Below are positions 1-64,000 of a DNA stretch of 64,000 nucleotides, piece after piece. The stretch is from contig NZ_CP109149.1 of NCBI RefSeq assembly GCF_035920345.1, positions 8,246,001 to 8,310,000 of the forward strand, in the 5' to 3' direction. Numbering within the stretch: position 1 is the stretch's first letter; the number at the start of each line of letters is the position of its first letter. The translations under genes were made by a program, and so were the position numbers. Under the pieces are notes generated by a model. It was not told the DNA's origin and ran no database searches. It worked only from the letters and a program-made list of their open reading frames with translations. Source of the stretch: Nocardia vinacea. GTDB taxonomy: Bacteria > Actinomycetota > Actinomycetes > Mycobacteriales > Mycobacteriaceae.

Positions 1-48
1 TACTGGTAGGAGCTCGAGCCGCCTCTGAACGCCTGCGGCGCAGGATGA

Positions 49-306
49 TTCGGATCGGCTGAGTTCGGACAGACGTGTGCGGACGAGATCGGTGACGCGA
101 CTGCACAGCATCTTGTGCACTGGTCGGGGGCCGACTACGACCAGGCCGAGGCCATCGCGCACCGTCAGCAGCAGGTCAGAGAATCGGCCTGGGCCGGTGG
201 TAGTCCGCCCAGTTCGAGGCCCTCCCGTCAGCGTCTCCGCAGCCGACGATCAGAGACTGGCGGCGCGGGCCGTGTCTGCGCTGAGCGCCTGCACTTCCTC
301 CACTGA
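49..306 (+). other. possible remnant of a coding region, left edge
   Basis: An open frame follows the TGA at 46-48 and reads FGSAEFGQTCADEIGDATAQ and onward through a WSGADYDQAEAIAHRQQQ stretch. The amphipathic, Ala/Glu/Gln-rich character of residues 10-50 resembles the helical part of small ESX-type proteins. After about residue 55 it turns into Arg/Ser-rich sequence typical of out-of-frame GC-rich DNA. There is no convincing start codon or ribosome site, so this is more likely debris than a living gene. Function not recognised. Confidence 0.2.
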
Positions 307-753
307 TCGAGAGGACGATCAAACGTGCACTGGCACACTCGATTTCGGCTCTCCCCGAGCTGAGCCGCTTGGATCGAATAAACGTTTCGACGCCGTGCTG
401 CGCGAGGTGGCGAAAGGTGCGGATGGAGCCACGCTGATCGAGATATAACCCGTGCGGCCGGTTGGACTGATGGATGGGAGCGGTTGGTGGAGGTGCGTGC
501 GTCCACCGAAGTGGCCGACCTCGACAAGAACGCGAACACTCTAGGCCAGTGTTGGAAGCATCTCCCCACAATCGATTACCGGGAAGGACCGGAGCAGGGC
601 TACTGCGTATTCGTCGACAAAGGCAACCCGGTGCAGGTCGTCTCTTGGAGCGGCGATCGGAAGCCCCTCGAAGTACGAGACCGCGGAGCACTGACCGCCG
701 AATCGGTGCTGGTGCCTCGGTCAGGGTACGACAGACTGGAGCCGGCAACATAG
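303..753 (+). pseudogene. frameshifted small hypothetical gene
   Basis: Three segments in different frames join into one plausible protein. Frame from 303 reads LIERTIKRALAHSISALPEL then SRLDRI. From about 380 the next frame reads NKRFDAVLREVAKGADGATL then IEI and stops at 446-448. From about 448 a third frame reads TRAAGWTDGWERLVEV and continues with a good hydrophilic protein to 753. The joins lie near 376-382 and 443-447. The last segment could be expressed alone from the TTG at 484 (89 aa), but the helical sequence upstream argues for one disrupted gene of about 140 aa. Family unknown. Sequencing errors at two places would give the same picture. Confidence 0.45.
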
Positions 754-802
754 GAGCCCATGTTGGTGAGGTTATTCGGCTGCGCGGTCGAATTCAGTTT
801 CA

Positions 803-1087
803 ATGTCTGAGCCTTCGATCATCGGTCTGATGGTGTTCAGCTACACCACCTATCGCATCCTCCTGTTCGTAACCGCCTGGGCCACAATAGCTTTGGAGTA
901 CGAGCCCGAAGCCGAAATCCCCCCACCTGACCCCGCCGTAAATCAAGCCCCGCATGAGTACGCCCGGCCTTTCGATGAGTACCAGCGCGGCCTACTTCGG
1001 TGCGGGTGCTCTTGCGGCGCTGGTGCTTTCGGGGTCGCGGCGACGCTGAGCGCGGTCGCTGGCAGCGAACGACCGGTCAGTCGTTGA
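803..1087 (+). CDS. small putative membrane protein, uncertain
   Basis: A 94-aa frame starting MSEPSIIGLMVF has one hydrophobic segment (about residues 7-31) and a short acidic Pro-rich stretch. Its C-terminal third looks out of frame. A second frame, 954-1049, reads MSTPGLSMSTSAAYFGAGAL and ends LAALVLSGSRRR, another hydrophobic segment followed by a basic tail. The two may be pieces of one two-segment membrane protein joined by a frameshift near 950, or only one may be real. No family recognised. Confidence 0.25.
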   Translation: MSEPSIIGLMVFSYTTYRILLFVTAWATIALEYEPEAEIPPPDPAVNQAPHEYARPFDEYQRGLLRCGCSCGAGAFGVAATLSAVAGSERPVSR

Positions 1088-1589
1088 TATCGTCGGATTC
1101 GTAGTTGATGGCCAGGTCGGATGGGCGGGACGGCCATTCCGGTGTGGTGAGTATCCGTCCCGTCCACGGATCTATTCTGAGCACCGGATACTCCGTTTGA
1201 CTCGACAGCCCATCACGAGTCCACAGCAGAGAGGATTCGGAGTAAACCGCCGCCGGCGATCTCGCCGGTAGATCAGCGAGAAGCAAGAGCCATCCGTTTC
1301 GGAGGGCAATTCTGGCGCCACCGGATTTGAAGAATACTGGCGAGAGTATTTCGGATTCTAGAATTCTTTTTGCCTCCTCCCTCGGCCAATGGGGTAATTC
1401 GTGACGGTCGGGTGAGTCCTCCTTGCTGGTTCGCAAGGATAATTCGGCGTCATAGCCGATGACTACTTTGAAGCCTGTGTCGATAATGAGATCGACTTGG
1501 CCTGGGTACCATTCGCTAGCGACGATACGGCTTCCCCTCAGCGGTAGGATAATCCATCTATCCTCGTGTTCTATGATTTCTCGCCGCAT
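1077..1589 (-). CDS. probable immunity protein for the adjacent toxin
   Basis: 170-aa soluble protein, no signal or membrane segment. The N-terminal half (W12, LPLRGSRI, YPGQVDLIIDTGFKVVI) has the alternating beta pattern seen in small immunity proteins such as the DUF6188 type; that family match is from memory. It starts 15 bp after the toxin gene ends on the same strand, the usual position of an immunity gene behind a polymorphic toxin. It would act in the cytoplasm of the producer and of siblings by binding the C-terminal toxin module. Assignment rests mainly on context. Its 3' end overlaps the doubtful frame on the opposite strand. Confidence 0.55.
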   Translation of the reverse strand: MRREIIEHEDRWIILPLRGSRIVASEWYPGQVDLIIDTGFKVVIGYDAELSLRTSKEDSPDRHELPHWPREEAKRILESEILSPVFFKSGGARIALRNGWLLLLADLPARSPAAVYSESSLLWTRDGLSSQTEYPVLRIDPWTGRILTTPEWPSRPSDLAINYESDDIND

Positions 1590-1603
1590 TCCTTCGCCTC
1601 CCG

Positions 1604-2908
1604 TCAGCGTTCCAGTGCATCATGGATATTTCCGATGCTGTCTTCGGAAGGGCTGCCGTCTGGTTTCTGTACGTGGACCTCACCGGTATCGAGATCGACG
1701 ATTACGTCAGGGTTTCGATTGTTTCCGTCACCGCGCCAAGCGCCTTGTGCTTTGATCTTATGGATGGCATCCTTCACTTCCTTCGGTGAAACCCCGTACT
1801 CGCTGGCGATCTTATTCACCTTCGATGTGTATGAGTTCGTAGTAAACGCGCCACCAGCGGTATTGTGCCCGTTGATGTCGTCCGAGTCCGGATCATCGAT
1901 GGTCGATGTCATGCCGATGATGGCGGCGAGGCCGGCGATGGCCTTGTCGAGGTCGATGGTGGGTAGTGCGTGGAAGGCGTCGATGGTGCCGACGGCGCCG
2001 GCGGCGAGGCTGCTGAGGCCGATGATTCGGACCATTTGGCTGGCGCGGTAAGAGGTTTGGATCGCGTTGATCGTGAGGGCAACGTCGGCGTCGATCGCGG
2101 CGGCTGCGGCGACGGCGGAGGAGCCGAGGCTGAACAGGAATGCGACTCCGGCGGTGATGGCGATCAGGCTGATGGACAATTCCAGTGCGTTGATGGCTGT
2201 GGTGTTGTCGTTGCCGAGGGCGACCGTCGCGTTCTTGTAGTCGCCGACGGGTCCGGCCATGTTCTGGGCGGCGGTGCTGACGGTGTCGGCGCTGGTTTTC
2301 AGGGTGGTGAAGTGGTCTTGGAGTAGTTGCCGATTGGTGAGGTCGTCCATGCCGTCGAACAGGGCCGAGATGGCGGCGATGCGGGCGGCGGCGCCGGTGA
2401 TGGTGTCGTGGTTGGCGAAGGTGTTCCAGGTGGTGTGGGCTTTGTCGAGTTTGGTGTGGTCGCCGTTGGGGAGTTTGCCGAAGGCGGCGAGGACTTTGGC
2501 GATGAGTTTGTCCAGGAACTCTTTGAGGCCGCCGTGGTCGGTGAAGCCGATTCCGTTGTCGCCCACCGAGGACGGGAAGCTGACCTTGTACTCGCCGACC
2601 TGGCCTACGTCGGGTCGTGGTGGGGCGGGGTTGCTCTTGTTGGCGGTGCCGTAGTTGTAGCCCATGGCGTACAGCACGGCGCCGTAGTTGGTGAGGGCGT
2701 TGGCCAGGCTGGAGCAGGCCTGCATGGTCTGCCGGGCAGCTTTGTCGTAGGTCTCACCCCATTCTTTGCAGCCGGGGGCGTCGCCGGCCATCCCGACGCA
2801 TTCGCCTTTGACCGCATCGTGGACCGGTTTGTCGGCCTTGCGGAGATCGCCGGCGAGATCGTGGCATTTCTTGGCGGCGTCGTAGTAGATCTGCCAGTCG
2901 ACGATCAT
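1604..2908 (-). CDS. WXG-type polymorphic toxin with variable C-terminal module
   Basis: 434 aa from the ATG at 2908, which overlaps the stop of the upstream WXG gene (ATGA); a longer in-frame extension exists but reads as Arg/Pro-rich shadow. Residues 1-90 are a helical ESX-type head (MIVDWQIYYDAAKKCHDLAG); 150-240 form a second helical region; 241-272 are hydrophobic and may cross a membrane; a further hydrophobic stretch spans about 294-335. Residues 360-434 form a compact module with NRNPDVIVDLDTGEVHVQKP followed by DGSPSEDSIGNIHDALER. This signature occurs at the extreme C-termini of RHS and other polymorphic toxins; the biochemical activity is unknown to me. Exported presumably by an ESX system encoded elsewhere. 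Confidence 0.65.
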   Translation of the reverse strand: MIVDWQIYYDAAKKCHDLAGDLRKADKPVHDAVKGECVGMAGDAPGCKEWGETYDKAARQTMQACSSLANALTNYGAVLYAMGYNYGTANKSNPAPPRPDVGQVGEYKVSFPSSVGDNGIGFTDHGGLKEFLDKLIAKVLAAFGKLPNGDHTKLDKAHTTWNTFANHDTITGAAARIAAISALFDGMDDLTNRQLLQDHFTTLKTSADTVSTAAQNMAGPVGDYKNATVALGNDNTTAINALELSISLIAITAGVAFLFSLGSSAVAAAAAIDADVALTINAIQTSYRASQMVRIIGLSSLAAGAVGTIDAFHALPTIDLDKAIAGLAAIIGMTSTIDDPDSDDINGHNTAGGAFTTNSYTSKVNKIASEYGVSPKEVKDAIHKIKAQGAWRGDGNNRNPDVIVDLDTGEVHVQKPDGSPSEDSIGNIHDALER

Positions 2909-3210
2909 GCCTGCCCCGACTGCAGCATGCGTCGGTTGACGTCGATGGCGCGGGTATAGCGGCCATGCGCTTTCTGTGCGGCATCGCTTATGGCGGCGAC
3001 GCCTTCGGCGAATTCCCGTGCGGCCGTGACCCATTGGCTGTGGGCGTCGGCGTAAGCGCTGGCTGCGGCGGATTCCCAGCTGCCGCTGTGCAGGGCAGCG
3101 ACCTTGTGGTCGAGCTCGTCGAGGTGGTCGTGTAGAAACCCGGCGAGGCCATTGAGGCGTGACACGATCCGGTCGAGTTGGTCGAGGTCGACACTGAATT
3201 GGGAGCTCAT
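2905..3210 (-). CDS. WXG100-like ESX protein, second of pair
   Basis: 101 aa starting MSSQFSVDLDQLDRIVSRLN. Two long helices are separated by a turn containing SGSW (W at about 50), the position of the WXG hairpin in ESAT-6-like proteins. The start at 3210 overlaps the stop of the preceding WXG gene and its stop overlaps the toxin start, so all three are translationally coupled. Such pairs usually form a heterodimer that carries, or is part of, the secreted toxin complex. Residues upstream of this ATG in the same frame are out-of-frame shadow. Confidence 0.7.
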   Translation of the reverse strand: MSSQFSVDLDQLDRIVSRLNGLAGFLHDHLDELDHKVAALHSGSWESAAASAYADAHSQWVTAAREFAEGVAAISDAAQKAHGRYTRAIDVNRRMLQSGQA

Positions 3211-3536
3211 GGCAGATCCAGGCTGGAGATACCGGACGCGTTGCCGGTGTCGGTGTTCTTGTAGTTGGCCGCGGTGACGCCCAGCTTGTCGGCAAGGGAA
3301 GTCAAGGCCTGCATGAGTTGTGTTCCGCCGTCGTGGGTTTCGGTCCACCCGGTGGCGAATTCGTCGGCCGCGTCGCCGGTCCAGTCGGATGTGAGTAGGG
3401 TCTCGACCTCGCGGGCTGCGGAATCGAGGGCCTGTTTCATGGTGTCGGCGATGTTGTAGACGTACTGGCCGATCGCCTGCACATCATCAGGCACAACAGA
3501 CAGATTCTGGTTGGAAAGCCCCCCGGTAGCGCTCAT
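3207..3536 (-). CDS. WXG100-like ESX protein, first gene of toxin operon
   Basis: 109 aa from ATG 3536 (a GTG lies immediately before it at 3539). Sequence has helix, then LLTSDWTGDAADEFATGWTE, a clear W-x-G turn, then a second helix. It heads a four-gene minus-strand operon: two WXG proteins, toxin, immunity, each overlapping or within 15 bp. Probable role: partner or targeting factor for type VII secretion of the toxin. No ESX core ATPase is present in this window. Confidence 0.75.
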   Translation of the reverse strand: MSATGGLSNQNLSVVPDDVQAIGQYVYNIADTMKQALDSAAREVETLLTSDWTGDAADEFATGWTETHDGGTQLMQALTSLADKLGVTAANYKNTDTGNASGISSLDLP

Positions 3537-3725
3537 CACCCGACCATAACGGCGCTCTGCCTCAAGCGTCCATACGGTTGCGGGCTATGTCGGTTGCTCG
3601 GCAGCCGTCTCCCCATGCCGATCGGCACTCGACCAGATCGCCGCCACTGAAAAAGCCGGTGCCCAGGTCCGCTCGTGGCATCGCCAGCTAGTGGTAGGTG
3701 GCAGAGTAAAGCAAGGTCGAGACCG

Positions 3726-3926
3726 TCATTGGGCAAACGCGCTACGGGTTGTCGCGGCGGTGAAGGCTGACCATTCGGCTGAGGTGAGGACCAGTGCGGG
3801 GCCGGATGGGTTCTTCGAATCATGAACGCCGACATAGCTGTTCGGGAGAAAGGCGACTTCGACACAGTTCGAATGGGCACCGCTGCGGCTGCTCTTGAAC
3901 TATGTCGAGTCCGAGAGATTGGCCAT
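3726..3926 (-). pseudogene. third DUF397 copy broken by an in-frame TAG
   Basis: Reading from ATG 3926 (preceded by a GGAGGGG ribosome site) gives MANLSDST, then TAG at 3900-3902, then FKSSRSGAHSNCVEVAFLPN and on to VGVHDSKNPSGPALV and a TGA at 3726-3728. The stop sits exactly where both neighbouring copies have the family-defining Trp (WFKS), so a TGG to TAG change explains it. The rest of the frame is intact and similar to the neighbours, suggesting recent inactivation, or suppression. Confidence 0.75.
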
Positions 3927-3943
3927 AGGGTGCCCCTCCGAGA

Positions 3944-4147
3944 TCAGTGGTCGAACTCTCCGCGAGTCGTCGCGGCGGTGAAGGCCGACCATTCGGCTGG
4001 GGTGAACATGAGTGCGGGGCCGGATGGGTTCTTCGAATCGCGAACGCCGACAAGGGTGTTCGGGAGGAAGGCGACTTCGACGCAGTCTGAGCTGCCGCCG
4101 CTGTGGCTGCTCTTGAACCAGTCGGCGTTGGTCAGATCGAGGTTCAC
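3944..4147 (-). CDS. DUF397 domain protein, copy 2
   Basis: 67 aa from GTG 4147: NLDLTNADWFKSSHSGGSSD, then CVEVAFLPNTLVGVRDSKNP and FTPAEWSAFTAATTRGEF. This matches the full DUF397 layout (WxKSSxS, CVEVA, VRDSK, FxxxxWxxF). DUF397 proteins are small partners of Scr1-type XRE regulators in actinomycetes; pairs are often likened to toxin-antitoxin or signalling couples, but the biochemical role is unsettled. It lies 28 bp after copy 1 and is nearly identical to it from residue 22 on, a recent tandem duplication. Confidence 0.85.
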   Translation of the reverse strand: MNLDLTNADWFKSSHSGGSSDCVEVAFLPNTLVGVRDSKNPSGPALMFTPAEWSAFTAATTRGEFDH

Positions 4148-4175
4148 GCGTACTCCAAATGCGTGAGTGGGACTG

Positions 4176-4379
4176 TCAGCGGTCGAACTCGCCACGGGTT
4201 GTCGCGGCGGTGAAGGCTGACCATTCGGCTGGGGTGAAGACCAGTGCTGGGCCGGAGGGGTTCTTCGAATCGCGAACGCCGACAAGGGTGTTCGGGAGGA
4301 AGGCGACTTCGACGCAGTTTTCAGCTGCGCCGCTGTGTCGACTCTTGAACCACTCGGCACCGGCCAAATCGCTGTTCAC
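4176..4379 (-). CDS. DUF397 domain protein, copy 1
   Basis: 67 aa from GTG 4379, overlapping the stop of the XRE regulator (GTGA), so translation is coupled. Contains AEWFKSRHSG, CVEVAFLPNTLVGVRDSKNP and FTPAEWSAF, the standard DUF397 motifs. Expected to work with the upstream regulator, as such pairs do across Streptomyces and Nocardia. Two further copies follow downstream, one intact and one with a nonsense codon. Confidence 0.9.
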   Translation of the reverse strand: MNSDLAGAEWFKSRHSGAAENCVEVAFLPNTLVGVRDSKNPSGPALVFTPAEWSAFTAATTRGEFDR

Positions 4380-5254
4380 GCATACTCCTTCGCCATCTGC
4401 CTGAGTAGAGCCCGGCTGGCAGGGGCATCCATAGCGCTACGCCGAAGACTCTCGTACGTATGATCGTATCGCTGAACCGTGGTTGATTTTGCGAGATACA
4501 AGCCACCCGTGAAATTTTCTGTGTAGACCACGGGCGGATCGACCGGCTGTCCATCTTTATCCGTGCCGAACTCCAGGATGACGAACGGCCCAACCGCGAC
4601 TCCAACGGGGAACCCAGCGCTGAACGGCAGGATCTGCAAATTCACGTTGGGTCGGGTGGTCATGTCGGCCAGGTGCCTCATCTGGGTCGCCATGACATTC
4701 GACCCGCCAACCATTCCCCGGAGCACCGACTCTCGAAGGATTACGTCGAGCGATGCCGGAAGATACTTGCGGGTGATTCTGGTTTGCCTTCGCATTCGCA
4801 ACCTCACCCTGCGTGCATGCTCGTCGGCGTCGTCGTCAGGAAAGCCCGACCGGATGAGCACGCTCGCATACGCTGGCGTCTGCAGTAACCCTGGTACGAG
4901 TTCAGGCTCGTAGGTCTTCAGCCGCTGTGCCGATGCCTCCAGACCGACATAGAAGTCGAAGTTCTTCGGCAGCAGGTCGACGTACTCATACCACCAGCCC
5001 AGCTCGTTACCTTGTACCGCAAGCGCTTTCATTGCCGCCGTGTGGTCGGCATCGAACTCGTAGATCGTGCACAGCGCCTCGATATCGATCTCGCGCAGTT
5101 CGGCCACCTGCCCCTTCTCCATGCGGTGGAGCGTGCTGCCACTGCGTTGTATCAGCCTGGCCGCCTCGTGGAGCGTCAGCCCGCGTTCCTGCCTCCCATT
5201 GCGCAGATACTTCCCCAACTGACGCCGTGCCAGGCTTGGTCCGTCCTCCGACAT
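4376..5254 (-). CDS. XRE-family regulator, Scr1/DUF5753 type
   Basis: 292 aa. Residues about 11-66 form an XRE helix-turn-helix (LGKYLRNGRQERGLTLHEAA, then SGSTLHRMEKGQ). The remainder is the DUF5753 sensor-like region with the typical FDFYVGLEASAQRLKTYEPE, LVPGLLQTPAYA and LRESVLRGMVGG blocks. This is the standard architecture of regulators paired with DUF397 proteins. Targets are unknown; autoregulation from the divergent 357-bp region upstream is likely. Start chosen at ATG 5254, which gives the usual short N-terminus before the HTH. Confidence 0.9.
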   Translation of the reverse strand: MSEDGPSLARRQLGKYLRNGRQERGLTLHEAARLIQRSGSTLHRMEKGQVAELREIDIEALCTIYEFDADHTAAMKALAVQGNELGWWYEYVDLLPKNFDFYVGLEASAQRLKTYEPELVPGLLQTPAYASVLIRSGFPDDDADEHARRVRLRMRRQTRITRKYLPASLDVILRESVLRGMVGGSNVMATQMRHLADMTTRPNVNLQILPFSAGFPVGVAVGPFVILEFGTDKDGQPVDPPVVYTENFTGGLYLAKSTTVQRYDHTYESLRRSAMDAPASRALLRQMAKEYA

Positions 5255-5611
5255 GCCTGCCTCCCTTCAGGTTTCACTGTTCGGATCAGGAGATCACGCT
5301 GCGATCCAGTCGGCGGCAACATAGCGGATTTCCATGCGATCAGGGCATAACCCCAGGACAAGTTGCATCTGGTGGCATATTCGCGGTTCTAGGTCAACAC
5401 CGGTGCGTCCCGATCCTTGGGAATATGGGACCCGTCATGAACCTCGGTAGGAGCACACGGCTGGAGGAACGCTCGGTCCGAACCCGGCGGTACCGGTCCG
5501 AACCCGCAGGATCGAAACCAATCGAGACCGTCTTTGCGTCCCAATGGAACCGATTGACCGTTTCACGCGTCCAGTACAGTAAGCGGACGAAAAGCGAGGG
5601 AGTGCCAGCCG
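5255..5611. promoter_or_regulatory. divergent intergenic region, XRE regulator / ESX operon
   Basis: 357 bp without a gene, separating two divergently transcribed units. It must hold both promoters. I see a purine-rich ribosome site (GAGGGAG) about 8-14 bases before the ATG at 5612 but no confident promoter hexamers or palindromes. Confidence 0.35.
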
Positions 5612-5986
5612 ATGGAAGTGGGGCAATCGGCCGCAAATGCGCTGTATCAGCAAGCCACTGGGGGAACATTCCGGATGGAGGCCGACGCCGCACGTCGGTG
5701 CGCCGAGGTCTACACGAGGTTCGTCGAGACGACGCTCGATCCAGAGATAAATCGATCGATTCGTTTGCAGCGGCTCGATGGCTTCGGTGGGTTCGAGTCG
5801 GCCAAGCAGCTTCAAGACGGTTTTTCGCGCAAGGCTGTGCAGATGACGGATGCTCTCAACGGGATGAAAGAGGCTGCATTGAAGATGGCGGCGGCTTACC
5901 TGCGTGCTGGTCAGCTAGTAGAGGAAGCCGACGCCGTGTATGCGCGGTCGGTCAGTACCGCTACCTCGGAGGTGCAGTCTTCATGA
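5612..5986 (+). CDS. ESX-type helical protein, operon head
   Basis: 124 aa, all helical, Ala-rich, no signal peptide: MEVGQSAANALYQQATGGTF then two long helices with DGFGGFESAKQLQDGFSRKA in the centre in place of a strict WXG. Its size and position as first gene before a lipoprotein, a PPE-like protein and an EspG-like chaperone suggest a type VII secretion partner. Stop overlaps the lipoprotein start (ATGA). Secretion itself is inferred. Confidence 0.6.
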   Translation: MEVGQSAANALYQQATGGTFRMEADAARRCAEVYTRFVETTLDPEINRSIRLQRLDGFGGFESAKQLQDGFSRKAVQMTDALNGMKEAALKMAAAYLRAGQLVEEADAVYARSVSTATSEVQSS

Positions 5987-6621
5987 GGGGAACCCGCAAT
6001 ACTTGGCTGGCGCTATTTGCGATAACGATCGCACCAGTCGCGGTGAGCTGTTCCTCCGGCAGCGACGCCACACAGCACCCGGCCGATTCAGGTCAAACCA
6101 CGTCGACCACCGCGACACAATCAGCGCGGCCGACATTGACCAACCCCAAGCTTCAACCGCCGTCGCAGGATAACCAGTACACCGCCAGCACGGGACGCCC
6201 CAAGGTCGTCTTCGACCCGTGTACATGGATCAGCGATGACACAGCTCGACGAGCTGGATTCGATCCCGCATCCCGGGCACGTGGCGACGACCTCGTGGCC
6301 GAGTACAGCTTCCTCACCTGCGACTTTCGCTCAACTTTGCGAAACCTGCAATTGAACTCAGGAAACGCGACTTGGGCGGAAGACCTCGCTAAGGTCGGCT
6401 CATACAGCGAGCCGATCGCTGTGAACGGACGCCAAGCCCTGTTGGTCCATGACCCCGCCACGTCCATGAAGCGGAGTTGCCAGGTTGATGTCCAGACCAA
6501 GGTGGGTTTCGTGCAGATAGCAGTCGATCTCACCGACCGCGCCCCCCGAGACCTCAACCCCTGCGACAGCATCACCGACATCGCCTCCACCATCGAACCG
6601 GAGATCGGCAAGGACAACTGA
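5983..6621 (+). CDS. DUF3558-type lipoprotein
   Basis: 212 aa from ATG 5983. Residues 1-22 are a lipoprotein signal ending PVAVSC, giving lipid attachment at Cys23, followed by a Ser/Thr/Gln-rich linker. The folded part (from about 70) has VFDPCTWISDDTARRAGFDP, SFLTCDFRS and NPCDSITDIASTIEP, the pattern of the DUF3558 family common in Nocardia and Mycobacterium. Located on the outer face of the cytoplasmic membrane. A long in-frame extension upstream is shadow of the ESX gene and regulator region. Role unknown; sits inside an ESX-type operon. Confidence 0.8.
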   Translation: MRGTRNTWLALFAITIAPVAVSCSSGSDATQHPADSGQTTSTTATQSARPTLTNPKLQPPSQDNQYTASTGRPKVVFDPCTWISDDTARRAGFDPASRARGDDLVAEYSFLTCDFRSTLRNLQLNSGNATWAEDLAKVGSYSEPIAVNGRQALLVHDPATSMKRSCQVDVQTKVGFVQIAVDLTDRAPRDLNPCDSITDIASTIEPEIGKDN

Positions 6622-6623
6622 CG

Positions 6624-7961
6624 ATGACCGGCCTCGACATTAACGATGTTCCCTCGGCGCTCGGTGCATTCGATTCGAGCCGCAAGCCGGATACAACCCA
6701 ACCGAGCACGCTTGCGCGCGGTCAGCAGCAGGGTGCGGAGCAATATGAGACGAAACTTGCTGCCGACGGCCAGGATCCGGCGTACATCACTCGGATGGAG
6801 CAGTTCGAGGGCCATACCCACGAGGAGATCTACACCAACGCCCAGCAGATGAGTCCGGGCATCATGCATCACCAGGCCGATACGTGGATCAGCATCGCCA
6901 CCGCGCTGAGCGGTGGGCTGTTCGGCGCGAATCTCGCGATTCAGAAGGCATTGGCCTCGGGCATCGAGGGTGCCATGGCCGATGCGGCTCTTGCTGCGGC
7001 GCAGACGTTCTATCGGCAGGCAAGTGATGTCGAGCAGGTCATCAATGCCTGTGGGCACCGGATAAAGGGCGTGGCGTCAGCCGCCGAAGTGGTGAAGATG
7101 ACGGTGCCGCCACCGTCCGCGGCGCAGGGGAGCAGGGGTTCGGCGACCTCGCTGGACCCCGCGCAGGTCATTATTTCCGCGGTCGGCGCGGGTCTGGTCG
7201 GGGACGGTGACAGCCAGGAGGTCGCCTATCAGCGCGGTATCGAGGCGCTGCATCGCACCGCGATCGACACCATGAACAACAACTACAAACCGTCGTACGG
7301 TCCTGCTGGGTCCGGAGTCCCGACATTCGTGCCGGTCACGTCGCCGGGCGGGGGCAACGAGGGTGGTACCGGGCCGGGCGGCGATAACGGGGGCGGCAAT
7401 GGCGGCACCACTGGATCGGGCACCGGAAACACCGGCGGTAGCAACGGCGAGTCGAACGGATCGGGGACATCGGAGTCCGATCAGGGCACGGTGAACCCGA
7501 CGGGCCTCGACTCGAATTCCACTACCGGACAACAGACACAGTCCCCGACCTCGGCCGCGAGCACCACCGCGACCTCGCCCGCCGCGACAACCACCACCCA
7601 GACGACCTCGGGGCAGCCGGGTAGCCTCGGCACCTCCGGACCGGGCGGCACCGCCGGACCCGGCAGCAGCACCACACCGAGTCCGGGACGCAGCGTCTCC
7701 GGCGTTCCGACTACCGGAAACTCCAGCGCAGCAACGGTTTCCACCGCTGCGACCAGTGCAGCCAGCACCGGCCGCAACGGTATGTCGGGCATGTCGTCAC
7801 CCGGCGCGGGCCGCAAATCGGGGGAGGACGAGTCGAGCCGCAAGGTCCCCGACTACCTGATCGGCCAGTACGAAGAACTGGTCGGCCCGGACGATCCGGC
7901 GGTTCCCTCGTCGATCGGGGCCGACGCGCCCTCGGCGCAACCGAGCGGTGAGCGCGGGTGA
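6624..7961 (+). CDS. PPE-like ESX substrate with long disordered tail
   Basis: 445 aa. Residues 1-215 are helical, with YITRMEQFEGHTHEEIYTNA, an Ala-rich central helix pair (about 90-150) and no signal peptide. Residues about 230-410 are low-complexity Gly/Ser/Thr/Pro sequence, then a short charged end. This head-plus-tail plan fits PPE-type substrates of type VII secretion, and the next gene encodes an EspG-like protein, the dedicated chaperone of PPE proteins. Two bases separate it from the lipoprotein gene, and its stop overlaps the EspG start (GTGA). Confidence 0.65.
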   Translation: MTGLDINDVPSALGAFDSSRKPDTTQPSTLARGQQQGAEQYETKLAADGQDPAYITRMEQFEGHTHEEIYTNAQQMSPGIMHHQADTWISIATALSGGLFGANLAIQKALASGIEGAMADAALAAAQTFYRQASDVEQVINACGHRIKGVASAAEVVKMTVPPPSAAQGSRGSATSLDPAQVIISAVGAGLVGDGDSQEVAYQRGIEALHRTAIDTMNNNYKPSYGPAGSGVPTFVPVTSPGGGNEGGTGPGGDNGGGNGGTTGSGTGNTGGSNGESNGSGTSESDQGTVNPTGLDSNSTTGQQTQSPTSAASTTATSPAATTTTQTTSGQPGSLGTSGPGGTAGPGSSTTPSPGRSVSGVPTTGNSSAATVSTAATSAASTGRNGMSGMSSPGAGRKSGEDESSRKVPDYLIGQYEELVGPDDPAVPSSIGADAPSAQPSGERG

Positions 7962-8668
7962 AGTTCGAGTTCACGCCCGATGAGTTCATGCACATCTGGC
8001 GCGAGACGCGGTCGGATCGCTACCCCTTTCCGTTGCGCCTGATCGCCTCGGTGCGCTGGGAAGACGAATTCGACCAGCTCACCCGCGAATTGGACCGCCG
8101 CATGCCGCTGCACGCCAACCCGGATCTCTCGGCGGCCTTGCGTGTGGCCGCCGATCCGCGAATCGCATTGACGCTGACCGGAACTCGGCGACGCCCGCTG
8201 CGCGCGTTCGGCGCGATCGACGCCGACATCGGCGTCACCCTGGTGCAACGGCCGGGCCTCACCCCCGATTTCGGCGGCAATGTAGTGCTCGAGGTCGGCA
8301 CCGCCGCGATCGTGCCCGCCGTATTCACAGCGGTGCTCGGCGACGTGCCGCCCGGACGGCATCCGGCCGTGGTCGAAGATGCCCAATGCCTGGTCGACAA
8401 CCTCGAGTCCTGGACCGGCATCAAAGAAACAGCGTCCGACCGGATCTACCGCCTGCTGCGCGCTCCGCGCTCCGGTTCCGGAACCGTGGAAACCCTTCGC
8501 GGCCTACGCGATTCCCACCCCGCCCCACCTGAATACCTGAACTGGTTCGACATCGAAGGCGACGGCCGCTACCACTACCGCCACCAATACAACGAATTCC
8601 ACATAATCCCCTGCGACCAGTCCGCAATCCGCCGCGAAATCACCCGCCTGGCACAACCCATCCCCTGA
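7958..8668 (+). CDS. EspG-family ESX secretion chaperone
   Basis: 236 aa from GTG 7958. N-terminus MKFEFTPDEFMHIWRETRSD matches the EspG opening (phenylalanine-rich strand then FxxLW), and the body alternates strands and helices as in EspG: ITLTLTG-like strand (IALTLTGTRR), VTLVQRPG, VVLEVGTAAIVPAVF, and a C-terminal GRYHYRH strand. EspG binds PPE-type substrates in the cytosol and delivers them to the ESX membrane machine. It is the last gene of the plus-strand operon beginning at 5612; the presumed client is the gene directly before it. Confidence 0.8.
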   Translation: MKFEFTPDEFMHIWRETRSDRYPFPLRLIASVRWEDEFDQLTRELDRRMPLHANPDLSAALRVAADPRIALTLTGTRRRPLRAFGAIDADIGVTLVQRPGLTPDFGGNVVLEVGTAAIVPAVFTAVLGDVPPGRHPAVVEDAQCLVDNLESWTGIKETASDRIYRLLRAPRSGSGTVETLRGLRDSHPAPPEYLNWFDIEGDGRYHYRHQYNEFHIIPCDQSAIRREITRLAQPIP

Positions 8669-8966
8669 TCCGCCGCTCCAGCGCGACGGTCGCTTCCGGG
8701 TTCGTTTGCCAGATGCTGGTTGCCAAAGAATCTGGGCAGCTCGAGCAAGGCCGTCAATTCGAGACTTTTCGCACGTCCGCGCAGAATCCGAGGCTCGATC
8801 TAGGCAGTCTGCCGGGGCCGGTCGACGGGGAACAGCGACGCTGATATCAGGATGGCTTGGCGCGAGGTCTCCGCTCGAGCGAAGCGGTGGCAAATGCCGA
8901 CGGTGCAATCTGCGGGTCTGCGCGATGTCCGTCTCGGCCGTCCCGGATGGCCGAGACGACCGATGC
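8669..8966. other. intergenic region between converging operons
   Basis: 298 bp between the EspG stop and the 3' end of the minus-strand ESX cluster. I see no convincing coding frame, hairpin terminator or repeat. Confidence 0.4.
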
Positions 8967-9740
8967 TTATTGCGTGCCAGGCTCTTTGTCGAGCGAAGGA
9001 CGATAGCGCGGATCTTGTTCTATCGCTGCCCGGAAGTGGGGGTGAGCTTGGACGAAGGCGAACCTTTCATCATAGATGGGGCGGTACGTCACCCGTTGGG
9101 CACTCTTGCCGAACAGGTGGATGACCACCACCAGCCCCAGCGGAATCGAACCCGGGAAGAGTGCGAGTACCAGCGGGATGAGCAGGGGATCGACATGCGC
9201 CACACTGACTATCACCACAGCGACGAGATTGGCGACCATCAGCCATAGCAGCGAGCGGGCGGCCCAGCGGTATCGCCCGGAGGTGCGGACGCATCGGTCA
9301 CAGACGGGCCACTCGCCGACGAGGATCGTCGAAACAGGTGCGACCGGCACCACGCCTCCGGTGAACAAGTTCTTGCCGAGGTCTCGTTCTCTGGCTGTGC
9401 GATGAAACCGAGGATGTAGATCCGTGTCGTAGAAGCGGGCCCGCACGTGGTTTCGCGACACCGCCGGAAGACCGTGCCCGGGACACAAATCGGGCAGAGG
9501 TTGCGCAATTTCCAGTTCGAGTGGTTCGACGCGTAGCCGCCGGGGTGTTTTCCGCCAGAGCGAAACGGCATTCGGCAAAGGGTCCTGACACCGACGCAGC
9601 CGGATCGTCACGTCGTCCTCGTGCGTGTACGGCCGCTGATACACCAGTGGATTCGGTGGTAGTGGGGTCGCCTCGAAGTCGTCACCGCTGTTGGGTCGGT
9701 AATAGTCACCGGCCAGGCGAGGTAGCCTCACTCGAGCCAT
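8967..9740 (-). CDS. two-segment membrane protein in ESX-type operon
   Basis: 257 aa. The N-terminal 150 residues are hydrophilic; C154 and C157 (WPVCDRC) form a possible metal knuckle. Two membrane helices follow: about 168-190 (SLLWLMVANLVAVVIVSVAH) and 193-215 (LLIPLVLALFPGSIPLGLVV). The tail is charged. It overlaps the preceding gene by 13 bp and is last in the minus-strand operon that begins at 11338. No family recognised; a membrane component linked to the secreted proteins upstream is a guess. Confidence 0.6.
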   Translation of the reverse strand: MARVRLPRLAGDYYRPNSGDDFEATPLPPNPLVYQRPYTHEDDVTIRLRRCQDPLPNAVSLWRKTPRRLRVEPLELEIAQPLPDLCPGHGLPAVSRNHVRARFYDTDLHPRFHRTARERDLGKNLFTGGVVPVAPVSTILVGEWPVCDRCVRTSGRYRWAARSLLWLMVANLVAVVIVSVAHVDPLLIPLVLALFPGSIPLGLVVVIHLFGKSAQRVTYRPIYDERFAFVQAHPHFRAAIEQDPRYRPSLDKEPGTQ

Positions 9741-10276
9741 CCGCGTTGGTTGCGGTCCTGAAAGTACAGATCGTCGTCGTCCAGGTCGTCGGGTGTGACG
9801 ATCCGATCGCGGTTGGGCTTCCGAGTTCCTGGAATCACATGGCTCGCAGGGCGGTTACCGCTACTTCCGACCTCGGAGGCCGACGTCGATGGTGTTCGCT
9901 GGGGAGCGCTGGTCGGCGATTGCTCGGGCGACGAACTCGGGGATGGCTCTGCGGGGGGCGAAGTTTCGGGATCCTGGTTCCGGTAGCTTTCGAGGACCGC
10001 GTTTCCCAGTTCGGCCTTTCGCTGGATTTCCTCGGGCGATGTCGCCGCGAAATCCTCTAGCGCCTTGGGGATGACCGCGTCGCCGAGACGCGCGAACGAC
10101 TCGCTGTGCACGAGATCGCGGATGGTGCCCTTCCCTTGCAGGATCTCCTGCATTTGCGCCTTCAGATCCGGGGCGAGGCCCGGGCTGCCGACAATGATGT
10201 TCAGAGCCTTCGCAAGGTGACGTGACATGCCGACATCGCCGCCGGCGAGATCCAGCATCGGTTCCTCGCGATTCAT
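9728..10276 (-). CDS. hypothetical protein with Pro/Ser-rich tail, ESX-type operon
   Basis: 182 aa from ATG 10276, which overlaps the stop of the upstream frameshifted gene (ATGA). Residues 1-100 are helical (MLDLAGGDVGMSRHLAKALN, then PDLKAQMQEILQGKGTIRDL); 105-150 are Pro/Ser/Thr-rich; the C-terminus is acidic (TPDDLDDDDLYFQDR). An internal ATG (residue 7) is an alternative start. Not recognised; soluble, possibly a cytosolic helper of the operon's ESX-type proteins. Confidence 0.6.
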   Translation of the reverse strand: MNREEPMLDLAGGDVGMSRHLAKALNIIVGSPGLAPDLKAQMQEILQGKGTIRDLVHSESFARLGDAVIPKALEDFAATSPEEIQRKAELGNAVLESYRNQDPETSPPAEPSPSSSPEQSPTSAPQRTPSTSASEVGSSGNRPASHVIPGTRKPNRDRIVTPDDLDDDDLYFQDRNQRGWLE

Positions 10277-11018
10277 CAGTTCACCCCGGGATGGTCGTAG
10301 GTTCCGCCGAGACTGGGGATCTGGAATTCCATCGCGGTCCCGATGAACGCCGTGATCGTGCCGAGCGCTGCTTGTGCGGCAGCCAGCAAGGCTCCAAGGT
10401 TCTTGATTTGTTTCACAACATTGAGTGTCATCGCGAGGAGGATGGCATTGCAGACGACTTCGAGTGCGGCTGCGGCGGAGGCACCGACGCCGGTCGCTGC
10501 TGCAGCAGCTGCGGCGGCTTGCGTCAGAACCCACTGAACCGCACGGTCGCCGAGTTCCAGTATTCCCGCTTGGACGGTCTGCGCGATGCCGAACGAAGCC
10601 CACGCGAACGCGGCGGTCGCGTTGGCGATCTGTGTCAGTGGCTCGACCTGCCCGTCGAGGGCCGTCGTCAGTTTGGAGAAGTAATCGGCCGCGCTGGTGG
10701 CCGCGTTGCCCTGCCACGATGATTCGACATTTTCATCGCTGCGTCGATCGCGTCACCGTAGGCGGTGTTATATGCGGCCAGATTCTCTACCGCCTTAGCG
10801 GACTCGAGCAGCTCTTGCCAATCTCCTCCAAAATACTTCTGTACATCTTCGATCGGGTTCCATCCGGTCAACGAGACGATGACGTTCAAGTAGTAGGTAA
10901 CGCTGTACGCGTTTCCGAGGACGAAGTCGACCAGAGTTCCTCCGGTCGACAACCAGGCCTCTACCTGCGGTTCGACGAGCTTCGCGGTCGGATCGGATGC
11001 GGTAGTAGTGTCGGTCAT
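10276..11018 (-). pseudogene. large WXG-type protein split by a frameshift
   Basis: From ATG 11018 a frame reads MTDTTTASDPTAKLVEPQVE through FGGDWQELLESAKAVENLAA and AYGDAIDAAMK, then goes out of frame at an A4 run (complement of 10730-10733). Adding one A restores NVESSWQGNAATSAADYF, a classic WQG turn, and a long Ala-rich helical region with a hydrophobic segment, ending at TGA 10276-10278. The joined product is 247 aa. Both halves are of good quality, so this is either a recent mutation, an assembly error in a short homopolymer, or recoding. Start and stop overlap both neighbours. Confidence 0.75.
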
Positions 11019-11338
11019 TTGCTGGCCTTTGTCGGATAGGTCTTGTCGAGCGCTTCGGCCCGTGCCTTGTCGACGGTTCGGTACATGTTCGCGGCGTTCT
11101 TCAACTCCGTGGCGGATTCGCTCGTCTTGGAGCCCAGCCGTGTGTAATTCACCGCCAGTTCGTCACAGGCTTCTTGAAGGACGCCGATGAGAGGTTTCAG
11201 GGCCAAACCAGCATTGCTTTCCAGGTCGAGATGCTTCTTGGCATACTCGACCGCCTTTGCGCTTCCCACCGCGATTTCCGCCAGCTGGTCTGCCGCCTTA
11301 TCGATATCGTCTGGGGCGACCTTGAATTCGTAGGTCAT
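11015..11338 (-). CDS. ESX-type small protein (EspC/type VII target-like)
   Basis: 107 aa from ATG 11338: MTYEFKVAPDDIDKAADQLA begins with the short strand then helix seen in EspC-like type VII targets. The rest is two helices with an extended central loop and C-terminal YRTVDKARAEALDKTYPTKA. First gene of the minus-strand operon ending at 8967; its stop overlaps the next start. Likely secreted together with, or as partner of, the larger WXG protein that follows. Confidence 0.65.
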   Translation of the reverse strand: MTYEFKVAPDDIDKAADQLAEIAVGSAKAVEYAKKHLDLESNAGLALKPLIGVLQEACDELAVNYTRLGSKTSESATELKNAANMYRTVDKARAEALDKTYPTKASK

Positions 11339-11874
11339 TCTTTGACTTTCTGTTGATGTGGCGATAACCGCGCGTGCCGACGCAATCCCGTTCGTTTCCG
11401 GCTGGGGCGGCATGTCGGGCGCGCGTCTACTTGGCCGATCGGTGCGAGAACTCGACCTAGCGGTAGGGAGGTGAGTACCCTGGCCGGATTCCGGTGCCAG
11501 GGTGCACTTCTCGGGGCAGTGGGGGTAGCGGCCGTCGGCAGTAGAGCGTGGAAGCCGTGGATTTCGGCGCAGAGCCCTACCGCCTCGCGTGCCGACCCAC
11601 CAACCGCCGAGTCGCCAGTCCACCCTGCCATCGCGGTCACCCCCCTAGTGAATCGCCGTAAGAATACTTCACGTCGAGCATCCGGCCCAGGTTCCGGACG
11701 AGGCCTACCACCCGCGGCGCAGCGGGTGAACTGGCGGAGAACTGTCGCGGCACAAGGCCGTTGGCGGCGGAAAGTCGTTCGGCAGGTAGGTGTTCGGTGG
11801 ATAGGGAGATGGGGGCTGTTGGGTGCCAGCCGGTTCGCAACTGCAGGGGGCCGCGCTCGCTCGCGGCACCGGTG
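11339..11874. other. intergenic region with stray Pro-rich frame
   Basis: 536 bp upstream of the ESX-type operon at 11338. The minus strand from about 11835 to 11705 holds a short Pro-rich frame (GTQQPPSPYPPNTYLPNDF) that is out of phase with the Pro-rich frame ending at 11875, so it may be a detached piece of that gene. No hairpin terminator seen. The promoter of the 11338 operon should lie at its left end. Confidence 0.35.
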
Positions 11875-12219
11875 TCAGCGTGGGTGGGGCGGAAAATGGT
11901 GTGGCGGCTGGTTGTCGTGCGGGCGGTAGCCCTGCGGCGGAATGTAATTCGGCGAGTAGGTGGGTCCGGAATCCGGTTGCGGCTGGTAGCCGTTGGGTGC
12001 GACCGGATTCGGGGGATATTGCGGTGGATACTGTTGGGCACCTGCCGGATGCGGGTTCGACTGCTGGCTTCGAGGCGGGTTCGTCGGTGCGGGACCGTAG
12101 ACCGGGTACGCGTTCGGCGGTGGCCCATAGCCGGGATAAGTTCGCGGATCAATCTGCGGCTGTACGGATCCGGATCGCAATGCGCGCACCGACGATCCCC
12201 ATATCGACGATCTTGGCAT
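11875..12219 (-). CDS. Pro/Tyr-rich hypothetical protein, possibly truncated
   Basis: 114 aa, almost wholly Pro/Tyr/Gln/Asn: IDPRTYPGYGPPPNAYPVYG, then QYPPQYPPNPVAPNGYQPQP. Such low-complexity heads usually precede a membrane segment in actinobacterial envelope proteins, but here the frame stops at 11875 with no membrane helix. A similar Pro-rich run resumes in another frame about 40 bp further on, which suggests a frameshift. It could also be a false frame. Function unknown. Confidence 0.4.
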   Translation of the reverse strand: MPRSSIWGSSVRALRSGSVQPQIDPRTYPGYGPPPNAYPVYGPAPTNPPRSQQSNPHPAGAQQYPPQYPPNPVAPNGYQPQPDSGPTYSPNYIPPQGYRPHDNQPPHHFPPHPR

Positions 12220-12250
12220 ACCGCTGCCGCAAGGCCTTTGGAACTTCGGT

Positions 12251-13543
12251 CTATCGGTGGCGGCTCATGCGGCGGGCTCCGAGAAGCAGTGCGAGGACCA
12301 GGATGACGCCGCCTATCAGCAATAGCGTGCGGGTGCCCGCGTAGTTGTCGGATTCATCGGCGGGCTGGGCTTCGTGGTCGGTGTCTTTCGGGGGCGGGGA
12401 GGCAAGTCCCGCAGTGCCTTTCGTGGATGCCGACTTGGCTTCCGGGAGCTTGCCGACGGTGGAGCTCTTCGGCAGGGCGAAACCATAGTCGAGCAGGCGC
12501 GCGGCCTGTTCCCATGGACGTATCGGCAGCACATCGGCTTTCAGCAGCGTCACGACGAGTCTGCGGCCGTCGCGTTGGGCGGCGGCGACGAAGGTCTGTC
12601 TGGCGTCGTCGGTGTAACCGGTCTTGCCGCCGAGCGCACCGTCGTAGTCGTAGAGCAGGTGGTTGTCGTTGGCGATGGGGAAACCCGGATGGTCTTTGTC
12701 GTCAGGGTTTTTCGGGTCCTTGGGGTAGCCGGGAAAATCGACTTGCTCGGTGTGGATGAATTCGGCGAACAAAGGAATTGTCATGGCCTCGCGGAACAAC
12801 ACCGACAGGTCGTAGGCCGAGCTGCTCATCCCGGGGCCGTCCAGACCGGACGGGCTGGCGGTGCGAGTATCCAAGGCGTACAACGACTTTGCCAGATCGT
12901 TCATCTTCTGCACCGCAGCGGCGTCGCCGCCGAGCTGGGTGGCGATGGCATGCGCGGCATCGTTGCCCGACGCCATGATCAGCGCCTGCATGAGCTGTCG
13001 GTTGGTGTAGCGGCCGCCGGGGCCGATGCCGACTCGGGTGCCGTCGGCATTCGCATCGTCCTGGGTTCCGGTGACGGTCTTGTTCAGGTCGAGGCTGCGC
13101 AGCGCGACGGTCGCGAGCAGTACCTTGATCGTGCTGGCGGGCCGGTAGCGCCCGTGCGGGTCCTTGGCGGCGAGCACCTCACCGGTATCGAGATCTGATA
13201 CCTGCCAGGCCGTGGCGGAAATGTCCTGCGGCACCGGCGGTGCGCCGCGCGGTATGACGACACCGCATTCACCCAGGCGTGAGCCGCCGACCGGTGGAAT
13301 CGGCACGGCCAGCGGGGTCGGTGTCGGCTGTCCGGGTTCGGGGACCTCGGATTCGTCGATCGGGTTGGGTGGCTTCGTCTTCTGCGGGCAGCTGTCGGTA
13401 TTCGGGGTGCTGAACGGCGTCGTCGTGGTGGTCGTCGGCGTCGCGTGCGAAATGGTCGCGGCAGGGCCCCAGGTCACGGCCGTAATGGCCAGTGCAGAAC
13501 CGAGGCAGAGTGCGACGAGGAGGCGAAGGTCCCGGGTGCTCAT
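12251..13543 (-). CDS. D-alanyl-D-alanine carboxypeptidase, S11 family
   Basis: 430 aa from ATG 13543. Residues 5-35 are a signal or anchor, followed by a Thr/Pro-rich linker to about 90. The penicillin-binding catalytic domain carries all three active-site motifs: STIK (S137, K140), SGN (192-194) and KTG (307-309). A C-terminal membrane helix (TRTLLLIGGVILVLALLLGA) and basic tail anchor it facing the cell wall. It removes the terminal D-Ala from peptidoglycan stem peptides. This start is preferred over an ATG 48 bp upstream because it gives a normal signal sequence. Confidence 0.92.
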   Translation of the reverse strand: MSTRDLRLLVALCLGSALAITAVTWGPAATISHATPTTTTTTPFSTPNTDSCPQKTKPPNPIDESEVPEPGQPTPTPLAVPIPPVGGSRLGECGVVIPRGAPPVPQDISATAWQVSDLDTGEVLAAKDPHGRYRPASTIKVLLATVALRSLDLNKTVTGTQDDANADGTRVGIGPGGRYTNRQLMQALIMASGNDAAHAIATQLGGDAAAVQKMNDLAKSLYALDTRTASPSGLDGPGMSSSAYDLSVLFREAMTIPLFAEFIHTEQVDFPGYPKDPKNPDDKDHPGFPIANDNHLLYDYDGALGGKTGYTDDARQTFVAAAQRDGRRLVVTLLKADVLPIRPWEQAARLLDYGFALPKSSTVGKLPEAKSASTKGTAGLASPPPKDTDHEAQPADESDNYAGTRTLLLIGGVILVLALLLGARRMSRHR

Positions 13544-13593
13544 CGGCTGCGAGCCTACTGATCGGCCGCGCGGTGGGCCGTCATGAGACACGG

Positions 13594-13651
13594 ATACGCC
13601 CGTATTGACAGGAACTACTAAATGAGAGCTACTATCAAATAGTTGTAACTA
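13594..13651 (+). promoter_or_regulatory. promoter and operators of the MFS/tetR operon
   Basis: TTGACA at 13605-13610 and TACTAT at 13630-13635 (19-base spacing) resemble -35 and -10 boxes. Two perfect palindromes flank them: ATACGccCGTAT at 13594-13605 and TAGTTgtAACTA at 13640-13651. The second covers the expected transcription start, an ideal site for the TetR repressor encoded downstream. A GGAGGGG ribosome site follows at 13661-13667. Confidence 0.6.
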
Positions 13652-13669
13652 CCATTTTCTGGAGGGGCT

Positions 13670-15214
13670 ATGCAGACAGACTCGACTCGCCGCTGGCTGG
13701 CGCTGGGGGCGCTGGCCTTGGCAATGCTGACCATCGGCCTGGATATGACCGTGCTGACCGTCGCGCTGCCCACGCTCGCGGTCGACCTGAACGCGAATAC
13801 CGGCGCGCTGCAGTGGTTCAGTTCCGCATACACACTGGCGCTCGCGGCCGTGATGCTGCCCGCGGGCGCGCTCGGCGACCGCTACGGCCGCAAAAAGCTG
13901 CTGCTCGGCGCGCTGGTGCTGTTCGGAGCGGCCTCGCTGGCCTGCGCCTTCGCCGGCACCGCCGGTCAACTCATCGCGGCCCGCGTGGTACTCGGCATCG
14001 CGGCGGCGGTCATGATCCCGCTGTCGATGGCGGTGCTGCCGGTGCTGTTCCCGGATTCGGCGCAGCGGGCCAAGGCCATGAACATCTGGGTCACCTCGAC
14101 CGCGCTCGGCCTGCCGCTCGGTCCGATCCTCGGCGGCTGGCTGATCGATAACTTCTGGTGGGGTTCGGTATTCCTCATCAATGTCCCGATGGTGGTGCTC
14201 GGCGTGCTGGCCATCGCGGTCCTGGTGCCGGAGTCGCGGAACCCGGATCAGCGGCCGATGGATCTGCCGGGCGTCGCGCTGTCGATTCTCGGCATGGTCG
14301 GCGTCACTTACGGATTCATTCGGCTCGGTGACAAGGGTTGGGGTAATGGGCTCGGTTGGGGTGCGCTGCTCGGCGGCATCGCGGCCGTCGCGGTATTCAT
14401 CGCGTGGCAGCGGCGCGCGAGCTTCCCGCTGGTCGATCTGGGCCTGTTCGGCAGCCCTGGCTTCCGCTGGGGTACGGCATTCACCGTGATCATCACGTTC
14501 GGCTTGTTCGGCCTGTTCTTCACCGTGCCGCAGTACTTCCAGGCGGTCCTCGGCGCGGATGCGCTCGGCAGCGGCGTGCGCCTGCTGCCGTTGATCGGCG
14601 GACTGCTGATCGGATCGCGGCTGGGGGATCGGTTGCAGCCGAAACTGGGACCGGCGCTCATGGTGGGACTCGGCCTGACGGTGCTGGCGGTCGGCATGGG
14701 CTTGGGCGGGCTGACCGAAGTGGGGACCTCGTACTGGTTCGTGGCCGTATGGGTCGGGTTGACCGGTGCGGGCATGGGCCTCGGGCTGCCGGCCGGTATG
14801 GCGGTCGCGCTGGACAATCTCGAGGTGGCCCGTGCGGGCGTCGGCTCGGCACTGGTGCAGGCGCTGCGTCAGGCGGCGGGCACCATCGCGGTGGCGGTGC
14901 TCGGCACCGTCCTGGCTACCGTGTACCGCGGCGATCTCGGCGCATTGAATGTCGATCCGATTCGCGACAGCGTGAATGCCGGTGTGGCAGTTGCGAAATC
15001 GACCGGCAATGCGGCCATGCTGGAGCAGGTGCAGTCGGCGTTCGTCGGCGGGATGAGCGTGATGCTGTGGGTGTGTGCGGCGCTCTGCGCGGTAGCGGTG
15101 CCGCTCGCACTGCGGGTGCTGCCGGGGCGGTCCACGGCCGCACCGCAACACGATGAGGCGATACCGGACGCGCTGGTGTCGGTCGATGGGCCAGAATCGA
15201 CACATGTCGGTTGA
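13670..15214 (+). CDS. MFS drug efflux transporter, DHA2 (EmrB/QacA) family
   Basis: 514 aa with about 14 membrane helices. Early helices contain LTVALPTLAVDLNANTGALQ and the cytoplasmic-loop motif A GDRYGRKKLLLGA (about 66-78), both typical of 14-helix proton-driven multidrug exporters. ATG 13670 has a strong GGAGGGG ribosome site. It overlaps the start of a tetR gene by 11 bp, and palindromes sit at its promoter, so substrate-inducible repression is likely. Substrate cannot be predicted. Confidence 0.93.
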   Translation: MQTDSTRRWLALGALALAMLTIGLDMTVLTVALPTLAVDLNANTGALQWFSSAYTLALAAVMLPAGALGDRYGRKKLLLGALVLFGAASLACAFAGTAGQLIAARVVLGIAAAVMIPLSMAVLPVLFPDSAQRAKAMNIWVTSTALGLPLGPILGGWLIDNFWWGSVFLINVPMVVLGVLAIAVLVPESRNPDQRPMDLPGVALSILGMVGVTYGFIRLGDKGWGNGLGWGALLGGIAAVAVFIAWQRRASFPLVDLGLFGSPGFRWGTAFTVIITFGLFGLFFTVPQYFQAVLGADALGSGVRLLPLIGGLLIGSRLGDRLQPKLGPALMVGLGLTVLAVGMGLGGLTEVGTSYWFVAVWVGLTGAGMGLGLPAGMAVALDNLEVARAGVGSALVQALRQAAGTIAVAVLGTVLATVYRGDLGALNVDPIRDSVNAGVAVAKSTGNAAMLEQVQSAFVGGMSVMLWVCAALCAVAVPLALRVLPGRSTAAPQHDEAIPDALVSVDGPESTHVG

Positions 15215-15809
15215 GCTGCCCGCGGACGGGACTGCCGCGCAGAGCCTGCGCGAGCGGAAGAAGGAACGGACCCGCCGGACGATTCGCGAAGAAGCGTTTC
15301 GGCTGTTCCGCGAGCAGGGCTACACCGAGACCACCATCGAGCAGATCGCCGCGGCGGCCGAGGTCTCACCCAGCACCTTCTTCCGCTATTTCCCGACCAA
15401 GGAACAGTTGGTGCTCGCCGATGATCTCGATCCACTGATGATCGACGCGATACGGGCCCAACCACACGACATCCCGCCGATGACGGCGTTCCGCAGTGCG
15501 GTTGCGGAGGTATTCGCGAATCTGCCCGTGGCCGAGCTGGCATTCGAGCAGGAGCGTCAGGCGCTGCTATATCACGTGCCCGAGCTGCGCGCGGCCATCG
15601 GACTGGAACTGCAACGCGGCATCGACCTGATGGCGGGTCTGCTCGCCGAGCAGATGGGTCGGGATGCGGACGATTTCGAGATTCGCGTGACCGCCGGTGC
15701 TATCGCGGGGGTCGCGCTCGGAATCGCGAGGTTCAACCCGTTGAATGCCGAGAACCTCAATCGCGCACTGGATTTCCTGGAGGCGGGGTTACCGCTCGGC
15801 AAACAATAG
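15204..15809 (+). CDS. TetR-family repressor of the MFS pump
   Basis: 201 aa from ATG 15204. HTH at about 34-55 (TTIEQIAAAAEVSPSTFFRY) in the normal TetR N-terminal domain, followed by a helical ligand-binding domain. Overlaps the end of the transporter gene, so both are co-transcribed. Most likely binds the palindrome at 13640-13651 and is released by a pump substrate. Confidence 0.92.
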   Translation: MSVELPADGTAAQSLRERKKERTRRTIREEAFRLFREQGYTETTIEQIAAAAEVSPSTFFRYFPTKEQLVLADDLDPLMIDAIRAQPHDIPPMTAFRSAVAEVFANLPVAELAFEQERQALLYHVPELRAAIGLELQRGIDLMAGLLAEQMGRDADDFEIRVTAGAIAGVALGIARFNPLNAENLNRALDFLEAGLPLGKQ

Positions 15810-15831
15810 CGTTGCCGAGCGGCCGAAAATC

Positions 15832-16503
15832 CTAGGCGGACTTGGTAACCGGGCACCCGTGTGCCAATGGGCCGAGCAATTTGTTGTTGTCGTAGAAGTG
15901 CTCGAGTTCGAGAATGCGCAGGTCGTCGCTGACCCTGGCGATCGTCACGCCGAACATCTCGATCAACGCGCCGGTGGGCTGGTTGCCCTTGTATTCGCCG
16001 TCGTAGCGGCCCCAGTGCCGCCAGCGGAAGGTGACCGCGGGCGGTCCGGCCAGCACCTCGAGCACCTCCCAGAAGAAGCCGTTCGGGAAGGCGGTGTGGA
16101 AGGTCTCGTGGGAGGACTCGAAGGTCTCCTGCTCGACCTCGTAGTACGGGTTATCGCCGATCAGGATGTTGTAGCTGCCGATCCTCGCGAATTCCTCGGC
16201 GTCCTGCCACGGGCCGCCGTTGACCCGGCCCCGGTAGTGCTCGGCCACCAGGGAAACCCAGGTCGCCGGATCCTTCTTGTGTGAGACCTCCATTTCGAAG
16301 ACCCGCACCAGATCCTCGACGACGGCCTCGAGCGAGCCCGCCGCGTGGTTGGTGGTGCGCTCGCGCGGCACGGTTTCCCTGGTCAGGTGGTAATCCGGCG
16401 CGCCGTTGCGCCAATCATCGGCCGGCGTCGCGGCGACCACCGCGTCCCGGCCCTGTAGCCACAGCGGTGTCTCGGGTGTGGAATCCGTTGTATCAACTGT
16501 CAT
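15832..16503 (-). CDS. SnoaL-like (NTF2-fold) protein
   Basis: 223 aa from ATG 16503. The core reads GRDAVVAATPADDW, later FHTAFPNGFFWEVLEVLAGP and VTFRWRHWGRYDGEYKGNQP, then TGALIEMFGVTIARVSDDL, the pattern of SnoaL-like polyketide-cyclase/ester-cyclase folds in the NTF2 superfamily. Length is about 80 residues more than a minimal SnoaL domain. Substrate unknown; no biosynthetic cluster surrounds it. A 35-codon in-frame extension upstream lacks a better ribosome site. Confidence 0.7.
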   Translation of the reverse strand: MTVDTTDSTPETPLWLQGRDAVVAATPADDWRNGAPDYHLTRETVPRERTTNHAAGSLEAVVEDLVRVFEMEVSHKKDPATWVSLVAEHYRGRVNGGPWQDAEEFARIGSYNILIGDNPYYEVEQETFESSHETFHTAFPNGFFWEVLEVLAGPPAVTFRWRHWGRYDGEYKGNQPTGALIEMFGVTIARVSDDLRILELEHFYDNNKLLGPLAHGCPVTKSA

Positions 16504-16646
16504 CTCGGCTCTCGCCCCTTCGAAGAGATCGGACGCGAGGCAGGCTAACAGCCGGTTGGTCTGTTGTCGCGGCAGGTCTGTGAGGCGGGCGAATTCGCCG
16601 AACGCCAATGTCTACCAGCAACTTTCGAGTTTTAAACGATGATGTG

Positions 16647-17540
16647 TCACATTCTGCTCGTCGTGTGCAGTACGCGGTGCGGCGAATCGTCGTCCATGGT
16701 GGCGAAGAAGCCGCCGATCACCTCCTCGATCTCCGAAATCGACTGTGCGCAATACAGAATCGGTTGGTAGTGCGTGATGTCGTAGACAGCGGTGCCCATC
16801 GTCGCCACGTCCAGCGGTCGCAGCTCGGCGTGCTGGAACTCGTCGATCTCGCCGTAGGAGGACAGTAATCCGGCTCCGTAGCAACGAATTTCGCCGTTCT
16901 CCCGGACAACGCCGAACTCCATGGAGAACCAGAACACATCGGCGAGAAACTTCAGCGCCGTCTCGGTGGTCAGCCGGGCGACGGCCGCGCCGACCGCCTC
17001 GTAGATGGCGGCGAAGCGCGGGCTGGCTATCTGATTGGCGTGGCCAATGATCTCGTGGATGGCATCGGGTTCCGGGGTGTACAGCGGGGCCGAATGGTGC
17101 CGGATGTATTGGGTCGAGTGGAACGTCCGGTCGGCGAAGGAGCCGAAGAACTCGCGCAGCGGCACCAGGCCCGCGGCGGGCACGTAGCGGAATCCGGTCA
17201 GCGGGGTCAGCGCCGCGGAGACCTCGTCGAGCTGGGGAATGTGATCGCTCGGCAAATCGAGCCGGGCCGCGGCCGCGAGCACCTCGGTGGCGGCGTACTT
17301 CTGGTGTTTGCGGGCGAGTTCGGCCGACACGATGCGCCACACCTGTTGTTCCTCATCGGTGTAGTCGATATGTGGCAACGGTTTATCCGGTGTGTAATCC
17401 AGCGCCAGCGCGGCGATCGCATTGCGGCGGGCGCGGTAATCCGGATCGTGCACGCCGGGGTGCTCGTCGCTCAGGTGCACCATGACATCGCCATCGCCGG
17501 ATCGGGTCACCGGCGAGTACAGCCGAGCTTCGGTGAACAT
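16647..17540 (-). CDS. phhA: phenylalanine 4-monooxygenase
   Basis: 297 aa. Hydroxylates phenylalanine to tyrosine using Fe(II), O2 and tetrahydropterin. The aromatic amino acid hydroxylase core is clear: TPEPDAIHEIIGHANQ supplies iron ligands H162 and H167, and WFSMEFG supplies E208. LREFFGSFADRTFHSTQYIR is the conserved substrate/pterin segment. Single catalytic domain as in bacterial enzymes. Start at ATG 17540 (an ATG 12 bp upstream is possible). Stands alone, with a terminator just upstream belonging to the next gene. Confidence 0.94.
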   Translation of the reverse strand: MFTEARLYSPVTRSGDGDVMVHLSDEHPGVHDPDYRARRNAIAALALDYTPDKPLPHIDYTDEEQQVWRIVSAELARKHQKYAATEVLAAAARLDLPSDHIPQLDEVSAALTPLTGFRYVPAAGLVPLREFFGSFADRTFHSTQYIRHHSAPLYTPEPDAIHEIIGHANQIASPRFAAIYEAVGAAVARLTTETALKFLADVFWFSMEFGVVRENGEIRCYGAGLLSSYGEIDEFQHAELRPLDVATMGTAVYDITHYQPILYCAQSISEIEEVIGGFFATMDDDSPHRVLHTTSRM

Positions 17541-17581
17541 ACGTCGATGCAAGCACCGCTGGGTCTTTGCGACAACAAAAG

Positions 17582-17616
17582 CCCGCCCAGCTGGTCAAAC
17601 TGCCTAGCTGGGCGGG
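17582..17616 (-). terminator. intrinsic terminator after the DUF4396 gene
   Basis: Perfect 11-bp stem (CCCGCCCAGCT / AGCTGGGCGGG) with a 13-base loop. On the minus strand it is followed by CTTTTGTTG, a modest U-tract. It ends the minus-strand gene at 17668 and insulates phhA. Confidence 0.8.
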
Positions 17617-17667
17617 ATTCTTCACGTTATTACCGGCAGCAGACCGGCTCCTGCGGCGGCGAGCTGA

Positions 17668-18228
17668 TCAGTGGTGGCCGTGCAATTCGTGCACCACCGC
17701 ATGGCCCTTGCCGCGGCCGATCATCCACTTGTTGACCGGCGTGGTGAGGATGAAGGCCACCACCAGGGAGAAGGCGAGCGTGGCCCAGAACATGACCGTA
17801 TCCAGGTGTGCGTCCATGGCGCCGGGCACGGCGAGGATGACGGCATTGTCGACGATTTCCATGACCGTGATCGAGACCGTATCGGCGGCCAGCGCGGTGG
17901 TAATGGCGGCCGCCAGCGGCAGACCCGCCTTCAGTACACCGCGCATGGTCAGCGCGTAGCCGAAGAAGAAGGCAAGGATGATCGCCAACACCATGGTCGC
18001 GGTGTTGTTCCAGCCGAGTGCGGTGCCGATCACCATGCCGAGGATTTCGCCGATCGCGCAGCCGGTGAGGCAGTGCAGGGTGGCTTGGGCGGCCATCCGC
18101 CAGGACGTCGGAGTGTGATGCTCGGTGTTTGCGTGCTGAGTATGCCCGGCGGTTGCCTGATGCTCGGAATGTGCTGTATGTCCGGCATGTTCGTGGTGTT
18201 CGATGGGCGTTCCGTGCTCGTGCTCCAT
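17668..18228 (-). CDS. DUF4396 membrane protein with His-rich head
   Basis: 186 aa. Residues 1-40 are extremely His-rich (about a dozen His within EHEHG, HHEHAGHTAHSEHQ and so on), a likely metal-binding arm. The rest is the DUF4396 membrane domain: QATLHCLTGCAIGEILGMVI, where the Cys-Leu-Thr-Gly-Cys-Ala-Ile-Gly-Glu block is the family signature, then three more helices. Probably handles copper or another soft metal in the membrane; the precise role is not established. A CsoR-type palindrome lies 12-26 bp upstream of the start, supporting copper control. Confidence 0.8.
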   Translation of the reverse strand: MEHEHGTPIEHHEHAGHTAHSEHQATAGHTQHANTEHHTPTSWRMAAQATLHCLTGCAIGEILGMVIGTALGWNNTATMVLAIILAFFFGYALTMRGVLKAGLPLAAAITTALAADTVSITVMEIVDNAVILAVPGAMDAHLDTVMFWATLAFSLVVAFILTTPVNKWMIGRGKGHAVVHELHGHH

Positions 18229-18239
18229 GTTGGGAACTA

Positions 18240-18254
18240 TACCCCCGTAGGGTA
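18240..18254. promoter_or_regulatory. candidate CsoR-type copper operator
   Basis: TACCC-ccgta-GGGTA, a perfect 5-bp inverted repeat with 5-base spacer, immediately upstream of the His-rich DUF4396 gene. CsoR operators in actinobacteria are GC-rich palindromes of the form TACCC...GGGTA. No csoR gene is present here, so the regulator would act in trans. Confidence 0.5.
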
Positions 18255-18346
18255 ACTAGTCAAATGTGGATTCCGGCATTGTGTCCGATTTGCCAGACAT
18301 CAGCGGGCCGGATAAAGCAATATGGCGAATGTACGAAGGAGGGCGC

Positions 18347-18586
18347 ATGAAATCCGTGCGGATCGATCTCGACCAGAAACTGCTCGCCGCCGCGGCCGCC
18401 ATCATGGGCACGTCGACGAGCAGCGCCACCATCAACGAGGCGCTGCGCCGAATCGTTGTGCACGAGCGGCAACTTCACCATCTGCAGCGATTGGCTGCCG
18501 GTGTGCTGACCCTTTCGAGCGACGTGCGAGCAGTCGCTGGCGAGCGCCCCCTGCCCGGACCCGAGATCGCGGTTGCCGACGGCTGA
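18347..18586 (+). CDS. VapB-like antitoxin domain protein, no toxin partner
   Basis: 79 aa from ATG 18347 with an AAGGAGGG ribosome site. MKSVRIDLDQKLLAAAAAIM begins with the DNA-binding strand of a ribbon-helix-helix fold; STSSATINEALRRIVVHERQ is the VapB/DUF2191-type helix pair. Such proteins normally precede a vapC ribonuclease gene, but here a minus-strand hydrolase gene ends 7 bp downstream, so it is an orphan. It may be a stand-alone regulator or a leftover of a lost toxin-antitoxin pair. Confidence 0.75.
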   Translation: MKSVRIDLDQKLLAAAAAIMGTSTSSATINEALRRIVVHERQLHHLQRLAAGVLTLSSDVRAVAGERPLPGPEIAVADG

Positions 18587-18592
18587 TCGGGC

Positions 18593-20110
18593 TCACCGCG
18601 TCGGGCAGCGCAGCCCTTCCTGGGGCGGGGTCAGCTCGATCAGGTACTTCAGGACCGGTTCGTCGACGCATTTGACGCCGTCCAGAAACGATCCATGTTG
18701 GATGCCCTCATAAGTGACCAACGTGGCGCCCAGCGCGCGGGCGAGATTCGTCGCGCCCTGGTACGGCGTGACCGGATCGCCGGTGGAGGAGACGACCACC
18801 AACTTCGGTAGGCCGGTCACCGTCGGGGTATGCGGGCGGCTGGTCGGTGGGACGGGCCAGAAGGTGCAGGCGCCGAACGGAACCCAATCGGCCGCGCGGC
18901 CGCTATCGAACGCCGGGGCAGCCGCGCGGACCCGCCGGTCCAGTTCGAGCGCGCTCTTCCGATCGGCGATCCGGGTGTCGTCGAGGCAGCTCACGGCGGT
19001 CTTGTAACCGATGTCCACCGACTCGGGCGCGAGATAACTGTCGGCCAGGGTGAGCAGAATATCGCCGTGGCCCTTGGTCAGTTCGGTGAGGCCGCGGGTC
19101 AGCACCGGCCAGGCCCGCGAGGTGTACATGGTCGAGATCACCCCGGTCGTGGCATCCGAATAGCCGAGGTCGCGACCGTCGTTCGTGGTGGCGGGGCGGT
19201 CGGCCAGCGGCCGCAGCAATGCCGCCATGCGTTCGGACGCCTTGGCCGGATCGGTGCCGATCGGACAGTCCGGCGCTTTGCCGCAGTCGGCGGCATATGC
19301 GTCGAAAGCCCGTTGTAGACCGGCATAGACGATCACCGGATCGGCGATATTGGTGGACGGATCGGCCGCGCCGTCCAGGACCATGGCACGAACCCGATCC
19401 GGGAACATCTCGGCATAGGCCGAGCCGAGTCGCGTGCCGTAGGAGGCGCCGAAGTAGGTCAGCTTCTCCTCACCGAGCGCCGCCCGGACGATGTCGAGGT
19501 CGGCGGCGGACTCGGCGGTTCCGACATGTGACAGCAGTGCCAACCCGGTGCGCTGCACGCATTTCGCGGCCAGATCCATGCTGCCGTGTTCGGCCTTCGA
19601 CATCCAGAAGGGCACGTATACCCCTGCCAGACCGGCACGTTCGGCCGCCAACTCCTCGGGCGTATCGCAGATGAGCTTCGGCGTAGACGCACCGAGTCCG
19701 CGCAGATCGATGCCGACCACATCGAAGCGTTCCGCCAGCGGTGTCTGCGCGAGGTCGGCGGGCAGTGTCAGGCCGATACCGCCGGGTCCGCCCGGGTTGG
19801 TGAGGATCGAGGCGACCTTCTGTCCGCGTGCGCGTAATCGCGAGATCGCGAGGCGCGCGGTTTTGCCGTCGGGCTCGGCGTAATCGATGGGAACAGTGAC
19901 GCGGGCGCATTCGAGTGCGGTGAGGTGCGCGCCGTTCTCGAAACCGTCGCACGAACCCCACACCAGTGTCTGGTGGTAGTACTTGCCGACGCCCGGGGTG
20001 TTATCGAGGTGCGGGCTCTGCTCGGGCTGGGCCTGCGCACCGCAGGCGGCTACGAGAAAGAGTGCGGTGAGTCCGATGTGCCGCGCACTCCGCCTGCGCC
20101 AGTTGAACAT
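18593..20110 (-). CDS. secreted alpha/beta hydrolase, tripeptidyl-aminopeptidase type
   Basis: 505 aa. Signal ending LVAAC gives a lipoprotein (Cys23). The fold has NPGGPGG (oxyanion region, about 105-111), the nucleophile elbow GASYGT (S223), acid loop STGDPVTP and IQHGSF near the end (catalytic His), plus a C-terminal TAP-like domain. This matches the SlpD/tripeptidyl-aminopeptidase-like esterase/peptidase group of actinobacteria, anchored outside the membrane. Substrate unproven: short peptides or esters. Confidence 0.88.
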   Translation of the reverse strand: MFNWRRRSARHIGLTALFLVAACGAQAQPEQSPHLDNTPGVGKYYHQTLVWGSCDGFENGAHLTALECARVTVPIDYAEPDGKTARLAISRLRARGQKVASILTNPGGPGGIGLTLPADLAQTPLAERFDVVGIDLRGLGASTPKLICDTPEELAAERAGLAGVYVPFWMSKAEHGSMDLAAKCVQRTGLALLSHVGTAESAADLDIVRAALGEEKLTYFGASYGTRLGSAYAEMFPDRVRAMVLDGAADPSTNIADPVIVYAGLQRAFDAYAADCGKAPDCPIGTDPAKASERMAALLRPLADRPATTNDGRDLGYSDATTGVISTMYTSRAWPVLTRGLTELTKGHGDILLTLADSYLAPESVDIGYKTAVSCLDDTRIADRKSALELDRRVRAAAPAFDSGRAADWVPFGACTFWPVPPTSRPHTPTVTGLPKLVVVSSTGDPVTPYQGATNLARALGATLVTYEGIQHGSFLDGVKCVDEPVLKYLIELTPPQEGLRCPTR

Positions 20111-20247
20111 TCGCCCCCCATGGTTGGACCTGCGAACTCAGTCTGCCCGACCCGGTCGCGGTGCGCAGACCATGGTCGCCATCGCATCCGACCTGTCGGT
20201 GGGTGCTGGCATGATGCGCAAGATCGCACCGCATTCGAGGGGGATTG

Positions 20248-20931
20248 ATGTCGGTACCCATCGCCAAATTGCCATCCGGTCAACGTCCGCGGGAACGGCT
20301 GCTCACGCTCGGCCCGCACGCGCTCAGCGACAGCGAATTGCTCGCCGTGCTGCTGCGCCAGGGGCGCCGGGGCGAAAGCGCACTGGATATGGCCGCCGAA
20401 ATGATCGCCGAGCACGGCGGCATCGCCGGTTTGGCGGCCGCGCGGCCAGAGGAATTATCGCGGCGCGCGGGCATCGGGGAGGCCAAGGCGGCGGCCATCA
20501 TCGCCGCCTTCCACCTCGGCACCAGGGCGCGCAACAGTCCGGAAATCGCCCCGCGCCTCGATGGCGCCGCCGACGTCGTCCGGGTGGCGCTGCCGCTGTT
20601 CGCGGGCGCGCGCGTCGAACGGCTGCTGGTGCTGGTGTGTGATGCGCAGAATCGATTGCGGCACAAGGTATTCGTCGCCGAGGGGGCGATCGATCAGGTC
20701 GCTGTTCCGGTCCGTGAAATCCTGAATACTGTGCTGCGCCACGACGGTCGTGCCTTCGCGGTCGTGCACAATCACCCGTCCGGCGACCCGGTCCCCAGTT
20801 TCGACGACCGTCGCGCGACCACCTTGCTCATCGAATCCGCCCGCACCGTCGGCCTGCGCTTCCTGGACCACGTGGTGATCGCGGGGGACGGGTGGGCCAG
20901 CGCCGCACCACTGCACCGGTCGACGCAATGA
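20248..20931 (+). CDS. radC: RadC/JAB-domain protein
   Basis: 227 aa from ATG 20248. N-terminal UPF0758 region with a helix-hairpin-helix (AGIGEAKAAAI, about 74-84), then an MPN/JAB metalloprotease-like domain with HNHPSGDPVPSFDD (H174, H176, D187 as likely zinc ligands). The family was named for a role in DNA repair that has been questioned; its biochemical function is unsettled. Single gene, divergent from the hydrolase. Confidence 0.92.
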   Translation: MSVPIAKLPSGQRPRERLLTLGPHALSDSELLAVLLRQGRRGESALDMAAEMIAEHGGIAGLAAARPEELSRRAGIGEAKAAAIIAAFHLGTRARNSPEIAPRLDGAADVVRVALPLFAGARVERLLVLVCDAQNRLRHKVFVAEGAIDQVAVPVREILNTVLRHDGRAFAVVHNHPSGDPVPSFDDRRATTLLIESARTVGLRFLDHVVIAGDGWASAAPLHRSTQ

Positions 20932-21016
20932 TGCTGCGGCGCAATAGGAATGGCATAAGACCGCGTGCATCCTGTGCGAGAACAACTGCGGCCTGCTGAT
21001 CCGGTACGTGACGCGA

Positions 21017-21349
21017 TCAGCGGGGCAGCGCCGGAAGGCGTTGCAGCAGTGCGGGTGTCGCCTCGTCGACACTTGCCGCGAAATCGTCGTGCCTGGTAAC
21101 CCACCGCACCACGAACGGGCACACCGGTACGATCCGACGGCCGCTCGCCACCGTGTCCGCCAGCGCGTCGTGGATCAGAATGCTGCCCAATCCCCGTCCA
21201 CCGAACGCTGGATCGACCTCGGTCGCATAGAACACACGGTGCGTACCGTCATCGAAATACAGCTCCTCGCCGACGGTCGTGCCATCGAGTCGGATCTCGT
21301 ACGCATTGCGCGCGGGAACGCCGACTACCTCTACTTTCGGTTCGCTCAT
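21017..21349 (-). CDS. small GNAT acetyltransferase
   Basis: 110 aa from ATG 21349: MSEPKVEVVGVPARNAYEIR, then FYATEVDPAFGGRGLGSILI, with the acetyl-CoA pyrophosphate loop GGRGLGS. This compact single-domain form is the GNAT_acetyltr_2 (PF14542-like) type. Substrate unknown. The start lies inside a MIRU-like repeat, which also offers an in-frame ATG at 21409 that would add a 20-residue leader. Confidence 0.85.
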   Translation of the reverse strand: MSEPKVEVVGVPARNAYEIRLDGTTVGEELYFDDGTHRVFYATEVDPAFGGRGLGSILIHDALADTVASGRRIVPVCPFVVRWVTRHDDFAASVDEATPALLQRLPALPR

Positions 21350-21409
21350 GCCTGCGCCTCGCTGACGCTCCGGCACGAGCGAAGCTCTGTTTACTGTTCG
21401 CTCGCTCAT
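21347..21409 (-). repeat. MIRU-like interspersed repeat, degenerate copy
   Basis: Minus-strand element beginning ATGAGCGAGCGAAC and ending CAGCGAGGCGCAGGCATGA. It shares both ends with the copies at 24033-24113, 24558-24725 and 33453-33536, but the middle differs and the internal frame runs on into the acetyltransferase instead of stopping. Confidence 0.75.
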
Positions 21410-21450
21410 GCCCCCTGGAACGCATCCGTACCGCCGTTTATTGCAGACGA

Positions 21451-21488
21451 CGAAGGCCGCCCGCATCTTTCGATACGGGCGGCCTTCG
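21451..21488 (-). terminator. terminator of the sdh operon
   Basis: Perfect 13-bp stem (CGAAGGCCGCCCG / CGGGCGGCCTTCG) with a 12-base loop, 12 bp after the sdhB stop. There is no U-tract, common in actinobacteria. Confidence 0.8.
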
Positions 21489-21499
21489 GGTGCCTCGGG

Positions 21500-22270
21500 T
21501 CAGCGGGCGAACAGCAGTGCGCGCTTGACTTCCTGGATGGCCTTGGTGACCTCGATACCGCGGGGGCAGGCGTCGGTGCAGTTGAAGGTGGTGCGGCAGC
21601 GCCAGACACCTTCGACGTCGTTGAGGATGTCGAGGCGTTCGCGGGCGCCTTCGTCGCGGCTGTCGAAGATGAAGCGGTGTGCGTTCACGATCGCGGCCGG
21701 GCCGAAGTAGCTGCCGTCGCTCCAGTACACGGGGCAGGAGGTGGTGCAGCAGGCGCACAGGATGCACTTGGTGGTGTCGTCGAACCGGGCGCGGTCGGCC
21801 TGGCTCTGGATGCGCTCGCGGGTGGGCTCGTTACCCGAGGTGATCAGGTAGGGCTTCACGGCACGGAACGCGTCGAAGAACGGCTCCATGTTGACCACGA
21901 GGTCCTTCTCCACGGGCAGGCCGCGGATCGGCTCGACGGTGATGGTGAGGGTCTTGCCGCTCTTGGGCAGCATGTCCTTCATCAGCACCTTGCAGGCCAG
22001 CCGGTTCACGCCATTGATCCGCATGGCATCCGAACCACAGACACCGTGCGCGCAGGAGCGCCGGAAGGTGAGCGTGCCGTCCAGGTAGGACTTGATGTAG
22101 ATGAGCACGTTCAGGAAGCGGTCGGTCGTCAGGACCGGCACCTGGAAGGTCTCCCAATGCGCGCCCTTGTCGTCCTCCGGGTTGAACCGGGCGACCTTGA
22201 CGTCGACCATGACCGAGCCCTCGGGAACCGGTGCGGCCTTCTGCGGGGGTGTTTCGAGTACGGAAGTCAT
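21500..22270 (-). CDS. sdhB: succinate dehydrogenase iron-sulfur subunit
   Basis: 256 aa. Carries electrons from FAD to quinone in complex II. The [2Fe-2S] domain has SCAHGVCGSDAMRINGVNRL; the C-terminal ferredoxin-like domain has CILCACCTTSCP and CRTTFNCTDACPRG for the [4Fe-4S] and [3Fe-4S] clusters. The ATG at 22270 overlaps the sdhA stop. Last gene of sdhCDAB, followed by a hairpin terminator. Confidence 0.97.
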   Translation of the reverse strand: MTSVLETPPQKAAPVPEGSVMVDVKVARFNPEDDKGAHWETFQVPVLTTDRFLNVLIYIKSYLDGTLTFRRSCAHGVCGSDAMRINGVNRLACKVLMKDMLPKSGKTLTITVEPIRGLPVEKDLVVNMEPFFDAFRAVKPYLITSGNEPTRERIQSQADRARFDDTTKCILCACCTTSCPVYWSDGSYFGPAAIVNAHRFIFDSRDEGARERLDILNDVEGVWRCRTTFNCTDACPRGIEVTKAIQEVKRALLFAR

Positions 22271-24036
22271 CAGTACTTACGCTCCATCGGCTCGTAGCGG
22301 GTCTGCACCACCGGCTTGAAGTCGAGACGGATATCGGAGATGAGCTCCGCACCCTCCTTGTAGGCCATCGTGTGCCGCATGAAGTTGACGTCGTCGCGGT
22401 CCGGGTAGTCCTCGCGGGCGTGGCCGCCGCGCGATTCCTTGCGGTTGAGCGCGCCAACCACGGTGACCTCCGCCAGCTCCAGCAGGAAGCCCAGCTCGAC
22501 AGCCTCGAGCAGGTCGCTGTTGTAGCGCTTGCCCTTGTCCTGCACCGTGATTCGGGTGTAGCGGTCCTTGAGCGCGTGGATATCGGTGAGCGCCTGCTTG
22601 AGGGTGTCCTCGGTGCGGAACACCGCGGCGTTCATATCCATCGTGTACTGCAATTCGGTGCGGATATCCGCGACGCGCTCGTTGCCGTGATCCGACAGCA
22701 GCATGGCCAGCCAGTCCTGCACCATCTGCGCCGGGTTTTCCGGCATCTCGACGAACTCGGTGCGCTGGGCGTACTCCGCGGCGGCGATGCCGGAGCGGCG
22801 GCCGAAGACATTGATGTCGAGCAGCGAGTTGGTGCCGAGGCGGTTGGAGCCGTGCACCGAGACGCACGCGCACTCACCGGCGGCGTACAGGCCGGGCACC
22901 ACATCGGTGTTGTTGCGCAGCACCTCACCGCGGATCCGGGTCGGGATGCCACCCATCACGTAGTGACAGGTCGGCATGACCGGCACCAGTTCCTTCACCG
23001 GGTCCACACCCAGGTAGGTGCGCGCGAATTCGGTGATGTCGGGCAGCTTTTCCTCGAGCACGTCCTCGCCGAGGTGGGTCACGTCGATGTAGACGTAGTC
23101 CTTGTTCGGTCCGGCGCCGCGGCCCTCGAGCACCTCGAGCACCATCGAGCGGGCGACGATGTCACGCGGCGCGAGGTCCTTGATGGTGGGGGCGTAGCGC
23201 TCCATGAAGCGCTCACCGCTGGCGTTGCGCAGGATGCCGCCCTCACCGCGGACGGCCTCCGAGATCAGAATGCCCAGGCCGGCCAGGCCTGTCGGGTGGA
23301 ACTGGTGGAATTCCATATCCTCCAGCGGCAGACCCTTGCGGAACACGATCGCCATACCGTCACCGGTCAGCGTGTGCGCGTTCGAGGTGGTCTTGTACAT
23401 CCGGCCGGAACCGCCGGTGGCGAAGATGATCGACTTCGCGTGGAAGACATGCAGTTCGCCGGTGGCCAGCTCATAGGCGACCACACCGGTCGCGACCGGA
23501 CCACGGTCGGACTCGGACATGACCAGGTCGAGCACATAGAACTCGTTGAAGAACTCCACGTCGTGCTTGACGCAGTTCTGGTACAGCGTCTGCAGGATCA
23601 TGTGGCCGGTGCGGTCGGCGGCGTAGCACGCGCGGCGGACCGGGGCCTTGCCGTGATCGCGGGTGTGACCACCGAAGCGCCGCTGGTCGATCTTGCCCTC
23701 GGGCGTGCGGTTGAACGGCAGACCCATCTTCTCCAGGTCCATCACCGCGTCGATGGCCTCTTTGGCCATGATCTCCGCGGCGTCCTGGTCGACCAGGTAG
23801 TCACCACCCTTGACGGTGTCGAAGGTGTGCCATTCCCAGTTGTCTTCTTCGACATTGGCCAGTGCGGCGCACATGCCACCCTGTGCAGCACCGGTGTGGC
23901 TGCGGGTCGGGTAGAGCTTCGTCAGAACGGCGGTGCGGGCCCGGGGACCGGCCTCGATCGCCGCGCGCATACCGGCGCCACCGGCACCGACGATTACGAC
24001 GTCGTAGCGGTGCTCCTGAATCCGGGATTCACTCAT
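22270..24036 (-). CDS. sdhA: succinate dehydrogenase flavoprotein subunit
   Basis: 588 aa from ATG 24036. Rossmann motif VVIVGAGGAGMRAAIEA (residues 13-29), covalent-FAD histidine in TRSHTGAAQGG (H47), and the catalytic region HTRDHGKAPVRRACYAADRT with GEGGILRNASGERFMERYAP. Oxidises succinate to fumarate at the inner face of the membrane. The start codon overlaps the stop of a 26-codon repeat-borne frame rather than sitting behind a conventional leader. Sequence upstream of this ATG in frame is repeat shadow. Confidence 0.97.
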   Translation of the reverse strand: MSESRIQEHRYDVVIVGAGGAGMRAAIEAGPRARTAVLTKLYPTRSHTGAAQGGMCAALANVEEDNWEWHTFDTVKGGDYLVDQDAAEIMAKEAIDAVMDLEKMGLPFNRTPEGKIDQRRFGGHTRDHGKAPVRRACYAADRTGHMILQTLYQNCVKHDVEFFNEFYVLDLVMSESDRGPVATGVVAYELATGELHVFHAKSIIFATGGSGRMYKTTSNAHTLTGDGMAIVFRKGLPLEDMEFHQFHPTGLAGLGILISEAVRGEGGILRNASGERFMERYAPTIKDLAPRDIVARSMVLEVLEGRGAGPNKDYVYIDVTHLGEDVLEEKLPDITEFARTYLGVDPVKELVPVMPTCHYVMGGIPTRIRGEVLRNNTDVVPGLYAAGECACVSVHGSNRLGTNSLLDINVFGRRSGIAAAEYAQRTEFVEMPENPAQMVQDWLAMLLSDHGNERVADIRTELQYTMDMNAAVFRTEDTLKQALTDIHALKDRYTRITVQDKGKRYNSDLLEAVELGFLLELAEVTVVGALNRKESRGGHAREDYPDRDDVNFMRHTMAYKEGAELISDIRLDFKPVVQTRYEPMERKY

Positions 24037-24113
24037 GCCTCCACCTCGCTGCGCTCGGCTCCGGCATGTGTGAAACACGCTGTGTCGATGATTCGTTCGC
24101 TGCGCTCACTCAT
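24033..24113 (-). repeat. MIRU-like repeat carrying a 26-codon coupling frame (sdhD/sdhA)
   Basis: The minus strand begins 16 bp after the sdhD stop with ATG and reads MSERSERIIDTACFTHAGAE then RSEVEA, ending in TGA that overlaps the sdhA ATG (GCATGAG). The ends match the other copies; the middle is diverged. It would keep ribosomes moving through the junction into sdhA. Confidence 0.75.
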
Positions 24114-24129
24114 CGGAGTTCGCCTGTTC

Positions 24130-24561
24130 CTAACTGATGTTGGGGTCGAAGGTGAAGATGACGTAGGTGCCCACGCCCACGATCAGGATCATCGAAATGG
24201 CCAGCAGGGTGTTCAGCCAGAACCGGGTCGAGTCCTTGCGCGAGTAGTCCGCGATCACTGTGCGCAGGCCGTTGCCTCCGTGCAGCTGGGCCAGCCAGAG
24301 CATGCTCAGATCCCAGAACTGCCAGAACGGGCTGGACCAGCGGCCGGCCACGAAGGCGAAGTTCAGGCGCTTCACGCCGCCGTCGAGCAGCAGCATGATC
24401 GTCATGTGGCCGAGGACCAGCACGATCAGCAGCAGGCCGGAGAAGCGCATGAACAGCCACGCGTACTTCTCGAAGTTGTTGTTCGAGCGGGCACGCGGCG
24501 AGCGGGGGAGGTCCAGGCTCGCAGGCCGGTCGTAAGACTTACCGATAACAGGTGCGCTCAT
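24130..24561 (-). CDS. sdhD: succinate dehydrogenase membrane anchor, D subunit
   Basis: 143 aa with three membrane helices (about 33-58, 83-103, 116-138). NNNFEKYAWLFMRFSGLLLI followed by HMTIMLL supplies a possible haem-ligand His. The ATG at 24561 overlaps the stop of a repeat-borne short frame. Part of sdhCDAB complex II; binds quinone with SdhC. Confidence 0.93.
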   Translation of the reverse strand: MSAPVIGKSYDRPASLDLPRSPRARSNNNFEKYAWLFMRFSGLLLIVLVLGHMTIMLLLDGGVKRLNFAFVAGRWSSPFWQFWDLSMLWLAQLHGGNGLRTVIADYSRKDSTRFWLNTLLAISMILIVGVGTYVIFTFDPNIS

Positions 24562-24725
24562 GCCTGCGCCTCGCTGACGCTCGGCTCCGGCATGACCGCA
24601 CTGGCGGCTGTGTTCATGATTCGTTCGCTTAGCTCACTCATGGGTGCCTGCGCCTCGCTGACGCTCGGCTCCGGCATGACCGCACTGGCGGCTGTGTTCA
24701 TGATTCGTTCGCTTCGCTCACTCAT
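24558..24725 (-). repeat. tandem MIRU-like repeat with a 55-codon coupling frame (sdhC/sdhD)
   Basis: Two head-to-tail copies of an 84-bp unit fill the sdhC/sdhD junction. The minus-strand frame starts 5 bp after the sdhC stop and reads MSERSERIMNTAASAVMPEP then SVSEAQAP, repeats the same sequence with MSELSERIMNT, and ends with TGA overlapping the sdhD ATG. The two units differ at only a few bases. Unit length 84 keeps the frame open through any copy number. Confidence 0.85.
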
Positions 24726-24730
24726 GGGGA

Positions 24731-25129
24731 TCAGTGCTCCGTGAACAGGTAGAAGAACTGGCGGCCGACGGCCGGAACCACCAGCAGGAACCAGATGGCG
24801 AGAATCACCCAGAGCATCGTCTTCTGGTACTTCGGGCCCTTGCCCCAGAAGTCGACCAGGATCACGCGTACGCCATTGAGCGCGTGGAACAGCACGCAGA
24901 CGACAAGGCCCATCTCCATCAGCGCGACGAGGGGGTTCTTGTAGATCTCGATGGCGTGGTCGTAGGTATCGGGGCTGACCCGAACGAGTGCGGTGTCCAA
25001 GACGTGCACGAAGAGGAAGAAGAAGATGGTGACACCGGTGATCCGGTGCAGCGCCCAGGACCACATTCCGGGGTCGCCTCGGTACAGCGTCTTCCGCTTC
25101 GGCTGTGCCGGAGCTTCTATCGTGGTCAT
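24731..25129 (-). CDS. sdhC: succinate dehydrogenase cytochrome b subunit
   Basis: 132 aa from ATG 25129. GMWSWALHRITGVTIFFFLF is the SdhC signature helix 1; VHVLDTALVRV contains a probable haem-binding His; CVLFHALNGVRVILVDFW is the conserved second helix with its HALNG motif; a third helix ends the protein. First gene of the sdhCDAB operon. A 33-codon in-frame upstream extension is unlikely to be used. Confidence 0.94.
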   Translation of the reverse strand: MTTIEAPAQPKRKTLYRGDPGMWSWALHRITGVTIFFFLFVHVLDTALVRVSPDTYDHAIEIYKNPLVALMEMGLVVCVLFHALNGVRVILVDFWGKGPKYQKTMLWVILAIWFLLVVPAVGRQFFYLFTEH

Positions 25130-25650
25130 AGAGTGCGGTGCCTCCAACGTCGTTGATGGACCCGGTTGCAAGTCCGAGGCAGGCGACGTGGATGTAAATG
25201 CCCAGGTGGCTGCGCTTTGCTGCTCCAAATAGCTCGCGCGGGGCCCGCCGCCGGGAACCTGAACCGATCTGTTCTGGACTCTAATCCCCTCGCAATCGCG
25301 GAACTAATTCGGCAGGCCGTGCGTTGCGCTACAGTCGAGCGAGTTAGGTTTACCTTTCTTGATGTGTAAAGGGTTGCGCTGCTGCCCCTGCGCGGGCAAG
25401 TACGGCTGGGTTCCCGAGGGGCTGCCGATATCAGACTGCGACTGAAAAATCTTGTGCGACAAGGCAATTCAAGTTATGTGCAATGTCTATTTGTCGAACT
25501 AGCGGTTTCCGGTCGGCGCCGGGGCTCTCAGTTCGATGCGCCGAATTGTGAGCGTCGGCAATGTGGAAAATGTCTCATTCGACGGGCGATAACCTACTCA
25601 TCGGTAACAGAAAAGTATCGCAGATTCAGGTCCGCTACAGCCGAATCTCG
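25130..25650. promoter_or_regulatory. sdh operon upstream region
   Basis: 521 bp without a credible gene; holds the sdhCDAB promoter. TTAGGTTTACCTTT at 25344-25357 partly matches a DtxR/IdeR iron box (AGGT..ACCT arms) but lies about 215 bp from the sdhC start. No riboswitch or tRNA recognised. Confidence 0.4.
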
Positions 25651-27081
25651 CTACGACGTCCATCGGTGTCGTTCCAGCAACCGAGTCATGAGTTCGCGGT
25701 CCGCGGGACGCCCCGCGCCCGTCACGGCGACCAGGACCGTGCGTTCGGCGGTCCCGGCGTTGGGTGAACCCGAAGCCATCTGCGACCAGTGATAGCGCAC
25801 CTGAGCCTCGATGAAAGCGCGGTCGCTGCCCGCATCGCAGAGCAGCACCGCGCGATTGATCGGAAAGCGGTCGATCACCCGCTGCAGTTCGAACTGTGTT
25901 CCGGTGTTGGCCGGGACATATCCCGACAGATCGACCGCCACCAGGTCGACTTTCGCCAACAGCAGGTCGACCGCGCTCTTCCAGAAACTGCCGTGGCACA
26001 GCAGTGCGCGAACGGGGTAGCTACCCGCCGGATCGTTCACGCGTTCGGGCATATTAGTGATCCCGGTCAGCCGGTGCTTACCCGGCGGCAGCGGCTCGGA
26101 TCCGAATCCGGCGAGCGCGGTACGGAAGGTGCGCGGCGAAGCGGCGAACATGGTGCGTATCGCGTTGTCGGCCCGCGCTCGGGCAACCTCCGCCGGGCTG
26201 ACCGAACCCGAGCTACGCAGAATGTAGACATAGCCGAATTCACGCCACGCGCCGTGCAGGAAATTGCGGACTCTGGCCTGGTTCTCGAACAGTCGCAGAT
26301 AGGCGATCTTCAGCGGCGGTGATTTGAACACGTTGCGCGCGGCCGACACCACGGTCAGCCGGTAGTCGACCGACTTCGGTTTGACGAACTGCACTCGCAA
26401 CGGGGGAATCTCGGATGCGCGAACGTAGCGCGGATCGGGACCGAGCTGACTGAGCGCCGCGGCGTATGCCGGGTCACCGGACCACTTTTCGGCGATATAC
26501 GCCGCGTACCAGCGGCGCCAGCGTGGTAGCGCGAACGCGATGATGACCACCGATATGGCCGCGAGTACCGCGACCATCGGCACCACCGCCTCCGGAGCAT
26601 CGCGCAGCGTGCCATCGGGGTCCTCGGTCTGCACGCCGAACAGCAGCACCGCAATGATCAGACCGATCGGAATCACGACCCACCGCACCCGCCGCAGCGC
26701 CACCTGACGGTGCCCCCGGATCGCTCGCAACTCGTTCAGATGCGCCTCGAGCGGCGGCACCAAAAGCGCGGCGCGGTCGGGATGGCGGTCGACCTTGCGG
26801 CGCACCCGATGCGCGCTGTACCAGGCATGCCAGTTGCGCGCCCCTTCCGAGCCGCGTTCCCACAGCCCGAACCCGCACATGGGCGCCAGCAACAGCACGA
26901 ACTGACGCCATGTCGACAAGGGCACCTGCGGCATACCGCTGTACAGAAAATCCGGTGCCAAGAAGATCAGTCCGATGAGTGCCGCGGCCCACGGCAGCGC
27001 AAGTGCGGTGTTGCCGAGCCCGGACCACAGTGCCTTCGATTCCGTCGCGCGCACACGTTGTCGAAGGTCCTCCGCGGTCAT
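25651..27081 (-). CDS. four-helix membrane protein with cytosolic signalling-like domain
   Basis: 476 aa. Membrane helices at about 20-45, 58-76, 134-152 and 165-187. The cytosolic C-terminal half has two blocks: KIAYLRLFENQARVRNFLHG, then VDLVAVDLSGYVPANTGTQF followed by ELQRVIDRFPINRAVLLCDA, an alternating strand/helix fold reminiscent of TIR or flavodoxin-like sensor domains. ASGSPNAGTAERTVLVAVTG follows. I do not recognise a named family. It starts 7 bp after a two-helix SLATT/RipA-like gene, so they form one module. Membrane-associated sensor or effector is an inference. Confidence 0.6.
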   Translation of the reverse strand: MTAEDLRQRVRATESKALWSGLGNTALALPWAAALIGLIFLAPDFLYSGMPQVPLSTWRQFVLLLAPMCGFGLWERGSEGARNWHAWYSAHRVRRKVDRHPDRAALLVPPLEAHLNELRAIRGHRQVALRRVRWVVIPIGLIIAVLLFGVQTEDPDGTLRDAPEAVVPMVAVLAAISVVIIAFALPRWRRWYAAYIAEKWSGDPAYAAALSQLGPDPRYVRASEIPPLRVQFVKPKSVDYRLTVVSAARNVFKSPPLKIAYLRLFENQARVRNFLHGAWREFGYVYILRSSGSVSPAEVARARADNAIRTMFAASPRTFRTALAGFGSEPLPPGKHRLTGITNMPERVNDPAGSYPVRALLCHGSFWKSAVDLLLAKVDLVAVDLSGYVPANTGTQFELQRVIDRFPINRAVLLCDAGSDRAFIEAQVRYHWSQMASGSPNAGTAERTVLVAVTGAGRPADRELMTRLLERHRWTS

Positions 27082-27088
27082 GCCGACA

Positions 27089-27655
27089 TCACTTCAGGAC
27101 GGCGACGACATAGGTGATCACGTAGGTGAGCGCGAATATCACCGGCACCCACTGCTCGAGGTGGGTGAGCGGTCGGTAGAGACGCCGGTTTCGGCCCTGA
27201 CCGAGGGCGGTCCACTCCGCACGCCAATACGGTGACGCGGGCAATCGCTCCTCCAGCGCGCCGACGACCTGATATTTGGCCGCATTGAGCTGACGGTAGG
27301 ACCGCAGCAGGTAGTACCAGGCCCCGCACTGCACGACCAGCGCCACTGTCGGGCACACCAGCGTCCACACCGCGCGGCTCGGATGTAGTTGCAGCATCAC
27401 GCCGATGATCGTGAAGGCGCTGGTGTTGAGGGTGAGGAAGAAGCTGTTGGTCAGGCTGCGGCGGGCGCTGATCCGGTCGGCCATCTCGACATACAGCTTG
27501 TACTGTTCGAGCACCGCGTCCTGGTACCGGCCCCCATAGCTTTCTGGCGTGACGTGCGAATTCCACAGGCCGTCACTGATCGGGCTGGACACCGATTCCA
27601 CCTTCCGAAGGGGCCGACGGGAATTCGATGATATCCGAAATCTGTTGCCGCGCAT
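27089..27655 (-). CDS. SLATT/RipA-like two-helix membrane protein
   Basis: 188 aa from ATG 27655; a GTG inside (VESVSSPISDG) is an alternative start. The key region YKLYVEMADRISARRSLTNS then FFLTLNTSAFTIIGVMLQL is the hallmark of the SLATT/RipA-type octameric membrane protein group: a conserved amphipathic segment with R-x-S-x-R-R leading into the first helix. The second helix is at about 98-115, and a third hydrophobic stretch forms the C-terminus. SLATT proteins are predicted pore-forming effectors in nucleotide-signalled conflict systems. Directly followed by a membrane protein with a cytosolic alpha/beta domain. Confidence 0.65.
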   Translation of the reverse strand: MRGNRFRISSNSRRPLRKVESVSSPISDGLWNSHVTPESYGGRYQDAVLEQYKLYVEMADRISARRSLTNSFFLTLNTSAFTIIGVMLQLHPSRAVWTLVCPTVALVVQCGAWYYLLRSYRQLNAAKYQVVGALEERLPASPYWRAEWTALGQGRNRRLYRPLTHLEQWVPVIFALTYVITYVVAVLK

Positions 27656-27785
27656 CGGGATCTGGTCAGGCTCACGATCAGGCGTGGGTCGAGCTGGGCG
27701 ACATCGGGCAGGGACGGGAGAATTCGACCAGCCGAGTCGCCCGCCATACCGAAACCGCCCCTCGACCACGGAAGGTAGCGAACAC

Positions 27786-28181
27786 GTGGATATCGACTGG
27801 AAACTATTACGGACCAGCGCATATGAGGTGATGCAGCGGGCGTACGCGCCGTATTCTCGATTCCCGGTCGGGGCGGCCGGGCTGGTCGACGGCCGAGTGG
27901 TCGTCGGGTGCAACGTGGAGAATGTTTCCTATGGACTAGGTCTGTGCGCCGAATGCGTACTGGTCGGGAACCTATTCGCGGGCGGCGGTGGCCGGTTGCT
28001 CGCGCTCTCGGTCACCGATTCCCGCGGCGAAGTCCTGATGCCCTGTGGGCGTTGCCGACAGCTGCTCTACGAACACGGCGGGCCCGATCTTCTGGTGGAC
28101 CACAAGACCGGACCCGTGCCGCTACGAACCCTGTTGCCCGACGCCTTCGGACCCGACGATCTGGACGCAGGGCAGACCTAG
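27786..28181 (+). CDS. cdd: cytidine deaminase
   Basis: 131 aa from GTG 27786 with a GGAAGG ribosome site. Homotetramer-type zinc enzyme: CAE (C54, catalytic E56) and PCGRC (C87, C90). SRFPVGAAGLVDGRVVVGCN and VENVSYGL are the substrate-binding segments. Deaminates (deoxy)cytidine to (deoxy)uridine for pyrimidine salvage, feeding the deoA product downstream. In mycobacteria cdd-deoA-add form a block; here 700 bp of decayed small genes separate cdd from deoA. Confidence 0.95.
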   Translation: MDIDWKLLRTSAYEVMQRAYAPYSRFPVGAAGLVDGRVVVGCNVENVSYGLGLCAECVLVGNLFAGGGGRLLALSVTDSRGEVLMPCGRCRQLLYEHGGPDLLVDHKTGPVPLRTLLPDAFGPDDLDAGQT

Positions 28182-28276
28182 ATCGTCCTTTCGCCGAACG
28201 ATGCGTCGATTCCGGCTTCCGTCGGCATCTCCACATCGGTGAGCTGAATCGGCGGTAGTCCCATCCGTTCCGTCAT
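28178..28276 (-). CDS. 32-residue peptide frame downstream of decayed small genes
   Basis: ATG 28276 follows the stop of the upstream small gene by 8 bp, with the same GAGGGC leader the other copies have. Sequence MTERMGLPPIQLTDVEMPTE then AGIDASFGERTI. The IQLTDVEMPTEAGIDA part resembles the C-terminal ITVTTEAEIDAVLEEDC of the copies, so it may be a truncated third paralogue. Overlaps the cdd stop on the opposite strand. Weak support. Confidence 0.3.
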   Translation of the reverse strand: MTERMGLPPIQLTDVEMPTEAGIDASFGERTI

Positions 28277-28284
28277 GGTTGCCC

Positions 28285-28555
28285 TCAGCAGTCTTCTACG
28301 ATGACGGCGTCGACCTCATCGTCGGTCGGCATGCTGATCGCAGGTGTGTCGACCGGGCGGATCCCGAGGTGTTCGGCGATGAGCTTCACGTTTTGCCCCA
28401 CGCCGTTTGCATGTGCGGTGACACGTTCGGCCCAGATCTCGGGTCCGGTGACTCGGTCGCGTGAGTCCGAGCTGGGGTTCGCCGTAGCCTTCCTCGATAT
28501 CGGTGACTTGTGCTTCCAGCTTCGTCATGCGGCGATCGATGTGAGCGGATGTCAT
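28285..28555 (-). pseudogene. small coiled-coil protein, copy 1, frameshifted
   Basis: ATG 28555 reads MTSAHIDRRMTKLEAQVTDI then EEGYGEPQLGLTR; the C-terminal half continues in another frame as RVTGPEIWAERVTAHANGVG, KLIAEHLGIRPVDTPAISMP and DDEVDAVIVEDC, stop at 28285. Comparison with copy 2 shows one extra G in ctcGGtcgcg (28455-28456). Without it the gene encodes 89 aa: an N-terminal coiled coil and a C-terminal conserved E-D-C end. Family unknown. Confidence 0.65.
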
Positions 28556-28566
28556 GGTGGTCGCCC

Positions 28567-28805
28567 TCAGCAGTCTTCTTCGAGAACGGCGTCGATTTCG
28601 GCTTCGGTTGTGACCGTGATCTGCGAGATTGCATCGGTGGGGACGCCGAGGTGTTCGAGGATGCGACAGAAGCTTCGTTTTTGGACGATTTCGATTGCGG
28701 TGACTCGTCGCGTGAGCTCCAACTGGGACTCACGGGAAGCGCTCTTCGACCTCGCGGACGCGGGCCTCGAGATCCATCACACGGCGGTCCAGGTGTGTGC
28801 GTCAT
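28567..28805 (-). pseudogene. small coiled-coil protein, copy 2, frameshifted
   Basis: Tandem paralogue of the copy at 28285-28555. The N-half reads HLDRRVMDLEARVREVEERF then P-stop; the C-half in another frame reads RESQLELTRRVTAIEIVQKR, ILEHLGVPTDAISQ, TEAEIDAVLEEDC. The indel lies at the end of the coiled coil, a different place from copy 1, and the ATG region is also out of phase. So the two copies decayed independently. Confidence 0.6.
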
Positions 28806-28899
28806 TGCTCCCCAACATCGACTCGATGATGCGCAGAGGCTGTCGGAGGCCACCGACAAGTTCCAGGGGGCGAGTGTGTCACGTGCCAGACTTGCCGGT

Positions 28900-30186
28900 G
28901 TGACGGCAGTGGACGCGGTTTCGATCATTACGACCAAGCGGGACGGCGGGGAGCTGTCGGATGCGCAGATCGATTGGGTGGTGGATGGATTCACCAAGGG
29001 GGCGGTGGCCGACGAGCAGATGGCGGCCTTGGCGATGGCCATCGTGTGGCGGGGGATGACGCGACGGGAGACCGCGCGGTGGACGAATGCCATGATCGCG
29101 TCGGGTCGTCGGATGGACTTCACCGATCTGCCGCGGCCGACGGTGGACAAGCATTCGACCGGCGGGGTGGGGGACAAGATCACACTGCCGCTGGCGCCAT
29201 TGGTCGCGGCGTGTGGGGCCGTCGTGCCGCAGCTTTCCGGGCGCGGGTTGGGGCATACCGGCGGGACGCTGGACAAGCTGGAGGCGATCCCGGGATGGCG
29301 GGCCGACGTGCCGGTGGCGCAGATGCGGGAGATCCTGTCGGATCCCGGCATCGGCGCGGTGGTGTGCGCGGCGGGTGCTGATCTCGCCCCCGCCGATAAG
29401 CGGCTATACGCGTTGCGCGATGTCACCGGGACCGTCGAATCAATACCACTGATCGCCAGCTCGATCATGAGCAAGAAGATCGCGGAAGGGACCGCCGCGC
29501 TCGTACTCGATGTGAAGGTCGGCTCCGGAGCGTTCCTGAAAACTCTGGACGGTGCGCGCGAATTGGCAACGGCCATGGTCGAACTCGGTACCGATGCCGG
29601 GGTGCGGACGGTGGCATTGCTGACCGCGATGGACACTCCGCTCGGTCGCACCGCGGGCAATGCACTCGAGGTCGCCGAATCTGTGGAGGTGCTCGCGGGC
29701 GGTGGCCCCGCCGACATCGTCGAGTTGACGCTCACCCTTGCCCGCGAGATGGTCGCCCAGGCCGGACTCGATATCGACCCGGCCGACGCCCTCGCCGATG
29801 GTCGCGCAATGGACCATTGGCGCGCCATGATTCAGGCCCAGGGCGGCGATCCAGACGCGCCCCTGCCGCGCGCGAAGCACACCGAAATTATTCGGGCCGA
29901 ACGAGACGGTGTGCTCACCCGCCTCGACGCGATGGCCGTCGGCATCGCCACCTGGCGACTCGGCGCGGGGCGAGCCCGCCAGGGCGACCCCGTCCAATTC
30001 GGCGCAGGCATCGAAATGCACGCCAAGCCAGGCGATTCCGTAACCACAGGCGAACCCCTGCTCACCCTGCACACCGACACCCCGGAAGCCTTCTCCGGCG
30101 CCCTCGCCGCCCTCGAAAACTCCTTCACCATCGGAACCGCGCCCCCACCGCAACCCCCCTTGATCCTGGACCGGATCGCCCCCTGA
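28900..30186 (+). CDS. deoA: thymidine phosphorylase
   Basis: 428 aa from GTG 28900 (no strong ribosome site; GTG 28909 also possible). DAVSIITTKRDGGELSDAQI is the usual start of pyrimidine nucleoside phosphorylases; VDKHSTGGVGDKITLPLAPL is the phosphate-binding signature; VPQLSGRGLGHTGGTLDKLE completes the active site. Length fits E. coli DeoA (440). Converts thymidine or deoxyuridine plus phosphate to base and deoxyribose-1-phosphate. Works with neighbouring cdd, add, deoD and a phosphosugar mutase. Confidence 0.95.
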   Translation: MTAVDAVSIITTKRDGGELSDAQIDWVVDGFTKGAVADEQMAALAMAIVWRGMTRRETARWTNAMIASGRRMDFTDLPRPTVDKHSTGGVGDKITLPLAPLVAACGAVVPQLSGRGLGHTGGTLDKLEAIPGWRADVPVAQMREILSDPGIGAVVCAAGADLAPADKRLYALRDVTGTVESIPLIASSIMSKKIAEGTAALVLDVKVGSGAFLKTLDGARELATAMVELGTDAGVRTVALLTAMDTPLGRTAGNALEVAESVEVLAGGGPADIVELTLTLAREMVAQAGLDIDPADALADGRAMDHWRAMIQAQGGDPDAPLPRAKHTEIIRAERDGVLTRLDAMAVGIATWRLGAGRARQGDPVQFGAGIEMHAKPGDSVTTGEPLLTLHTDTPEAFSGALAALENSFTIGTAPPPQPPLILDRIAP

Positions 30187-30706
30187 CACCTCAGCCCGCC
30201 ACCGCACCCGAGTTCGCCCGGCGCGCGAGTTCGCCCGGCACCTGAGTTCGCCCGGCACCTGAGTTCGCCCGGCGCGCGATCTCACCTGCTCCGCATGGAC
30301 TCGCGCTGGTCCGCATGAACTCGGCTGCCATGCGCGGACTCGCGCTGTCCGCGCGAATCCATCCGGCCCGCATGAGCTCGCTCGTCGCCCTCCGATCAAC
30401 TGGCAACCCGCATGCGTGGCGCGAAAACTCTGTGCGCTGGTGTATGCCGTCCACTCATCGAACGACTGCTACACGTCGAGTATGAAGGCGAGTCGATCGC
30501 ACCGACGTGGTGGGTAAAAGGTTTGCGGCAAGCAGGCAGGAAACCGACCGCTACGTTAATTCTTGGCTGGTTAAACGGGTTTTCCGGTACTCGAGATGTG
30601 GCAATCGGCTACTCGAGCAGGGACATTGCGGGTTATGTCTCGGATGGGGGTGGCGGAGAGCGCAATCACAGCCGCATGAACGGGTCCGTGCGGCTAACGT
30701 GTGGTC
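30187..30706. other. intergenic region deoA/add
   Basis: 520 bp. The left part is repeat-derived (17-bp tandem repeat and its decayed extension to about 30400). The remainder has a 148-codon open frame from 30412, but its second half shadows add in another frame and the composition is unconvincing. It must contain the add promoter. Confidence 0.4.
30210..30277. repeat. 17-bp tandem repeat, four copies
   Basis: Four head-to-tail units of GAGTTCGCCCGGCRCST (period 17), at 30210, 30227, 30244 and 30261, just after deoA. Degenerate related runs (actcgcgctg, catgaactcgg) continue to about 30400. Period not divisible by 3, so non-coding. Confidence 0.85.
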
Positions 30707-31804
30707 ATGACAGGACCGATGCCTTTGACCCTTGCCTCGATCCGCCAAGCTCCCAAGGCGCTGCTGCACGATCATCTCGACGGTGGTCTGCGGCCCGCGA
30801 CGGTTTTGGAGCTCGCCGCCGATTGCGGTTACGACGACCTACCCGCCGACAATGAGACCGAGCTGGCGGCGTGGTTCCGCGATGCGGCCGACAGCGGCTC
30901 GCTCGAGCTCTATCTGGAAACCTTCGCGCACACCGTCGCGGTAATGCAGACCCCCGAGGGCCTGCGCCGCGTGGCTCGGGAATGTGCGGAAGACCTCGCC
31001 GCCGACAGCGTGGTCTATGCCGAAGTGCGCTTCGCTCCCGAACAGCATCTCGAGCGCGGCCTGACCCTGGACGAGGTGGTCGAGCACACCCTCGCCGGAT
31101 TCCGCGAGGGTGCCTCGGCCGCGGCCGAGGCCGGTCGCCCGATCGTGGTGATCTGCCTGCTCACCGCCATGCGGCATGCGGCCCGTTCGCGCGAGATCGC
31201 CGAACTCGCGGTGCGGTGGCGCGACCGTGGCGTCGGTGGTTTCGATATCGCGGGCGCGGAAGCGGGCTTCCCGCCCAGCCGTCACCTGGACGCCTTCGAA
31301 TACATGCGAGCCAATAGCGCGCATTTCACCATTCACGCGGGTGAGGCGTTCGGGCTGCCGTCCATCCACGAGGCGCTGGCGTTCTGCGGCTGCGATCGAC
31401 TCGGCCACGGTGTGCGGATCACCGACGACATCACCGTTCCCGGCGCGGTCGAGGACGCGCAACTCGGACTGGTCGCGAACTATGTGCGGGATATGCGAAT
31501 TCCGCTCGAGCTCTGTCCCTCGTCGAATGTGCAGACCGGCGCGGTCCCCTCACTCGACAAGCATCCGTTCGACCTGCTGGCGCGGCTGCGTTTCCGTGTC
31601 ACAGTCAATACCGACAACCGCCTGATGAGCGACACCAGCATGAGCCAGGAGATGCTCAAGCTGGTCGACACCTTCGGTTACGGCTGGAGCGACCTCGAAC
31701 GCTTCACCATCAACGCGATGAAGTCCGCGTTCATCCCGTTCCCCGAACGCCTGCGCATCATCGACGACATCATCAAGCCCGGTTACGCCGTCCTGCTCGG
31801 CTAG
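30707..31804 (+). CDS. add: adenosine deaminase
   Basis: 365 aa from ATG 30707 (GTG 30701 just upstream). Zinc TIM-barrel: [10 protein letters not shown] (H21, H23), HAGEAFG with metal His and catalytic Glu, [10 protein letters not shown] with catalytic His, and VTVNTDNR for the metal Asp. Hydrolyses adenosine or deoxyadenosine to inosine, which the purine nucleoside phosphorylase at 38073 can cleave. Ends 3 bp from a converging gene. Confidence 0.96.
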
Positions 31805-31807
31805 CCC

Positions 31808-33082
31808 CTACTTCTCCTGTATGAGCCTGGACTCGAAGTTGCGCTCCAGGTCCCGCCAGCTCTGGGCCTCCGCGGTGAACGGCGGGTTCGGGGCCAGGCG
31901 GGTCGGGTCCGGGTTCAGCAGGTAGGAGACGTACCAGCCGAGTGGGGTGGACTGCGCAAGCGCCTGCTCCACCGTGTCGTCGTCGGCGTAATCGGCTGCG
32001 TCGGTGAACAATTCGACCACCAGATCGAGCTGTTCGATATCGACCGCCTCCGGGCCCTCGCCCAGGTCGTCGGCGAGCCCGGGCAGCACGTAGACGTTCT
32101 CGTCGGTCACCTCGACCTCGAGCGAACCGTCGACGGCGGCGGTCTGTACATCGGTGTAGGTGCTCACCCGCGCCAGCTCGTGCTCATGGTCATCGGCCAG
32201 GTACCGGGCCAGCGCACGCTCGGAGCCGAATACGGTGATGGATCCGTCCTTGCCGAGGAAGATCGGCTCGTCATCGAGGTAGCAGCGCAGCGTGAAGTAG
32301 GTGCCGTCGGAGGTGACGATCTTGACCGGGTCGATGCCGACCTCGTGCCAGAACGACTCGTCTTCCTCGTCCTCCTCCTCGTCTTCTTCCTCGTCCTCGT
32401 CGTCCGCATCGAGGTCGACGGATTCGAACTCCTCGTCCTCCTCGCTGTCGGCCGCGTCATCGGCGTCGACGACGTTCTCCTCCGCAGCGAGCAGTTCGGC
32501 TTCAGCGACCGCGACCGCCTCGGCATCGACCTCAGGGGTCTGCACGACGGAGTCGATGGCGTCGAGGACATCGTCCCAGCCCTTGGCGATGGCGGCGCCG
32601 ATCTGATCCCACAGCTCCTCGCCGTCGCGCCCGACGAAGGCGCTCACGCCGCTGGCCAGCGCGCCCACCACCGGATGGGAGCCGAAGAACTTGGTCACTG
32701 TCTCCAGTTCGCACACCTCACCGATGTTGCGCACCATGCTGAGCGTGTCGTCGAGCTCGGCGATGGTGTCGACATCGGGATCGTTCGCGACCAGCTCCGG
32801 CACCCCGACCAGATCGAAGGTGAAGTTCTCCTCCGGCTCCAGTTCGACCGCCGACAGCCCGGCCACGACCTTCCACGCCGGATGGTCCACGAGATCGTTA
32901 TCGGAGCTGGTCCGGATGAATGCGGCCAGCTCCGCAACGGTCTCGAAACCGTAGAGGGAGTCCTCGTGTCCGAGGAACGCCTCCCACTCGTCATCACCGT
33001 CGCGCCAGCGCGGTGCCCACAGGGTGACGAGATCGCCGTCGGTCAGGCCGAGCTCGATCGGGACGATGTCTCCAGAAGCCAT
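31808..33082 (-). CDS. acidic conserved protein (Rv3311-like, often called primosomal protein)
   Basis: 424 aa. Two related alpha/beta halves (residues 1-125 and 245-345), each with a strand pattern such as LVTLWAPRWRDGDDEWEAFL and YFTLRCYLDDEPIFLGKDGS, joined by an extremely acidic linker with runs of Glu/Asp (about 210-243). No signal peptide. The function is unknown; the primosomal label in databases has no visible support here. Position between add and upp matches M. tuberculosis Rv3311. Confidence 0.75.
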   Translation of the reverse strand: MASGDIVPIELGLTDGDLVTLWAPRWRDGDDEWEAFLGHEDSLYGFETVAELAAFIRTSSDNDLVDHPAWKVVAGLSAVELEPEENFTFDLVGVPELVANDPDVDTIAELDDTLSMVRNIGEVCELETVTKFFGSHPVVGALASGVSAFVGRDGEELWDQIGAAIAKGWDDVLDAIDSVVQTPEVDAEAVAVAEAELLAAEENVVDADDAADSEEDEEFESVDLDADDEDEEEDEEEDEEDESFWHEVGIDPVKIVTSDGTYFTLRCYLDDEPIFLGKDGSITVFGSERALARYLADDHEHELARVSTYTDVQTAAVDGSLEVEVTDENVYVLPGLADDLGEGPEAVDIEQLDLVVELFTDAADYADDDTVEQALAQSTPLGWYVSYLLNPDPTRLAPNPPFTAEAQSWRDLERNFESRLIQEK

Positions 33083-33108
33083 GTGCGGAAGCCTATCGAC
33101 CTTCCGAG

Positions 33109-33456
33109 TCAGTGACTATCCGGCCCGCCCCCAACGCTTCCCCGGGCGCCCTCCGGCGCTACCACGAACGACTCGTTCAGTGTCGCAACGACCTTCGATC
33201 GCTGCGCGCCGGCGTCCTCGGCGGCCTGGCGACAGGCCCATATGATCAGCTGGCCGACCTCGGCGGGCGGCAGTGAGGTGACCGACTCCGACAGGCTCAG
33301 CGCGACCAGGGCACCGTCGCTGTTCACCTCGACGCTGACCGTGCCGTCCTCGGTCCGGAACCGGCCGTGCACCTGCTTGAGGCCGTACAGCGCGGCCTCG
33401 AGTGCTTCCAGTTTCGCCGTCGCGTTGGCGACCAACGCGTCCATCTCAGCACTCAT
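33109..33456 (-). CDS. YbaB/EbfC-family protein (EspL-like)
   Basis: 115 aa from ATG 33456. MSAEMDALVANATAKLEALE helix, then GTVSVEVNSDGALVALSLSE strands and a C-terminal helix, the YbaB nucleoid-protein fold. In ESX-1 loci the YbaB-like EspL occupies such positions near secreted WXG and EspB-type genes; here the NlpC/P60 and EspC-like genes lie upstream on the same strand. Start overlaps the stop of a MIRU-like short frame. Confidence 0.75.
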   Translation of the reverse strand: MSAEMDALVANATAKLEALEAALYGLKQVHGRFRTEDGTVSVEVNSDGALVALSLSESVTSLPPAEVGQLIIWACRQAAEDAGAQRSKVVATLNESFVVAPEGARGSVGGGPDSH

Positions 33457-33536
33457 GCCTGCGCCTCGCTGGCGCTCGGCTCCGGCATGAGCGCTGGAGC
33501 GCCTGTGTTCATGATTCGTTCGCTCCGCTCACTCAA
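33453..33536 (-). repeat. MIRU-like repeat with 27-codon frame between two genes
   Basis: Single 84-bp unit. The TTG start at 33536 overlaps the TGA stop of the upstream gene, and its TGA overlaps the YbaB ATG. It encodes MSERSERIMNTGAPALMPEP then SASEAQA. Same frame and ends as the sdhC/sdhD copies. Remnant of another copy (gtgagcggagcgaacc) sits at 33884-33903 before the upstream gene. Confidence 0.8.
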
Positions 33537-33883
33537 ACTGGCCTCATCCAGCTCGTCGGTCCCGTGTCCGCGTCATCGATCCGGTCCAGTTCGTCCACCG
33601 CGGCCTGGCGCGTCGGCAGGCCGAGCTTGTCCAGGATGTCGGCGGGCATACCCGCCTCGGCGAGCAGTTCGCGGCGGCGGGCTCGGGCGGCGACGGTGGA
33701 GCGCTTGGTCAGTCGCAGGATCTCGTCGGCCAGAGTCTGTGCGCCGTAACGGTATTCGCTGCGCTCGAACTTGATCTCGATCGGCATGCCCTGGTCGGTG
33801 GCACGGACCGAGATGCTGCCCGATCGGTTGGTGCTCGACGCCACCGTGACATTGGGTATCGGTGGGGTCTGGGGCTGGGACAT
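33533..33883 (-). CDS. small ESX-linked hypothetical protein
   Basis: 116 aa, soluble. MSQPQTPPIPNVTVASSTNR, then a strand pair (SISVRATDQGMPIEIKFERS) and a helical half with STVAARARRRELLAEAGMPA. The pattern of strands then helix resembles a divergent YbaB-type or mycobacterial DUF2694-like protein; not certain. Lies between the NlpC/P60 gene and the YbaB gene, same strand, within tens of bases of both. Confidence 0.6.
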   Translation of the reverse strand: MSQPQTPPIPNVTVASSTNRSGSISVRATDQGMPIEIKFERSEYRYGAQTLADEILRLTKRSTVAARARRRELLAEAGMPADILDKLGLPTRQAAVDELDRIDDADTGPTSWMRPV

Positions 33884-33903
33884 TATAGGTTCGCTCCGCT
33901 CAC

Positions 33904-35028
33904 TTATGAGGTCGGCCGGTAGAAGCCATAGAAGTTCATACCCATGTTGTCGGTCCGAACCGAGCTGATCTGGACCGGATTACCGGCCTCGACGAACTGC
34001 CCGTTGCCGACCACCATCGCGACGTGGCCATCCCACACTGCCAGATCGCCCGGCATCAGATCGCCCGGCGAAACCTGCATATGGCCGTTGCCCTGTTCCT
34101 GCGCCAGCCGGGGCAGTTCGACACCGGCCTCGCCGTACGCGTACTTGGTGAGACCACTGCAGTCCAGTCCGGAGCCGGGCGTATTGCCACCCCACACATA
34201 GGGTGTGCCGACCGCGCCGATGGCCGCCTTGACCGCCGTCGCCGCCTTCTCGTTCGGGGCTTCTACGACGCTGCCATCGGGCAGGGTGATCTTCACGCCC
34301 TTACCGGAGGTCGACGACTGCCCGGTCCCGGTCGTGGTGCTGGTACTCGGTTTGGAACTGGACGCTGTGCTCGCGGTCGTCGTGCTGGCTTTGCTCGCGG
34401 TGCTCATCAGGCTGCTGAGCATGCCGCCGGCGCCGCTCGCGACACTGCCCACCGTCGATGACAATTGGGAGGCACCCTGGGTGGCGGTGCCGACCGTGCT
34501 GGCGACATTGGACAGCGACGGCGTCGACGGCGCGGGAGTCAGCTCGTTCATCGACGCGGTCTGGGTATCGAGTTCGTTGCGTACACGGCCGACCACATTC
34601 AGCCCCTGACCGATGTGGTCGATCGCGGAACCGACGAGCACCGTCAGCCCCTCCGGGGTGGCCAGCGCCGGACCGAGACTGGTGGCCTGGTTCACGAACG
34701 ACTGGACGATCCCGTTCAGTTCCTTCTGGCCCGTTTCGACCTGGGCTGCAGCCTGATTCACGACGGTAGCCATATCGTTGCCGCGGTCGGAAATGCTGGC
34801 GGCCGAGGTCTGCACCCGCAGCGCCTTCGCGGTGACGGCATCGGCCGCCGCACCGTCCCATGCGTTGTTCACCTGGTTGATGCTGTTGCGGCCGACAGCG
34901 TGCACCTGGTCGACGGCGGTCGAGGTGGAGGTCAGTGCGTCGGCGGGCCCGCCAGTGGGCAGGACGCCGGTGCCGAAGCTGGAGAGCAGGTCCAGCAGTG
35001 GCTGGACCAGGGCGCTGACATCGATCAC
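33904..35028 (-). CDS. NlpC/P60 peptidoglycan hydrolase with WXG-like head
   Basis: 374 aa. Residues 1-160 are helical with AWDGAAADAV (W57-x-G59), an ESX-type module; 165-245 are Ser/Thr-rich linker; 262-374 are an NlpC/P60 endopeptidase with TPYVWGGNTPGSGLDCSGLT (nucleophile C290), PRLAQEQ, and WDGHVAMVVGNG (H335). No Sec signal, so export through a type VII system is likely. It would cut stem peptides in the cell wall, perhaps to let substrates or the apparatus through. Second gene of the cluster starting at 35350. Confidence 0.88.
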   Translation of the reverse strand: MIDVSALVQPLLDLLSSFGTGVLPTGGPADALTSTSTAVDQVHAVGRNSINQVNNAWDGAAADAVTAKALRVQTSAASISDRGNDMATVVNQAAAQVETGQKELNGIVQSFVNQATSLGPALATPEGLTVLVGSAIDHIGQGLNVVGRVRNELDTQTASMNELTPAPSTPSLSNVASTVGTATQGASQLSSTVGSVASGAGGMLSSLMSTASKASTTTASTASSSKPSTSTTTGTGQSSTSGKGVKITLPDGSVVEAPNEKAATAVKAAIGAVGTPYVWGGNTPGSGLDCSGLTKYAYGEAGVELPRLAQEQGNGHMQVSPGDLMPGDLAVWDGHVAMVVGNGQFVEAGNPVQISSVRTDNMGMNFYGFYRPTS

Positions 35029-35032
35029 GGCG

Positions 35033-35350
35033 TCACCCGTCCAGACCGGTGGCGTTCAGCCCGGCGGCATTGTTCAGGTCGGTTTCCTCGAGGACGACGG
35101 CGGAAGAAGCTGCCGCACCGCCCACACTCGCGAGCACCGCCGACAACTGACCGATCGAGGCGACATGCCCGGCATGGGCCGCAGCGTAGGCGGCCATGAA
35201 ATCGCCGCCGATCAAGCCCATTATGGGGCCGAGGAGAGTGGGATCGGCGGCCGCGGCGCTCACTCCTGCGGCGGCGAGATCACCCGACATAGTCGCGGCC
35301 GTCGCGCCGTAGGCGGTGATGCCCTCGGTGTCGGCCGACATCTTTCGCAT
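35033..35350 (-). CDS. ESX-type target protein (EspC-like)
   Basis: 105 aa from ATG 35350. [20 protein letters not shown] opens with the EspC-like short region, followed by a Gly/Ala-rich helical hairpin ([20 protein letters not shown]) and a Val/Ala-rich C-terminus. It lies 4 bp before the NlpC/P60 gene, implying co-expression and possibly co-secretion. Stronger N-terminal extension is not supported by a ribosome site. Confidence 0.65.
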
Positions 35351-35495
35351 AGTGCTTCCCCCATCTGTTTGTTCCCAGGCAGAGTACGTCATCCACCTAG
35401 TTCGACGCGCTGCCTTACCGATCGGTTCCAGCCATTCGAAAAAAATTCGGGTGGAGGTTTGCCGCCGAACTCGTCTTCGACCTTATCGTTCCAAC

Positions 35496-36119
35496 ATGCG
35501 CACGCACACCGTGGACCACCCACTCGCCGCCACCCTGCTGACCACGATGCGCGATGCGGGCACGGCCAATCCGGCCTTCCGCGCCGCACTGCGTGATCTC
35601 ACCGGAATCCTGATCTACGAGGCGCTGCGCGACGCGCCGGTGATCCATTTCCCGATCACCACACCGGTATCCGACACCGAGGGAACGCGATTGGCGCAGC
35701 CGCCGCTTTTGGTTCCGGTGCTGCGCGCCGGACTCGGCATGGTCGACGCGGCCGCCGAACTCATTCCGGACGCCAGGGTCGGTTTCGTCGGCATCGCCCG
35801 CGACGAAACCACCCATCAGCCGGTGCCGTACATGGAATCACTGCCCGCCGACCTGTCCGAGATGCCGGTCTTCGTACTCGACCCGATGCTGGCCACCGGC
35901 GGTTCGATGCGCCACACCCTGCAATTGCTCGCCGCCCGCGGCGCCACCGACATCACTGCGGTCTGTGTGGTAGCGGCTCCCGAAGGCATTGCCGCCCTTG
36001 CTGATTCGGGTCTGCCAGTGCGCCTGGTCACCGCGGTCGTCGACACGGGTCTCAACTCCGACGCCTACATCGTCCCCGGCCTCGGCGACGCGGGCGACCG
36101 CCAATTCGGCCCCCGCTGA
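35496..36119 (+). CDS. upp: uracil phosphoribosyltransferase
   Basis: 207 aa from ATG 35496. Makes UMP from uracil and PRPP. The PRPP-binding loop is [34 protein letters not shown] and [20 protein letters not shown] are family blocks; [11 protein letters not shown] near the C-terminus binds uracil. Start gives the normal [12 protein letters not shown]-terminus. Divergent from the ESX-linked cluster. Confidence 0.96.
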
Positions 36120-36167
36120 GCCGCTTTCGCGTCGAATATGTCGGTGGCTTCTGACAGGCTGAATGCC

Positions 36168-36566
36168 ATGGGGAGTCAGCAGGAAGTCCGTACAACGATC
36201 TATCTCGATGTTGTCGAATTCGTCGAGAACTATCTCTCGCTGGTGTACGGCGACGCCGTCGGATTCACCAATGACGAGGTGCAGTGGTGCCCTGAATGGT
36301 GGAAGCATGTCAGCGTGGTGGCTCGTCTGGATGCGCTGTGGCGTTCGTGGGAGCACTATCGACTCGATGGCAACACCGGCCTGAGTGTATGGCTGTTGGA
36401 CCACGCCGACCCACACATGCGCGAGTTGCTCAGGCGCGACGGTCCGTTCCGGCATTGCTCGGTAGAGAACGGACACGGAAGCACTCGGCCGCTGCCGTTG
36501 AAGAGCCCGATGCCTGGCCTGTTCCGAGATCCCCCGGTGGTTCACTCGGCGACCGAGTCCGGATGA
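36168..36566 (+). CDS. DUF4913 family protein
   Basis: 132 aa from ATG 36168 (ATG 36138 in frame is the alternative). FVENYLSLVYGD...VQWCPEWWKHVSVVARLDAL and WLLDHADPHMRELL are the DUF4913 core, a family known mainly from actinobacterial plasmids and integrative elements, function unknown. Its place between upp and pmmB, absent from the mycobacterial order, suggests an insertion. Pro-rich C-terminal tail. Confidence 0.75.
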   Translation: MGSQQEVRTTIYLDVVEFVENYLSLVYGDAVGFTNDEVQWCPEWWKHVSVVARLDALWRSWEHYRLDGNTGLSVWLLDHADPHMRELLRRDGPFRHCSVENGHGSTRPLPLKSPMPGLFRDPPVVHSATESG

Positions 36567-36575
36567 TGGCCTGGC

Positions 36576-38072
36576 TCAGAGCTCTCGACAGAAGGCACGC
36601 AGTTCGGCGATGCGTTGTCCGGCGGCGGTTTTCGACTCAGCCAGAACCGCACGGTCGGCGACCGGCACGACCACTTCCAAGTAGCACTTGAGTTTCGGTT
36701 CGGTGCCGGATGGGCGGACCACGATCCGGGAACTCGCTCCCTCGAAAATCAGTGCGTCAGTACGCATTCGGCCGCGCACCTGGAGCAGATCGGTGTAGTC
36801 GACCGGCTCGCCCGCGATTTCGTCGGGCGGGGCGGCGCGCAGGCGGTTCACCAGGTCAGCGGCGGTGGCCGGGTCAGGTAGGCGCAGCGAGACCTGGTCG
36901 GTGGCGTGCAGGCCGAATTCGACCGCGTAGTTGTCGAGTTCGTCGGCGAGGGTGCGGCCCGCGGTCTTCAGCCGGGCGACGAGATCGGCGGCCAGCACCG
37001 CCGCGGAGATGCCATCCTTGTCGCGGACGGTGGCCGGGTCCGCGCAGTGACCGATGGCCTCCTCATAGGCGTAGACCAGACCATCGCCCGCGCGGGCCAG
37101 CCATTTGAAGCCGGTCAGCGTTTCCGCGTACCGCGCGCCGCGGGCGGCGGCGAGCTTCGAGAGCAGTCGCGACGACACGACGGTGGTCGCCACCAATGCA
37201 TCCGGCGGCGCGGTCCGCAGCACGTAATCGCCGAGCAGCACACCGGTTTCATCGCCGCGCAGCATGCGCCAGCCGCCGTCGCCGTCCGGAATGCCGATGG
37301 CGCAGCGATCGGCGTCCGGGTCGAGGGCGATGGCGAGGTCCGCGCCGATCCGGGTCGCGGTGGCGAGCAAAAGGTCGGTGGCACCGGGCTCTTCCGGATT
37401 CGGGAAGGCGACAGTGGGGAAGTTGGCATCGGGCGCGAATTGCGCACCAACGACATGCACATGCTTGAATCCCGCCGCGGTGAGGGCGGCCACCGCCGTG
37501 TCGCCGCCGACTCCGTGCAGCGGTGTCAACACGATCCGGACATCAGAGCGCTCGCCGGGACCGCCGATCAACTCGGGCAGCCGGGCGACCCGATCGATAT
37601 AGCGGCGCACCAGGTCATCGGCGGCCGGCGTGACGGGCGTGCGGGCTATCGGCTCGGTGACGGCCTCGATGCAGCGCTCGATCTCGGTGTCGGCCGGTGC
37701 GAGCAGCTGCGAACCGCCGTCCAAATACACCTTGTAGCCGTTGTCGGTCGCGGGATTATGCGATGCGGTGATCTGTACTCCCGCAACGGCTCCCAGCTCA
37801 CGCACCGCGTACGCGACGATCGGGGTGGGCAGCGGGCGCGGCAGCAGCGTCACCGGAAAGCCCGCGGCGGCAAAGATTTCCGCAGTCGCGATGGCGAATT
37901 CGGCGGAGCCGTGCCTGGCGTCGCGTCCGACGACCACCGAGCCGCCGCCGAGACAGCGACCGCGCAACCAGTCCACGAGTCCGGCGGTCGCCCGGCTCAC
38001 CGTGTCCAGGTTCATGCCGTCGGGTCCGCTCTGCAGCGGCCCGCGGAGCCCGGCGGTACCGAAGCGCAGCAT
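36576..38072 (-). CDS. pmmB: phosphohexose/phosphopentose mutase
   Basis: 498 aa, alpha-D-phosphohexomutase superfamily. Phosphoserine loop GVQITASHNPATDNGYKVYL (S104), metal loop DPDADRC, sugar loop GDETGVLLGDYVL, and C-terminal phosphate loop RPSGTEPKLKCY. It directly follows the purine nucleoside phosphorylase and starts 1 base after that stop, so it may isomerise the (deoxy)ribose-1-phosphate released, besides possible phosphomannomutase activity. Corresponds to Rv3308 by position. Confidence 0.93.
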   Translation of the reverse strand: MLRFGTAGLRGPLQSGPDGMNLDTVSRATAGLVDWLRGRCLGGGSVVVGRDARHGSAEFAIATAEIFAAAGFPVTLLPRPLPTPIVAYAVRELGAVAGVQITASHNPATDNGYKVYLDGGSQLLAPADTEIERCIEAVTEPIARTPVTPAADDLVRRYIDRVARLPELIGGPGERSDVRIVLTPLHGVGGDTAVAALTAAGFKHVHVVGAQFAPDANFPTVAFPNPEEPGATDLLLATATRIGADLAIALDPDADRCAIGIPDGDGGWRMLRGDETGVLLGDYVLRTAPPDALVATTVVSSRLLSKLAAARGARYAETLTGFKWLARAGDGLVYAYEEAIGHCADPATVRDKDGISAAVLAADLVARLKTAGRTLADELDNYAVEFGLHATDQVSLRLPDPATAADLVNRLRAAPPDEIAGEPVDYTDLLQVRGRMRTDALIFEGASSRIVVRPSGTEPKLKCYLEVVVPVADRAVLAESKTAAGQRIAELRAFCREL

Positions 38073-38852
38073 CTACAGCCGTTCCAGTACGCCGCGCAGC
38101 AATTTGCCGAGACGCGGTGCGGCCGCATGTCCTTCGGCGAGTACCTCGGCATGTGAGAGGTGCGCACCCGTGACGCCCGCGGCGAGGTTGGTGACCAGCG
38201 AGATTCCGAGCACTCGGGCTCCGAGCGCACGTGCCGCGATCACCTCGAGCACCGTCGACATGCCGACCAGATCCGCGCCGATGGTGCCCAGCATTCGGAT
38301 CTCGGCCGGGGTCTCGTACTGCGGTCCGGTCAGGCCCGCGTACACGCCCTCGGTCAGGCTCGGGTCGATTTCCCTTGCCAGCGCACGCAATTCGGGATCC
38401 CACGCGTCCACGAGATCGACGAAGGTCGCGCCCGCCAGCGGCGTGCGGCCGGTGAGATTGAGATGGTCGCTGATCAGCACCGGCTCACCGACGCGTAATC
38501 CGTCCCGGATACCGCCCGCCGCATTGGTGAGCACCACGGTTTCCACGCCCGCTGCGATCGCCGCGCTCACCGGATGCACGACATCGCTCGGCTGATAGCC
38601 CTCGTACAGATGCTGACGCCCCATCAACAGCAGCACGGGCGTGTTGTCGACGGCGACCGAATGCACCATCCCGACATGCCCTTGCGCACTCGGCGTCCCG
38701 AATCCGGGCAGCTCCGGCATCGGCACCGACGCCGACGGCGTCCCGATCTCCGCGGCCGCATCCTGCCAGCCCGATCCCAGCACCACCGCAACCCGGTGCC
38801 GCTCCACTCCCGTACGTTCGGCAATCGCCCTCGCGGCCTGTTCGGCAAGCAT
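38073..38852 (-). CDS. deoD: purine nucleoside phosphorylase
   Basis: 259 aa from ATG 38852. Trimeric-type [36 protein letters not shown] (phosphate-binding His), [20 protein letters not shown], and [20 protein letters not shown] for base and ribose contacts. Cleaves inosine, guanosine and deoxy forms. A long upstream in-frame extension is only the translation of an interspersed repeat and is rejected. First gene of the deoD-pmmB operon; named deoD after the mycobacterial orthologue. Confidence 0.94.
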
Positions 38853-38872
38853 GCCGTCACGGTATCTGATTT

Positions 38873-39015
38873 GCCGCGCCTTCGGCGCGGCGTGTTCGCG
38901 GCCCCCGGGTGTCTCGCGTCCGAGCCGTCGAGACTCGCGACTTCGTCGCATGCGCTTCGACGGCTCGGACGCGAGACGGGCCGCGAACGGGTCGCTCGTA
39001 AGACTCGCTCCGTTG
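38873..39015. repeat. structured interspersed repeat, full copy A
   Basis: About 143 bp. Hairpin 1: GCCGCGCC-ttc-GGCGCGGC (38873-38891). A perfect 21-bp inverted repeat (38911-38931 with 38957-38977) encloses a second hairpin GCGAC-ttc-GTCGC (38937-38949). The tail reads GCTCGTAAGACTCGCTCCG. Copy B at 44617-44756 keeps the same structure with paired base changes. Confidence 0.85.
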
Positions 39016-39093
39016 TGGTCGCCGGTGTGCGTATGGTTCGGCGCTGGATGTGTACCGGCCCAGGGGTCGTGACTGGTGGCTGCGCCAGATGCT

Positions 39094-39153
39094 TTCGACG
39101 ACTCGGATGCGAGACGGGCGGCGAACGGGTCGCTCGTAAGACTTGCTCCGTTG
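39094..39153. repeat. structured interspersed repeat, partial copy
   Basis: Retains only the 3' arm and tail (TTCGACGACTCGGATGCGAG, then GGTCGCTCGTAAGACTTGC). The left hairpins are missing, so it is a truncated copy lying 78 bp after the full one. Confidence 0.75.
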
Positions 39154-39249
39154 GAGCTGAAACGGCAGCACGGCTTGCTGCCGCGCAACCCGCCGAGTAT
39201 TAGCTACCCGTGAGTAGGTGTCGGGCGGCATACCCGTTACGCTGCACGC

Positions 39250-39954
39250 ATGCCGTATCTGGAACGTGAAGGGGATGTGTTCGTCGTCTACCTCGGGAGC
39301 GAGGGGCAGGCGGACAGCGAGAACCGTTTCCATCCGGATTGGATCGATGCATTCCACGGGCTGTTGGACCAGGTCGAGGCGTCCGAGGGGCCGGCGGCGC
39401 TGGTGACCACGGCGAGTGGGAAGTTCTACAGCAACGGGCTCGATACCGATTGGCTGTTCGGCAACCTGGACAAGATGCACGGCTATCTCGACCGCGTGCA
39501 CAGCATCTACACCCGCCTGCTGACCTTCCCGCTGCCGACGGTCGCAGCCGTCAACGGTCACGCCTTCGGCGCCGGCGCCATGCTCGCGACCGCGCACGAT
39601 TTCCGGGTGATGCGCGCCGACCGCGGCTTCTGGTGTCTGCCCGAGGTGCATCTCGGCATGCCGTTCACGGTCGGCATGAACGCGCTGCTCACCGAGCGTC
39701 TCACCAATCAGGTCTGCGTACAGGCCATGACCGCCGGGCACCGCTTCGCCGCCGACGAGGCCATTACCGCGGGAATTGTCGACGCGAAGGCGGATGCTGA
39801 CGTGTTGCTGAAGTCCGCGATCGAGCGCGCGGGCGCCCTCGCGGCAAATCGCAAGCCCAATCTGCCGGTGATCAAGCGGTCGCTGCACGCCAAGGCGCTG
39901 GCCGGGCTCGCGACCCCCACCACCCCGGAGAATCTGGCGTTCGCCCCGGGATAA
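39250..39954 (+). CDS. enoyl-CoA hydratase/isomerase-family protein
   Basis: 234 aa, crotonase fold. GKFYSNGLDTDWL and AAVNGHAFGAGAMLATAHDF correspond to the oxyanion-hole segments; RADRGFWCLPEVHLGMPFTV is the second conserved block. Glu in LPEVHLG is in the position of a hydratase/isomerase catalytic residue. Slightly short for the family (about 260). Substrate unknown; possibly a delta3,delta2-isomerase-like enzyme of fatty acid oxidation. Divergent from deoD. Confidence 0.88.
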   Translation: MPYLEREGDVFVVYLGSEGQADSENRFHPDWIDAFHGLLDQVEASEGPAALVTTASGKFYSNGLDTDWLFGNLDKMHGYLDRVHSIYTRLLTFPLPTVAAVNGHAFGAGAMLATAHDFRVMRADRGFWCLPEVHLGMPFTVGMNALLTERLTNQVCVQAMTAGHRFAADEAITAGIVDAKADADVLLKSAIERAGALAANRKPNLPVIKRSLHAKALAGLATPTTPENLAFAPG

Positions 39955-40047
39955 CCGCAAGCTGATCACAAACCTTGCGCCGCACGGCGGCATCACCCCG
40001 TGACGCAGGGTGCGCCCGATCGTCGGCGCAGTGCCAGACTGTGTGCC

Positions 40048-41277
40048 ATGCCACCACCGCGCAGCGGGCACCCCGAATCACGCACGGACCACCACGCGCA
40101 CCCGGGGGCGGCGGCGGATGCCGCGATCCTGGCCGCCGCGCCCGAACTGATCGCGCTATCGCATTCGATCCACGCCGAACCTGAGCTGGCGTTCGAGGAA
40201 ACCCGTAGCGTCGCGAAGACCATCGCGCCACTGGCCGAGCGCGGTTTCGCCATCGAGACCGGCGTCGCCGACCTGCCCACCGCATTCCGCGCGACATACG
40301 GATCCGGCGAGCTCACGGTGGGAATCTGCGCCGAATACGACGCGTTGCCCGAGATCGGGCACGCCTGCGGGCACAACATCATCGCGGCATCCGCGGTCGG
40401 CGCCGGACTCGGCCTCGCCGAGGTGGCCGATGCGCTCGGCATCACCGTCGTCGTCTTCGGCACACCCGCCGAGGAGAGCGGCGGCGGCAAGGTGCTGATG
40501 CTCGAGCGCGGTGTCTTCGACGATGTCGCGATGGCGATGATGGTGCATCCCGGTCCCATCGATATCGTCGACGCGCGCTCGCTGGCGCTGGCGGATCTGT
40601 CGGTGGTCTTCCACGGCCACGAGGCCCATGCCAGCGCCGCTCCGGAATTGGGCCGGAATGCGGGCGACGCGGTGACCATCGCGCAGGTTGCTCTCGGATT
40701 GCTGCGTCAACATCTCCGACCTGGACAGCAACTGCACGGTATAGTCAGCGACGGTGGCGTAGCCCCCAACATCGTTCCCGGACGTGCGGAACTGCTGTAT
40801 TACCTACGCGCAGTCAACTCCGCATCCCTCGACGATCTGATGCGACGCGCGTCGGCTTGTTTCGAGGCGGGTGCGCTGGCGACCGGCTGCACTCACGAAA
40901 TCCAGACGGTTGCGCCGACATATACCGAGCTGACGCCCGATTCGGGATTACTGTTTGCCTATCGCGAGCAGATCGTGGACTTGGGCCGGGTGCCGATCGC
41001 ACCGGAACTCGAGGCGCAGCGACCGCTCGGGAGTACGGATATGGGCAACGTCACCAACGTCATACCGGGCATACATCCGGTCATCGGCATAGATGCCGGT
41101 GGGGCGGTGACGCATCAGCCCGGCTTCGCCGCGGCGAGTGTCAACGCCTCGGCCGATCGTGCGGTAACCGACGGTGCGATCGCGCTCGCGCGTACCGCTA
41201 TCGCCGTAGCTCGCGATCAAGTACATAGGGACAGGTTGTTGCAACGGCTCGTTCAACGACAGGAGGACATTCGGTGA
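40048..41277 (+). CDS. M20-family amidohydrolase (AmiB1-like)
   Basis: 409 aa from ATG 40048. Zinc peptidase/aminoacylase fold: VGICAEYDALPEIGHACGHN and GTPAEESGGGK give the metal and catalytic residues; HGHEAHASAAPELGRNAGDA is the dimerisation/lid region. A peptidase family of N-acyl amino acid or amide hydrolases; substrate unproven. Overlaps the next, related gene by 4 bp. Position matches M. tuberculosis amiB1. Confidence 0.9.
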   Translation: MPPPRSGHPESRTDHHAHPGAAADAAILAAAPELIALSHSIHAEPELAFEETRSVAKTIAPLAERGFAIETGVADLPTAFRATYGSGELTVGICAEYDALPEIGHACGHNIIAASAVGAGLGLAEVADALGITVVVFGTPAEESGGGKVLMLERGVFDDVAMAMMVHPGPIDIVDARSLALADLSVVFHGHEAHASAAPELGRNAGDAVTIAQVALGLLRQHLRPGQQLHGIVSDGGVAPNIVPGRAELLYYLRAVNSASLDDLMRRASACFEAGALATGCTHEIQTVAPTYTELTPDSGLLFAYREQIVDLGRVPIAPELEAQRPLGSTDMGNVTNVIPGIHPVIGIDAGGAVTHQPGFAAASVNASADRAVTDGAIALARTAIAVARDQVHRDRLLQRLVQRQEDIR

Positions 41278-42536
41278 GCATTACCGGCCGTTCCGCGGCG
41301 CACGCGACACGCTCCGGGACGGTGGCGCGCGCGACCATGGGGGGCCAGGGGAGCGCCGCACAATCGGATATCGCGGACGTCGGACCGGATGCGGTCGATT
41401 CCTGGCTGGCCGAGCACACGGTCGATCTCGTCCAGTGGCGTCGGCACATCCACGCGAACCCGGAGCTCTCCCGCACCGAATTCGCCACCACCGAGTTCGT
41501 CTCGGCCTGGCTGACCAAGGCTGGATTGACGCCGCAGAAGATGCCCAACGGCACCGGAGTGCTCTGTGACATCGGCCCGGTAGACGCACCGCGCATCGGA
41601 CTGCGTGCCGATATGGACGCGCTCCCACTGCAGGAATTCACCGGACTCAGCTTCGCATCGACCGCCCCCGGCGTCTCGCACGCCTGTGGTCACGACGCGC
41701 ACACCACGATCCTGCTCGGCACCGCGCTCGCGCTAGCCGATCAGGAGCTACCGGTGGGCGTGCGATTCGTCTTCCAGCCCGCCGAAGAGGTGATGCCGGG
41801 CGGTGCCATCGACATGGTCGCCGCCGGCGCGATGGAGGGTGTCGACCGGATCTTCGCACTGCATTGCGATCCGCGCCTCGAGGTCGGGCGGGTCGGCATC
41901 CGAGTCGGTGCGATCACCTCGGCGGCCGACACCATCGAATTGGTCCTCGATTCGCCGGGCGGGCACACCTCGCGTCCGCATCTGACCAGCGACTTGGTCT
42001 ACGCCATCGGCACCGTGATCACCGGCCTGCCCGGTCTGCTCAGCCGCCGCATCGACCCGCGCACCAGCACGGTGATGGTCTGGGGCGCGGTCAGCGCGGG
42101 CAAGGCGCCCAACGCGATACCGCAGACCGGCATGCTCACCGGCACCGTCCGCACCGGCGATCACGCGACCTGGTCGCTGCTGGAGCCGATGGTGCGCGAG
42201 ATCGTGGACGGCCTGCTCGCTCCGACCGGAGTGCGCTACCAGTTGAACTACCGCCGCGGCGTACCGCCGGTGGTCAATGACGAGCACTCGACCAGGATGT
42301 TCGAGGACGCGATCCGCATGCTCGGCCCGGACGCGCTCGCCGACACCTTGCAGTCCGGTGGCGGTGAGGATTTCTCCTGGTACCAGGAGGAGGTGCCGGG
42401 CGCGATGGCCCGCCTCGGCGTTTGGTCCGGGCACGGCGAACAGTTGGATCTGCACCAGCCGACTTTCGATCTCGACGAGCGCGCGCTTGCCGTCGGTGTC
42501 CGGGTGCTCAGCAATATCGTGTTGAACGCGAGCTGA
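41274..42536 (+). CDS. M20-family amidohydrolase (AmiA1-like)
   Basis: 420 aa from GTG 41274 with an AGGAGG site 7 bp upstream, overlapping the stop of the preceding paralogue. IGLRADMDALPLQEFTG, SHACGHDAHTTILLGTALAL and FVFQPAEEVMPGGAIDMVAA are IAA-amino-acid-hydrolase-type motifs; GGEDFSWYQEEVPGAMARLG supplies the last metal ligand. Likely hydrolyses an N-acyl amino acid. Co-transcribed pair with the gene before; the two may act on related amides. Confidence 0.92.
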   Translation: MSITGRSAAHATRSGTVARATMGGQGSAAQSDIADVGPDAVDSWLAEHTVDLVQWRRHIHANPELSRTEFATTEFVSAWLTKAGLTPQKMPNGTGVLCDIGPVDAPRIGLRADMDALPLQEFTGLSFASTAPGVSHACGHDAHTTILLGTALALADQELPVGVRFVFQPAEEVMPGGAIDMVAAGAMEGVDRIFALHCDPRLEVGRVGIRVGAITSAADTIELVLDSPGGHTSRPHLTSDLVYAIGTVITGLPGLLSRRIDPRTSTVMVWGAVSAGKAPNAIPQTGMLTGTVRTGDHATWSLLEPMVREIVDGLLAPTGVRYQLNYRRGVPPVVNDEHSTRMFEDAIRMLGPDALADTLQSGGGEDFSWYQEEVPGAMARLGVWSGHGEQLDLHQPTFDLDERALAVGVRVLSNIVLNAS

Positions 42537-42547
42537 CGAAGACAAAG

Positions 42548-42579
42548 AAGCGGCCGACCTCGACAGGGATCGGCCGCTT
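42548..42579. terminator. bidirectional hairpin terminator
   Basis: Perfect 10-bp stem AAGCGGCCGA / TCGGCCGCTT with a 12-base loop between converging genes that end at 42536 and 42590. Serves both. Confidence 0.8.
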
Positions 42580-42589
42580 GTCCGTCTGT

Positions 42590-43069
42590 TCAGCTACCGA
42601 AGAATCCGGGACCGACGTTCTTGCTGTTGCGAGTGCGCAGCGCGTGCACGTATTCCGCTGGCGCGCCGGCCTTTTCGGCCGCGTCGGCCATCACGCCGAT
42701 ATAGCGCGCCGACGGTAGCCCGCCCTCGTACGCATCGAGTACGTACAGCCAGGCCAGGATGGGTTCGGAACCGCTGCCCGCACTCGGCGTCACGCGCAGC
42801 CGGATCTTGCGGTGGATGCCGAAGTCGGAACCCTCCCAGCGGTCGAGGCGCTCCTCGTCTTCGGGGGATACGTCGTAGAGCACCACGAATACCCGCGAGC
42901 CAGGCTCCTCGGCGAGGGTGGCCAGTGGGCCTTCCCAGCCGATGTCGTCACCGCTGAAGGTGAGGCGCCAGTCTTCCAACCAGCCCGTCCCGTACATGGG
43001 GGAGTGCGGACAGCGCTCGAGCATCTGGGACGAATCCATGTTGGACCCGTAGGCGGCGTAGATCGGCAC
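42590..43069 (-). CDS. gamma-glutamylcyclotransferase-fold protein
   Basis: 159 aa. MPIYAAYGSNMDSSQMLERC contains the YGSN substrate-binding loop of the GGCT family; the strands LTFSGDDI and VFVVLYDVSPEDEERLDRWE carry the conserved Glu region; YIGVMADAAEKAGAPAEYVH ends the fold. Would turn gamma-glutamyl amines into 5-oxoproline, but substrate is not predictable. Orthologue of Rv3304 by position. Confidence 0.85.
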   Translation of the reverse strand: MPIYAAYGSNMDSSQMLERCPHSPMYGTGWLEDWRLTFSGDDIGWEGPLATLAEEPGSRVFVVLYDVSPEDEERLDRWEGSDFGIHRKIRLRVTPSAGSGSEPILAWLYVLDAYEGGLPSARYIGVMADAAEKAGAPAEYVHALRTRNSKNVGPGFFGS

Positions 43070-43194
43070 GACGCAAGGGTATCCAATAACCTGCGCGCAT
43101 CGTCTCTATCCCGGCGAGATGACCGTGTGTTCGCCAGCTAACGTTGTTTACCGGCACCGGAGATCCCGGTCGAACAGCTCCAGCGGAGGTATCC

Positions 43195-44598
43195 ATGACC
43201 CGCATAGCGATCATCGGTGGCGGACCGGCCGGTTATGAAGCGGCATTGGTGGCGGCCCAACACGGGGCCACGGTCACCCTGATCGATAGCGACGGCATCG
43301 GCGGGGCGTGCGTCCTGTGGGACTGCGTGCCGTCGAAGACTTTTATTGCCTCGACGGGCGTGCGCACCGATCTGCGTCGCGCCCGTGACCTGGGCATTAC
43401 CCTCGATCCGAGCCAGGCCCAGATCGAATTGGGCGAAGTGAACGCCCGTGTCAAGGCGCTGGCGCTGGCCCAGTCCTCCGATATCCGATCCAAGGTGCAG
43501 GCCGCGGGCGTGACGGTGCTGGCCGGACGCGGACAGCTCAGTGATCCGGCCGCCGGCATGGCCGCGCACCGGGTGCGCGCGCTACTGGGCGATGGCACCG
43601 AGGAGTCCGTCGAGGCCGAAGTGGTGTTGATCGCCACTGGTGCGAGCCCGCGCGTGTTGCCCGGCGCCGAGCCCGACGGCGAGCGCATCCTGAACTGGCG
43701 TCAGCTGTACGACCTGGAGGAACTCCCGGAGACCCTGGTGGTGGTCGGTTCCGGTGTGACCGGCGCCGAATTCGTCTCCGCGTATACCGAAATGGGTGTG
43801 CGGGTGAAGTTGGTCTCGAGCCGCGACCGGGTGCTGCCCGGTGAGGATGCGGATGCCGCGCTCGTACTCGAGGACGCACTCGCCGAACGCGGCGTCGAAT
43901 TGGTCAAGCACGCCCGCGCCGATGCGGTGGAGCGCACTGCCCAGGGGATCGTGGTCAAGCTCTCGGACGGTCGCACCGTCACGGGTACGCATGCGCTGAT
44001 GACCGTCGGTTCGATACCTAATACCGACGACCTCGGCCTGGAGCGGGTCGGCATCGAACTCGACCGCGGTGGTTACCTGCGGGTGGACCGGGTGTCGCGC
44101 ACCTCGGCACCCGGTATCTACGCGGCGGGCGACTGCACCGGTCTGCTGCCGCTGGCCTCGGTGGCCGCCATGCAGGGCCGCATTGCGATGTACCACGCGC
44201 TGGGCGAGGGCGTCAGCCCGATCCGGCTGAAGACGGTCGCCTCGGCCATTTTCACCCGTCCGGAGATCGCGACCGTCGGCGTGAGCCAGACCGCCATCGA
44301 TAACGGCGAGGTGCCCGCGCGCACGGTCATGCTGCCGCTGAATACCAACCCGCGCGCCAAGATGTCGGGTCTGCGCAGGGGTTTCGTCAAGATCTTCTGT
44401 CGGCCCGCGACCGGTGTGGTCATCGGCGGTGTGGTCGTCGCTCCGATCGCCTCGGAGCTCATCCTGCCGATCGCGCTCGCGGTCCAGAACAATCTGACCG
44501 TCAACGATCTCGCCCAGACCTTCTCGGTGTACCCGTCGCTCACCGGCTCGGTGACCGAGGCGGCCCGGCTGCTGATGCGTCACGACGACCTCGATTAA
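43195..44598 (+). CDS. lpdA: flavoprotein disulfide reductase-like NAD(P)H quinone reductase LpdA
   Basis: 467 aa from ATG 43195 with GGAGG upstream. FAD-binding IAIIGGGPAGYEAALVAA (4-21); redox-site region GIGGACVLWDCVPSKTFIAS holds C39 and C44, an intact C-x4-C pair; NAD domain VVVGSGVTGAEFVSAY; and AAGDCTGLLPLASVA. The C-terminal dimerisation domain lacks the usual HAH-E catalytic dyad of lipoamide dehydrogenase (region around LTGSVTEAARLL). Place next to glpD matches M. tuberculosis Rv3303c, reported as a quinone reductase rather than a lipoamide dehydrogenase. Confidence 0.92.
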   Translation: MTRIAIIGGGPAGYEAALVAAQHGATVTLIDSDGIGGACVLWDCVPSKTFIASTGVRTDLRRARDLGITLDPSQAQIELGEVNARVKALALAQSSDIRSKVQAAGVTVLAGRGQLSDPAAGMAAHRVRALLGDGTEESVEAEVVLIATGASPRVLPGAEPDGERILNWRQLYDLEELPETLVVVGSGVTGAEFVSAYTEMGVRVKLVSSRDRVLPGEDADAALVLEDALAERGVELVKHARADAVERTAQGIVVKLSDGRTVTGTHALMTVGSIPNTDDLGLERVGIELDRGGYLRVDRVSRTSAPGIYAAGDCTGLLPLASVAAMQGRIAMYHALGEGVSPIRLKTVASAIFTRPEIATVGVSQTAIDNGEVPARTVMLPLNTNPRAKMSGLRRGFVKIFCRPATGVVIGGVVVAPIASELILPIALAVQNNLTVNDLAQTFSVYPSLTGSVTEAARLLMRHDDLD

Positions 44599-45032
44599 CA
44601 GGCGGTGGTTTGATTTGCAGCGCCTTCGGCGCTGCGTGTTCGCGGCCCCTTCTGTCTCGCGTCCGAGCCGTCGAGACTCGCGCCTACGGCGCATGCGCTT
44701 CGACGACTCGGACGCGAGACGGGCCGCGAACGTCGCTCGTAAGACTCGCTCCGTTGTGGCCGGATTATGCGGTCGATCTCGAGTGCCCCGAGTCTTGCTG
44801 TCTTGTCTGGACTTTCACCGCGTTGCCAGTCCGGCGCGCATGTGGTTCACTTCCCGCAGAGATGCGATCGGCGGGCGATCGCGAGGGTTCTGTGTGGGGG
44901 GATCGATCCTTTCCAGCGGGAACGGCGAACGGCCGCATGGTCGTTCGCCGCTCCTGTCTCAGGGGCCAAGCGTCTCACCAGGGAAAACTGTGTGTGACCG
45001 AGTCGGTCGCACCCGGGAAGGGATTGCGAAAA
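44599..45032. other. intergenic region downstream of lpdA
   Basis: 434 bp holding structured repeat copy B (44617-44756) and then about 270 bp that should contain the promoter of the secreted protein at 45033. No gene or clear promoter hexamers seen. Confidence 0.4.
44617..44756. repeat. structured interspersed repeat, full copy B
   Basis: About 140 bp, collinear with copy A. Hairpin 1: GCAGCGCC-ttc-GGCGCTGC (44617-44635). Long arms 44654-44674 and 44700-44720 (20 of 21 paired). Inner hairpin GCGCC-tac-GGCGC (44680-44692). Both short hairpins differ from copy A by paired changes that keep the stem. Confidence 0.85.
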
Positions 45033-46055
45033 GTGAAACATCGTAAGCCGAGTCGGACGCAGCGAGCGATGGCGAGCACATCGTTGCCGCTGGCCACTGC
45101 GGCGGCCGTGGCCACGCTCTTCGCGGCGCCGGCGGGGGCAGTTCCGGATCAGCCGAGTACACCGACCCCCCCGGCGCCCGCGCCTGCCGATCCGGGCAGC
45201 ACCGCGCCGGCGGATCAGGGCCAGCCGGAGACCACCAAGCCGGAGCCGGGTAAGCCGGACACCAAGCCGTCGCCGACGCCGAGCCAGCCGGGTGTCACCA
45301 CGCCGGATCCGAACCAGGTCATGCCGAATCAGCCCAGGGATCCGAAGCTGTCGACGCCGACCCAGCCGGGTGTCACCACCCCGCGCGTCGCGCCGCTGCC
45401 GGTTCCGGGACAGACCGGCCCCGCGATCCCCGCCGTGGTGCCGGAGACGGCTCCCGGTGCGGAGGCTCCGAAGCCCGCGCAGCCCGGCACCACCGCGCCG
45501 GGTGCGAACACCCCGAGCGGTCCGAACGCCCGGACTCCGCAGCAGCCGGAGACCGACACGCTGGTGCAGCAGCCGCGCTGGGAGGCTCCGCGCTTCCAGC
45601 AGGCGCCGGCCGCGCCGGTGGTCGAGATGGACGGGCCGCACCAGGAGATCGGCGCCAATATCGACGGTGGCTCGCTGGCGCCCGGCTACGTGGCCAACAC
45701 CCACCACTTCAACAATGCCGCGGGCTACGTCGGCACCATCGGGTACCGCACCCCGACCGGTCAGGGCGAGGCCGGTGTGTCGGTCGAATACATCGGCGCC
45801 AACACCGTCAAGGTCACCTCCTACACCGGTGGTGAGGGTCTGGCCGACAACAAGACCGAGGTCGTCCTCGACACCACCCAGGCCAACATGGCCAAGGCCG
45901 CTGTCGAGCACTGGATTCGGGAACAGCCGGGCGGCGTGGCTGCCCTCGAGGCCGCCGCGCAAGTTAAACTTCCGGTGCCGCCAGGCGAACTGGCTCCGCA
46001 GACGGTCAACGTTGCCGGGGTCACCACCCAGTGGGGTGGGTCACTCCAGTACTGA
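45033..46055 (+). CDS. secreted Pro-rich protein with unknown C-terminal domain
   Basis: 340 aa from GTG 45033 (GTG 44994 in frame also possible). A twin-basic n-region (KHRKPSRTQR) and hydrophobic core ending FAAPAGAVP form a Sec signal peptide. Residues 35-205 are Pro/Thr/Ala-rich, including repeated TPTQPGVTTP-like units. The C-terminal domain (about 210-340) is compact with NTHHFNNAAGYVGTIGYRTP and SVEYIGANTVKVTSYTGGEG. Not recognised; likely cell-wall or surface protein. Followed by a hairpin and a membrane-anchored Pro-rich protein. Confidence 0.75.
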   Translation: MKHRKPSRTQRAMASTSLPLATAAAVATLFAAPAGAVPDQPSTPTPPAPAPADPGSTAPADQGQPETTKPEPGKPDTKPSPTPSQPGVTTPDPNQVMPNQPRDPKLSTPTQPGVTTPRVAPLPVPGQTGPAIPAVVPETAPGAEAPKPAQPGTTAPGANTPSGPNARTPQQPETDTLVQQPRWEAPRFQQAPAAPVVEMDGPHQEIGANIDGGSLAPGYVANTHHFNNAAGYVGTIGYRTPTGQGEAGVSVEYIGANTVKVTSYTGGEGLADNKTEVVLDTTQANMAKAAVEHWIREQPGGVAALEAAAQVKLPVPPGELAPQTVNVAGVTTQWGGSLQY

Positions 46056-46073
46056 CACGAGCTGATTCGACGG

Positions 46074-46101
46074 GTGGGGCGGTCGTTCTCGACCGCCCCA
46101 C
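46074..46101. terminator. strong hairpin, probable terminator
   Basis: Perfect 12-bp stem GTGGGGCGGTCG / CGACCGCCCCAC with a TTCT loop, between the stop at 46055 and the GTG at 46129. No U-tract, as usual in high-GC actinobacteria. Confidence 0.75.
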
Positions 46102-46128
46102 ACGTGTGTCCTGGGGAAAGGATTTGGT

Positions 46129-47193
46129 GTGGGCTCCGAGGGTGATGGCAGGGACAACGAATCCGACCGGACCGGGTCGGAATTCGGACCCCCGTTGGAC
46201 GATTTCGGCCCGCCGGTCTCCGAATTCGGGCCGCCGGTCGGCGAATTCGGGCCGCCGACGGGTGAGCAGGCTCGACCGCAGTGGTCGGTGCCCGAGCCCG
46301 GCACCGATCATCCCGAGCTGATCTGGCGTCCCGCCGACGAACCGCCGACGGTGCCGCCGCCACCCCCGCAGTACCGCGCGCCGGATACGACCGTGTTCGG
46401 CGATGCGCCGCCACCGCCGCCCCGCCAACCGGAGCCGCCGACGCGCCGACCCGAGCCTCCGGTCGAACCGGATCCCAGCGAGGCCACCGTCCGGCACGCG
46501 ACCCCCGCCGCCGGCCAGCGTGACACCTGGTGGAACAGCCCCACCGAATCCGGCGGGGTACCGAAGCCGCCGTCCGAGCCGTCGGGCCTGTCCTGGGCCG
46601 ACGATCCGATCGCCAAACGCCTTGCGCCGAAGCTGATCTCCGACACGATCACCGCGACCCCGAACCGGCACAGTTCGCGCGGCCGGTGGATCGCGCTCGG
46701 TGTGCTCGCCGCGATCGTGGTGGTCTTGGCGCTGGTGGTGACCTTCGTCGCGGTCAGCCGCGACGACAACGGCAGTCCGAAGGCGGCGCCGCCCGCCCCG
46801 CCGAGCACCTCCGCCGCGCTGAGCTGCCCCGCGAGTAAAGACGGCAAGGTGACTCGCGGCAACGGGCAGGGCGACACCTCGTCCGGCCCCGGTGCGATCC
46901 TCGGCTTCCAGTACGAGTTCTACGTCGACCGCAATGGTGAGCGCGCGCGCAGATTCGTCGCGCCGGATGCCGAGAATGTGTCGACGGCCGAGGTCATCCA
47001 GCAGGCCATCAATGAACAGATTCCGGTCGGCACCACGCATTGCCTGCGGATTGCCGAGTCGGCGGCCGACACGTTCGAGGTGGACCTGACCGAACATCGC
47101 CCCGACGGCACGACCAATGTCTACCGGCAGACCATCATCACGGTGGTCCGGGATGGCAAGACCGTGATCTTCGCCATCCGGGAGCGCGCCTGA
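46129..47193 (+). CDS. membrane-anchored protein with FGPP heptad repeats
   Basis: 354 aa from GTG 46129 with a GGGGAAAGG ribosome site. Residues 19-43 contain four exact 7-residue repeats centred on FGPP; Pro-rich to about 170. One membrane helix (about 184-208, ALGVLAAIVVVLALVVTFVA) separates this cytosolic head from an extracytoplasmic domain of about 145 residues with SCPASKDGK, YEFYVDRNGERARRFVAPDA and TTHCLRIAESAADTFEVDLT, two Cys that may pair. Not recognised; a Nocardia/Mycobacterium-type envelope protein. Confidence 0.75.
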   Translation: MGSEGDGRDNESDRTGSEFGPPLDDFGPPVSEFGPPVGEFGPPTGEQARPQWSVPEPGTDHPELIWRPADEPPTVPPPPPQYRAPDTTVFGDAPPPPPRQPEPPTRRPEPPVEPDPSEATVRHATPAAGQRDTWWNSPTESGGVPKPPSEPSGLSWADDPIAKRLAPKLISDTITATPNRHSSRGRWIALGVLAAIVVVLALVVTFVAVSRDDNGSPKAAPPAPPSTSAALSCPASKDGKVTRGNGQGDTSSGPGAILGFQYEFYVDRNGERARRFVAPDAENVSTAEVIQQAINEQIPVGTTHCLRIAESAADTFEVDLTEHRPDGTTNVYRQTIITVVRDGKTVIFAIRERA

Positions 47194-47274
47194 GCTCTCA
47201 GATCATGGGATGAATATTTCACAATTTGGTAGCGGTGTGCGACAGTGGGGTTTCGCGTCCCCTCGGAGGTTTCC

Positions 47275-48450
47275 ATGTCGCCGATCAATCCACCGCTCGC
47301 AACCAAACTGGGCGGACTGAAGAGTTCGGCGATTCGTGACCTGCTCGAGCTGACCACGCGCGAAGAGGTGATCAGCCTCGCGGGCGGTTTGCCGGATGCG
47401 GAGTTGATGCCCCGGGAGCGGCTCGTCGCAGCGGCCGATGCGGCGCTGAGTGGTTCCGCGGTGTTGCAGTACACCGGGTCGCGCGGGTGGCCTCCGCTGC
47501 GCGATGTGCTGCGCCGGCGGGAGTCGGTGAAGCTCGGTCGCGCGGTCGGGCTCGAAGAGGTTTTCGTGACTCATGGTTCGCAGCAGGCGCTTTCGCTGCT
47601 CGCCGAGGTGCTGCTGGATCCGGGCGCGCTGGTGGTCGTCGAGGATCCGGCGTATGTCGGTGCGCTGCAAGTGTTCCGGGCGGCCGGTGCGCGGATTGTG
47701 GCGGTACCCCTGGATTCCGAGGGAATGCGGCTGGATGTGCTGAAGGAACTGCTGGTGCGTGGAGAGCGTCCCACGGTCGTGCACACGGTGAGCAATTTCC
47801 ACAATCCGGGTGGCGTCACGATGAGTCCGCCGCGTCGTCGTGAATTGGCCGAACTCGCCGATACCTACGGGTTCTGGGTGATCGAGGACGATCCGTACGG
47901 TGAGCTCTGGTTCGACCGGCCCTCTCCCGATCCCGTGGCAACCTACTCCCGCAACGTGATTCGGCTGTCCAGTGCCTCGAAGATCCTCGCGCCCGCGCTG
48001 CGGGTCGGCTGGATGGTGGCGCAGGAGCGAATCTGTCGCGCGGTCGAATTGCTGAAACAGGGTGCGGACCTGTGCGGTTCGGCGCTGACCCACCAGATCG
48101 CCGCCGACCTGCTCACCGACGAAACCTGGCTGACCGGCCACGTCGAGGCTGTCCGCAGCGCATACGGCGACCGCGCCAAGGCGCTCGTGCACGCCGTGCG
48201 CACCCGCTTCGGCGACCGCGTCACCTGCACCGACGCCGCCGGTGGCATGTTCGTGTGGGCCGATTTCACCGACGGCACGGACACCGATCGGCTGCTGCCG
48301 CGAGCCCTGGAGCACGGGGTCGCCTTCGTGCCCGGTTCGGCGTTTGCCGTCGACACCGACTACAGCCACTCCATGCGCATGTGCTTCACCACTTCGGACG
48401 CGGCGACATTGGCGGAGGCGATCGACCGGCTGGCTCGCGCGGCCGAATAG
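47275..48450 (+). CDS. PLP-dependent aminotransferase, class I/II
   Basis: 391 aa from ATG 47275 with GGAGG upstream. Fold-type I aminotransferase of the 2-aminoadipate/aromatic (MocR-like but without a GntR head) group: SLAGGLPDAELMP, QYTGSRGWPPLRDVL, SNFHNPGGVTMS, EDDPYGELWFD and the PLP lysine in SSASKILAPALRVGWM. Amino donor unknown; candidates are aromatic or alpha-aminoadipate substrates. Converges on glpK with 3 bp between stops. Confidence 0.9.
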   Translation: MSPINPPLATKLGGLKSSAIRDLLELTTREEVISLAGGLPDAELMPRERLVAAADAALSGSAVLQYTGSRGWPPLRDVLRRRESVKLGRAVGLEEVFVTHGSQQALSLLAEVLLDPGALVVVEDPAYVGALQVFRAAGARIVAVPLDSEGMRLDVLKELLVRGERPTVVHTVSNFHNPGGVTMSPPRRRELAELADTYGFWVIEDDPYGELWFDRPSPDPVATYSRNVIRLSSASKILAPALRVGWMVAQERICRAVELLKQGADLCGSALTHQIAADLLTDETWLTGHVEAVRSAYGDRAKALVHAVRTRFGDRVTCTDAAGGMFVWADFTDGTDTDRLLPRALEHGVAFVPGSAFAVDTDYSHSMRMCFTTSDAATLAEAIDRLARAAE

Positions 48451-48453
48451 TCG

Positions 48454-49953
48454 TCAATCCACCCAGTTGTAGGTGCGCTCCACGGCCTTGTTCCAGGCAG
48501 CAAGGTGAGTTTCGCGATCCGTCGCCGACATCGCCGGCTGCCAGGTCTTATCCGCGGCCCAGTTGGCGCGGATGTCATCGGTGCTCTTCCACAGCCCGAC
48601 GGCGAGCCCGGCGGCATAAGCCGCACCCAGCGCGGTGGTTTCATTGACGACCGGGCGGACCACCGGCACATCGAGGATGTCGGACTGGAACTGCATGAGC
48701 AGATCGTTGCCAACCATGCCGCCGTCGACCTTGAGGGTGGTCAGTTCCAGCCGCAGCTGCTGGGATTCGGCATCGGCGCGCATCGCGTCCATGACCTCGC
48801 GCGTCTGAAATGCGGTGGACTCCAACACCGCTCGCGCCAGATGCGCTTTGTTGACGAAGCGGGTCAGGCCCGCGATCACGCCGCGGGCATCCGGGCGCCA
48901 GCGCGGCGCGAAGAGGCCGGAGAACGCGGGGACGATGTAAGCGCCGCCATTGTCCTCGACGCTGCGCGCCAGCGGTTCGATCTCGTCGGCTGCGGAAATG
49001 ATGCCGAGATTGTCCCGGAACCATTGCACCAGTGAGCCGGTCACCGCAATGGATCCCTCCAATGCGTAGATCGGCGCCTCGCCGCCGAGCTGGTAACAGA
49101 CCGTGGTGAGCAGGCCGTGTTTGCTGAATACCGGCGTCGTTCCGGTATTGAGCAGCATGAAATTGCCGGTGCCGTAGGTGTTCTTGGCTTCGCCGGGGGA
49201 CAGGCAGGCCTGGCCGAAGGTCGCCGCCTGCTGGTCGCCGAGAATGCCCGCGACGGGTATGCCCGCCAATGGACCGGAGCCGATCTCCGCGTAGATCTCC
49301 GACGAGCTGCGGATCTCGGGCAGCATCGACCGCGGTACCCCGAATTCCGCGCAGATCCGCGAATCCCATTGCAGCGTACGCAGATCCATCAGCATGGTGC
49401 GCGACGCGTTGGTCACATCGGTGATGTGCCGACCGGTGAGCTGCCACAGCACCCAGCTGTCGATGGTGCCGAAACACAGCTCACCTGCTTCGGCCCTGGC
49501 TCGTGCGCCCTCGACATTGTCCAGAATCCAGCGCAGTTTCGGACCGGCGAAGTAGGTGGACAGCGGCAGACCGGTGCGGTCCTGGTAGCGCGTCGCGCCG
49601 AATTCGCCGCCCAGTTCGGTGACCAGACGGTCGGTGCGGGTGTCCTGCCAGACGATCGCGTGATGAATCGGCTTGCCGCTGGCCCGATCCCACACCACCG
49701 TCGTCTCGCGCTGATTGGTGACGCCGACCGCATTGATCTCATCGGCGGCGATACCGGTGCTCCGCAGCACCTCGCCGAGGACGAATTCGGTATTGCGCCA
49801 AATGATTTCCGGATCGTGCTCGACCCAGCCCGGCCGCGGAAAGATCTGTTCGTGCTCGCGCTGCGCGATGCCGACGACACGGCCCTGTCGGTCGAAGATA
49901 ATGCACCGACTCGAGGTCGTGCCCTGATCAATGGCGGCCACATAGCGACGCAT
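48454..49953 (-). CDS. glpK: glycerol kinase
   Basis: 499 aa, full length. ATP-binding [20 protein letters not shown]; substrate residues in [18 protein letters not shown] and [40 protein letters not shown] and the FGGY-type [20 protein letters not shown]. Phosphorylates glycerol to sn-glycerol-3-phosphate, the substrate of the GlpD enzyme encoded divergently 289 bp away. No uptake facilitator gene is nearby. Confidence 0.97.
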
Positions 49954-50242
49954 TCGTGCAGGCTACTAAAACCGACGTGGCCGGCGGGGAAAACGACGGA
50001 GCGCGCCGCGCATCACATCGCGACCAGCAGGTTCTCGGACTAGTGTTGAGGTCGGTTACCGGCGAGTAGCGCTGATTATCGGCTGCGGGCGACACGGCTT
50101 CGGCCCCGACACGGGATCGTCGCCGATTCCCTTAGCCTGTACAACAGAAGACCGCCCCCCGACTGAGCAGCTCGATCGTGTGCCCGAAAGACCACAAACG
50201 TCGTCTGAACCCCGGCGCCGGGGTCGGCTGGAGGTATCGAGC

Positions 50243-51976
50243 ATGACCAAGCAACCGGAATCGCAGTTCCTCGGACCCGAGCAACGCGCGACGGCATGGG
50301 AGCGCTTCGGCAAGGACCACTTCGACGTGGTCGTCGTCGGGGGCGGTGTGGTCGGCTCGGGTATCGCGCTCGACGCGGCCACGCGCGGTCTGAAAGTCGC
50401 ACTGGTCGAGGCGCGCGATCTCGCTTCCGGCACCTCCAGCCGGTCCTCGAAGATGTTCCACGGCGGACTGCGCTACCTGGAGCAACTGGAACTCGGGCTG
50501 GTGCGCGAGGCGCTGCGGGAACGTGAACTCGCACTCGCCAGGCTCTCGCCGCATCTGGTGAAGCCGCTGCGCTTCCTCTACCCGCTGACCCGCCGCGGCT
50601 GGGAACGCCCGTATGTGGCCGCCGGACTGGTGCTCTATGACACCATGGGCGGCGCGAAATCCGTTCCCGGCCAACATCATCTATCCCGGCACGGCGCACT
50701 GCGGCTGGCGCCGGGTTTGCGCCCCGACTCGCTGATCGGCGGCGTCAGCTACTACGACACGGTCGTCGACGATGCACGCCACACCATGACCGTCGCCCGC
50801 ACCGCCGCGCACTACGGCGCGGTGATCCGCACCTCCACCCAGGTGGTCGGCTTTCTGCGCGAGGCGGACCGGGTCGTCGGGGTGAAGGTGCGCGACAGCG
50901 AGGACGGCCGCACCGGCGAAATCCGTGCCCACGTGGTGATCAATGCGACCGGTGTGTGGACCGATGAGGTCCAGGCCCTTTCGCACAATCGCGGCCGCTT
51001 CCACGTGCGTGCGTCCAAGGGAGTGCACATTGTGGTGCCGCGCGACCGCATAGTCAGCGATGCCGCGATCATCCTGCGCACCGCGACCTCGGTGCTGTTC
51101 GTCATCCCGTGGGGCGCGCACTGGATCATCGGCACCACCGATACCGATTGGAAGCTGGATCTCGCCCATCCGGCGGCGACCAAGGCCGATATCGATTATC
51201 TGTTGGATCGGGTCAACCAGGTGCTGGTCACCCCGCTCACGCCCGCCGATATCGACGGTGTCTACGCGGGTCTGCGGCCTTTGCTTGCGGGAGAAAGTGA
51301 TTCGACTTCCAAACTGTCGCGCGAGCATGCGGTCGCCCGGGTCGCGCCGGGGTTGGTCGGCATCGCGGGTGGCAAATACACCACCTACCGGGTGATGGCC
51401 TATGATGCGGTCGACGAAGCGGCACAGGATATTCCGGCGCGTGTCTCACCGTCCATCACCGATAAGGTTCCGCTGCTCGGCGCCGACGGCTACTTCGCGC
51501 TGATCAATCAGACGGTGCAACTCGCCGAGGTCTATGGCGTGCATCCGTACCGGATCAAGCACCTGCTCGATCGCTACGGTTCGCTCATCGACGAGGTCAT
51601 GGGCATGGCCGACGGCAAACCCGAACTGCTGCAACCAATTATGGACGCACCGTCGTATCTGCAGGTGGAAGCCGTCTACGCGGCCGCCGCGGAAGGCGCG
51701 CTGCATCTGGACGATATTCTGGCCCGCCGGACCAGGATCTCCATCGAATACTCGCACCGCGGCGCGAACTGCGCCGAACAGGTGGCCAATCTGGTCGCGC
51801 CGATACTCGGTTGGGACGACGACGAAATCGACTGGGAGGTAAGCACTTACCAAGCACGCGTCGAGGCGGAGATCCGCTCCCAGACCCAGCCGGACGACCC
51901 ATCCGCCGATGCCCTGCGCATCGCGGCCCCCGAACCGCGCGCGGAGATCCTGGAACCGGTCCCGTTGGACAGCTGA
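50243..51976 (+). CDS. glpD: glycerol-3-phosphate dehydrogenase (FAD, quinone-linked)
   Basis: 577 aa from ATG 50243 with GGAGG. FAD site VVVVGGGVVGSGIALDAATR; EARDLASGTSSRSSKMFHGG and RYLEQLELGLVREAL are GlpD-family blocks; GTTDTDWKLDLAHPAATKAD and GGKYTTYRVMAYD follow; the C-terminal domain (about 420-577) is the GlpD cap. Membrane-associated; oxidises glycerol-3-phosphate to DHAP, passing electrons to quinone. Positional equivalent of mycobacterial glpD2 beside lpdA. Confidence 0.96.
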   Translation: MTKQPESQFLGPEQRATAWERFGKDHFDVVVVGGGVVGSGIALDAATRGLKVALVEARDLASGTSSRSSKMFHGGLRYLEQLELGLVREALRERELALARLSPHLVKPLRFLYPLTRRGWERPYVAAGLVLYDTMGGAKSVPGQHHLSRHGALRLAPGLRPDSLIGGVSYYDTVVDDARHTMTVARTAAHYGAVIRTSTQVVGFLREADRVVGVKVRDSEDGRTGEIRAHVVINATGVWTDEVQALSHNRGRFHVRASKGVHIVVPRDRIVSDAAIILRTATSVLFVIPWGAHWIIGTTDTDWKLDLAHPAATKADIDYLLDRVNQVLVTPLTPADIDGVYAGLRPLLAGESDSTSKLSREHAVARVAPGLVGIAGGKYTTYRVMAYDAVDEAAQDIPARVSPSITDKVPLLGADGYFALINQTVQLAEVYGVHPYRIKHLLDRYGSLIDEVMGMADGKPELLQPIMDAPSYLQVEAVYAAAAEGALHLDDILARRTRISIEYSHRGANCAEQVANLVAPILGWDDDEIDWEVSTYQARVEAEIRSQTQPDDPSADALRIAAPEPRAEILEPVPLDS

Positions 51977-51979
51977 GAG

Positions 51980-53248
51980 CTAGACAGCCGGCGGCGGCAG
52001 CATAATCGAGGTGATCGTGCCGCCACCGGCGGCCGGTTCCATTGTCGCTGTGCCACCGTGCAATTCGGCGATCCATGCCACCAGCGCCAGCCCGATCCCG
52101 CTGCCGCGCCCACCGCTCACCCCGCGCGCGAACGGACTGCTCGACAACTGCGGAGTCAAACCCGCCCCATGGTCACGCACGCTGATCCGGCCATCGGCCA
52201 CATGCACCTCCACGGGCGCACCGCGATTGACCGCCCCGTGCGTGATGGCATTCTCGATGAGATTGCGCACCGCAAGGCTCAGCAGATTCGGATCACCGAC
52301 CACCACACTGGGATTCGCCTGCAGCACAATATTTTCCTGCGGAAATTCCTCGACCACCGATTCGGTGAGCTGATCGAGCAGCAGCTGCACTTTTTCCATG
52401 GTGGTGACGCCCGCCTGCATTCGCGCACGCGCCAGCAATCCCGAGACGATCCGCTCCATCCGACTGCCCAATGCTCTGGCATCGACCAACGCCCGCTCGA
52501 CCTCGTGCGGATTGCGGCGGCGTGGCGCGGTGACCAAACCGAGAGTCGTTAGCGGCGTGCGCAATTCGTGTGCGGCATCCCCGAGAAACCGCTCCTGCTC
52601 TTCGAGCAGCACAATGGCCTGCCGCATGCTCCGGCCCGAGAGCAGATGTCCGGCCACCGCGGACAGCACGACCAGCGTGAGCCCGCCGACGACGAGCCCC
52701 CAGATCAGCAGCGCCCGATCACGGTCGAACGCACCGGGATTCGTGCCCGCGATGACCACGGCCTTGGTCTCGGACTCCTCCCAGGTGATGGGTGTCGCCG
52801 CGATACGGACCAAGCGGCCCGCACCGTCGTATCCGTCGCGGAAGACGGTCTCCCCGGCCAGATCGGCGTCATCGGCGAGTCCCGCGATGCCGTCGTCCTT
52901 GGGCAGCCAGGAGCGCAGATGCGCGAAATTCTCCTGCCACCTGCCATTCCCAGGCGCGCTGAGCACCACCACTGCGACTTCGCCGTTGGCCAGGGCGTCG
53001 TTCTCGAGCTGGCTCACGTCGATGGTTTCCTCGCCCTCGGGCAGGTTGACGGCGCGGAACAGCCCGCTCACCACCCGATCGAGGGAATCGTCGACCGCGG
53101 CCTCGCGCGAGCGGGTATCGATGGTCGCCGCGACGATGCCGAGAATTATCAGACAGGTCGCGGTGATGGCGGTGATCAGTGCGGTGAGCAGCCAGCGGGT
53201 GCGGCGCAGGCGGGCCACGGCGGGGCGGGCATCCGCCGTGGAAATCAA
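51980..53248 (-). CDS. sensor histidine kinase
   Basis: 422 aa. Membrane helices at about 19-41 and 179-203 flank an extracytoplasmic sensor of about 135 residues. The kinase core has the H-box DAAHELRTPLTTL (H227), N-box NLIENAITHG (N333), G1 DHGAGL (from D359) and G2 GSGIGLAL. No HAMP domain is obvious, since the second helix leads almost straight to the dimerisation helix. Its ATG overlaps the stop of the response regulator gene, making a regulator-kinase operon. Signal unknown. Confidence 0.93.
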   Translation of the reverse strand: MISTADARPAVARLRRTRWLLTALITAITATCLIILGIVAATIDTRSREAAVDDSLDRVVSGLFRAVNLPEGEETIDVSQLENDALANGEVAVVVLSAPGNGRWQENFAHLRSWLPKDDGIAGLADDADLAGETVFRDGYDGAGRLVRIAATPITWEESETKAVVIAGTNPGAFDRDRALLIWGLVVGGLTLVVLSAVAGHLLSGRSMRQAIVLLEEQERFLGDAAHELRTPLTTLGLVTAPRRRNPHEVERALVDARALGSRMERIVSGLLARARMQAGVTTMEKVQLLLDQLTESVVEEFPQENIVLQANPSVVVGDPNLLSLAVRNLIENAITHGAVNRGAPVEVHVADGRISVRDHGAGLTPQLSSSPFARGVSGGRGSGIGLALVAWIAELHGGTATMEPAAGGGTITSIMLPPPAV

Positions 53249-53919
53249 GGTGCGAATGAGTCACTTCCGATCATGAAACCGGTGCCGCGCACGGTCTCGA
53301 TCACCGGCGGTGCGCCGAGTTTGCGCCGCAGCTGCGCTATGACGGCGTCGACGACATTCGATGCGGGTTCGGCCATTTCGTCCCAGCAGCATTCGATGAG
53401 TTCCGAACGCGATACGACGCTGCCCGCGCGGGTCGCGAGCAGTTCGAGTACAGCGAATTCCTTCGGAGTCAGCGAGCGCAGAATGCCCGCGCGTTGCACC
53501 CGGCGGCGCGGTAGGTCGATATCGATATCGCCGAGCACGATCCGGGCCGGCGCCGGATGTTCGCGCCGCCGCGACAGCGCACGCACCCGTGCGGCGAGTT
53601 CCGGCAGTGCGAACGGTTTGACCAGGTAGTCATCGGCGCCGTGCTCGAATCCGGCTATGCGATCGGCCAATGCGTCGCGGGCGGTGAGCATCAGGACCGG
53701 CACCCGCTGACCCCGCGCGCGGTGCGCCGCGACCAACTGCAGGCCGTCGCCATCGGGCAGGCCGCGATCCACGACGAGCACGTCGTAGCCGTTGACGGAG
53801 ATCTTGAAATCGGCATCCGCGAGGTTGGGGGCAAGGTCAACCGCGAAACCGGCCGAGCGCAGTCCCGCGGCGACTTCCATGCCGAGACCTTCGTCGTCCT
53901 CGATCACCAGCACTCGCAC
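53245..53919 (-). CDS. OmpR-family response regulator
   Basis: 224 aa. Receiver domain: acidic pocket E7-D8-D9, phospho-acceptor D51 (VVDRGLPDGDGL), T79, K101 (YLVKPFALPEL). C-terminal winged helix 130-220 with RSLTPKEFAVLELLATRAGS and NVVDAVIAQLRRKL, ending in GTGFMI. Partner of the kinase encoded immediately downstream. Targets unknown; the small secreted protein gene just upstream is a possible one. Confidence 0.94.
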   Translation of the reverse strand: MRVLVIEDDEGLGMEVAAGLRSAGFAVDLAPNLADADFKISVNGYDVLVVDRGLPDGDGLQLVAAHRARGQRVPVLMLTARDALADRIAGFEHGADDYLVKPFALPELAARVRALSRRREHPAPARIVLGDIDIDLPRRRVQRAGILRSLTPKEFAVLELLATRAGSVVSRSELIECCWDEMAEPASNVVDAVIAQLRRKLGAPPVIETVRGTGFMIGSDSFAP

Positions 53920-53973
53920 GAGGTCAGAGAATAAGGTATTTCACACCCGGTGCGCATACTGGTGTCCGAGTGC

Positions 53974-54192
53974 TCAGTAGGTGTACAGATCCCAGCCGTC
54001 GGCGACCTCGCGGCACTCCCACTGCGTGCCACCGGTCTTCGGGGAGTTGCCGTCGGCGGCGCAGGCGTCGTAGGTCGCGTAGTTGCCGATGAAAGGGGTG
54101 TGCATCGGGGTGGGCGCGGCCGACGCGGCACCGGCTGCGGCGACGGCACCGAGGGTGAATATTCCGGCGGCAATCGCGGAGCGGATCTTCAT
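53974..54192 (-). CDS. small secreted protein
   Basis: 72 aa. Sec signal peptide ([20 protein letters not shown], cleavage after ASA at about 25) and a mature part of about 46 residues with [20 protein letters not shown] and [15 protein letters not shown]; the two Cys probably pair. Such tiny exported proteins with D-AC...W-C are frequent and uncharacterised in Nocardia. Separate from, but close to, the two-component operon. Confidence 0.75.
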
Positions 54193-54284
54193 GGTTTTCC
54201 TCTCTTTCGCGCGGGTTGTTCCCGCGTCGGGACAAGAAAACCAATGCGTCCGTGAGAATTTCGTGATGACGCTGAAACCGCTGT

Positions 54285-54932
54285 TCAGTGCTCCTTTTTC
54301 GGGGTTTCGACATGGGTGGCCCAGGCCAAGATCGACCGGATATAGCGCAGTACCAGCTCATCCGGGTACCGCTGTGGGTCGGCCAGATGCAGCCGGGCCA
54401 GTTCCTCCAATGCCGCGAGCATGATTCGCTCGGTCGCGCCATCCGGATCGACGGTGACGCCGGCATGGCGCGACAGATGCCGCGCGCCGATCGCCCGCGC
54501 GTAGGCCCGGCCGAGTTCGAGCCGGTCGCGCAGATCCGGCGGTCCGCCGTCGGGTGGGCTGAGGATGATCCGCCAACTGGTCGGCGCGGCATGCAGATAG
54601 GCGAGAATGCCGCGGCCGATCCGATCCGCATCGTCATCGGTGTCCGACCAGTCGAGAGTGCCGATACCGGCCAGTGCGATGGCGGATTCGCGATCCACCA
54701 GCGCGGTCATCAGCCCGGACAGATCGGTGAACTGCTGATACACCAGTGCCCGTGCGACCTCGCCCTCGCGTGCGACCCGATCGATGCTCACCGCGCCGAA
54801 GCCGTCGGCGGCGACGATATCGCGCGCCACATCGAGTAGCTGTGCGCGCCGGTCGGCCGCGGACATGCGGCGCTTGGGCGTGGGACAGGGCTTCGCGGTG
54901 GGCTGCTCGGACGTCGAGCGCTCCGTGGTCAC
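54285..54932 (-). CDS. TetR-family regulator, co-transcribed with an FAD oxidoreductase
   Basis: 215 aa from GTG 54932, which overlaps the stop of the upstream gene (GTGA). HTH region: [20 protein letters not shown] then [14 protein letters not shown]. The rest is a helical ligand domain with an unusual acidic-lined middle. As second gene of an operon whose promoter region contains a large perfect palindrome (56305-56329), autorepression is likely. Confidence 0.88.
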
Positions 54933-56269
54933 GGCAACGACGGTAGCGCAAGCAGTAGCTCCACCGCCTTGGCAGCGCTCTGCACCGCACTCTCCATGGT
55001 GGCCGACCAGTCGGTCGCGGTCCAATCGCCCGCTAGCACAAGCGTCGGCACCGAGGTGCGCTGATCCGGGCGCAGGCCGTGCGTGCCGAGCACTTGGGAG
55101 AAGGTCGCCTTCGGCATCCGAACCACGTGTCCCTGAACGACTTTCGCGTTTTCAGCGGCCGGGTAGTAGCGGCGCAGCAGGCGCATCTGTTCGTCGATTA
55201 TCTGCTCGTTGGTCTTGTGGATCTGCTCGTACGCGCCGCTGGTGGTCAGGCAGTACAGCCAGGCCTGGTCGGTGCTCCGCCCGGTCATCCGCTGCCGGTC
55301 GAAGACCTCGTCGATGACACCGGTGCCGCCGATCAGCGCCTCGAACTCGGCCTTGGTGCCGAGCGGGCGGTCCAGGTACAGGTTGGTGCTGACGATCGGT
55401 GTAACACCCAATTTATCTGCGGCGGCATAGATTTCGGAATGTTCGGGCAGGTCGTCGAGCAGTCCGCCGATGTTCGAATTCGGTACCGCGCAGACAACGG
55501 CATCGGCCGGGACGACCGAACCGTCGGCGAGCACCACCCCGGTCACCGCGCCGTTGTCGATATTGATCCGGCGAGCCACCGCGCGGTGCCGGACCTCGAC
55601 ACCGTATTTCTCGAAAACCTTTTGGGCCCCGGTGATGTAGAGCGTATCGAGGTCGGTGGTCGGATAGCCGATGGTGACCGGTTTGCGGTGTTTGATCCCG
55701 AGCCGGATGCCGGTGGCCATCAAATCGGCGAGGATCTTGGCCGATTCCTGCTGCACCGGTTCGGCCGCGAGACCGAGAGCGAGCCAGTCCCACAACGCTT
55801 CTCGCGCCGGAGCGGGCATACCGACTCGATTGAACCACTGTTCGGTGGTGAGATCTGCGAGATCGGCGGGTTGGTGCAGACACTGCCAGCCCAATCGCAC
55901 CGTGGCACGGGCAGCGCGCAGCCGATCGAGCAGGCTCGCGTCGGGATGTGCGCCGAACAAGGTGCGCCAAGCGCCGAAGCCCTTGGTCGACATGGACGCG
56001 CTGCGCCCGTCCGGCCAGCGCAGCGTCGCGCGATGCGGGAAAGCGACGTATCGCCGGGTGCCGACACTGGTCAGGTAGCGGAATAGGTGGTCGTAACCGC
56101 TGGCGATCACATGCTGGCCGTTATCGGGAAGGTCATCGGCCGCTTCGACTTTCATCGCATGCGTCCGGCCGCCGAGTCGGCCGCGGCGTTCCAGCAGGGT
56201 GACCTGCTTACCCGCCTCGGCCAACCAGACCGCGGACGCGAGCCCGGCCAGTCCGCCCCCGATGACCAC
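54929..56269 (-). CDS. FAD-dependent oxidoreductase, HpnE/phytoene-desaturase-like
   Basis: 446 aa from GTG 56269. Dinucleotide fold VIGGGLAGLASAVWLAEAGK, then LLERRGRLGGRTHAMK; the C-terminal block VLAGDWTATDWSATMESAVQ binds FAD. The middle (DNGQHVIASGYDHLFRYLTS) matches the hydroxysqualene dehydroxylase/carotenoid desaturase group. The start leaves no residues ahead of the first strand, which is tight but typical. No isoprenoid genes lie nearby, so the substrate is open. Confidence 0.88.
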   Translation of the reverse strand: MVIGGGLAGLASAVWLAEAGKQVTLLERRGRLGGRTHAMKVEAADDLPDNGQHVIASGYDHLFRYLTSVGTRRYVAFPHRATLRWPDGRSASMSTKGFGAWRTLFGAHPDASLLDRLRAARATVRLGWQCLHQPADLADLTTEQWFNRVGMPAPAREALWDWLALGLAAEPVQQESAKILADLMATGIRLGIKHRKPVTIGYPTTDLDTLYITGAQKVFEKYGVEVRHRAVARRINIDNGAVTGVVLADGSVVPADAVVCAVPNSNIGGLLDDLPEHSEIYAAADKLGVTPIVSTNLYLDRPLGTKAEFEALIGGTGVIDEVFDRQRMTGRSTDQAWLYCLTTSGAYEQIHKTNEQIIDEQMRLLRRYYPAAENAKVVQGHVVRMPKATFSQVLGTHGLRPDQRTSVPTLVLAGDWTATDWSATMESAVQSAAKAVELLLALPSLP

Positions 56270-56304
56270 GTACCGCCGCGGATCGTTCGTGTTGCACTCC
56301 CTAT

Positions 56305-56329
56305 ATTAACTTACGTTCTGCAAGTTAAT
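56305..56329. promoter_or_regulatory. candidate TetR operator
   Basis: Perfect inverted repeat ATTAACTT-acgttctgc-AAGTTAAT, 8-bp arms with a 9-base spacer, 36-60 bp before the GTG at 56269. AT-rich in a GC-rich setting, as TetR operators often are. Probably bound by the regulator at 54285-54932. Confidence 0.65.
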
Positions 56330-56358
56330 CGGGAGTGCTTGGGCCGTCAAGGGTTTGG

Positions 56359-57192
56359 TCAAACGCCGATCTGCTCCATGGCATGGAATTCGATCGAACT
56401 GTGCGCGGAGAACACCGTGACCTCGTCGCCGTGGTCGCGCACCAGTTCGCGCAGCCGCCGCTGATTCTCGATGCGGGCGGCGGGAAGTGTCTGCACATTC
56501 TTCTCGAACATGGCTGTTCCGAGCGGTTGTCGCGGACGAACCGGGTCGAGGACACCGGGATGGAAGTAGGAGTCGCCTGCGGACAGCAGCCAGCCGTTCC
56601 CGGTGTCGACGGCGACGCCCGCGTGGCCACGGGTATGTCCGGAGAGCGGGATGATCAGGATTTCCGGTGGCAGACCGGTCAATTCACGCACCGCGTCGAA
56701 GCCGAACCAGCTGTCACCGGTATCCGCGTACGATTCCCAGCGCGGACCGTGCCGGAACTGAGGTTCCTTGTAGCGCAAGCGTTCTTCGCGTGTATGCCCG
56801 CCCTGTAGGGCACGCAGTTCCTCGGCGTATACGTGCACCCGCGCGTGTGGGAAGTCGGCGAGGCCGCCCGCATGGTCGAGATCGAGATGGGTGAGGACGA
56901 TGTCGCGGACGTCCTCGCGTCGGTAACCCAGCGCCTCGATCTGGCGCACCGCGGTCTGTGCGAGATCGAGGACCGGATTGGTGAGCCGGAGGAAGCGGCG
57001 GCCAAGCCATTCCTCGGGTCGGTGCACCGCCTGCTCGCCGACGCCGGTCTCCACCAGGACGAGTCCGGAGTCGAGTTCGAGGAGCAGACAGTGGCAGACC
57101 ATTTCGGCGCGGCGGAAGATGCTGCCGGCGCCGTCGAGGAGTCGGCCGCCGAGTGGGCGCATGGTGCCGCAATCGAGGTGGTGCACGCGCAT
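56359..57192 (-). CDS. MBL-fold metallohydrolase
   Basis: 277 aa. Metallo-beta-lactamase superfamily: THLDLDHAGG carries the HxDxDH motif with two metals; LSGHTRGHAGVAVDTGNGWL gives the next ligands and SAGDSYFHPG the bridging Asp. The layout resembles the lactonase/AttM-like group. Overlaps the preceding TetR gene by one base and is therefore regulated with it. Substrate unknown, perhaps a lactone or acyl ester. Confidence 0.9.
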   Translation of the reverse strand: MRVHHLDCGTMRPLGGRLLDGAGSIFRRAEMVCHCLLLELDSGLVLVETGVGEQAVHRPEEWLGRRFLRLTNPVLDLAQTAVRQIEALGYRREDVRDIVLTHLDLDHAGGLADFPHARVHVYAEELRALQGGHTREERLRYKEPQFRHGPRWESYADTGDSWFGFDAVRELTGLPPEILIIPLSGHTRGHAGVAVDTGNGWLLSAGDSYFHPGVLDPVRPRQPLGTAMFEKNVQTLPAARIENQRRLRELVRDHGDEVTVFSAHSSIEFHAMEQIGV

Positions 57193-57758
57193 CAGGAGAG
57201 CTCCCGTTCGAAGGTGGTACGCAGGTGGGCGGCGACCGCGCGCAGCGGCGCGACATCGCGTTTGGTCTTGGCAAGCATCAGGGCACCCTCGATCGTGGCG
57301 AGGGCGACAGTCGAAAGTTCGGTGGCGCGCTCCTGATCGATTCCCTTGTCCCGCAGGTACTTTTCGATCGACTCCCGCCAGGATTCGAAACCGGTGACGC
57401 AGGCCTGCCTGATCGTTTCGCTCTCGCGCCCCGCGTCGAGTGCGATGGTCGCGATGGGGCAGCCGCGCTCGAAATCGGAATCGACGAGCAGTGCGGTGAG
57501 GACGTCGAAGACGGTGGCGATATCGCCACCGTCGGCGAGGATGGCGTCCAGCTGGTCGCGCAGTTGCCTGCTCGATTGGGTGAGGGCCTCGGCGGCGAGT
57601 TGTTCCTTGCCGCCGGGGAAGTGGAAGTAGAGCGAGCCCTTGGGTGCGCCGCCCGCGCTGACGAGTTGATTCAGGCCGGTGGCGTGATAGCCCTGGGTGT
57701 GGAAGAGGTCGGCCGCGGCGTCGATGAAGCGTTGGCGGGAGTCGGTGCGAGGTGCCAC
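57192..57758 (-). CDS. TetR-family regulator, LmrA/YxaF type
   Basis: 188 aa. HTH: RFIDAAADLFHTQGYHATGL and GAPKGSLYFHFPGGKEQLAA, the S-L-Y-F-H-F-P-G-G-K form typical of LmrA/YxaF-type regulators. The C-terminal domain has CPIATIALDAGRESETIRQA, a family block. It heads an operon with the MBL hydrolase. A GACCGGTC palindrome 26 bp upstream is the expected operator. Confidence 0.92.
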   Translation of the reverse strand: MAPRTDSRQRFIDAAADLFHTQGYHATGLNQLVSAGGAPKGSLYFHFPGGKEQLAAEALTQSSRQLRDQLDAILADGGDIATVFDVLTALLVDSDFERGCPIATIALDAGRESETIRQACVTGFESWRESIEKYLRDKGIDQERATELSTVALATIEGALMLAKTKRDVAPLRAVAAHLRTTFERELS

Positions 57759-57762
57759 GCCC

Positions 57763-57981
57763 TCACGGTACGTGAACTATGACGACCGGTCTAGTTAGTT
57801 CGGGAAACTGGCGAATATTCGAGGTGGATGGTGGTGGATTCGGGGCGCTTGGGTCGTCGGTGGTGGAAAGAGCTTGCAGTAGTAGATAACTGAAGACCGC
57901 CGTGGCGGTGAGGGTGAGGAGGGCGGCGAGTAGTCGGCTGGCTATCCCGATCAGACGTCGCGTTGCTGTGTCCAGTGCCAT
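57763..57981 (-). CDS. small single-helix membrane protein
   Basis: 72 aa from ATG 57981 (GTG directly before). One hydrophobic helix, about residues 14-36 (ASRLLAALLTLTATAVFSYL), then a Pro/Ser/Thr-rich tail of 35 residues. An AGGAG sequence lies upstream. It overlaps the promoter region of the TetR operon, so expression may be linked. No family recognised; it could be a chance frame. Confidence 0.4.
   Translation of the reverse strand: MALDTATRRLIGIASRLLAALLTLTATAVFSYLLLQALSTTDDPSAPNPPPSTSNIRQFPELTRPVVIVHVP
57784..57791. promoter_or_regulatory. candidate LmrA/YxaF-type operator
   Basis: GACCGGTC, a perfect 8-bp palindrome with a CTAGTTAGTT flank, 26 bp before the TetR start. This core recurs in TetR (LmrA/YxaF-type) operators of actinomycetes. 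Confidence 0.6.
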
Positions 57982-58077
57982 CACTCTTGCCAGCTCCTAC
58001 CTGCTTATCCATGCCCACGGAAGCTAGTCGTGCAAAAGTGGACGAGTGTTAGCAACTGAATGGCAATCAGTGTGTTA

Positions 58078-58884
58078 TCAGGCGGGTTCTGGCTGGCAGC
58101 GTGGGCAGAAGTAGATGCCGCGTTCACGCTGGGTGATGCGGTCGGACTGGGGGTTTCGGGCCGTGCGGCCGGGTTGGGGTTCGGTCTCGCCGAGTAGATG
58201 GACGACCATGCGGGTGCCGCAGCGCTGGCACGGGCGTCGGGCGCGGCCGTAGGCAAGTGGCCGCCACGGTGGTTCGGTGGCGGCCTTGGTGAGTACGCGA
58301 TGCGCCTCGTGCACGAGGGCGAGCAGGTCGGGGACGTCGCCGACCGGTGTGGCCGGGTGGACGCGGCGCAGGAAGCAGATTTCGCTGCGGAAGATATTGC
58401 CGATACCGGCCAGGTTGCGCTGGTCGAGTAGGGCGAGGCCGATCGGCTGGGCCGGATGCCGTGCCAGCCGTCGCACCGCCTCGGTCACATCCCAGTTCGC
58501 GCCGAGCAGGTCCGGTCCGAGATGGTCGGTGGCGGTGTGCTCGTCCGCGCGCCGCAGCACCTCGACGGTGCCGAGCGAAAAGCCCACCGCCTCGGTGTCA
58601 TCGGTGCCGAGCACCAGCCGTGCGGTCACCGGCGGTCGCGTCCACCGTTCACCGGCGCAGTAGGTCCGCCATTCGCCCTCCATCTTCAAATGCGTGTGGA
58701 CGCTGACCTCGTTGGTCCGCACGAACAGATGCTTGCCATAGCTCGCGACCCCCTCGACCTGCTGCCCCACCAGATCGACCGTCGCATAGCGCGGCACCCG
58801 GAAATCGCTGCGGATCAGCGTTTTTCCCTCCAGTGCGAGCCGCAGTCTGGCCGCCGTCAGGAATACGGTGTCGCCTTCAGGCAT
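58078..58884 (-). CDS. nei: endonuclease VIII-type DNA glycosylase
   Basis: 268 aa. Excises oxidised pyrimidines and cuts the AP site. N-terminal MPEGDTVFLTAARLRLALEG supplies the nucleophilic Pro and catalytic Glu; HTHLKMEGEWR holds the conserved Lys region; GLALLDQRNLAGIGNIFRSE is the H2TH motif; the C-terminal zinc finger has CQRCG and YFCPRC. Neighbour lhr is also a DNA-repair gene, on the same strand upstream, as in M. tuberculosis. Confidence 0.95.
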   Translation of the reverse strand: MPEGDTVFLTAARLRLALEGKTLIRSDFRVPRYATVDLVGQQVEGVASYGKHLFVRTNEVSVHTHLKMEGEWRTYCAGERWTRPPVTARLVLGTDDTEAVGFSLGTVEVLRRADEHTATDHLGPDLLGANWDVTEAVRRLARHPAQPIGLALLDQRNLAGIGNIFRSEICFLRRVHPATPVGDVPDLLALVHEAHRVLTKAATEPPWRPLAYGRARRPCQRCGTRMVVHLLGETEPQPGRTARNPQSDRITQRERGIYFCPRCQPEPA

Positions 58885-59351
58885 GGCTCGACCATAGGTT
58901 GAATCGGGGCGGGGTCACCGTCGGCTCCGCAGTGTGAGCCCGCTCTTCCCCGCGCAATTCCCTGCCTTGCCGGGTGCGAGTGGCTGTTGCTGCGCGGTTC
59001 TCGTTTCGCAGGGTGCGAGTGGTTGTCGCTGCGCGGTTCTTGTCTTGCAGGGTGCGAGTGGTCGCCGCGGCGACTGCCGGAGTGGTGTCGCCGTGCGCGG
59101 GCTCGTCGTCAGGGCGCGGCTTGCTCCGCAATCGCAGGCCGCGTGGGGTCGTGGAGCATCCGGCCTCGCTTTGCGGCGTGCGAGTGGCCGTTGCCGCGGC
59201 TGCCGGGGTGATGTCGCGGTGCGCGGTTCGGGTCACGGCTTGCTCCGGAGGCGCAGGCCGCGTCGGGTCGTGTACCACCCGGCCTCGCTTTGCGGCGTGC
59301 GAGTGGCCGTTGCCGCGGCTGCCGGGGTGATGTCGCGGTGCGCGGCTCGGG
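58885..59351. repeat. repeat-rich region downstream of lhr
   Basis: 467 bp between lhr and nei. From about 59044 it is made of 119-bp tandem copies of the lhr 3' end. From about 58970 to 59060 shorter, diverged runs (gcagggtgcgagtggt repeated three times with gcgcggttct) look like older, decayed units. No independent gene. Confidence 0.8.
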
Positions 59352-59400
59352 TCACGGCTTGCTCCGGAGGCGCAGGCCGCGTGGGGTCGCGGAGAATCCG
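59044..59400. repeat. 119-bp tandem repeat of the lhr 3' end
   Basis: Units start at 59044 (diverged), 59163 and 59282, the last continuing into lhr at 59401. The last two are almost identical. Each contains gcctcg..gcggcgtgcgag and cttgctccg.aggcgcaggcc, the latter encoding (on the minus strand) the GLRLRSKP end of Lhr plus stop. Confidence 0.85.
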
Positions 59401-62400
59401 GCCTCGGTGAGGAAACCGGCGAAGGTATTGCCGTGCACGGTTTCTCCGTCGACCCGGTCGATCACCAGTGAGTCGACGTGGCGGTCGCGCACCAGATCGG
59501 CCAGGGCGGTGGCTGCGGCCTGCCGGACGTTCGGGTCCTCGGTGAAGGTGAGCAGCGTTTTGCCGCCGCGCTCCAGATACAGCGCGAGTTCGCCGTCGAC
59601 GAGCACGATGATGGCGCCGGCCTTGCGTCCGGGGCGGTGGCCCGCGCCCTCGGACGGTCCCTTCGGCCAGGGCAGTGCCGCGCCGTAGGGATTTGCGGGA
59701 TCGCTTGCCGCCAAGGCGAATGCGGTGCTCCGGCGTTGTCCACCGGTACCGGGGCGGGTGCGCTCGGTGTCGAAGGAGCGCAGTCGGTCCACCACATCGG
59801 TGGTCGAGAACTGTGCGCCGCCCAGCGAATCGATGAAATAGCCACGGCGGCAACGGCCACGATCCTCGAATTCGGTGAGCACGCGGTACATGAGCGCGAA
59901 TCCGCCCGGCACGCCCTCGTTCTGCACCGAGCCGCGGGTCAGCACACCGTACCGCTCCAGCAAGGTGTCCGCCGTCGCGTGGGCGCGCAGGGTGTTGTCC
60001 GCTACTCGCTCCGGCAGCAGCGACCAGCGGCCCGCGACGGCGGGCGGTCCGGATCTGGTGGGCATATTCGGTCGTGGGAGGTAGGCCCGTCCGCGCGGTG
60101 CGCGCCGTGGTGTGCGATGGGCGGTGGAGGTCGGTGCGGTACCCGAGAGCAGGGCGCGAACGGGGGCGAAGGTGTCACCTGAGACCACGCCTGCCCAGAC
60201 GAGTTCCCACAATGCATTCGCGACTTGGGTGTCGTCGAGGAGTCCGGTGGCGTCGGAGAGTTGCCGGAAGAAGTACGCGCCGCCGCCGTGCAGGACCGGG
60301 GGGAGTCGCAGCGGCGACCCGTCCCGGCCCGCTGAGCCGTTGGTGGTCACCGAGGTGCCTGGAGTCGCTGAATTGCCCCGCACCGCTGAAACATCCTGTG
60401 CTGCATCATCGTCCAGTGATACGACCTGGCCTGATCCCGCCCCGGGCTCCGTATCGGCATCGATGGGCGTCCACGAGGCGATCGATGCACCCAACGCATT
60501 GAGCAGGCGCAGATGCACCTCGGACAGTTCGATCTCGTCGGCAGGCGTCAGCGTGAACGGCGCTTGATCGGCCAGGTGCAGTGCGATCCAGCCGTCCTTG
60601 GCGGTGATTGCGCCGTGCCCGGACCAGACGACCTCACCGGTGGCCATCAACTCGTCCAACATGGCGGGTGAGTAGTCGCGCACCCGCGCGGGCAAAACCA
60701 GCGACTCCCATGCGGATGCGGGAATCGGCACTCCCGCAAGCTGTTCCACCACCGCCGCGACGCCGTCTACGCCGCGCAATTCACCAGTGCCGATGTGCTG
60801 CCAGGACGGCAGGAACCGGCCGAAGGCAGCGGTCGCGACCGGCTCCACCTCATGCCGGGCGGCCGCGAGCGACCGGCGGCGCAATCGGCGCAGCACCTGG
60901 CTGTCGCACCACTCCGAGCCGCTGGCCGCAGGTGTGAATTCGCCCTCTACCACGCGCTTTTCCGCGACCAGCCGATGCAGTGCCGTCGCCGCGACCGCGG
61001 TGCCGAGTCCGAAACGAGCGGCCACGGCCTCGGTGGTGAACGGTCCGTGCGTGCGGGCATAGCGCCCGACCAGGTCTCCGAGCGGATCGGCGACCGGTTC
61101 GATGAATGCGGCGGGGGTGCCGATCGGGAGCGGTACGCCGAGCGCGTCGCGCAGGCGCGCGGCATCCTCCACCGCGACCCACCAGGTCCGTCCAGCGAAC
61201 GTGACCTCGAGTGCGCGCTTGGATTTCACCAAGCCGGCGAACCATTCCGCCGGATCACCGGTGGGCTCTGCATCGTCGAGTTGAACGCCGACGCACCGCT
61301 GCGCGGCTTCCGCAGCAGTAAGCGGTCCGAGTAACCGCAAAAGATCGGCCAGCCCCTCCGCATCCCGCGCCAACCGTTCGGGTGTGAGCCGCTGCAATTC
61401 CCGCTCGGTCTGCTCGATAACGGTGGCGTCCAACAGCTCCCGCAGTTCCACCCGCCCGAGCAGTTCGGCGAGCAGACTCGAATCCAGCGACAGTGCGGCG
61501 GCCCGACGTTCGGCCAGGGGACTGTCCCCGTCGTACATGAACTGTCCGATGTAATCGAACAGCAGGGAGTTGGCGAACGGTGACGGCGTCGCGGTCTCGA
61601 CTTCGACCAGTCGTACCTGGCGGCGCGCCACCCGTCCGAGCAGATCCCGCAGCGACGGCAGATCGTAAACGTCACGCAGACATTCGCGCACCGTCTCCAA
61701 CAGGATCGGAAAGTCCGGAAACTTCCGTGCCACATCGAGCAATTGCGCCGACCGCTGCCGCTGCTGCCATAGCGGCGCGCGCTTACCCGGATCGCGTCGG
61801 GGCAGCAGCAGTGCCCGCGCCGCGCACTCCCGGAATCGCGATGCGAACAGCGCCGATCCGCCGACCTGCTCGGTGACGATATCGTCGATCTCATCGGGCT
61901 CGAACACGAAAAGCTCAGCACCGGGCGGATCGTCGGTGGTATCGGGCAGTCGCACGACGATGCCGTCATCGGAGGCATTCGGCGCGACGTCCACGCCGAA
62001 TCGCTCCCGCAGCCGCGCACCGATCGCCAACGCCCACGGCGCATGCACCGGCAGGCCGTACGGCGAATGCAGCACCAGCCGCCAATCGCCGAGCTCGTCG
62101 CGGAAGCGCTCGACGATCAGGGTCTTGTCGGTGGGCAATTGTCCGGTGGCAGTGCGTTGTTCATCGAGCAGCGTCACCAGATTCGTGGTGGCATTGTCGT
62201 CGAGGCCCGCGCCACGTAGGAGTGCGTCGACTGCCGGATCCGTTGGGGAGCTCTTTTTTCCATCGGTGTTGGAGTCCGCACCCTTCGATGTGTGCGCACC
62301 GGCCTTGCGAATGAATTCCCCGAGCGCCGCGCCGAGTTCGGCGGGGCGACCGAGTCCGTCACCATGCCAGAACGGCAATCGCCCCGGCTGCCCGAATGCG

Positions 62401-64000
62401 GGCGTGACCAGCACCCGGTCGAAGGTGATCTCCTCGATGCGCCAGCTGGTCGCACCGAGCGCGAAAACATCGCCGACCCGCGACTCGTACACCATCTCCT
62501 CATCGAGTTCGCCCACCCGCGAGGCCTTTTCACCGACCATATAGACCGCGAAAAGGCCACGATCCGGGATCGCGCCACCCGAGGTCACGGCCAGTCGCTG
62601 CGCACCTGGCCGACCGGTGAGCGTGCCCGCGTCGCGGTCCCAGACCAGTCGGGGCCGCAATTCGGCGAACTCGTCCGACGGATAGCGACCGGCGAGCAGA
62701 TCGAGCACAGATTCATACGCCGACCTGGGCAGCGAGGCGTAATTGCCGGTGCCGCGCACGATTTCGAACCAGGCATCGACATCGATGGGTTCGAGCGCGC
62801 AGGCCGCGACGGTCTGCTGGGCCAGGATGTCCAAGGGGTGCGCGGGAACTTGCAACGCTTCGATCTGCCCCGCCGTCATCCGCTGCGAGGCGACCGCGCA
62901 GTGGATGACATCGGTGCGATGTTTCGGGAACAGCACCCCGCGCGAGATCTCACCGACCTGGTGCCCGGCCCGACCGACCCGCTGCAGCCCACTCGCCACC
63001 GACGGCGGCGCCTCCACCTGCACCACCAAATCGACCGCGCCCATATCGATTCCGAGTTCGAGACTGCTGGTGGCGACAACGCAGCGCAGCCGTCCGCTCT
63101 TGAGATCGTCCTCGATCAGCGCCCGCTGCTCCTTGCTCACCGAACCGTGGTGCGCACGGGCCAGCAGCGTATCGGCGCCGTGAATCACTTCGGTGGACGC
63201 ACCGAGTTGGGCGGGCGGCTTGTGCCCGCCGCGCGCGTCAGGCCCGGAGGAGACAGCTTGCGTAACCACGGAGGGCCCCGCGCGTGGCGTATCAGACACC
63301 GTATCGACGGCCTCGTCCAGCCGCACGGCGTAGGCCTCATTGAGCCGCGCGGTCAGCCGCTCGGCCAACCTGCGCGAATTCGCGAAGACGATCGAAGACC
63401 GGTGGTCCAGCACCAGATCCACGATCGCCTCGTCCACATGCGGCCAGATCGACCCGGGCTGATCGGAATCGCCCGGTTCGGTCATATCCGCGATCGGCAC
63501 CCGCACGGACAGATCGAAGGTCTTGGGAGCGGGCGGCGAAACGATCGTGATCGGCGCACTTCCAACAAGGAACCGCCCGACCTCCTCGGGCGGTCGCACC
63601 GTTGCCGAGAGCCCGATCCGCTGCGCGGGCCGCTCGGTCAGCAGATCCAGTCGGGCCAGCGACAGCGCCAGATGCGCGCCGCGCTTACCGCCCGCGATGG
63701 CGTGCACCTCGTCCACGATCACCGTGCCGACATCGCTCAGCGTCTCCCTGGCCGCGGAGGTGAGCATCAGGAACAGCGATTCGGGCGTGGTGATCAGAAT
63801 GTCGGGCGGTGTTCGCTGCATCGATCGCCGGTCCGCCGGACTGGTATCGCCGGACCGAACGCCGACGGTGATCGTCGGCGGGTCCAGGCCGAGCCGCTTC
63901 GCGGTCTGGGTGACCCCCACCAGCGGCGCGCGCAGATTCCGCTCGACGTCCACCGCCAATGCCTTGAGCGGTGACACATAGAGCACCGAGGTGCCGACCT
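59352..64000 (-). CDS. lhr: Lhr-type ATP-dependent DNA helicase, 5' end beyond the window
   Basis: About 1549 codons visible; the N-terminus with Walker A lies outside. Superfamily 2 helicase core: LYVSPLKALAVDVERNLRAP (motif Ia), ITTPESLFLMLTS, VDEVHAIAGGKRG (DEVH box), SATV (motif III), SSIVFANSRRLAERL (IV), VATSSLELGIDMGAVDLVVQ (V), VGRAGHQVG (VI, QRVGRAGH). Winged-helix and Lhr-specific domains follow to about 1200, then a C-terminal region with LRLPPVLHGGGAYFFRQLSD. Mycobacterial Lhr is a mitomycin-inducible 3'-5' translocase. A Gly/Pro/Ser insertion near 1170 is non-conserved. The 3' end has been duplicated downstream. Confidence 0.95.
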   Translation of the reverse strand, partial: VGTSVLYVSPLKALAVDVERNLRAPLVGVTQTAKRLGLDPPTITVGVRSGDTSPADRRSMQRTPPDILITTPESLFLMLTSAARETLSDVGTVIVDEVHAIAGGKRGAHLALSLARLDLLTERPAQRIGLSATVRPPEEVGRFLVGSAPITIVSPPAPKTFDLSVRVPIADMTEPGDSDQPGSIWPHVDEAIVDLVLDHRSSIVFANSRRLAERLTARLNEAYAVRLDEAVDTVSDTPRAGPSVVTQAVSSGPDARGGHKPPAQLGASTEVIHGADTLLARAHHGSVSKEQRALIEDDLKSGRLRCVVATSSLELGIDMGAVDLVVQVEAPPSVASGLQRVGRAGHQVGEISRGVLFPKHRTDVIHCAVASQRMTAGQIEALQVPAHPLDILAQQTVAACALEPIDVDAWFEIVRGTGNYASLPRSAYESVLDLLAGRYPSDEFAELRPRLVWDRDAGTLTGRPGAQRLAVTSGGAIPDRGLFAVYMVGEKASRVGELDEEMVYESRVGDVFALGATSWRIEEITFDRVLVTPAFGQPGRLPFWHGDGLGRPAELGAALGEFIRKAGAHTSKGADSNTDGKKSSPTDPAVDALLRGAGLDDNATTNLVTLLDEQRTATGQLPTDKTLIVERFRDELGDWRLVLHSPYGLPVHAPWALAIGARLRERFGVDVAPNASDDGIVVRLPDTTDDPPGAELFVFEPDEIDDIVTEQVGGSALFASRFRECAARALLLPRRDPGKRAPLWQQRQRSAQLLDVARKFPDFPILLETVRECLRDVYDLPSLRDLLGRVARRQVRLVEVETATPSPFANSLLFDYIGQFMYDGDSPLAERRAAALSLDSSLLAELLGRVELRELLDATVIEQTERELQRLTPERLARDAEGLADLLRLLGPLTAAEAAQRCVGVQLDDAEPTGDPAEWFAGLVKSKRALEVTFAGRTWWVAVEDAARLRDALGVPLPIGTPAAFIEPVADPLGDLVGRYARTHGPFTTEAVAARFGLGTAVAATALHRLVAEKRVVEGEFTPAASGSEWCDSQVLRRLRRRSLAAARHEVEPVATAAFGRFLPSWQHIGTGELRGVDGVAAVVEQLAGVPIPASAWESLVLPARVRDYSPAMLDELMATGEVVWSGHGAITAKDGWIALHLADQAPFTLTPADEIELSEVHLRLLNALGASIASWTPIDADTEPGAGSGQVVSLDDDAAQDVSAVRGNSATPGTSVTTNGSAGRDGSPLRLPPVLHGGGAYFFRQLSDATGLLDDTQVANALWELVWAGVVSGDTFAPVRALLSGTAPTSTAHRTPRRAPRGRAYLPRPNMPTRSGPPAVAGRWSLLPERVADNTLRAHATADTLLERYGVLTRGSVQNEGVPGGFALMYRVLTEFEDRGRCRRGYFIDSLGGAQFSTTDVVDRLRSFDTERTRPGTGGQRRSTAFALAASDPANPYGAALPWPKGPSEGAGHRPGRKAGAIIVLVDGELALYLERGGKTLLTFTEDPNVRQAAATALADLVRDRHVDSLVIDRVDGETVHGNTFAGFLTEAGFSATPRGLRLRSKP

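Follow-up and report, generated by a model that had tools for sequence, protein, structure and literature searches.

A MIRU-like repeat at RTGA start codons in Nocardia

The repeat family described here is probably a MIRU-like, non-autonomous mobile element, which inserts at the tetranucleotide RTGA and survives mainly where the RTG is a start codon and the unit points in the direction of transcription. At least 131 copies are present in the 10.36-Mb Nocardia genome, a lower bound counted in regions picked by arm-pattern matches. As can be read from the DNA itself, the copies end in RTGA, lie at start codons in the orientation of the gene that follows, mostly keep the reading frame, carry covarying hairpins and occur as filled and empty sites.

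Repeats in the window

As listed in Table 1, the window (the whole 64-kb stretch of DNA analysed) holds five repeat copies and a weak remnant, all on the minus strand. At least four copies had been claimed in the preliminary description; they were found at the positions and on the strand given there, and the covariance model recovered five with E-values from 4.5e-20 to 1.1e-7. Three of them (24558, 24033 and 33453) belonged to the model's own alignment, which partly predetermines their scores. The remnant proposed at 33884-33903 is plausible as a left-arm match, but weak. With one mismatch at most, ATGAGTGAGCG has seven occurrences in the window where 1.66 would be expected, a count reached in none of 100 shuffles; six of the seven matches are repeat ends, and the one at 35257 belongs to no recognised copy. 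Rfam gave no match to the repeats, and its three matches below the gathering score (32890-32955) lie off them.

Table 1. Repeat units, their hairpins and host genes in the window (covariance-model E-values from unfiltered searches)
Feature	Coordinates	Strand	Evidence
Second tandem unit, sdhC-sdhD junction	24558..24641	-	E 4.5e-20; in model's alignment
First tandem unit, sdhC-sdhD junction	24642..24725	-	Model match 24643-24725, E 3.4e-16
Left hairpin of the 24558-24641 unit, including left start codon	24619..24641	-	Covariation, 80 copies; coordinates projected from alignment
Right hairpin of the 24558-24641 unit, CATGCC ... GGCATG	24559..24594	-	Covariation; also found as inverted repeat
77-nt-type unit, sdhD-sdhA junction, 26-codon ORF	24033..24113	-	E 1.4e-18; in model's alignment
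Unit before YbaB-family gene	33453..33536	-	E 7.5e-20; in model's alignment
Shortened unit fused in frame to GNAT acetyltransferase N-terminus	21347..21409	-	E 1.1e-7
Weak left-arm remnant past NlpC/P60 gene stop	33884..33907	-	E 0.024; E 0.1 in a separate search
sdhC, upstream host gene	24731..25129	-	Pfam Sdh_cyt
sdhD, host gene; start codon is the unit end	24130..24561	-	Pfam Sdh_cyt
sdhA, host gene	22270..24036	-	Pfam FAD_binding_2 and Succ_DH_flav_C
YbaB/EbfC-family host gene	33109..33456	-	YbaB/EbfC-family assignment

At the sdhC-sdhD junction two units stand in tandem and form one 55-codon ORF (24558-24725). The 3' end of the first is altered (...GGCACCC) and fused in frame to the second, whose last ATGA (24561-24558) starts sdhD and also terminates the unit ORF. 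The unit length of 84 bp given earlier agrees with the period of this tandem, but in the usual unit, which has RTGA at either end, the two start codons are 77 or 80 nt apart; the value of 84 includes the shared RTGA. Every copy had also been said to overlap neighbouring start or stop codons. This applies on both sides to the copy at 33453, whose TTGA overlaps the preceding stop and whose last ATGA is the YbaB start, exactly as first described. It does not apply on both sides to the others: the copies at 24033 and 24558 overlap the downstream ATG (that of sdhA in the former), while the sdhD stop lies 16 nt before the start at 24113 and the sdhC stop 5 nt before the start at 24725. The copy at 21347 begins 90 nt past the sdhB stop and reads into the acetyltransferase gene without a terminal TGA.

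Insertion at start codons

The 3'-arm pattern has 105 matches in the genome (100 of their places are among the matches listed), while the reversed pattern has none. The copies do not lie mostly outside gene junctions: a same-strand coding ORF of at least 60 codons starts directly at 78 of 107 right ends, compared with 1094 of 4507 control RTGA sites; 16 right ends lead to the next tandem unit and 13 to neither. The location at operon junctions proposed before is too narrow, as no co-directional gene end was detected between -250 and +40 of the left end in 29 of 109 arrays. The target is the RTGA start codon generally, beyond operon junctions. In 34 of the 109 arrays the left NTGA supplies, with its TGA, the very stop codon of the upstream gene; 17 arrays contain two to four units. 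An orientation bias by replichore, a possible trace of lagging-strand insertion, was not seen in the two halves of the genome (14 plus and 17 minus; 36 plus and 42 minus), nor was an autonomous long version of the element among the matches followed.

The copies are likewise not out of frame with their neighbours. Of 87 two-ended copies, 77 have a spacing between starts of 2 mod 3 (the frame is broken in the other 10), as do 17 of 17 sdhC-sdhD copies across species and 35 of the 38 distinct copies found beyond the genus, although shared ancestry of the copies weakens all such frame counts and the pairing counts given below. In 76 of the 87, the TGA that ends the internal ORF shares bases with the following start codon. 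The MIRU-like behaviour originally claimed, that of a dispersed same-strand repeat with an internal ORF running into the downstream start, is supported.

An ORF that stays open to the overlapping TGA this often is what would be expected if the leader peptide (MSERSER...) were itself a functional small protein. We find this hardly credible: the variable sites of the sdhC-sdhD leader number 11, 13 and 12 at codon positions 1, 2 and 3, its pN/pS is 0.60 compared with 0.15 for sdhD, and the residues common to the copies are, by eye, the ones for which the hairpin arms code. Hardly any constraint on the peptide sequence is apparent; therefore, what is kept seems to be the passage of ribosomes and not a peptide product. 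When translated, five left arms that lack a right arm open long ORFs, which we read as N-terminal fusions, and 29 of 80 SdhA loci have an N-terminal extension with an element-like start, which suggests that some copies have turned into N-terminal protein tails.

Hairpins at both ends

An alignment of 80 copies revealed covarying hairpins at both unit ends. In total, 95.7% of cells were paired compared with 88.2% after shuffling, and 130 two-sided changes were counted compared with 39.4 after shuffling, with slid controls at 16-44%. The left hairpin follows the pattern RT-GA-NN-GA-GC-loop-GC-GA-NN-GA-AY, and its outermost pair (columns 1-24) does not form in 16 of the 80 copies. In the right hairpin, whose foot is CRTG, an internal guide pairs with the terminal start codon, as in the 24558-24641 unit; the guide base fits the first base of that codon in 79 of 80 copies (columns 59-90). 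Outside the genus, pairing of the right stem lies above all 1000 shuffles. A central stem is visible by eye; being badly aligned and paired in 58% of cells, it was omitted from the model. Terminal inverted repeats joining both ends were absent from three window copies, in which the long inverted repeat is the right hairpin. Fold energy was rejected as evidence, since six sequences gave ordinary z values from -2.2 to +0.9.

Gain and loss among relatives

The close relative G009 lacks 15 of 33 resolved copies (4 of 9 and 11 of 24 in two sets), and the site of the 33453 unit is empty there. The unit number also differs from that of G009 at 5357214 and 9728529. On a quick tree of 80 loci with 24 unsure forks, occupancy of the sdhC-sdhD site requires at least 12 changes.

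At six empty sites with differing first bases, the left base agrees with that of the relative at three (dut, msrA and 8965564) and the right base at three (6882601, 8279453 and 1276489). In the three cases where the filled site differs between left and right at base 5 (flavin reductase, 6882601 and 9910449), the right one equals the base of the relative. The ribH and trxB sites are filled in G009 as well; most other relatives start with ATG there, and our left base is G. Two empty sites, 6181486 and 9910449, lack an RTGA in the relative at the precise position, and two more, 9114145 and 1276489, show flank differences of 2 and 5 nt.

These data bear on the proposal that the repeat is an RNA device maintained by the host, whose mRNA hairpins would hide the start codon until the upstream ribosome arrives, so that selection for coupling, and not mobility, would keep both the repeats and their covariation. 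The right hairpin would indeed enclose the start codon in RNA too, and the frame is intact in every sdhC-sdhD copy. It is kept in 38 of 41 copies with a close upstream gene compared with 22 of 30 others (p 0.044, post hoc), and a decayed copy in N. donostiensis (L172) has retained its ORF with the arm motifs mostly gone by eye. However, copies missing at nearly half of the resolved sites and repeated changes at sdhC-sdhD would be labile for a conserved regulator, and the arrays lacking a detected close upstream gene also speak against it. We therefore consider such a device unlikely.

Spread might also be passive, through duplication, gene conversion or slippage between short RTGAGY repeats and with no dedicated enzyme. 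The flanking RTGAGY repeats could account for precise loss, and the multi-unit arrays and differing unit numbers fit such events, but single copies at unrelated loci with intact flanks (dut, flavin reductase) are left unexplained, which makes this reading very improbable.

Search for a mover

The covariance model has matches in 110 of 118 Nocardia genomes and, further afield, in other families of the class. Among presumed Mycobacterium genomes, at least 34 in number, it matches one; Mycobacterium is here a soft label given by many PE-family matches, as the PE control also matched E. coli. No mover was found. Y1_Tnp (PF01797) is present in only 20 of the 118 Nocardia genomes: in 5 of 29 with at least 30 model matches and in 15 of 89 others, the match counts per genome being minimum values with up to about 38 listed. 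Hence, 24 of the 29 copy-rich genomes have no Y1 match.

In favour of a repeat derived from REP or IS200/IS605 elements and moved by a resident Y1 (HUH) transposase are the matching geometry of the ends and two Y1 transposase genes without stops in our own genome. Nevertheless, at L111, the one of these loci that was read, no ends of this kind were visible by eye, the hairpin foot differs from the canonical REP GTAG/GTGG, and the scarcity of Y1 genes and their lack of a link to copy number led us to reject Y1 as the general mover. This origin is improbable. In the literature searched, from which most subscription papers are absent, no description of this repeat family was found.

Discussion

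Insertion of MIRUs at DTGA is reportedly a finding of Supply from 1997, and we know of no accepted enzyme for their spread. MIRUs are 40-100 bp repeats of variable copy number (PMC2734929). The Nocardia repeat is similar in its 77/80-nt spacing, its tandem copy-number variation and its orientation relative to genes, and differs in the covarying hairpins, start-codon guides, empty sites and multi-family spread documented for it. The sequence family seems distinct, as judged by the single match among the presumed Mycobacterium genomes.

In IS200/IS605 elements, as PMC6006769 describes them, the left end adjoins a target tetranucleotide, and a guide located at the foot of the hairpin pairs with the tetranucleotide of the right end. 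The Nocardia repeat likewise has subterminal hairpins near both ends on one strand, a candidate target tetranucleotide on the left, a similar right tetranucleotide and a guide at the hairpin foot that pairs with the latter. In contrast to those elements, its putative left target lies inside the left hairpin and is not paired with the guide of a separate hairpin; the unit also has no transposase gene. Like REP/REPIN sequences with TnpA-REP (RAYT), the repeat is short, high-copy, hairpin-forming and non-autonomous, but it has no GTAG/GTGG foot and is inserted in frame at start codons. PF01797, the Pfam family searched for transposases of both kinds, is missing in 98 of 118 genomes. MITEs are also short, dispersed and non-autonomous; unlike them, the Nocardia unit has ends not joined by an inverted repeat and 4-nt RTGA on both sides with no longer target duplication.

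We favour a mobile repeat that targets RTGA and would bring its own terminal RTGA. After insertion, one RTG, placed behind the old ribosome-binding site or on the previous stop, would open a leader ORF, in most cases 26 or 27 codons long, whose TGA would overlap the second RTG; there the original gene would restart, reached by coupled re-initiation after ribosomes have presumably translated the leader. The neighbouring proteins would be unaltered because they are native from codon 2 onward, and since the extra frame ends at the restart of the real gene, the repeats appear able to spread and leave neighbouring proteins as before. An enzyme may recognise the hairpins in single-stranded DNA, the internal guide reading the right-end RTGA as in IS200/IS605, and purifying selection, besides targeting, would remove copies elsewhere.

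More tentatively, and with some doubt on our side, the family might represent start-codon transposons found throughout the actinobacteria. These would be single-stranded DNA hairpin elements moved by a non-Y1 enzyme, with a guide base reading RTGA, silent for both adjacent proteins, able to swap GTG for ATG and later to become N-terminal tails. A guide T would then tolerate A or G, and a guide C only G.

With at least 131 copies in one genome, pairs of empty and filled sites, a defined target and hairpins that covary with the start codon, the Nocardia repeat offers handles on MIRU-type spread. With RTGA combining stop and start, it also shows how an insertion need not affect the gene on either side. 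The SdhA loci further suggest a possible route by which proteins may acquire N-terminal tails.

Copies of the repeat in the window and in the genome

Five units of one kind and a weak remnant lie on the minus strand of the window, in agreement with the preliminary description, which had placed at least four copies and a remnant there. The left-end 11-mer (≤1 mismatch) was found 7 times in the window against 1.66 expected, a number reached in 0 of 100 shuffles, and 6 of these 7 matches are ends of recognised units. A different palindromic repeat, also listed in the table below, gave weak matches to the covariance model (E 3e-4 and 4e-4).

Features of the window and of the repeat unit (neighbour genes by Pfam; hairpin columns are those of the alignment of 80 copies)
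Feature	Position	Strand	Description
Repeat units		minus	sdhC-sdhD; sdhD-sdhA; downstream of sdhB; before YbaB-family gene
Left hairpin	alignment		R1-Y24, T2-A23, tandem GA, columns 5-20 and 6-19, tandem GA, GC, GNA or GNNA loop
Right hairpin	alignment		CRTGNN, GGA, GCC, GA, GC, loop, mirrored, end NNCRTG
Palindromic repeat, copy 1	38933-39012		different, long, intergenic (CGGAGCGAGTCTTACGAGCGAC...), with about 90 bases downstream
Palindromic repeat, copy 2	44676-44753		same repeat, with about 90 bases downstream
Short tandem repeats	30204-30355		GC-rich, 17 and 20 bp, just after thymidine phosphorylase-like ORF (by eye)

Throughout the N. vinacea genome (10,358,337 bases, one contig), the 3'-arm pattern (≤2 mismatches) matched 105 times and its reversed control 0 times, the places of 100 of these matches being listed; the 5'-arm pattern matched 87 times and its control once. 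With a profile made from 33 strict copies, a search of 100 stretches around arm-pattern matches plus the window gave 136 matches, 131 of them with E below 1e-3. Hence, the genome holds at least 131 copies. They fall into 109 arrays of one (92), two (13), three (3) or four (1) units; 12 arrays lie in 0-3 Mb and 97 in the rest, and no located copy falls between 2 and 3 Mb.

Location at start codons

Among 107 copies with a recognisable right-end [AGT]TGA, this end is itself the start of a coding ORF of 60 codons or more in 78; in 16 it runs on into another tandem unit, and in 13 neither holds. As a control, 1094 of 4507 other RTGA sites in the same regions, on either strand, open such an ORF; coding was scored with a home-made codon model, which is a weak gene caller. 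In 80 of 109 arrays, a co-directional coding ORF stops between -250 and +40 relative to the left end; in 34 arrays the TGA of the left NTGA serves as this stop, and in 9 the stop lies 3 nt further up. Judged from these right-end and upstream-stop counts, the start codon is the common denominator of the locations, with operon junctions a frequent case. The junction setting proposed in the preliminary description thus stands as common, and gives way to the start codon as the general rule.

The dut start codon of another Nocardia genome bears a separate insertion of the family (locus L247), which suggests that some start codons are hit more than once. In ten genomes of another family of the order (L288, L292, L294, L296-L298, L303, L307, L308 and L310), a unit occupies one common junction (GGATCCGCT|ATGAGT), whose two flanking genes look by eye like ABC-transporter permeases. 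A similar junction carries a unit at site 6882601 of N. vinacea.

Empty and filled sites in relatives

A close relative, G009, whose matched gene pieces are mostly 93-99% identical to those of N. vinacea, was used for site comparison. In a first round covering 9 of 10 sites (der was left out; gene names were assigned by eye from translations), msrA, dut, echA and the flavin reductase were empty, and ribH, fbiB, trxB, the nudix gene and the tetR gene were filled. A second round matched 27 of 30 sites (11 empty, 13 filled, 3 unclear), so that 15 of 33 resolved sites were empty in total. Because the other Nocardia relatives viewed were also empty at dut (9), msrA (7) and the flavin reductase (3), bar the separate dut insertion, gains in the N. 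vinacea lineage are the simpler reading for these three units.

At all three empty sites where the bases after the left and right RTGA differ, base 5 after the right RTGA is that of the relative, which places the putative insertion boundary directly behind RTGA. Position 1 was less uniform. The relative and the left end share G at dut, msrA and 8965564, where the right end has A; the relative and the right end share A at 6882601, 8279453 and 1276489, where the left end has G or T. At ribH and trxB, both of them filled in G009 as well, the left base is G and ATG is the start in most other relatives. From these comparisons, insertion sometimes converted a GTG start codon to ATG, and the old RTGA may be either the left or the right one. 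Left/right first bases over the 80-copy alignment were G/G in 39, A/A in 25, G/A in 14, A/G in 1 and T/A in 1. T-G wobble of the guide base would explain this asymmetry, and selection against a weakened start would do so too.

Hairpin structure and the guide base

The alignment comprises 80 non-identical copies, all of them units between 70 and 84 nt long, and reveals two covarying hairpins. Paired cells reached 95.7% versus 88.2% after shuffling, which does not remove relatedness; cells changed on both sides numbered 130 versus 39.4, and sliding the partner by 1-3 columns lowered pairing to 16-44%. Between the guide (column 59) and the initial base of the start codon at the right end, the combination was C-G in 40 copies, T-A in 39 and something else in 1. 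Three results count against the hairpins: the outermost left pair is broken in 16 of the 80 copies, the central stem is paired in 58% of cells, and fold energies of six sequences were ordinary. Mini-hairpins of the form d(GCGNAGC) are unusually stable in DNA.

Reading frame and leader peptide

Start-to-start spacing in 87 two-ended copies was 80 nt in 36 and 77 nt in 34, and equalled 2 modulo 3 in 77. In 76 of the 87, the ORF from the left RTG terminates at precisely the TGA that overlaps the right RTG. This coupled layout was found in 38 of the 41 copies that have a close upstream gene and in 22 of the other 30 (each array counted once; Fisher p 0.044, test chosen after seeing the data). At sdhC-sdhD the frame is kept across species in 17 of 17 copies (spacing 80 in 15 and 71 in 2). 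The proposal that the units stay in frame, exposed to refutation by out-of-frame copies, is therefore borne out.

In 16 aligned sdhC-sdhD copies (15 loci plus N. vinacea, two shorter copies left out), the leader ORF has 11, 13 and 12 variable sites at codon positions 1, 2 and 3, and its pN/pS is 0.60 versus 0.15 for sdhD. This even variation and the high ratio argue that the amino acids of the leader are probably not what is kept.

Units may also decay into N-terminal tails of proteins. SdhA was sorted by regular expression over 80 loci into 6 with a full unit, 29 with an N-terminal extension starting MSERSER or similar, some of which may have another origin, and 45 with a short N-terminus. 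In N. vinacea, five long ORFs begin with the left arm in frame, by eye including a cystathionine gamma-synthase-like enzyme, a ferredoxin reductase and dehydroquinate synthase.

Distribution across taxa

Among SdhD relatives, 80 loci were retained, 79 from Nocardia and 1 from Rhodococcus, with N. pseudovaccinii, N. vinacea and N. anaemiae nearest. Across 80 loci, 16 have a unit at the sdhC-sdhD site and 6 at the sdhD-sdhA site, which takes at least 12 and 4 changes, respectively, on a quick sdh tree; L172, one of the 17 sdhC-sdhD copies, is too decayed for the profile and was scored empty. In Nocardia, 110 of 118 genomes match the model; about 38 candidates were scored per genome, which caps the per-genome counts. 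Matches were found in 120 of 298 genomes and 28 of 76 genera of the order (15 candidates scored per genome), and in 28 of 246 genomes and 14 of 103 genera of the class (18 candidates).

The sample outside Nocardia holds 42 copies (22 order, 20 wider class) taken from the best matches, at least 10 of which share one junction. Both ends bear [AGT]TGA in 40 of the 42 copies, and spacing is 2 modulo 3 in 20 of 22 (order) and 17 of 18 (wider class). The right-end hexamer varies between groups and the guide varies along with it: over 39 distinct copies, mean pairing was 5.38 of 6 versus 4.96 shuffled, exceeding 1000 of 1000 shuffles.

Comparison with known elements

The ends of the repeat are alike in geometry to those of IS200/IS605 elements, as PMC6006769 describes them, but the enzyme of that family, the Y1 transposase PF01797, is missing from most Nocardia genomes. 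It occurs in 20 of 118, namely 5 of 29 genomes with at least 30 model matches versus 15 of 89 others. Being absent from 98 of 118 genomes and 24 of the 29 copy-rich ones, this enzyme was rejected as general mover of the repeat. PF01797 occurs twice in N. vinacea, in L111 and L112, each a 164-codon gene for a Y1 (IS200-like) transposase, with almost equal scores; no repeat-like ends were seen by eye at L111. The ends also resemble those of REP elements, but the enzyme is generally missing here too.

No earlier description was found in the literature searched, most subscription papers lying outside its coverage. According to a 2025 review (PMC12548453), MIRU inserts at start codons, shows -4 coupling and has little effect on the gene. 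The preliminary description had called the repeat MIRU-like with a different sequence. On the sequence side, 1 of at least 34 genomes of a sibling genus matches the model (E 2.3e-5), this genus being presumed Mycobacterium from many PE-family matches, a control that also matched in E. coli. The likeness is one of behaviour: the repeat works as that review describes for MIRU.
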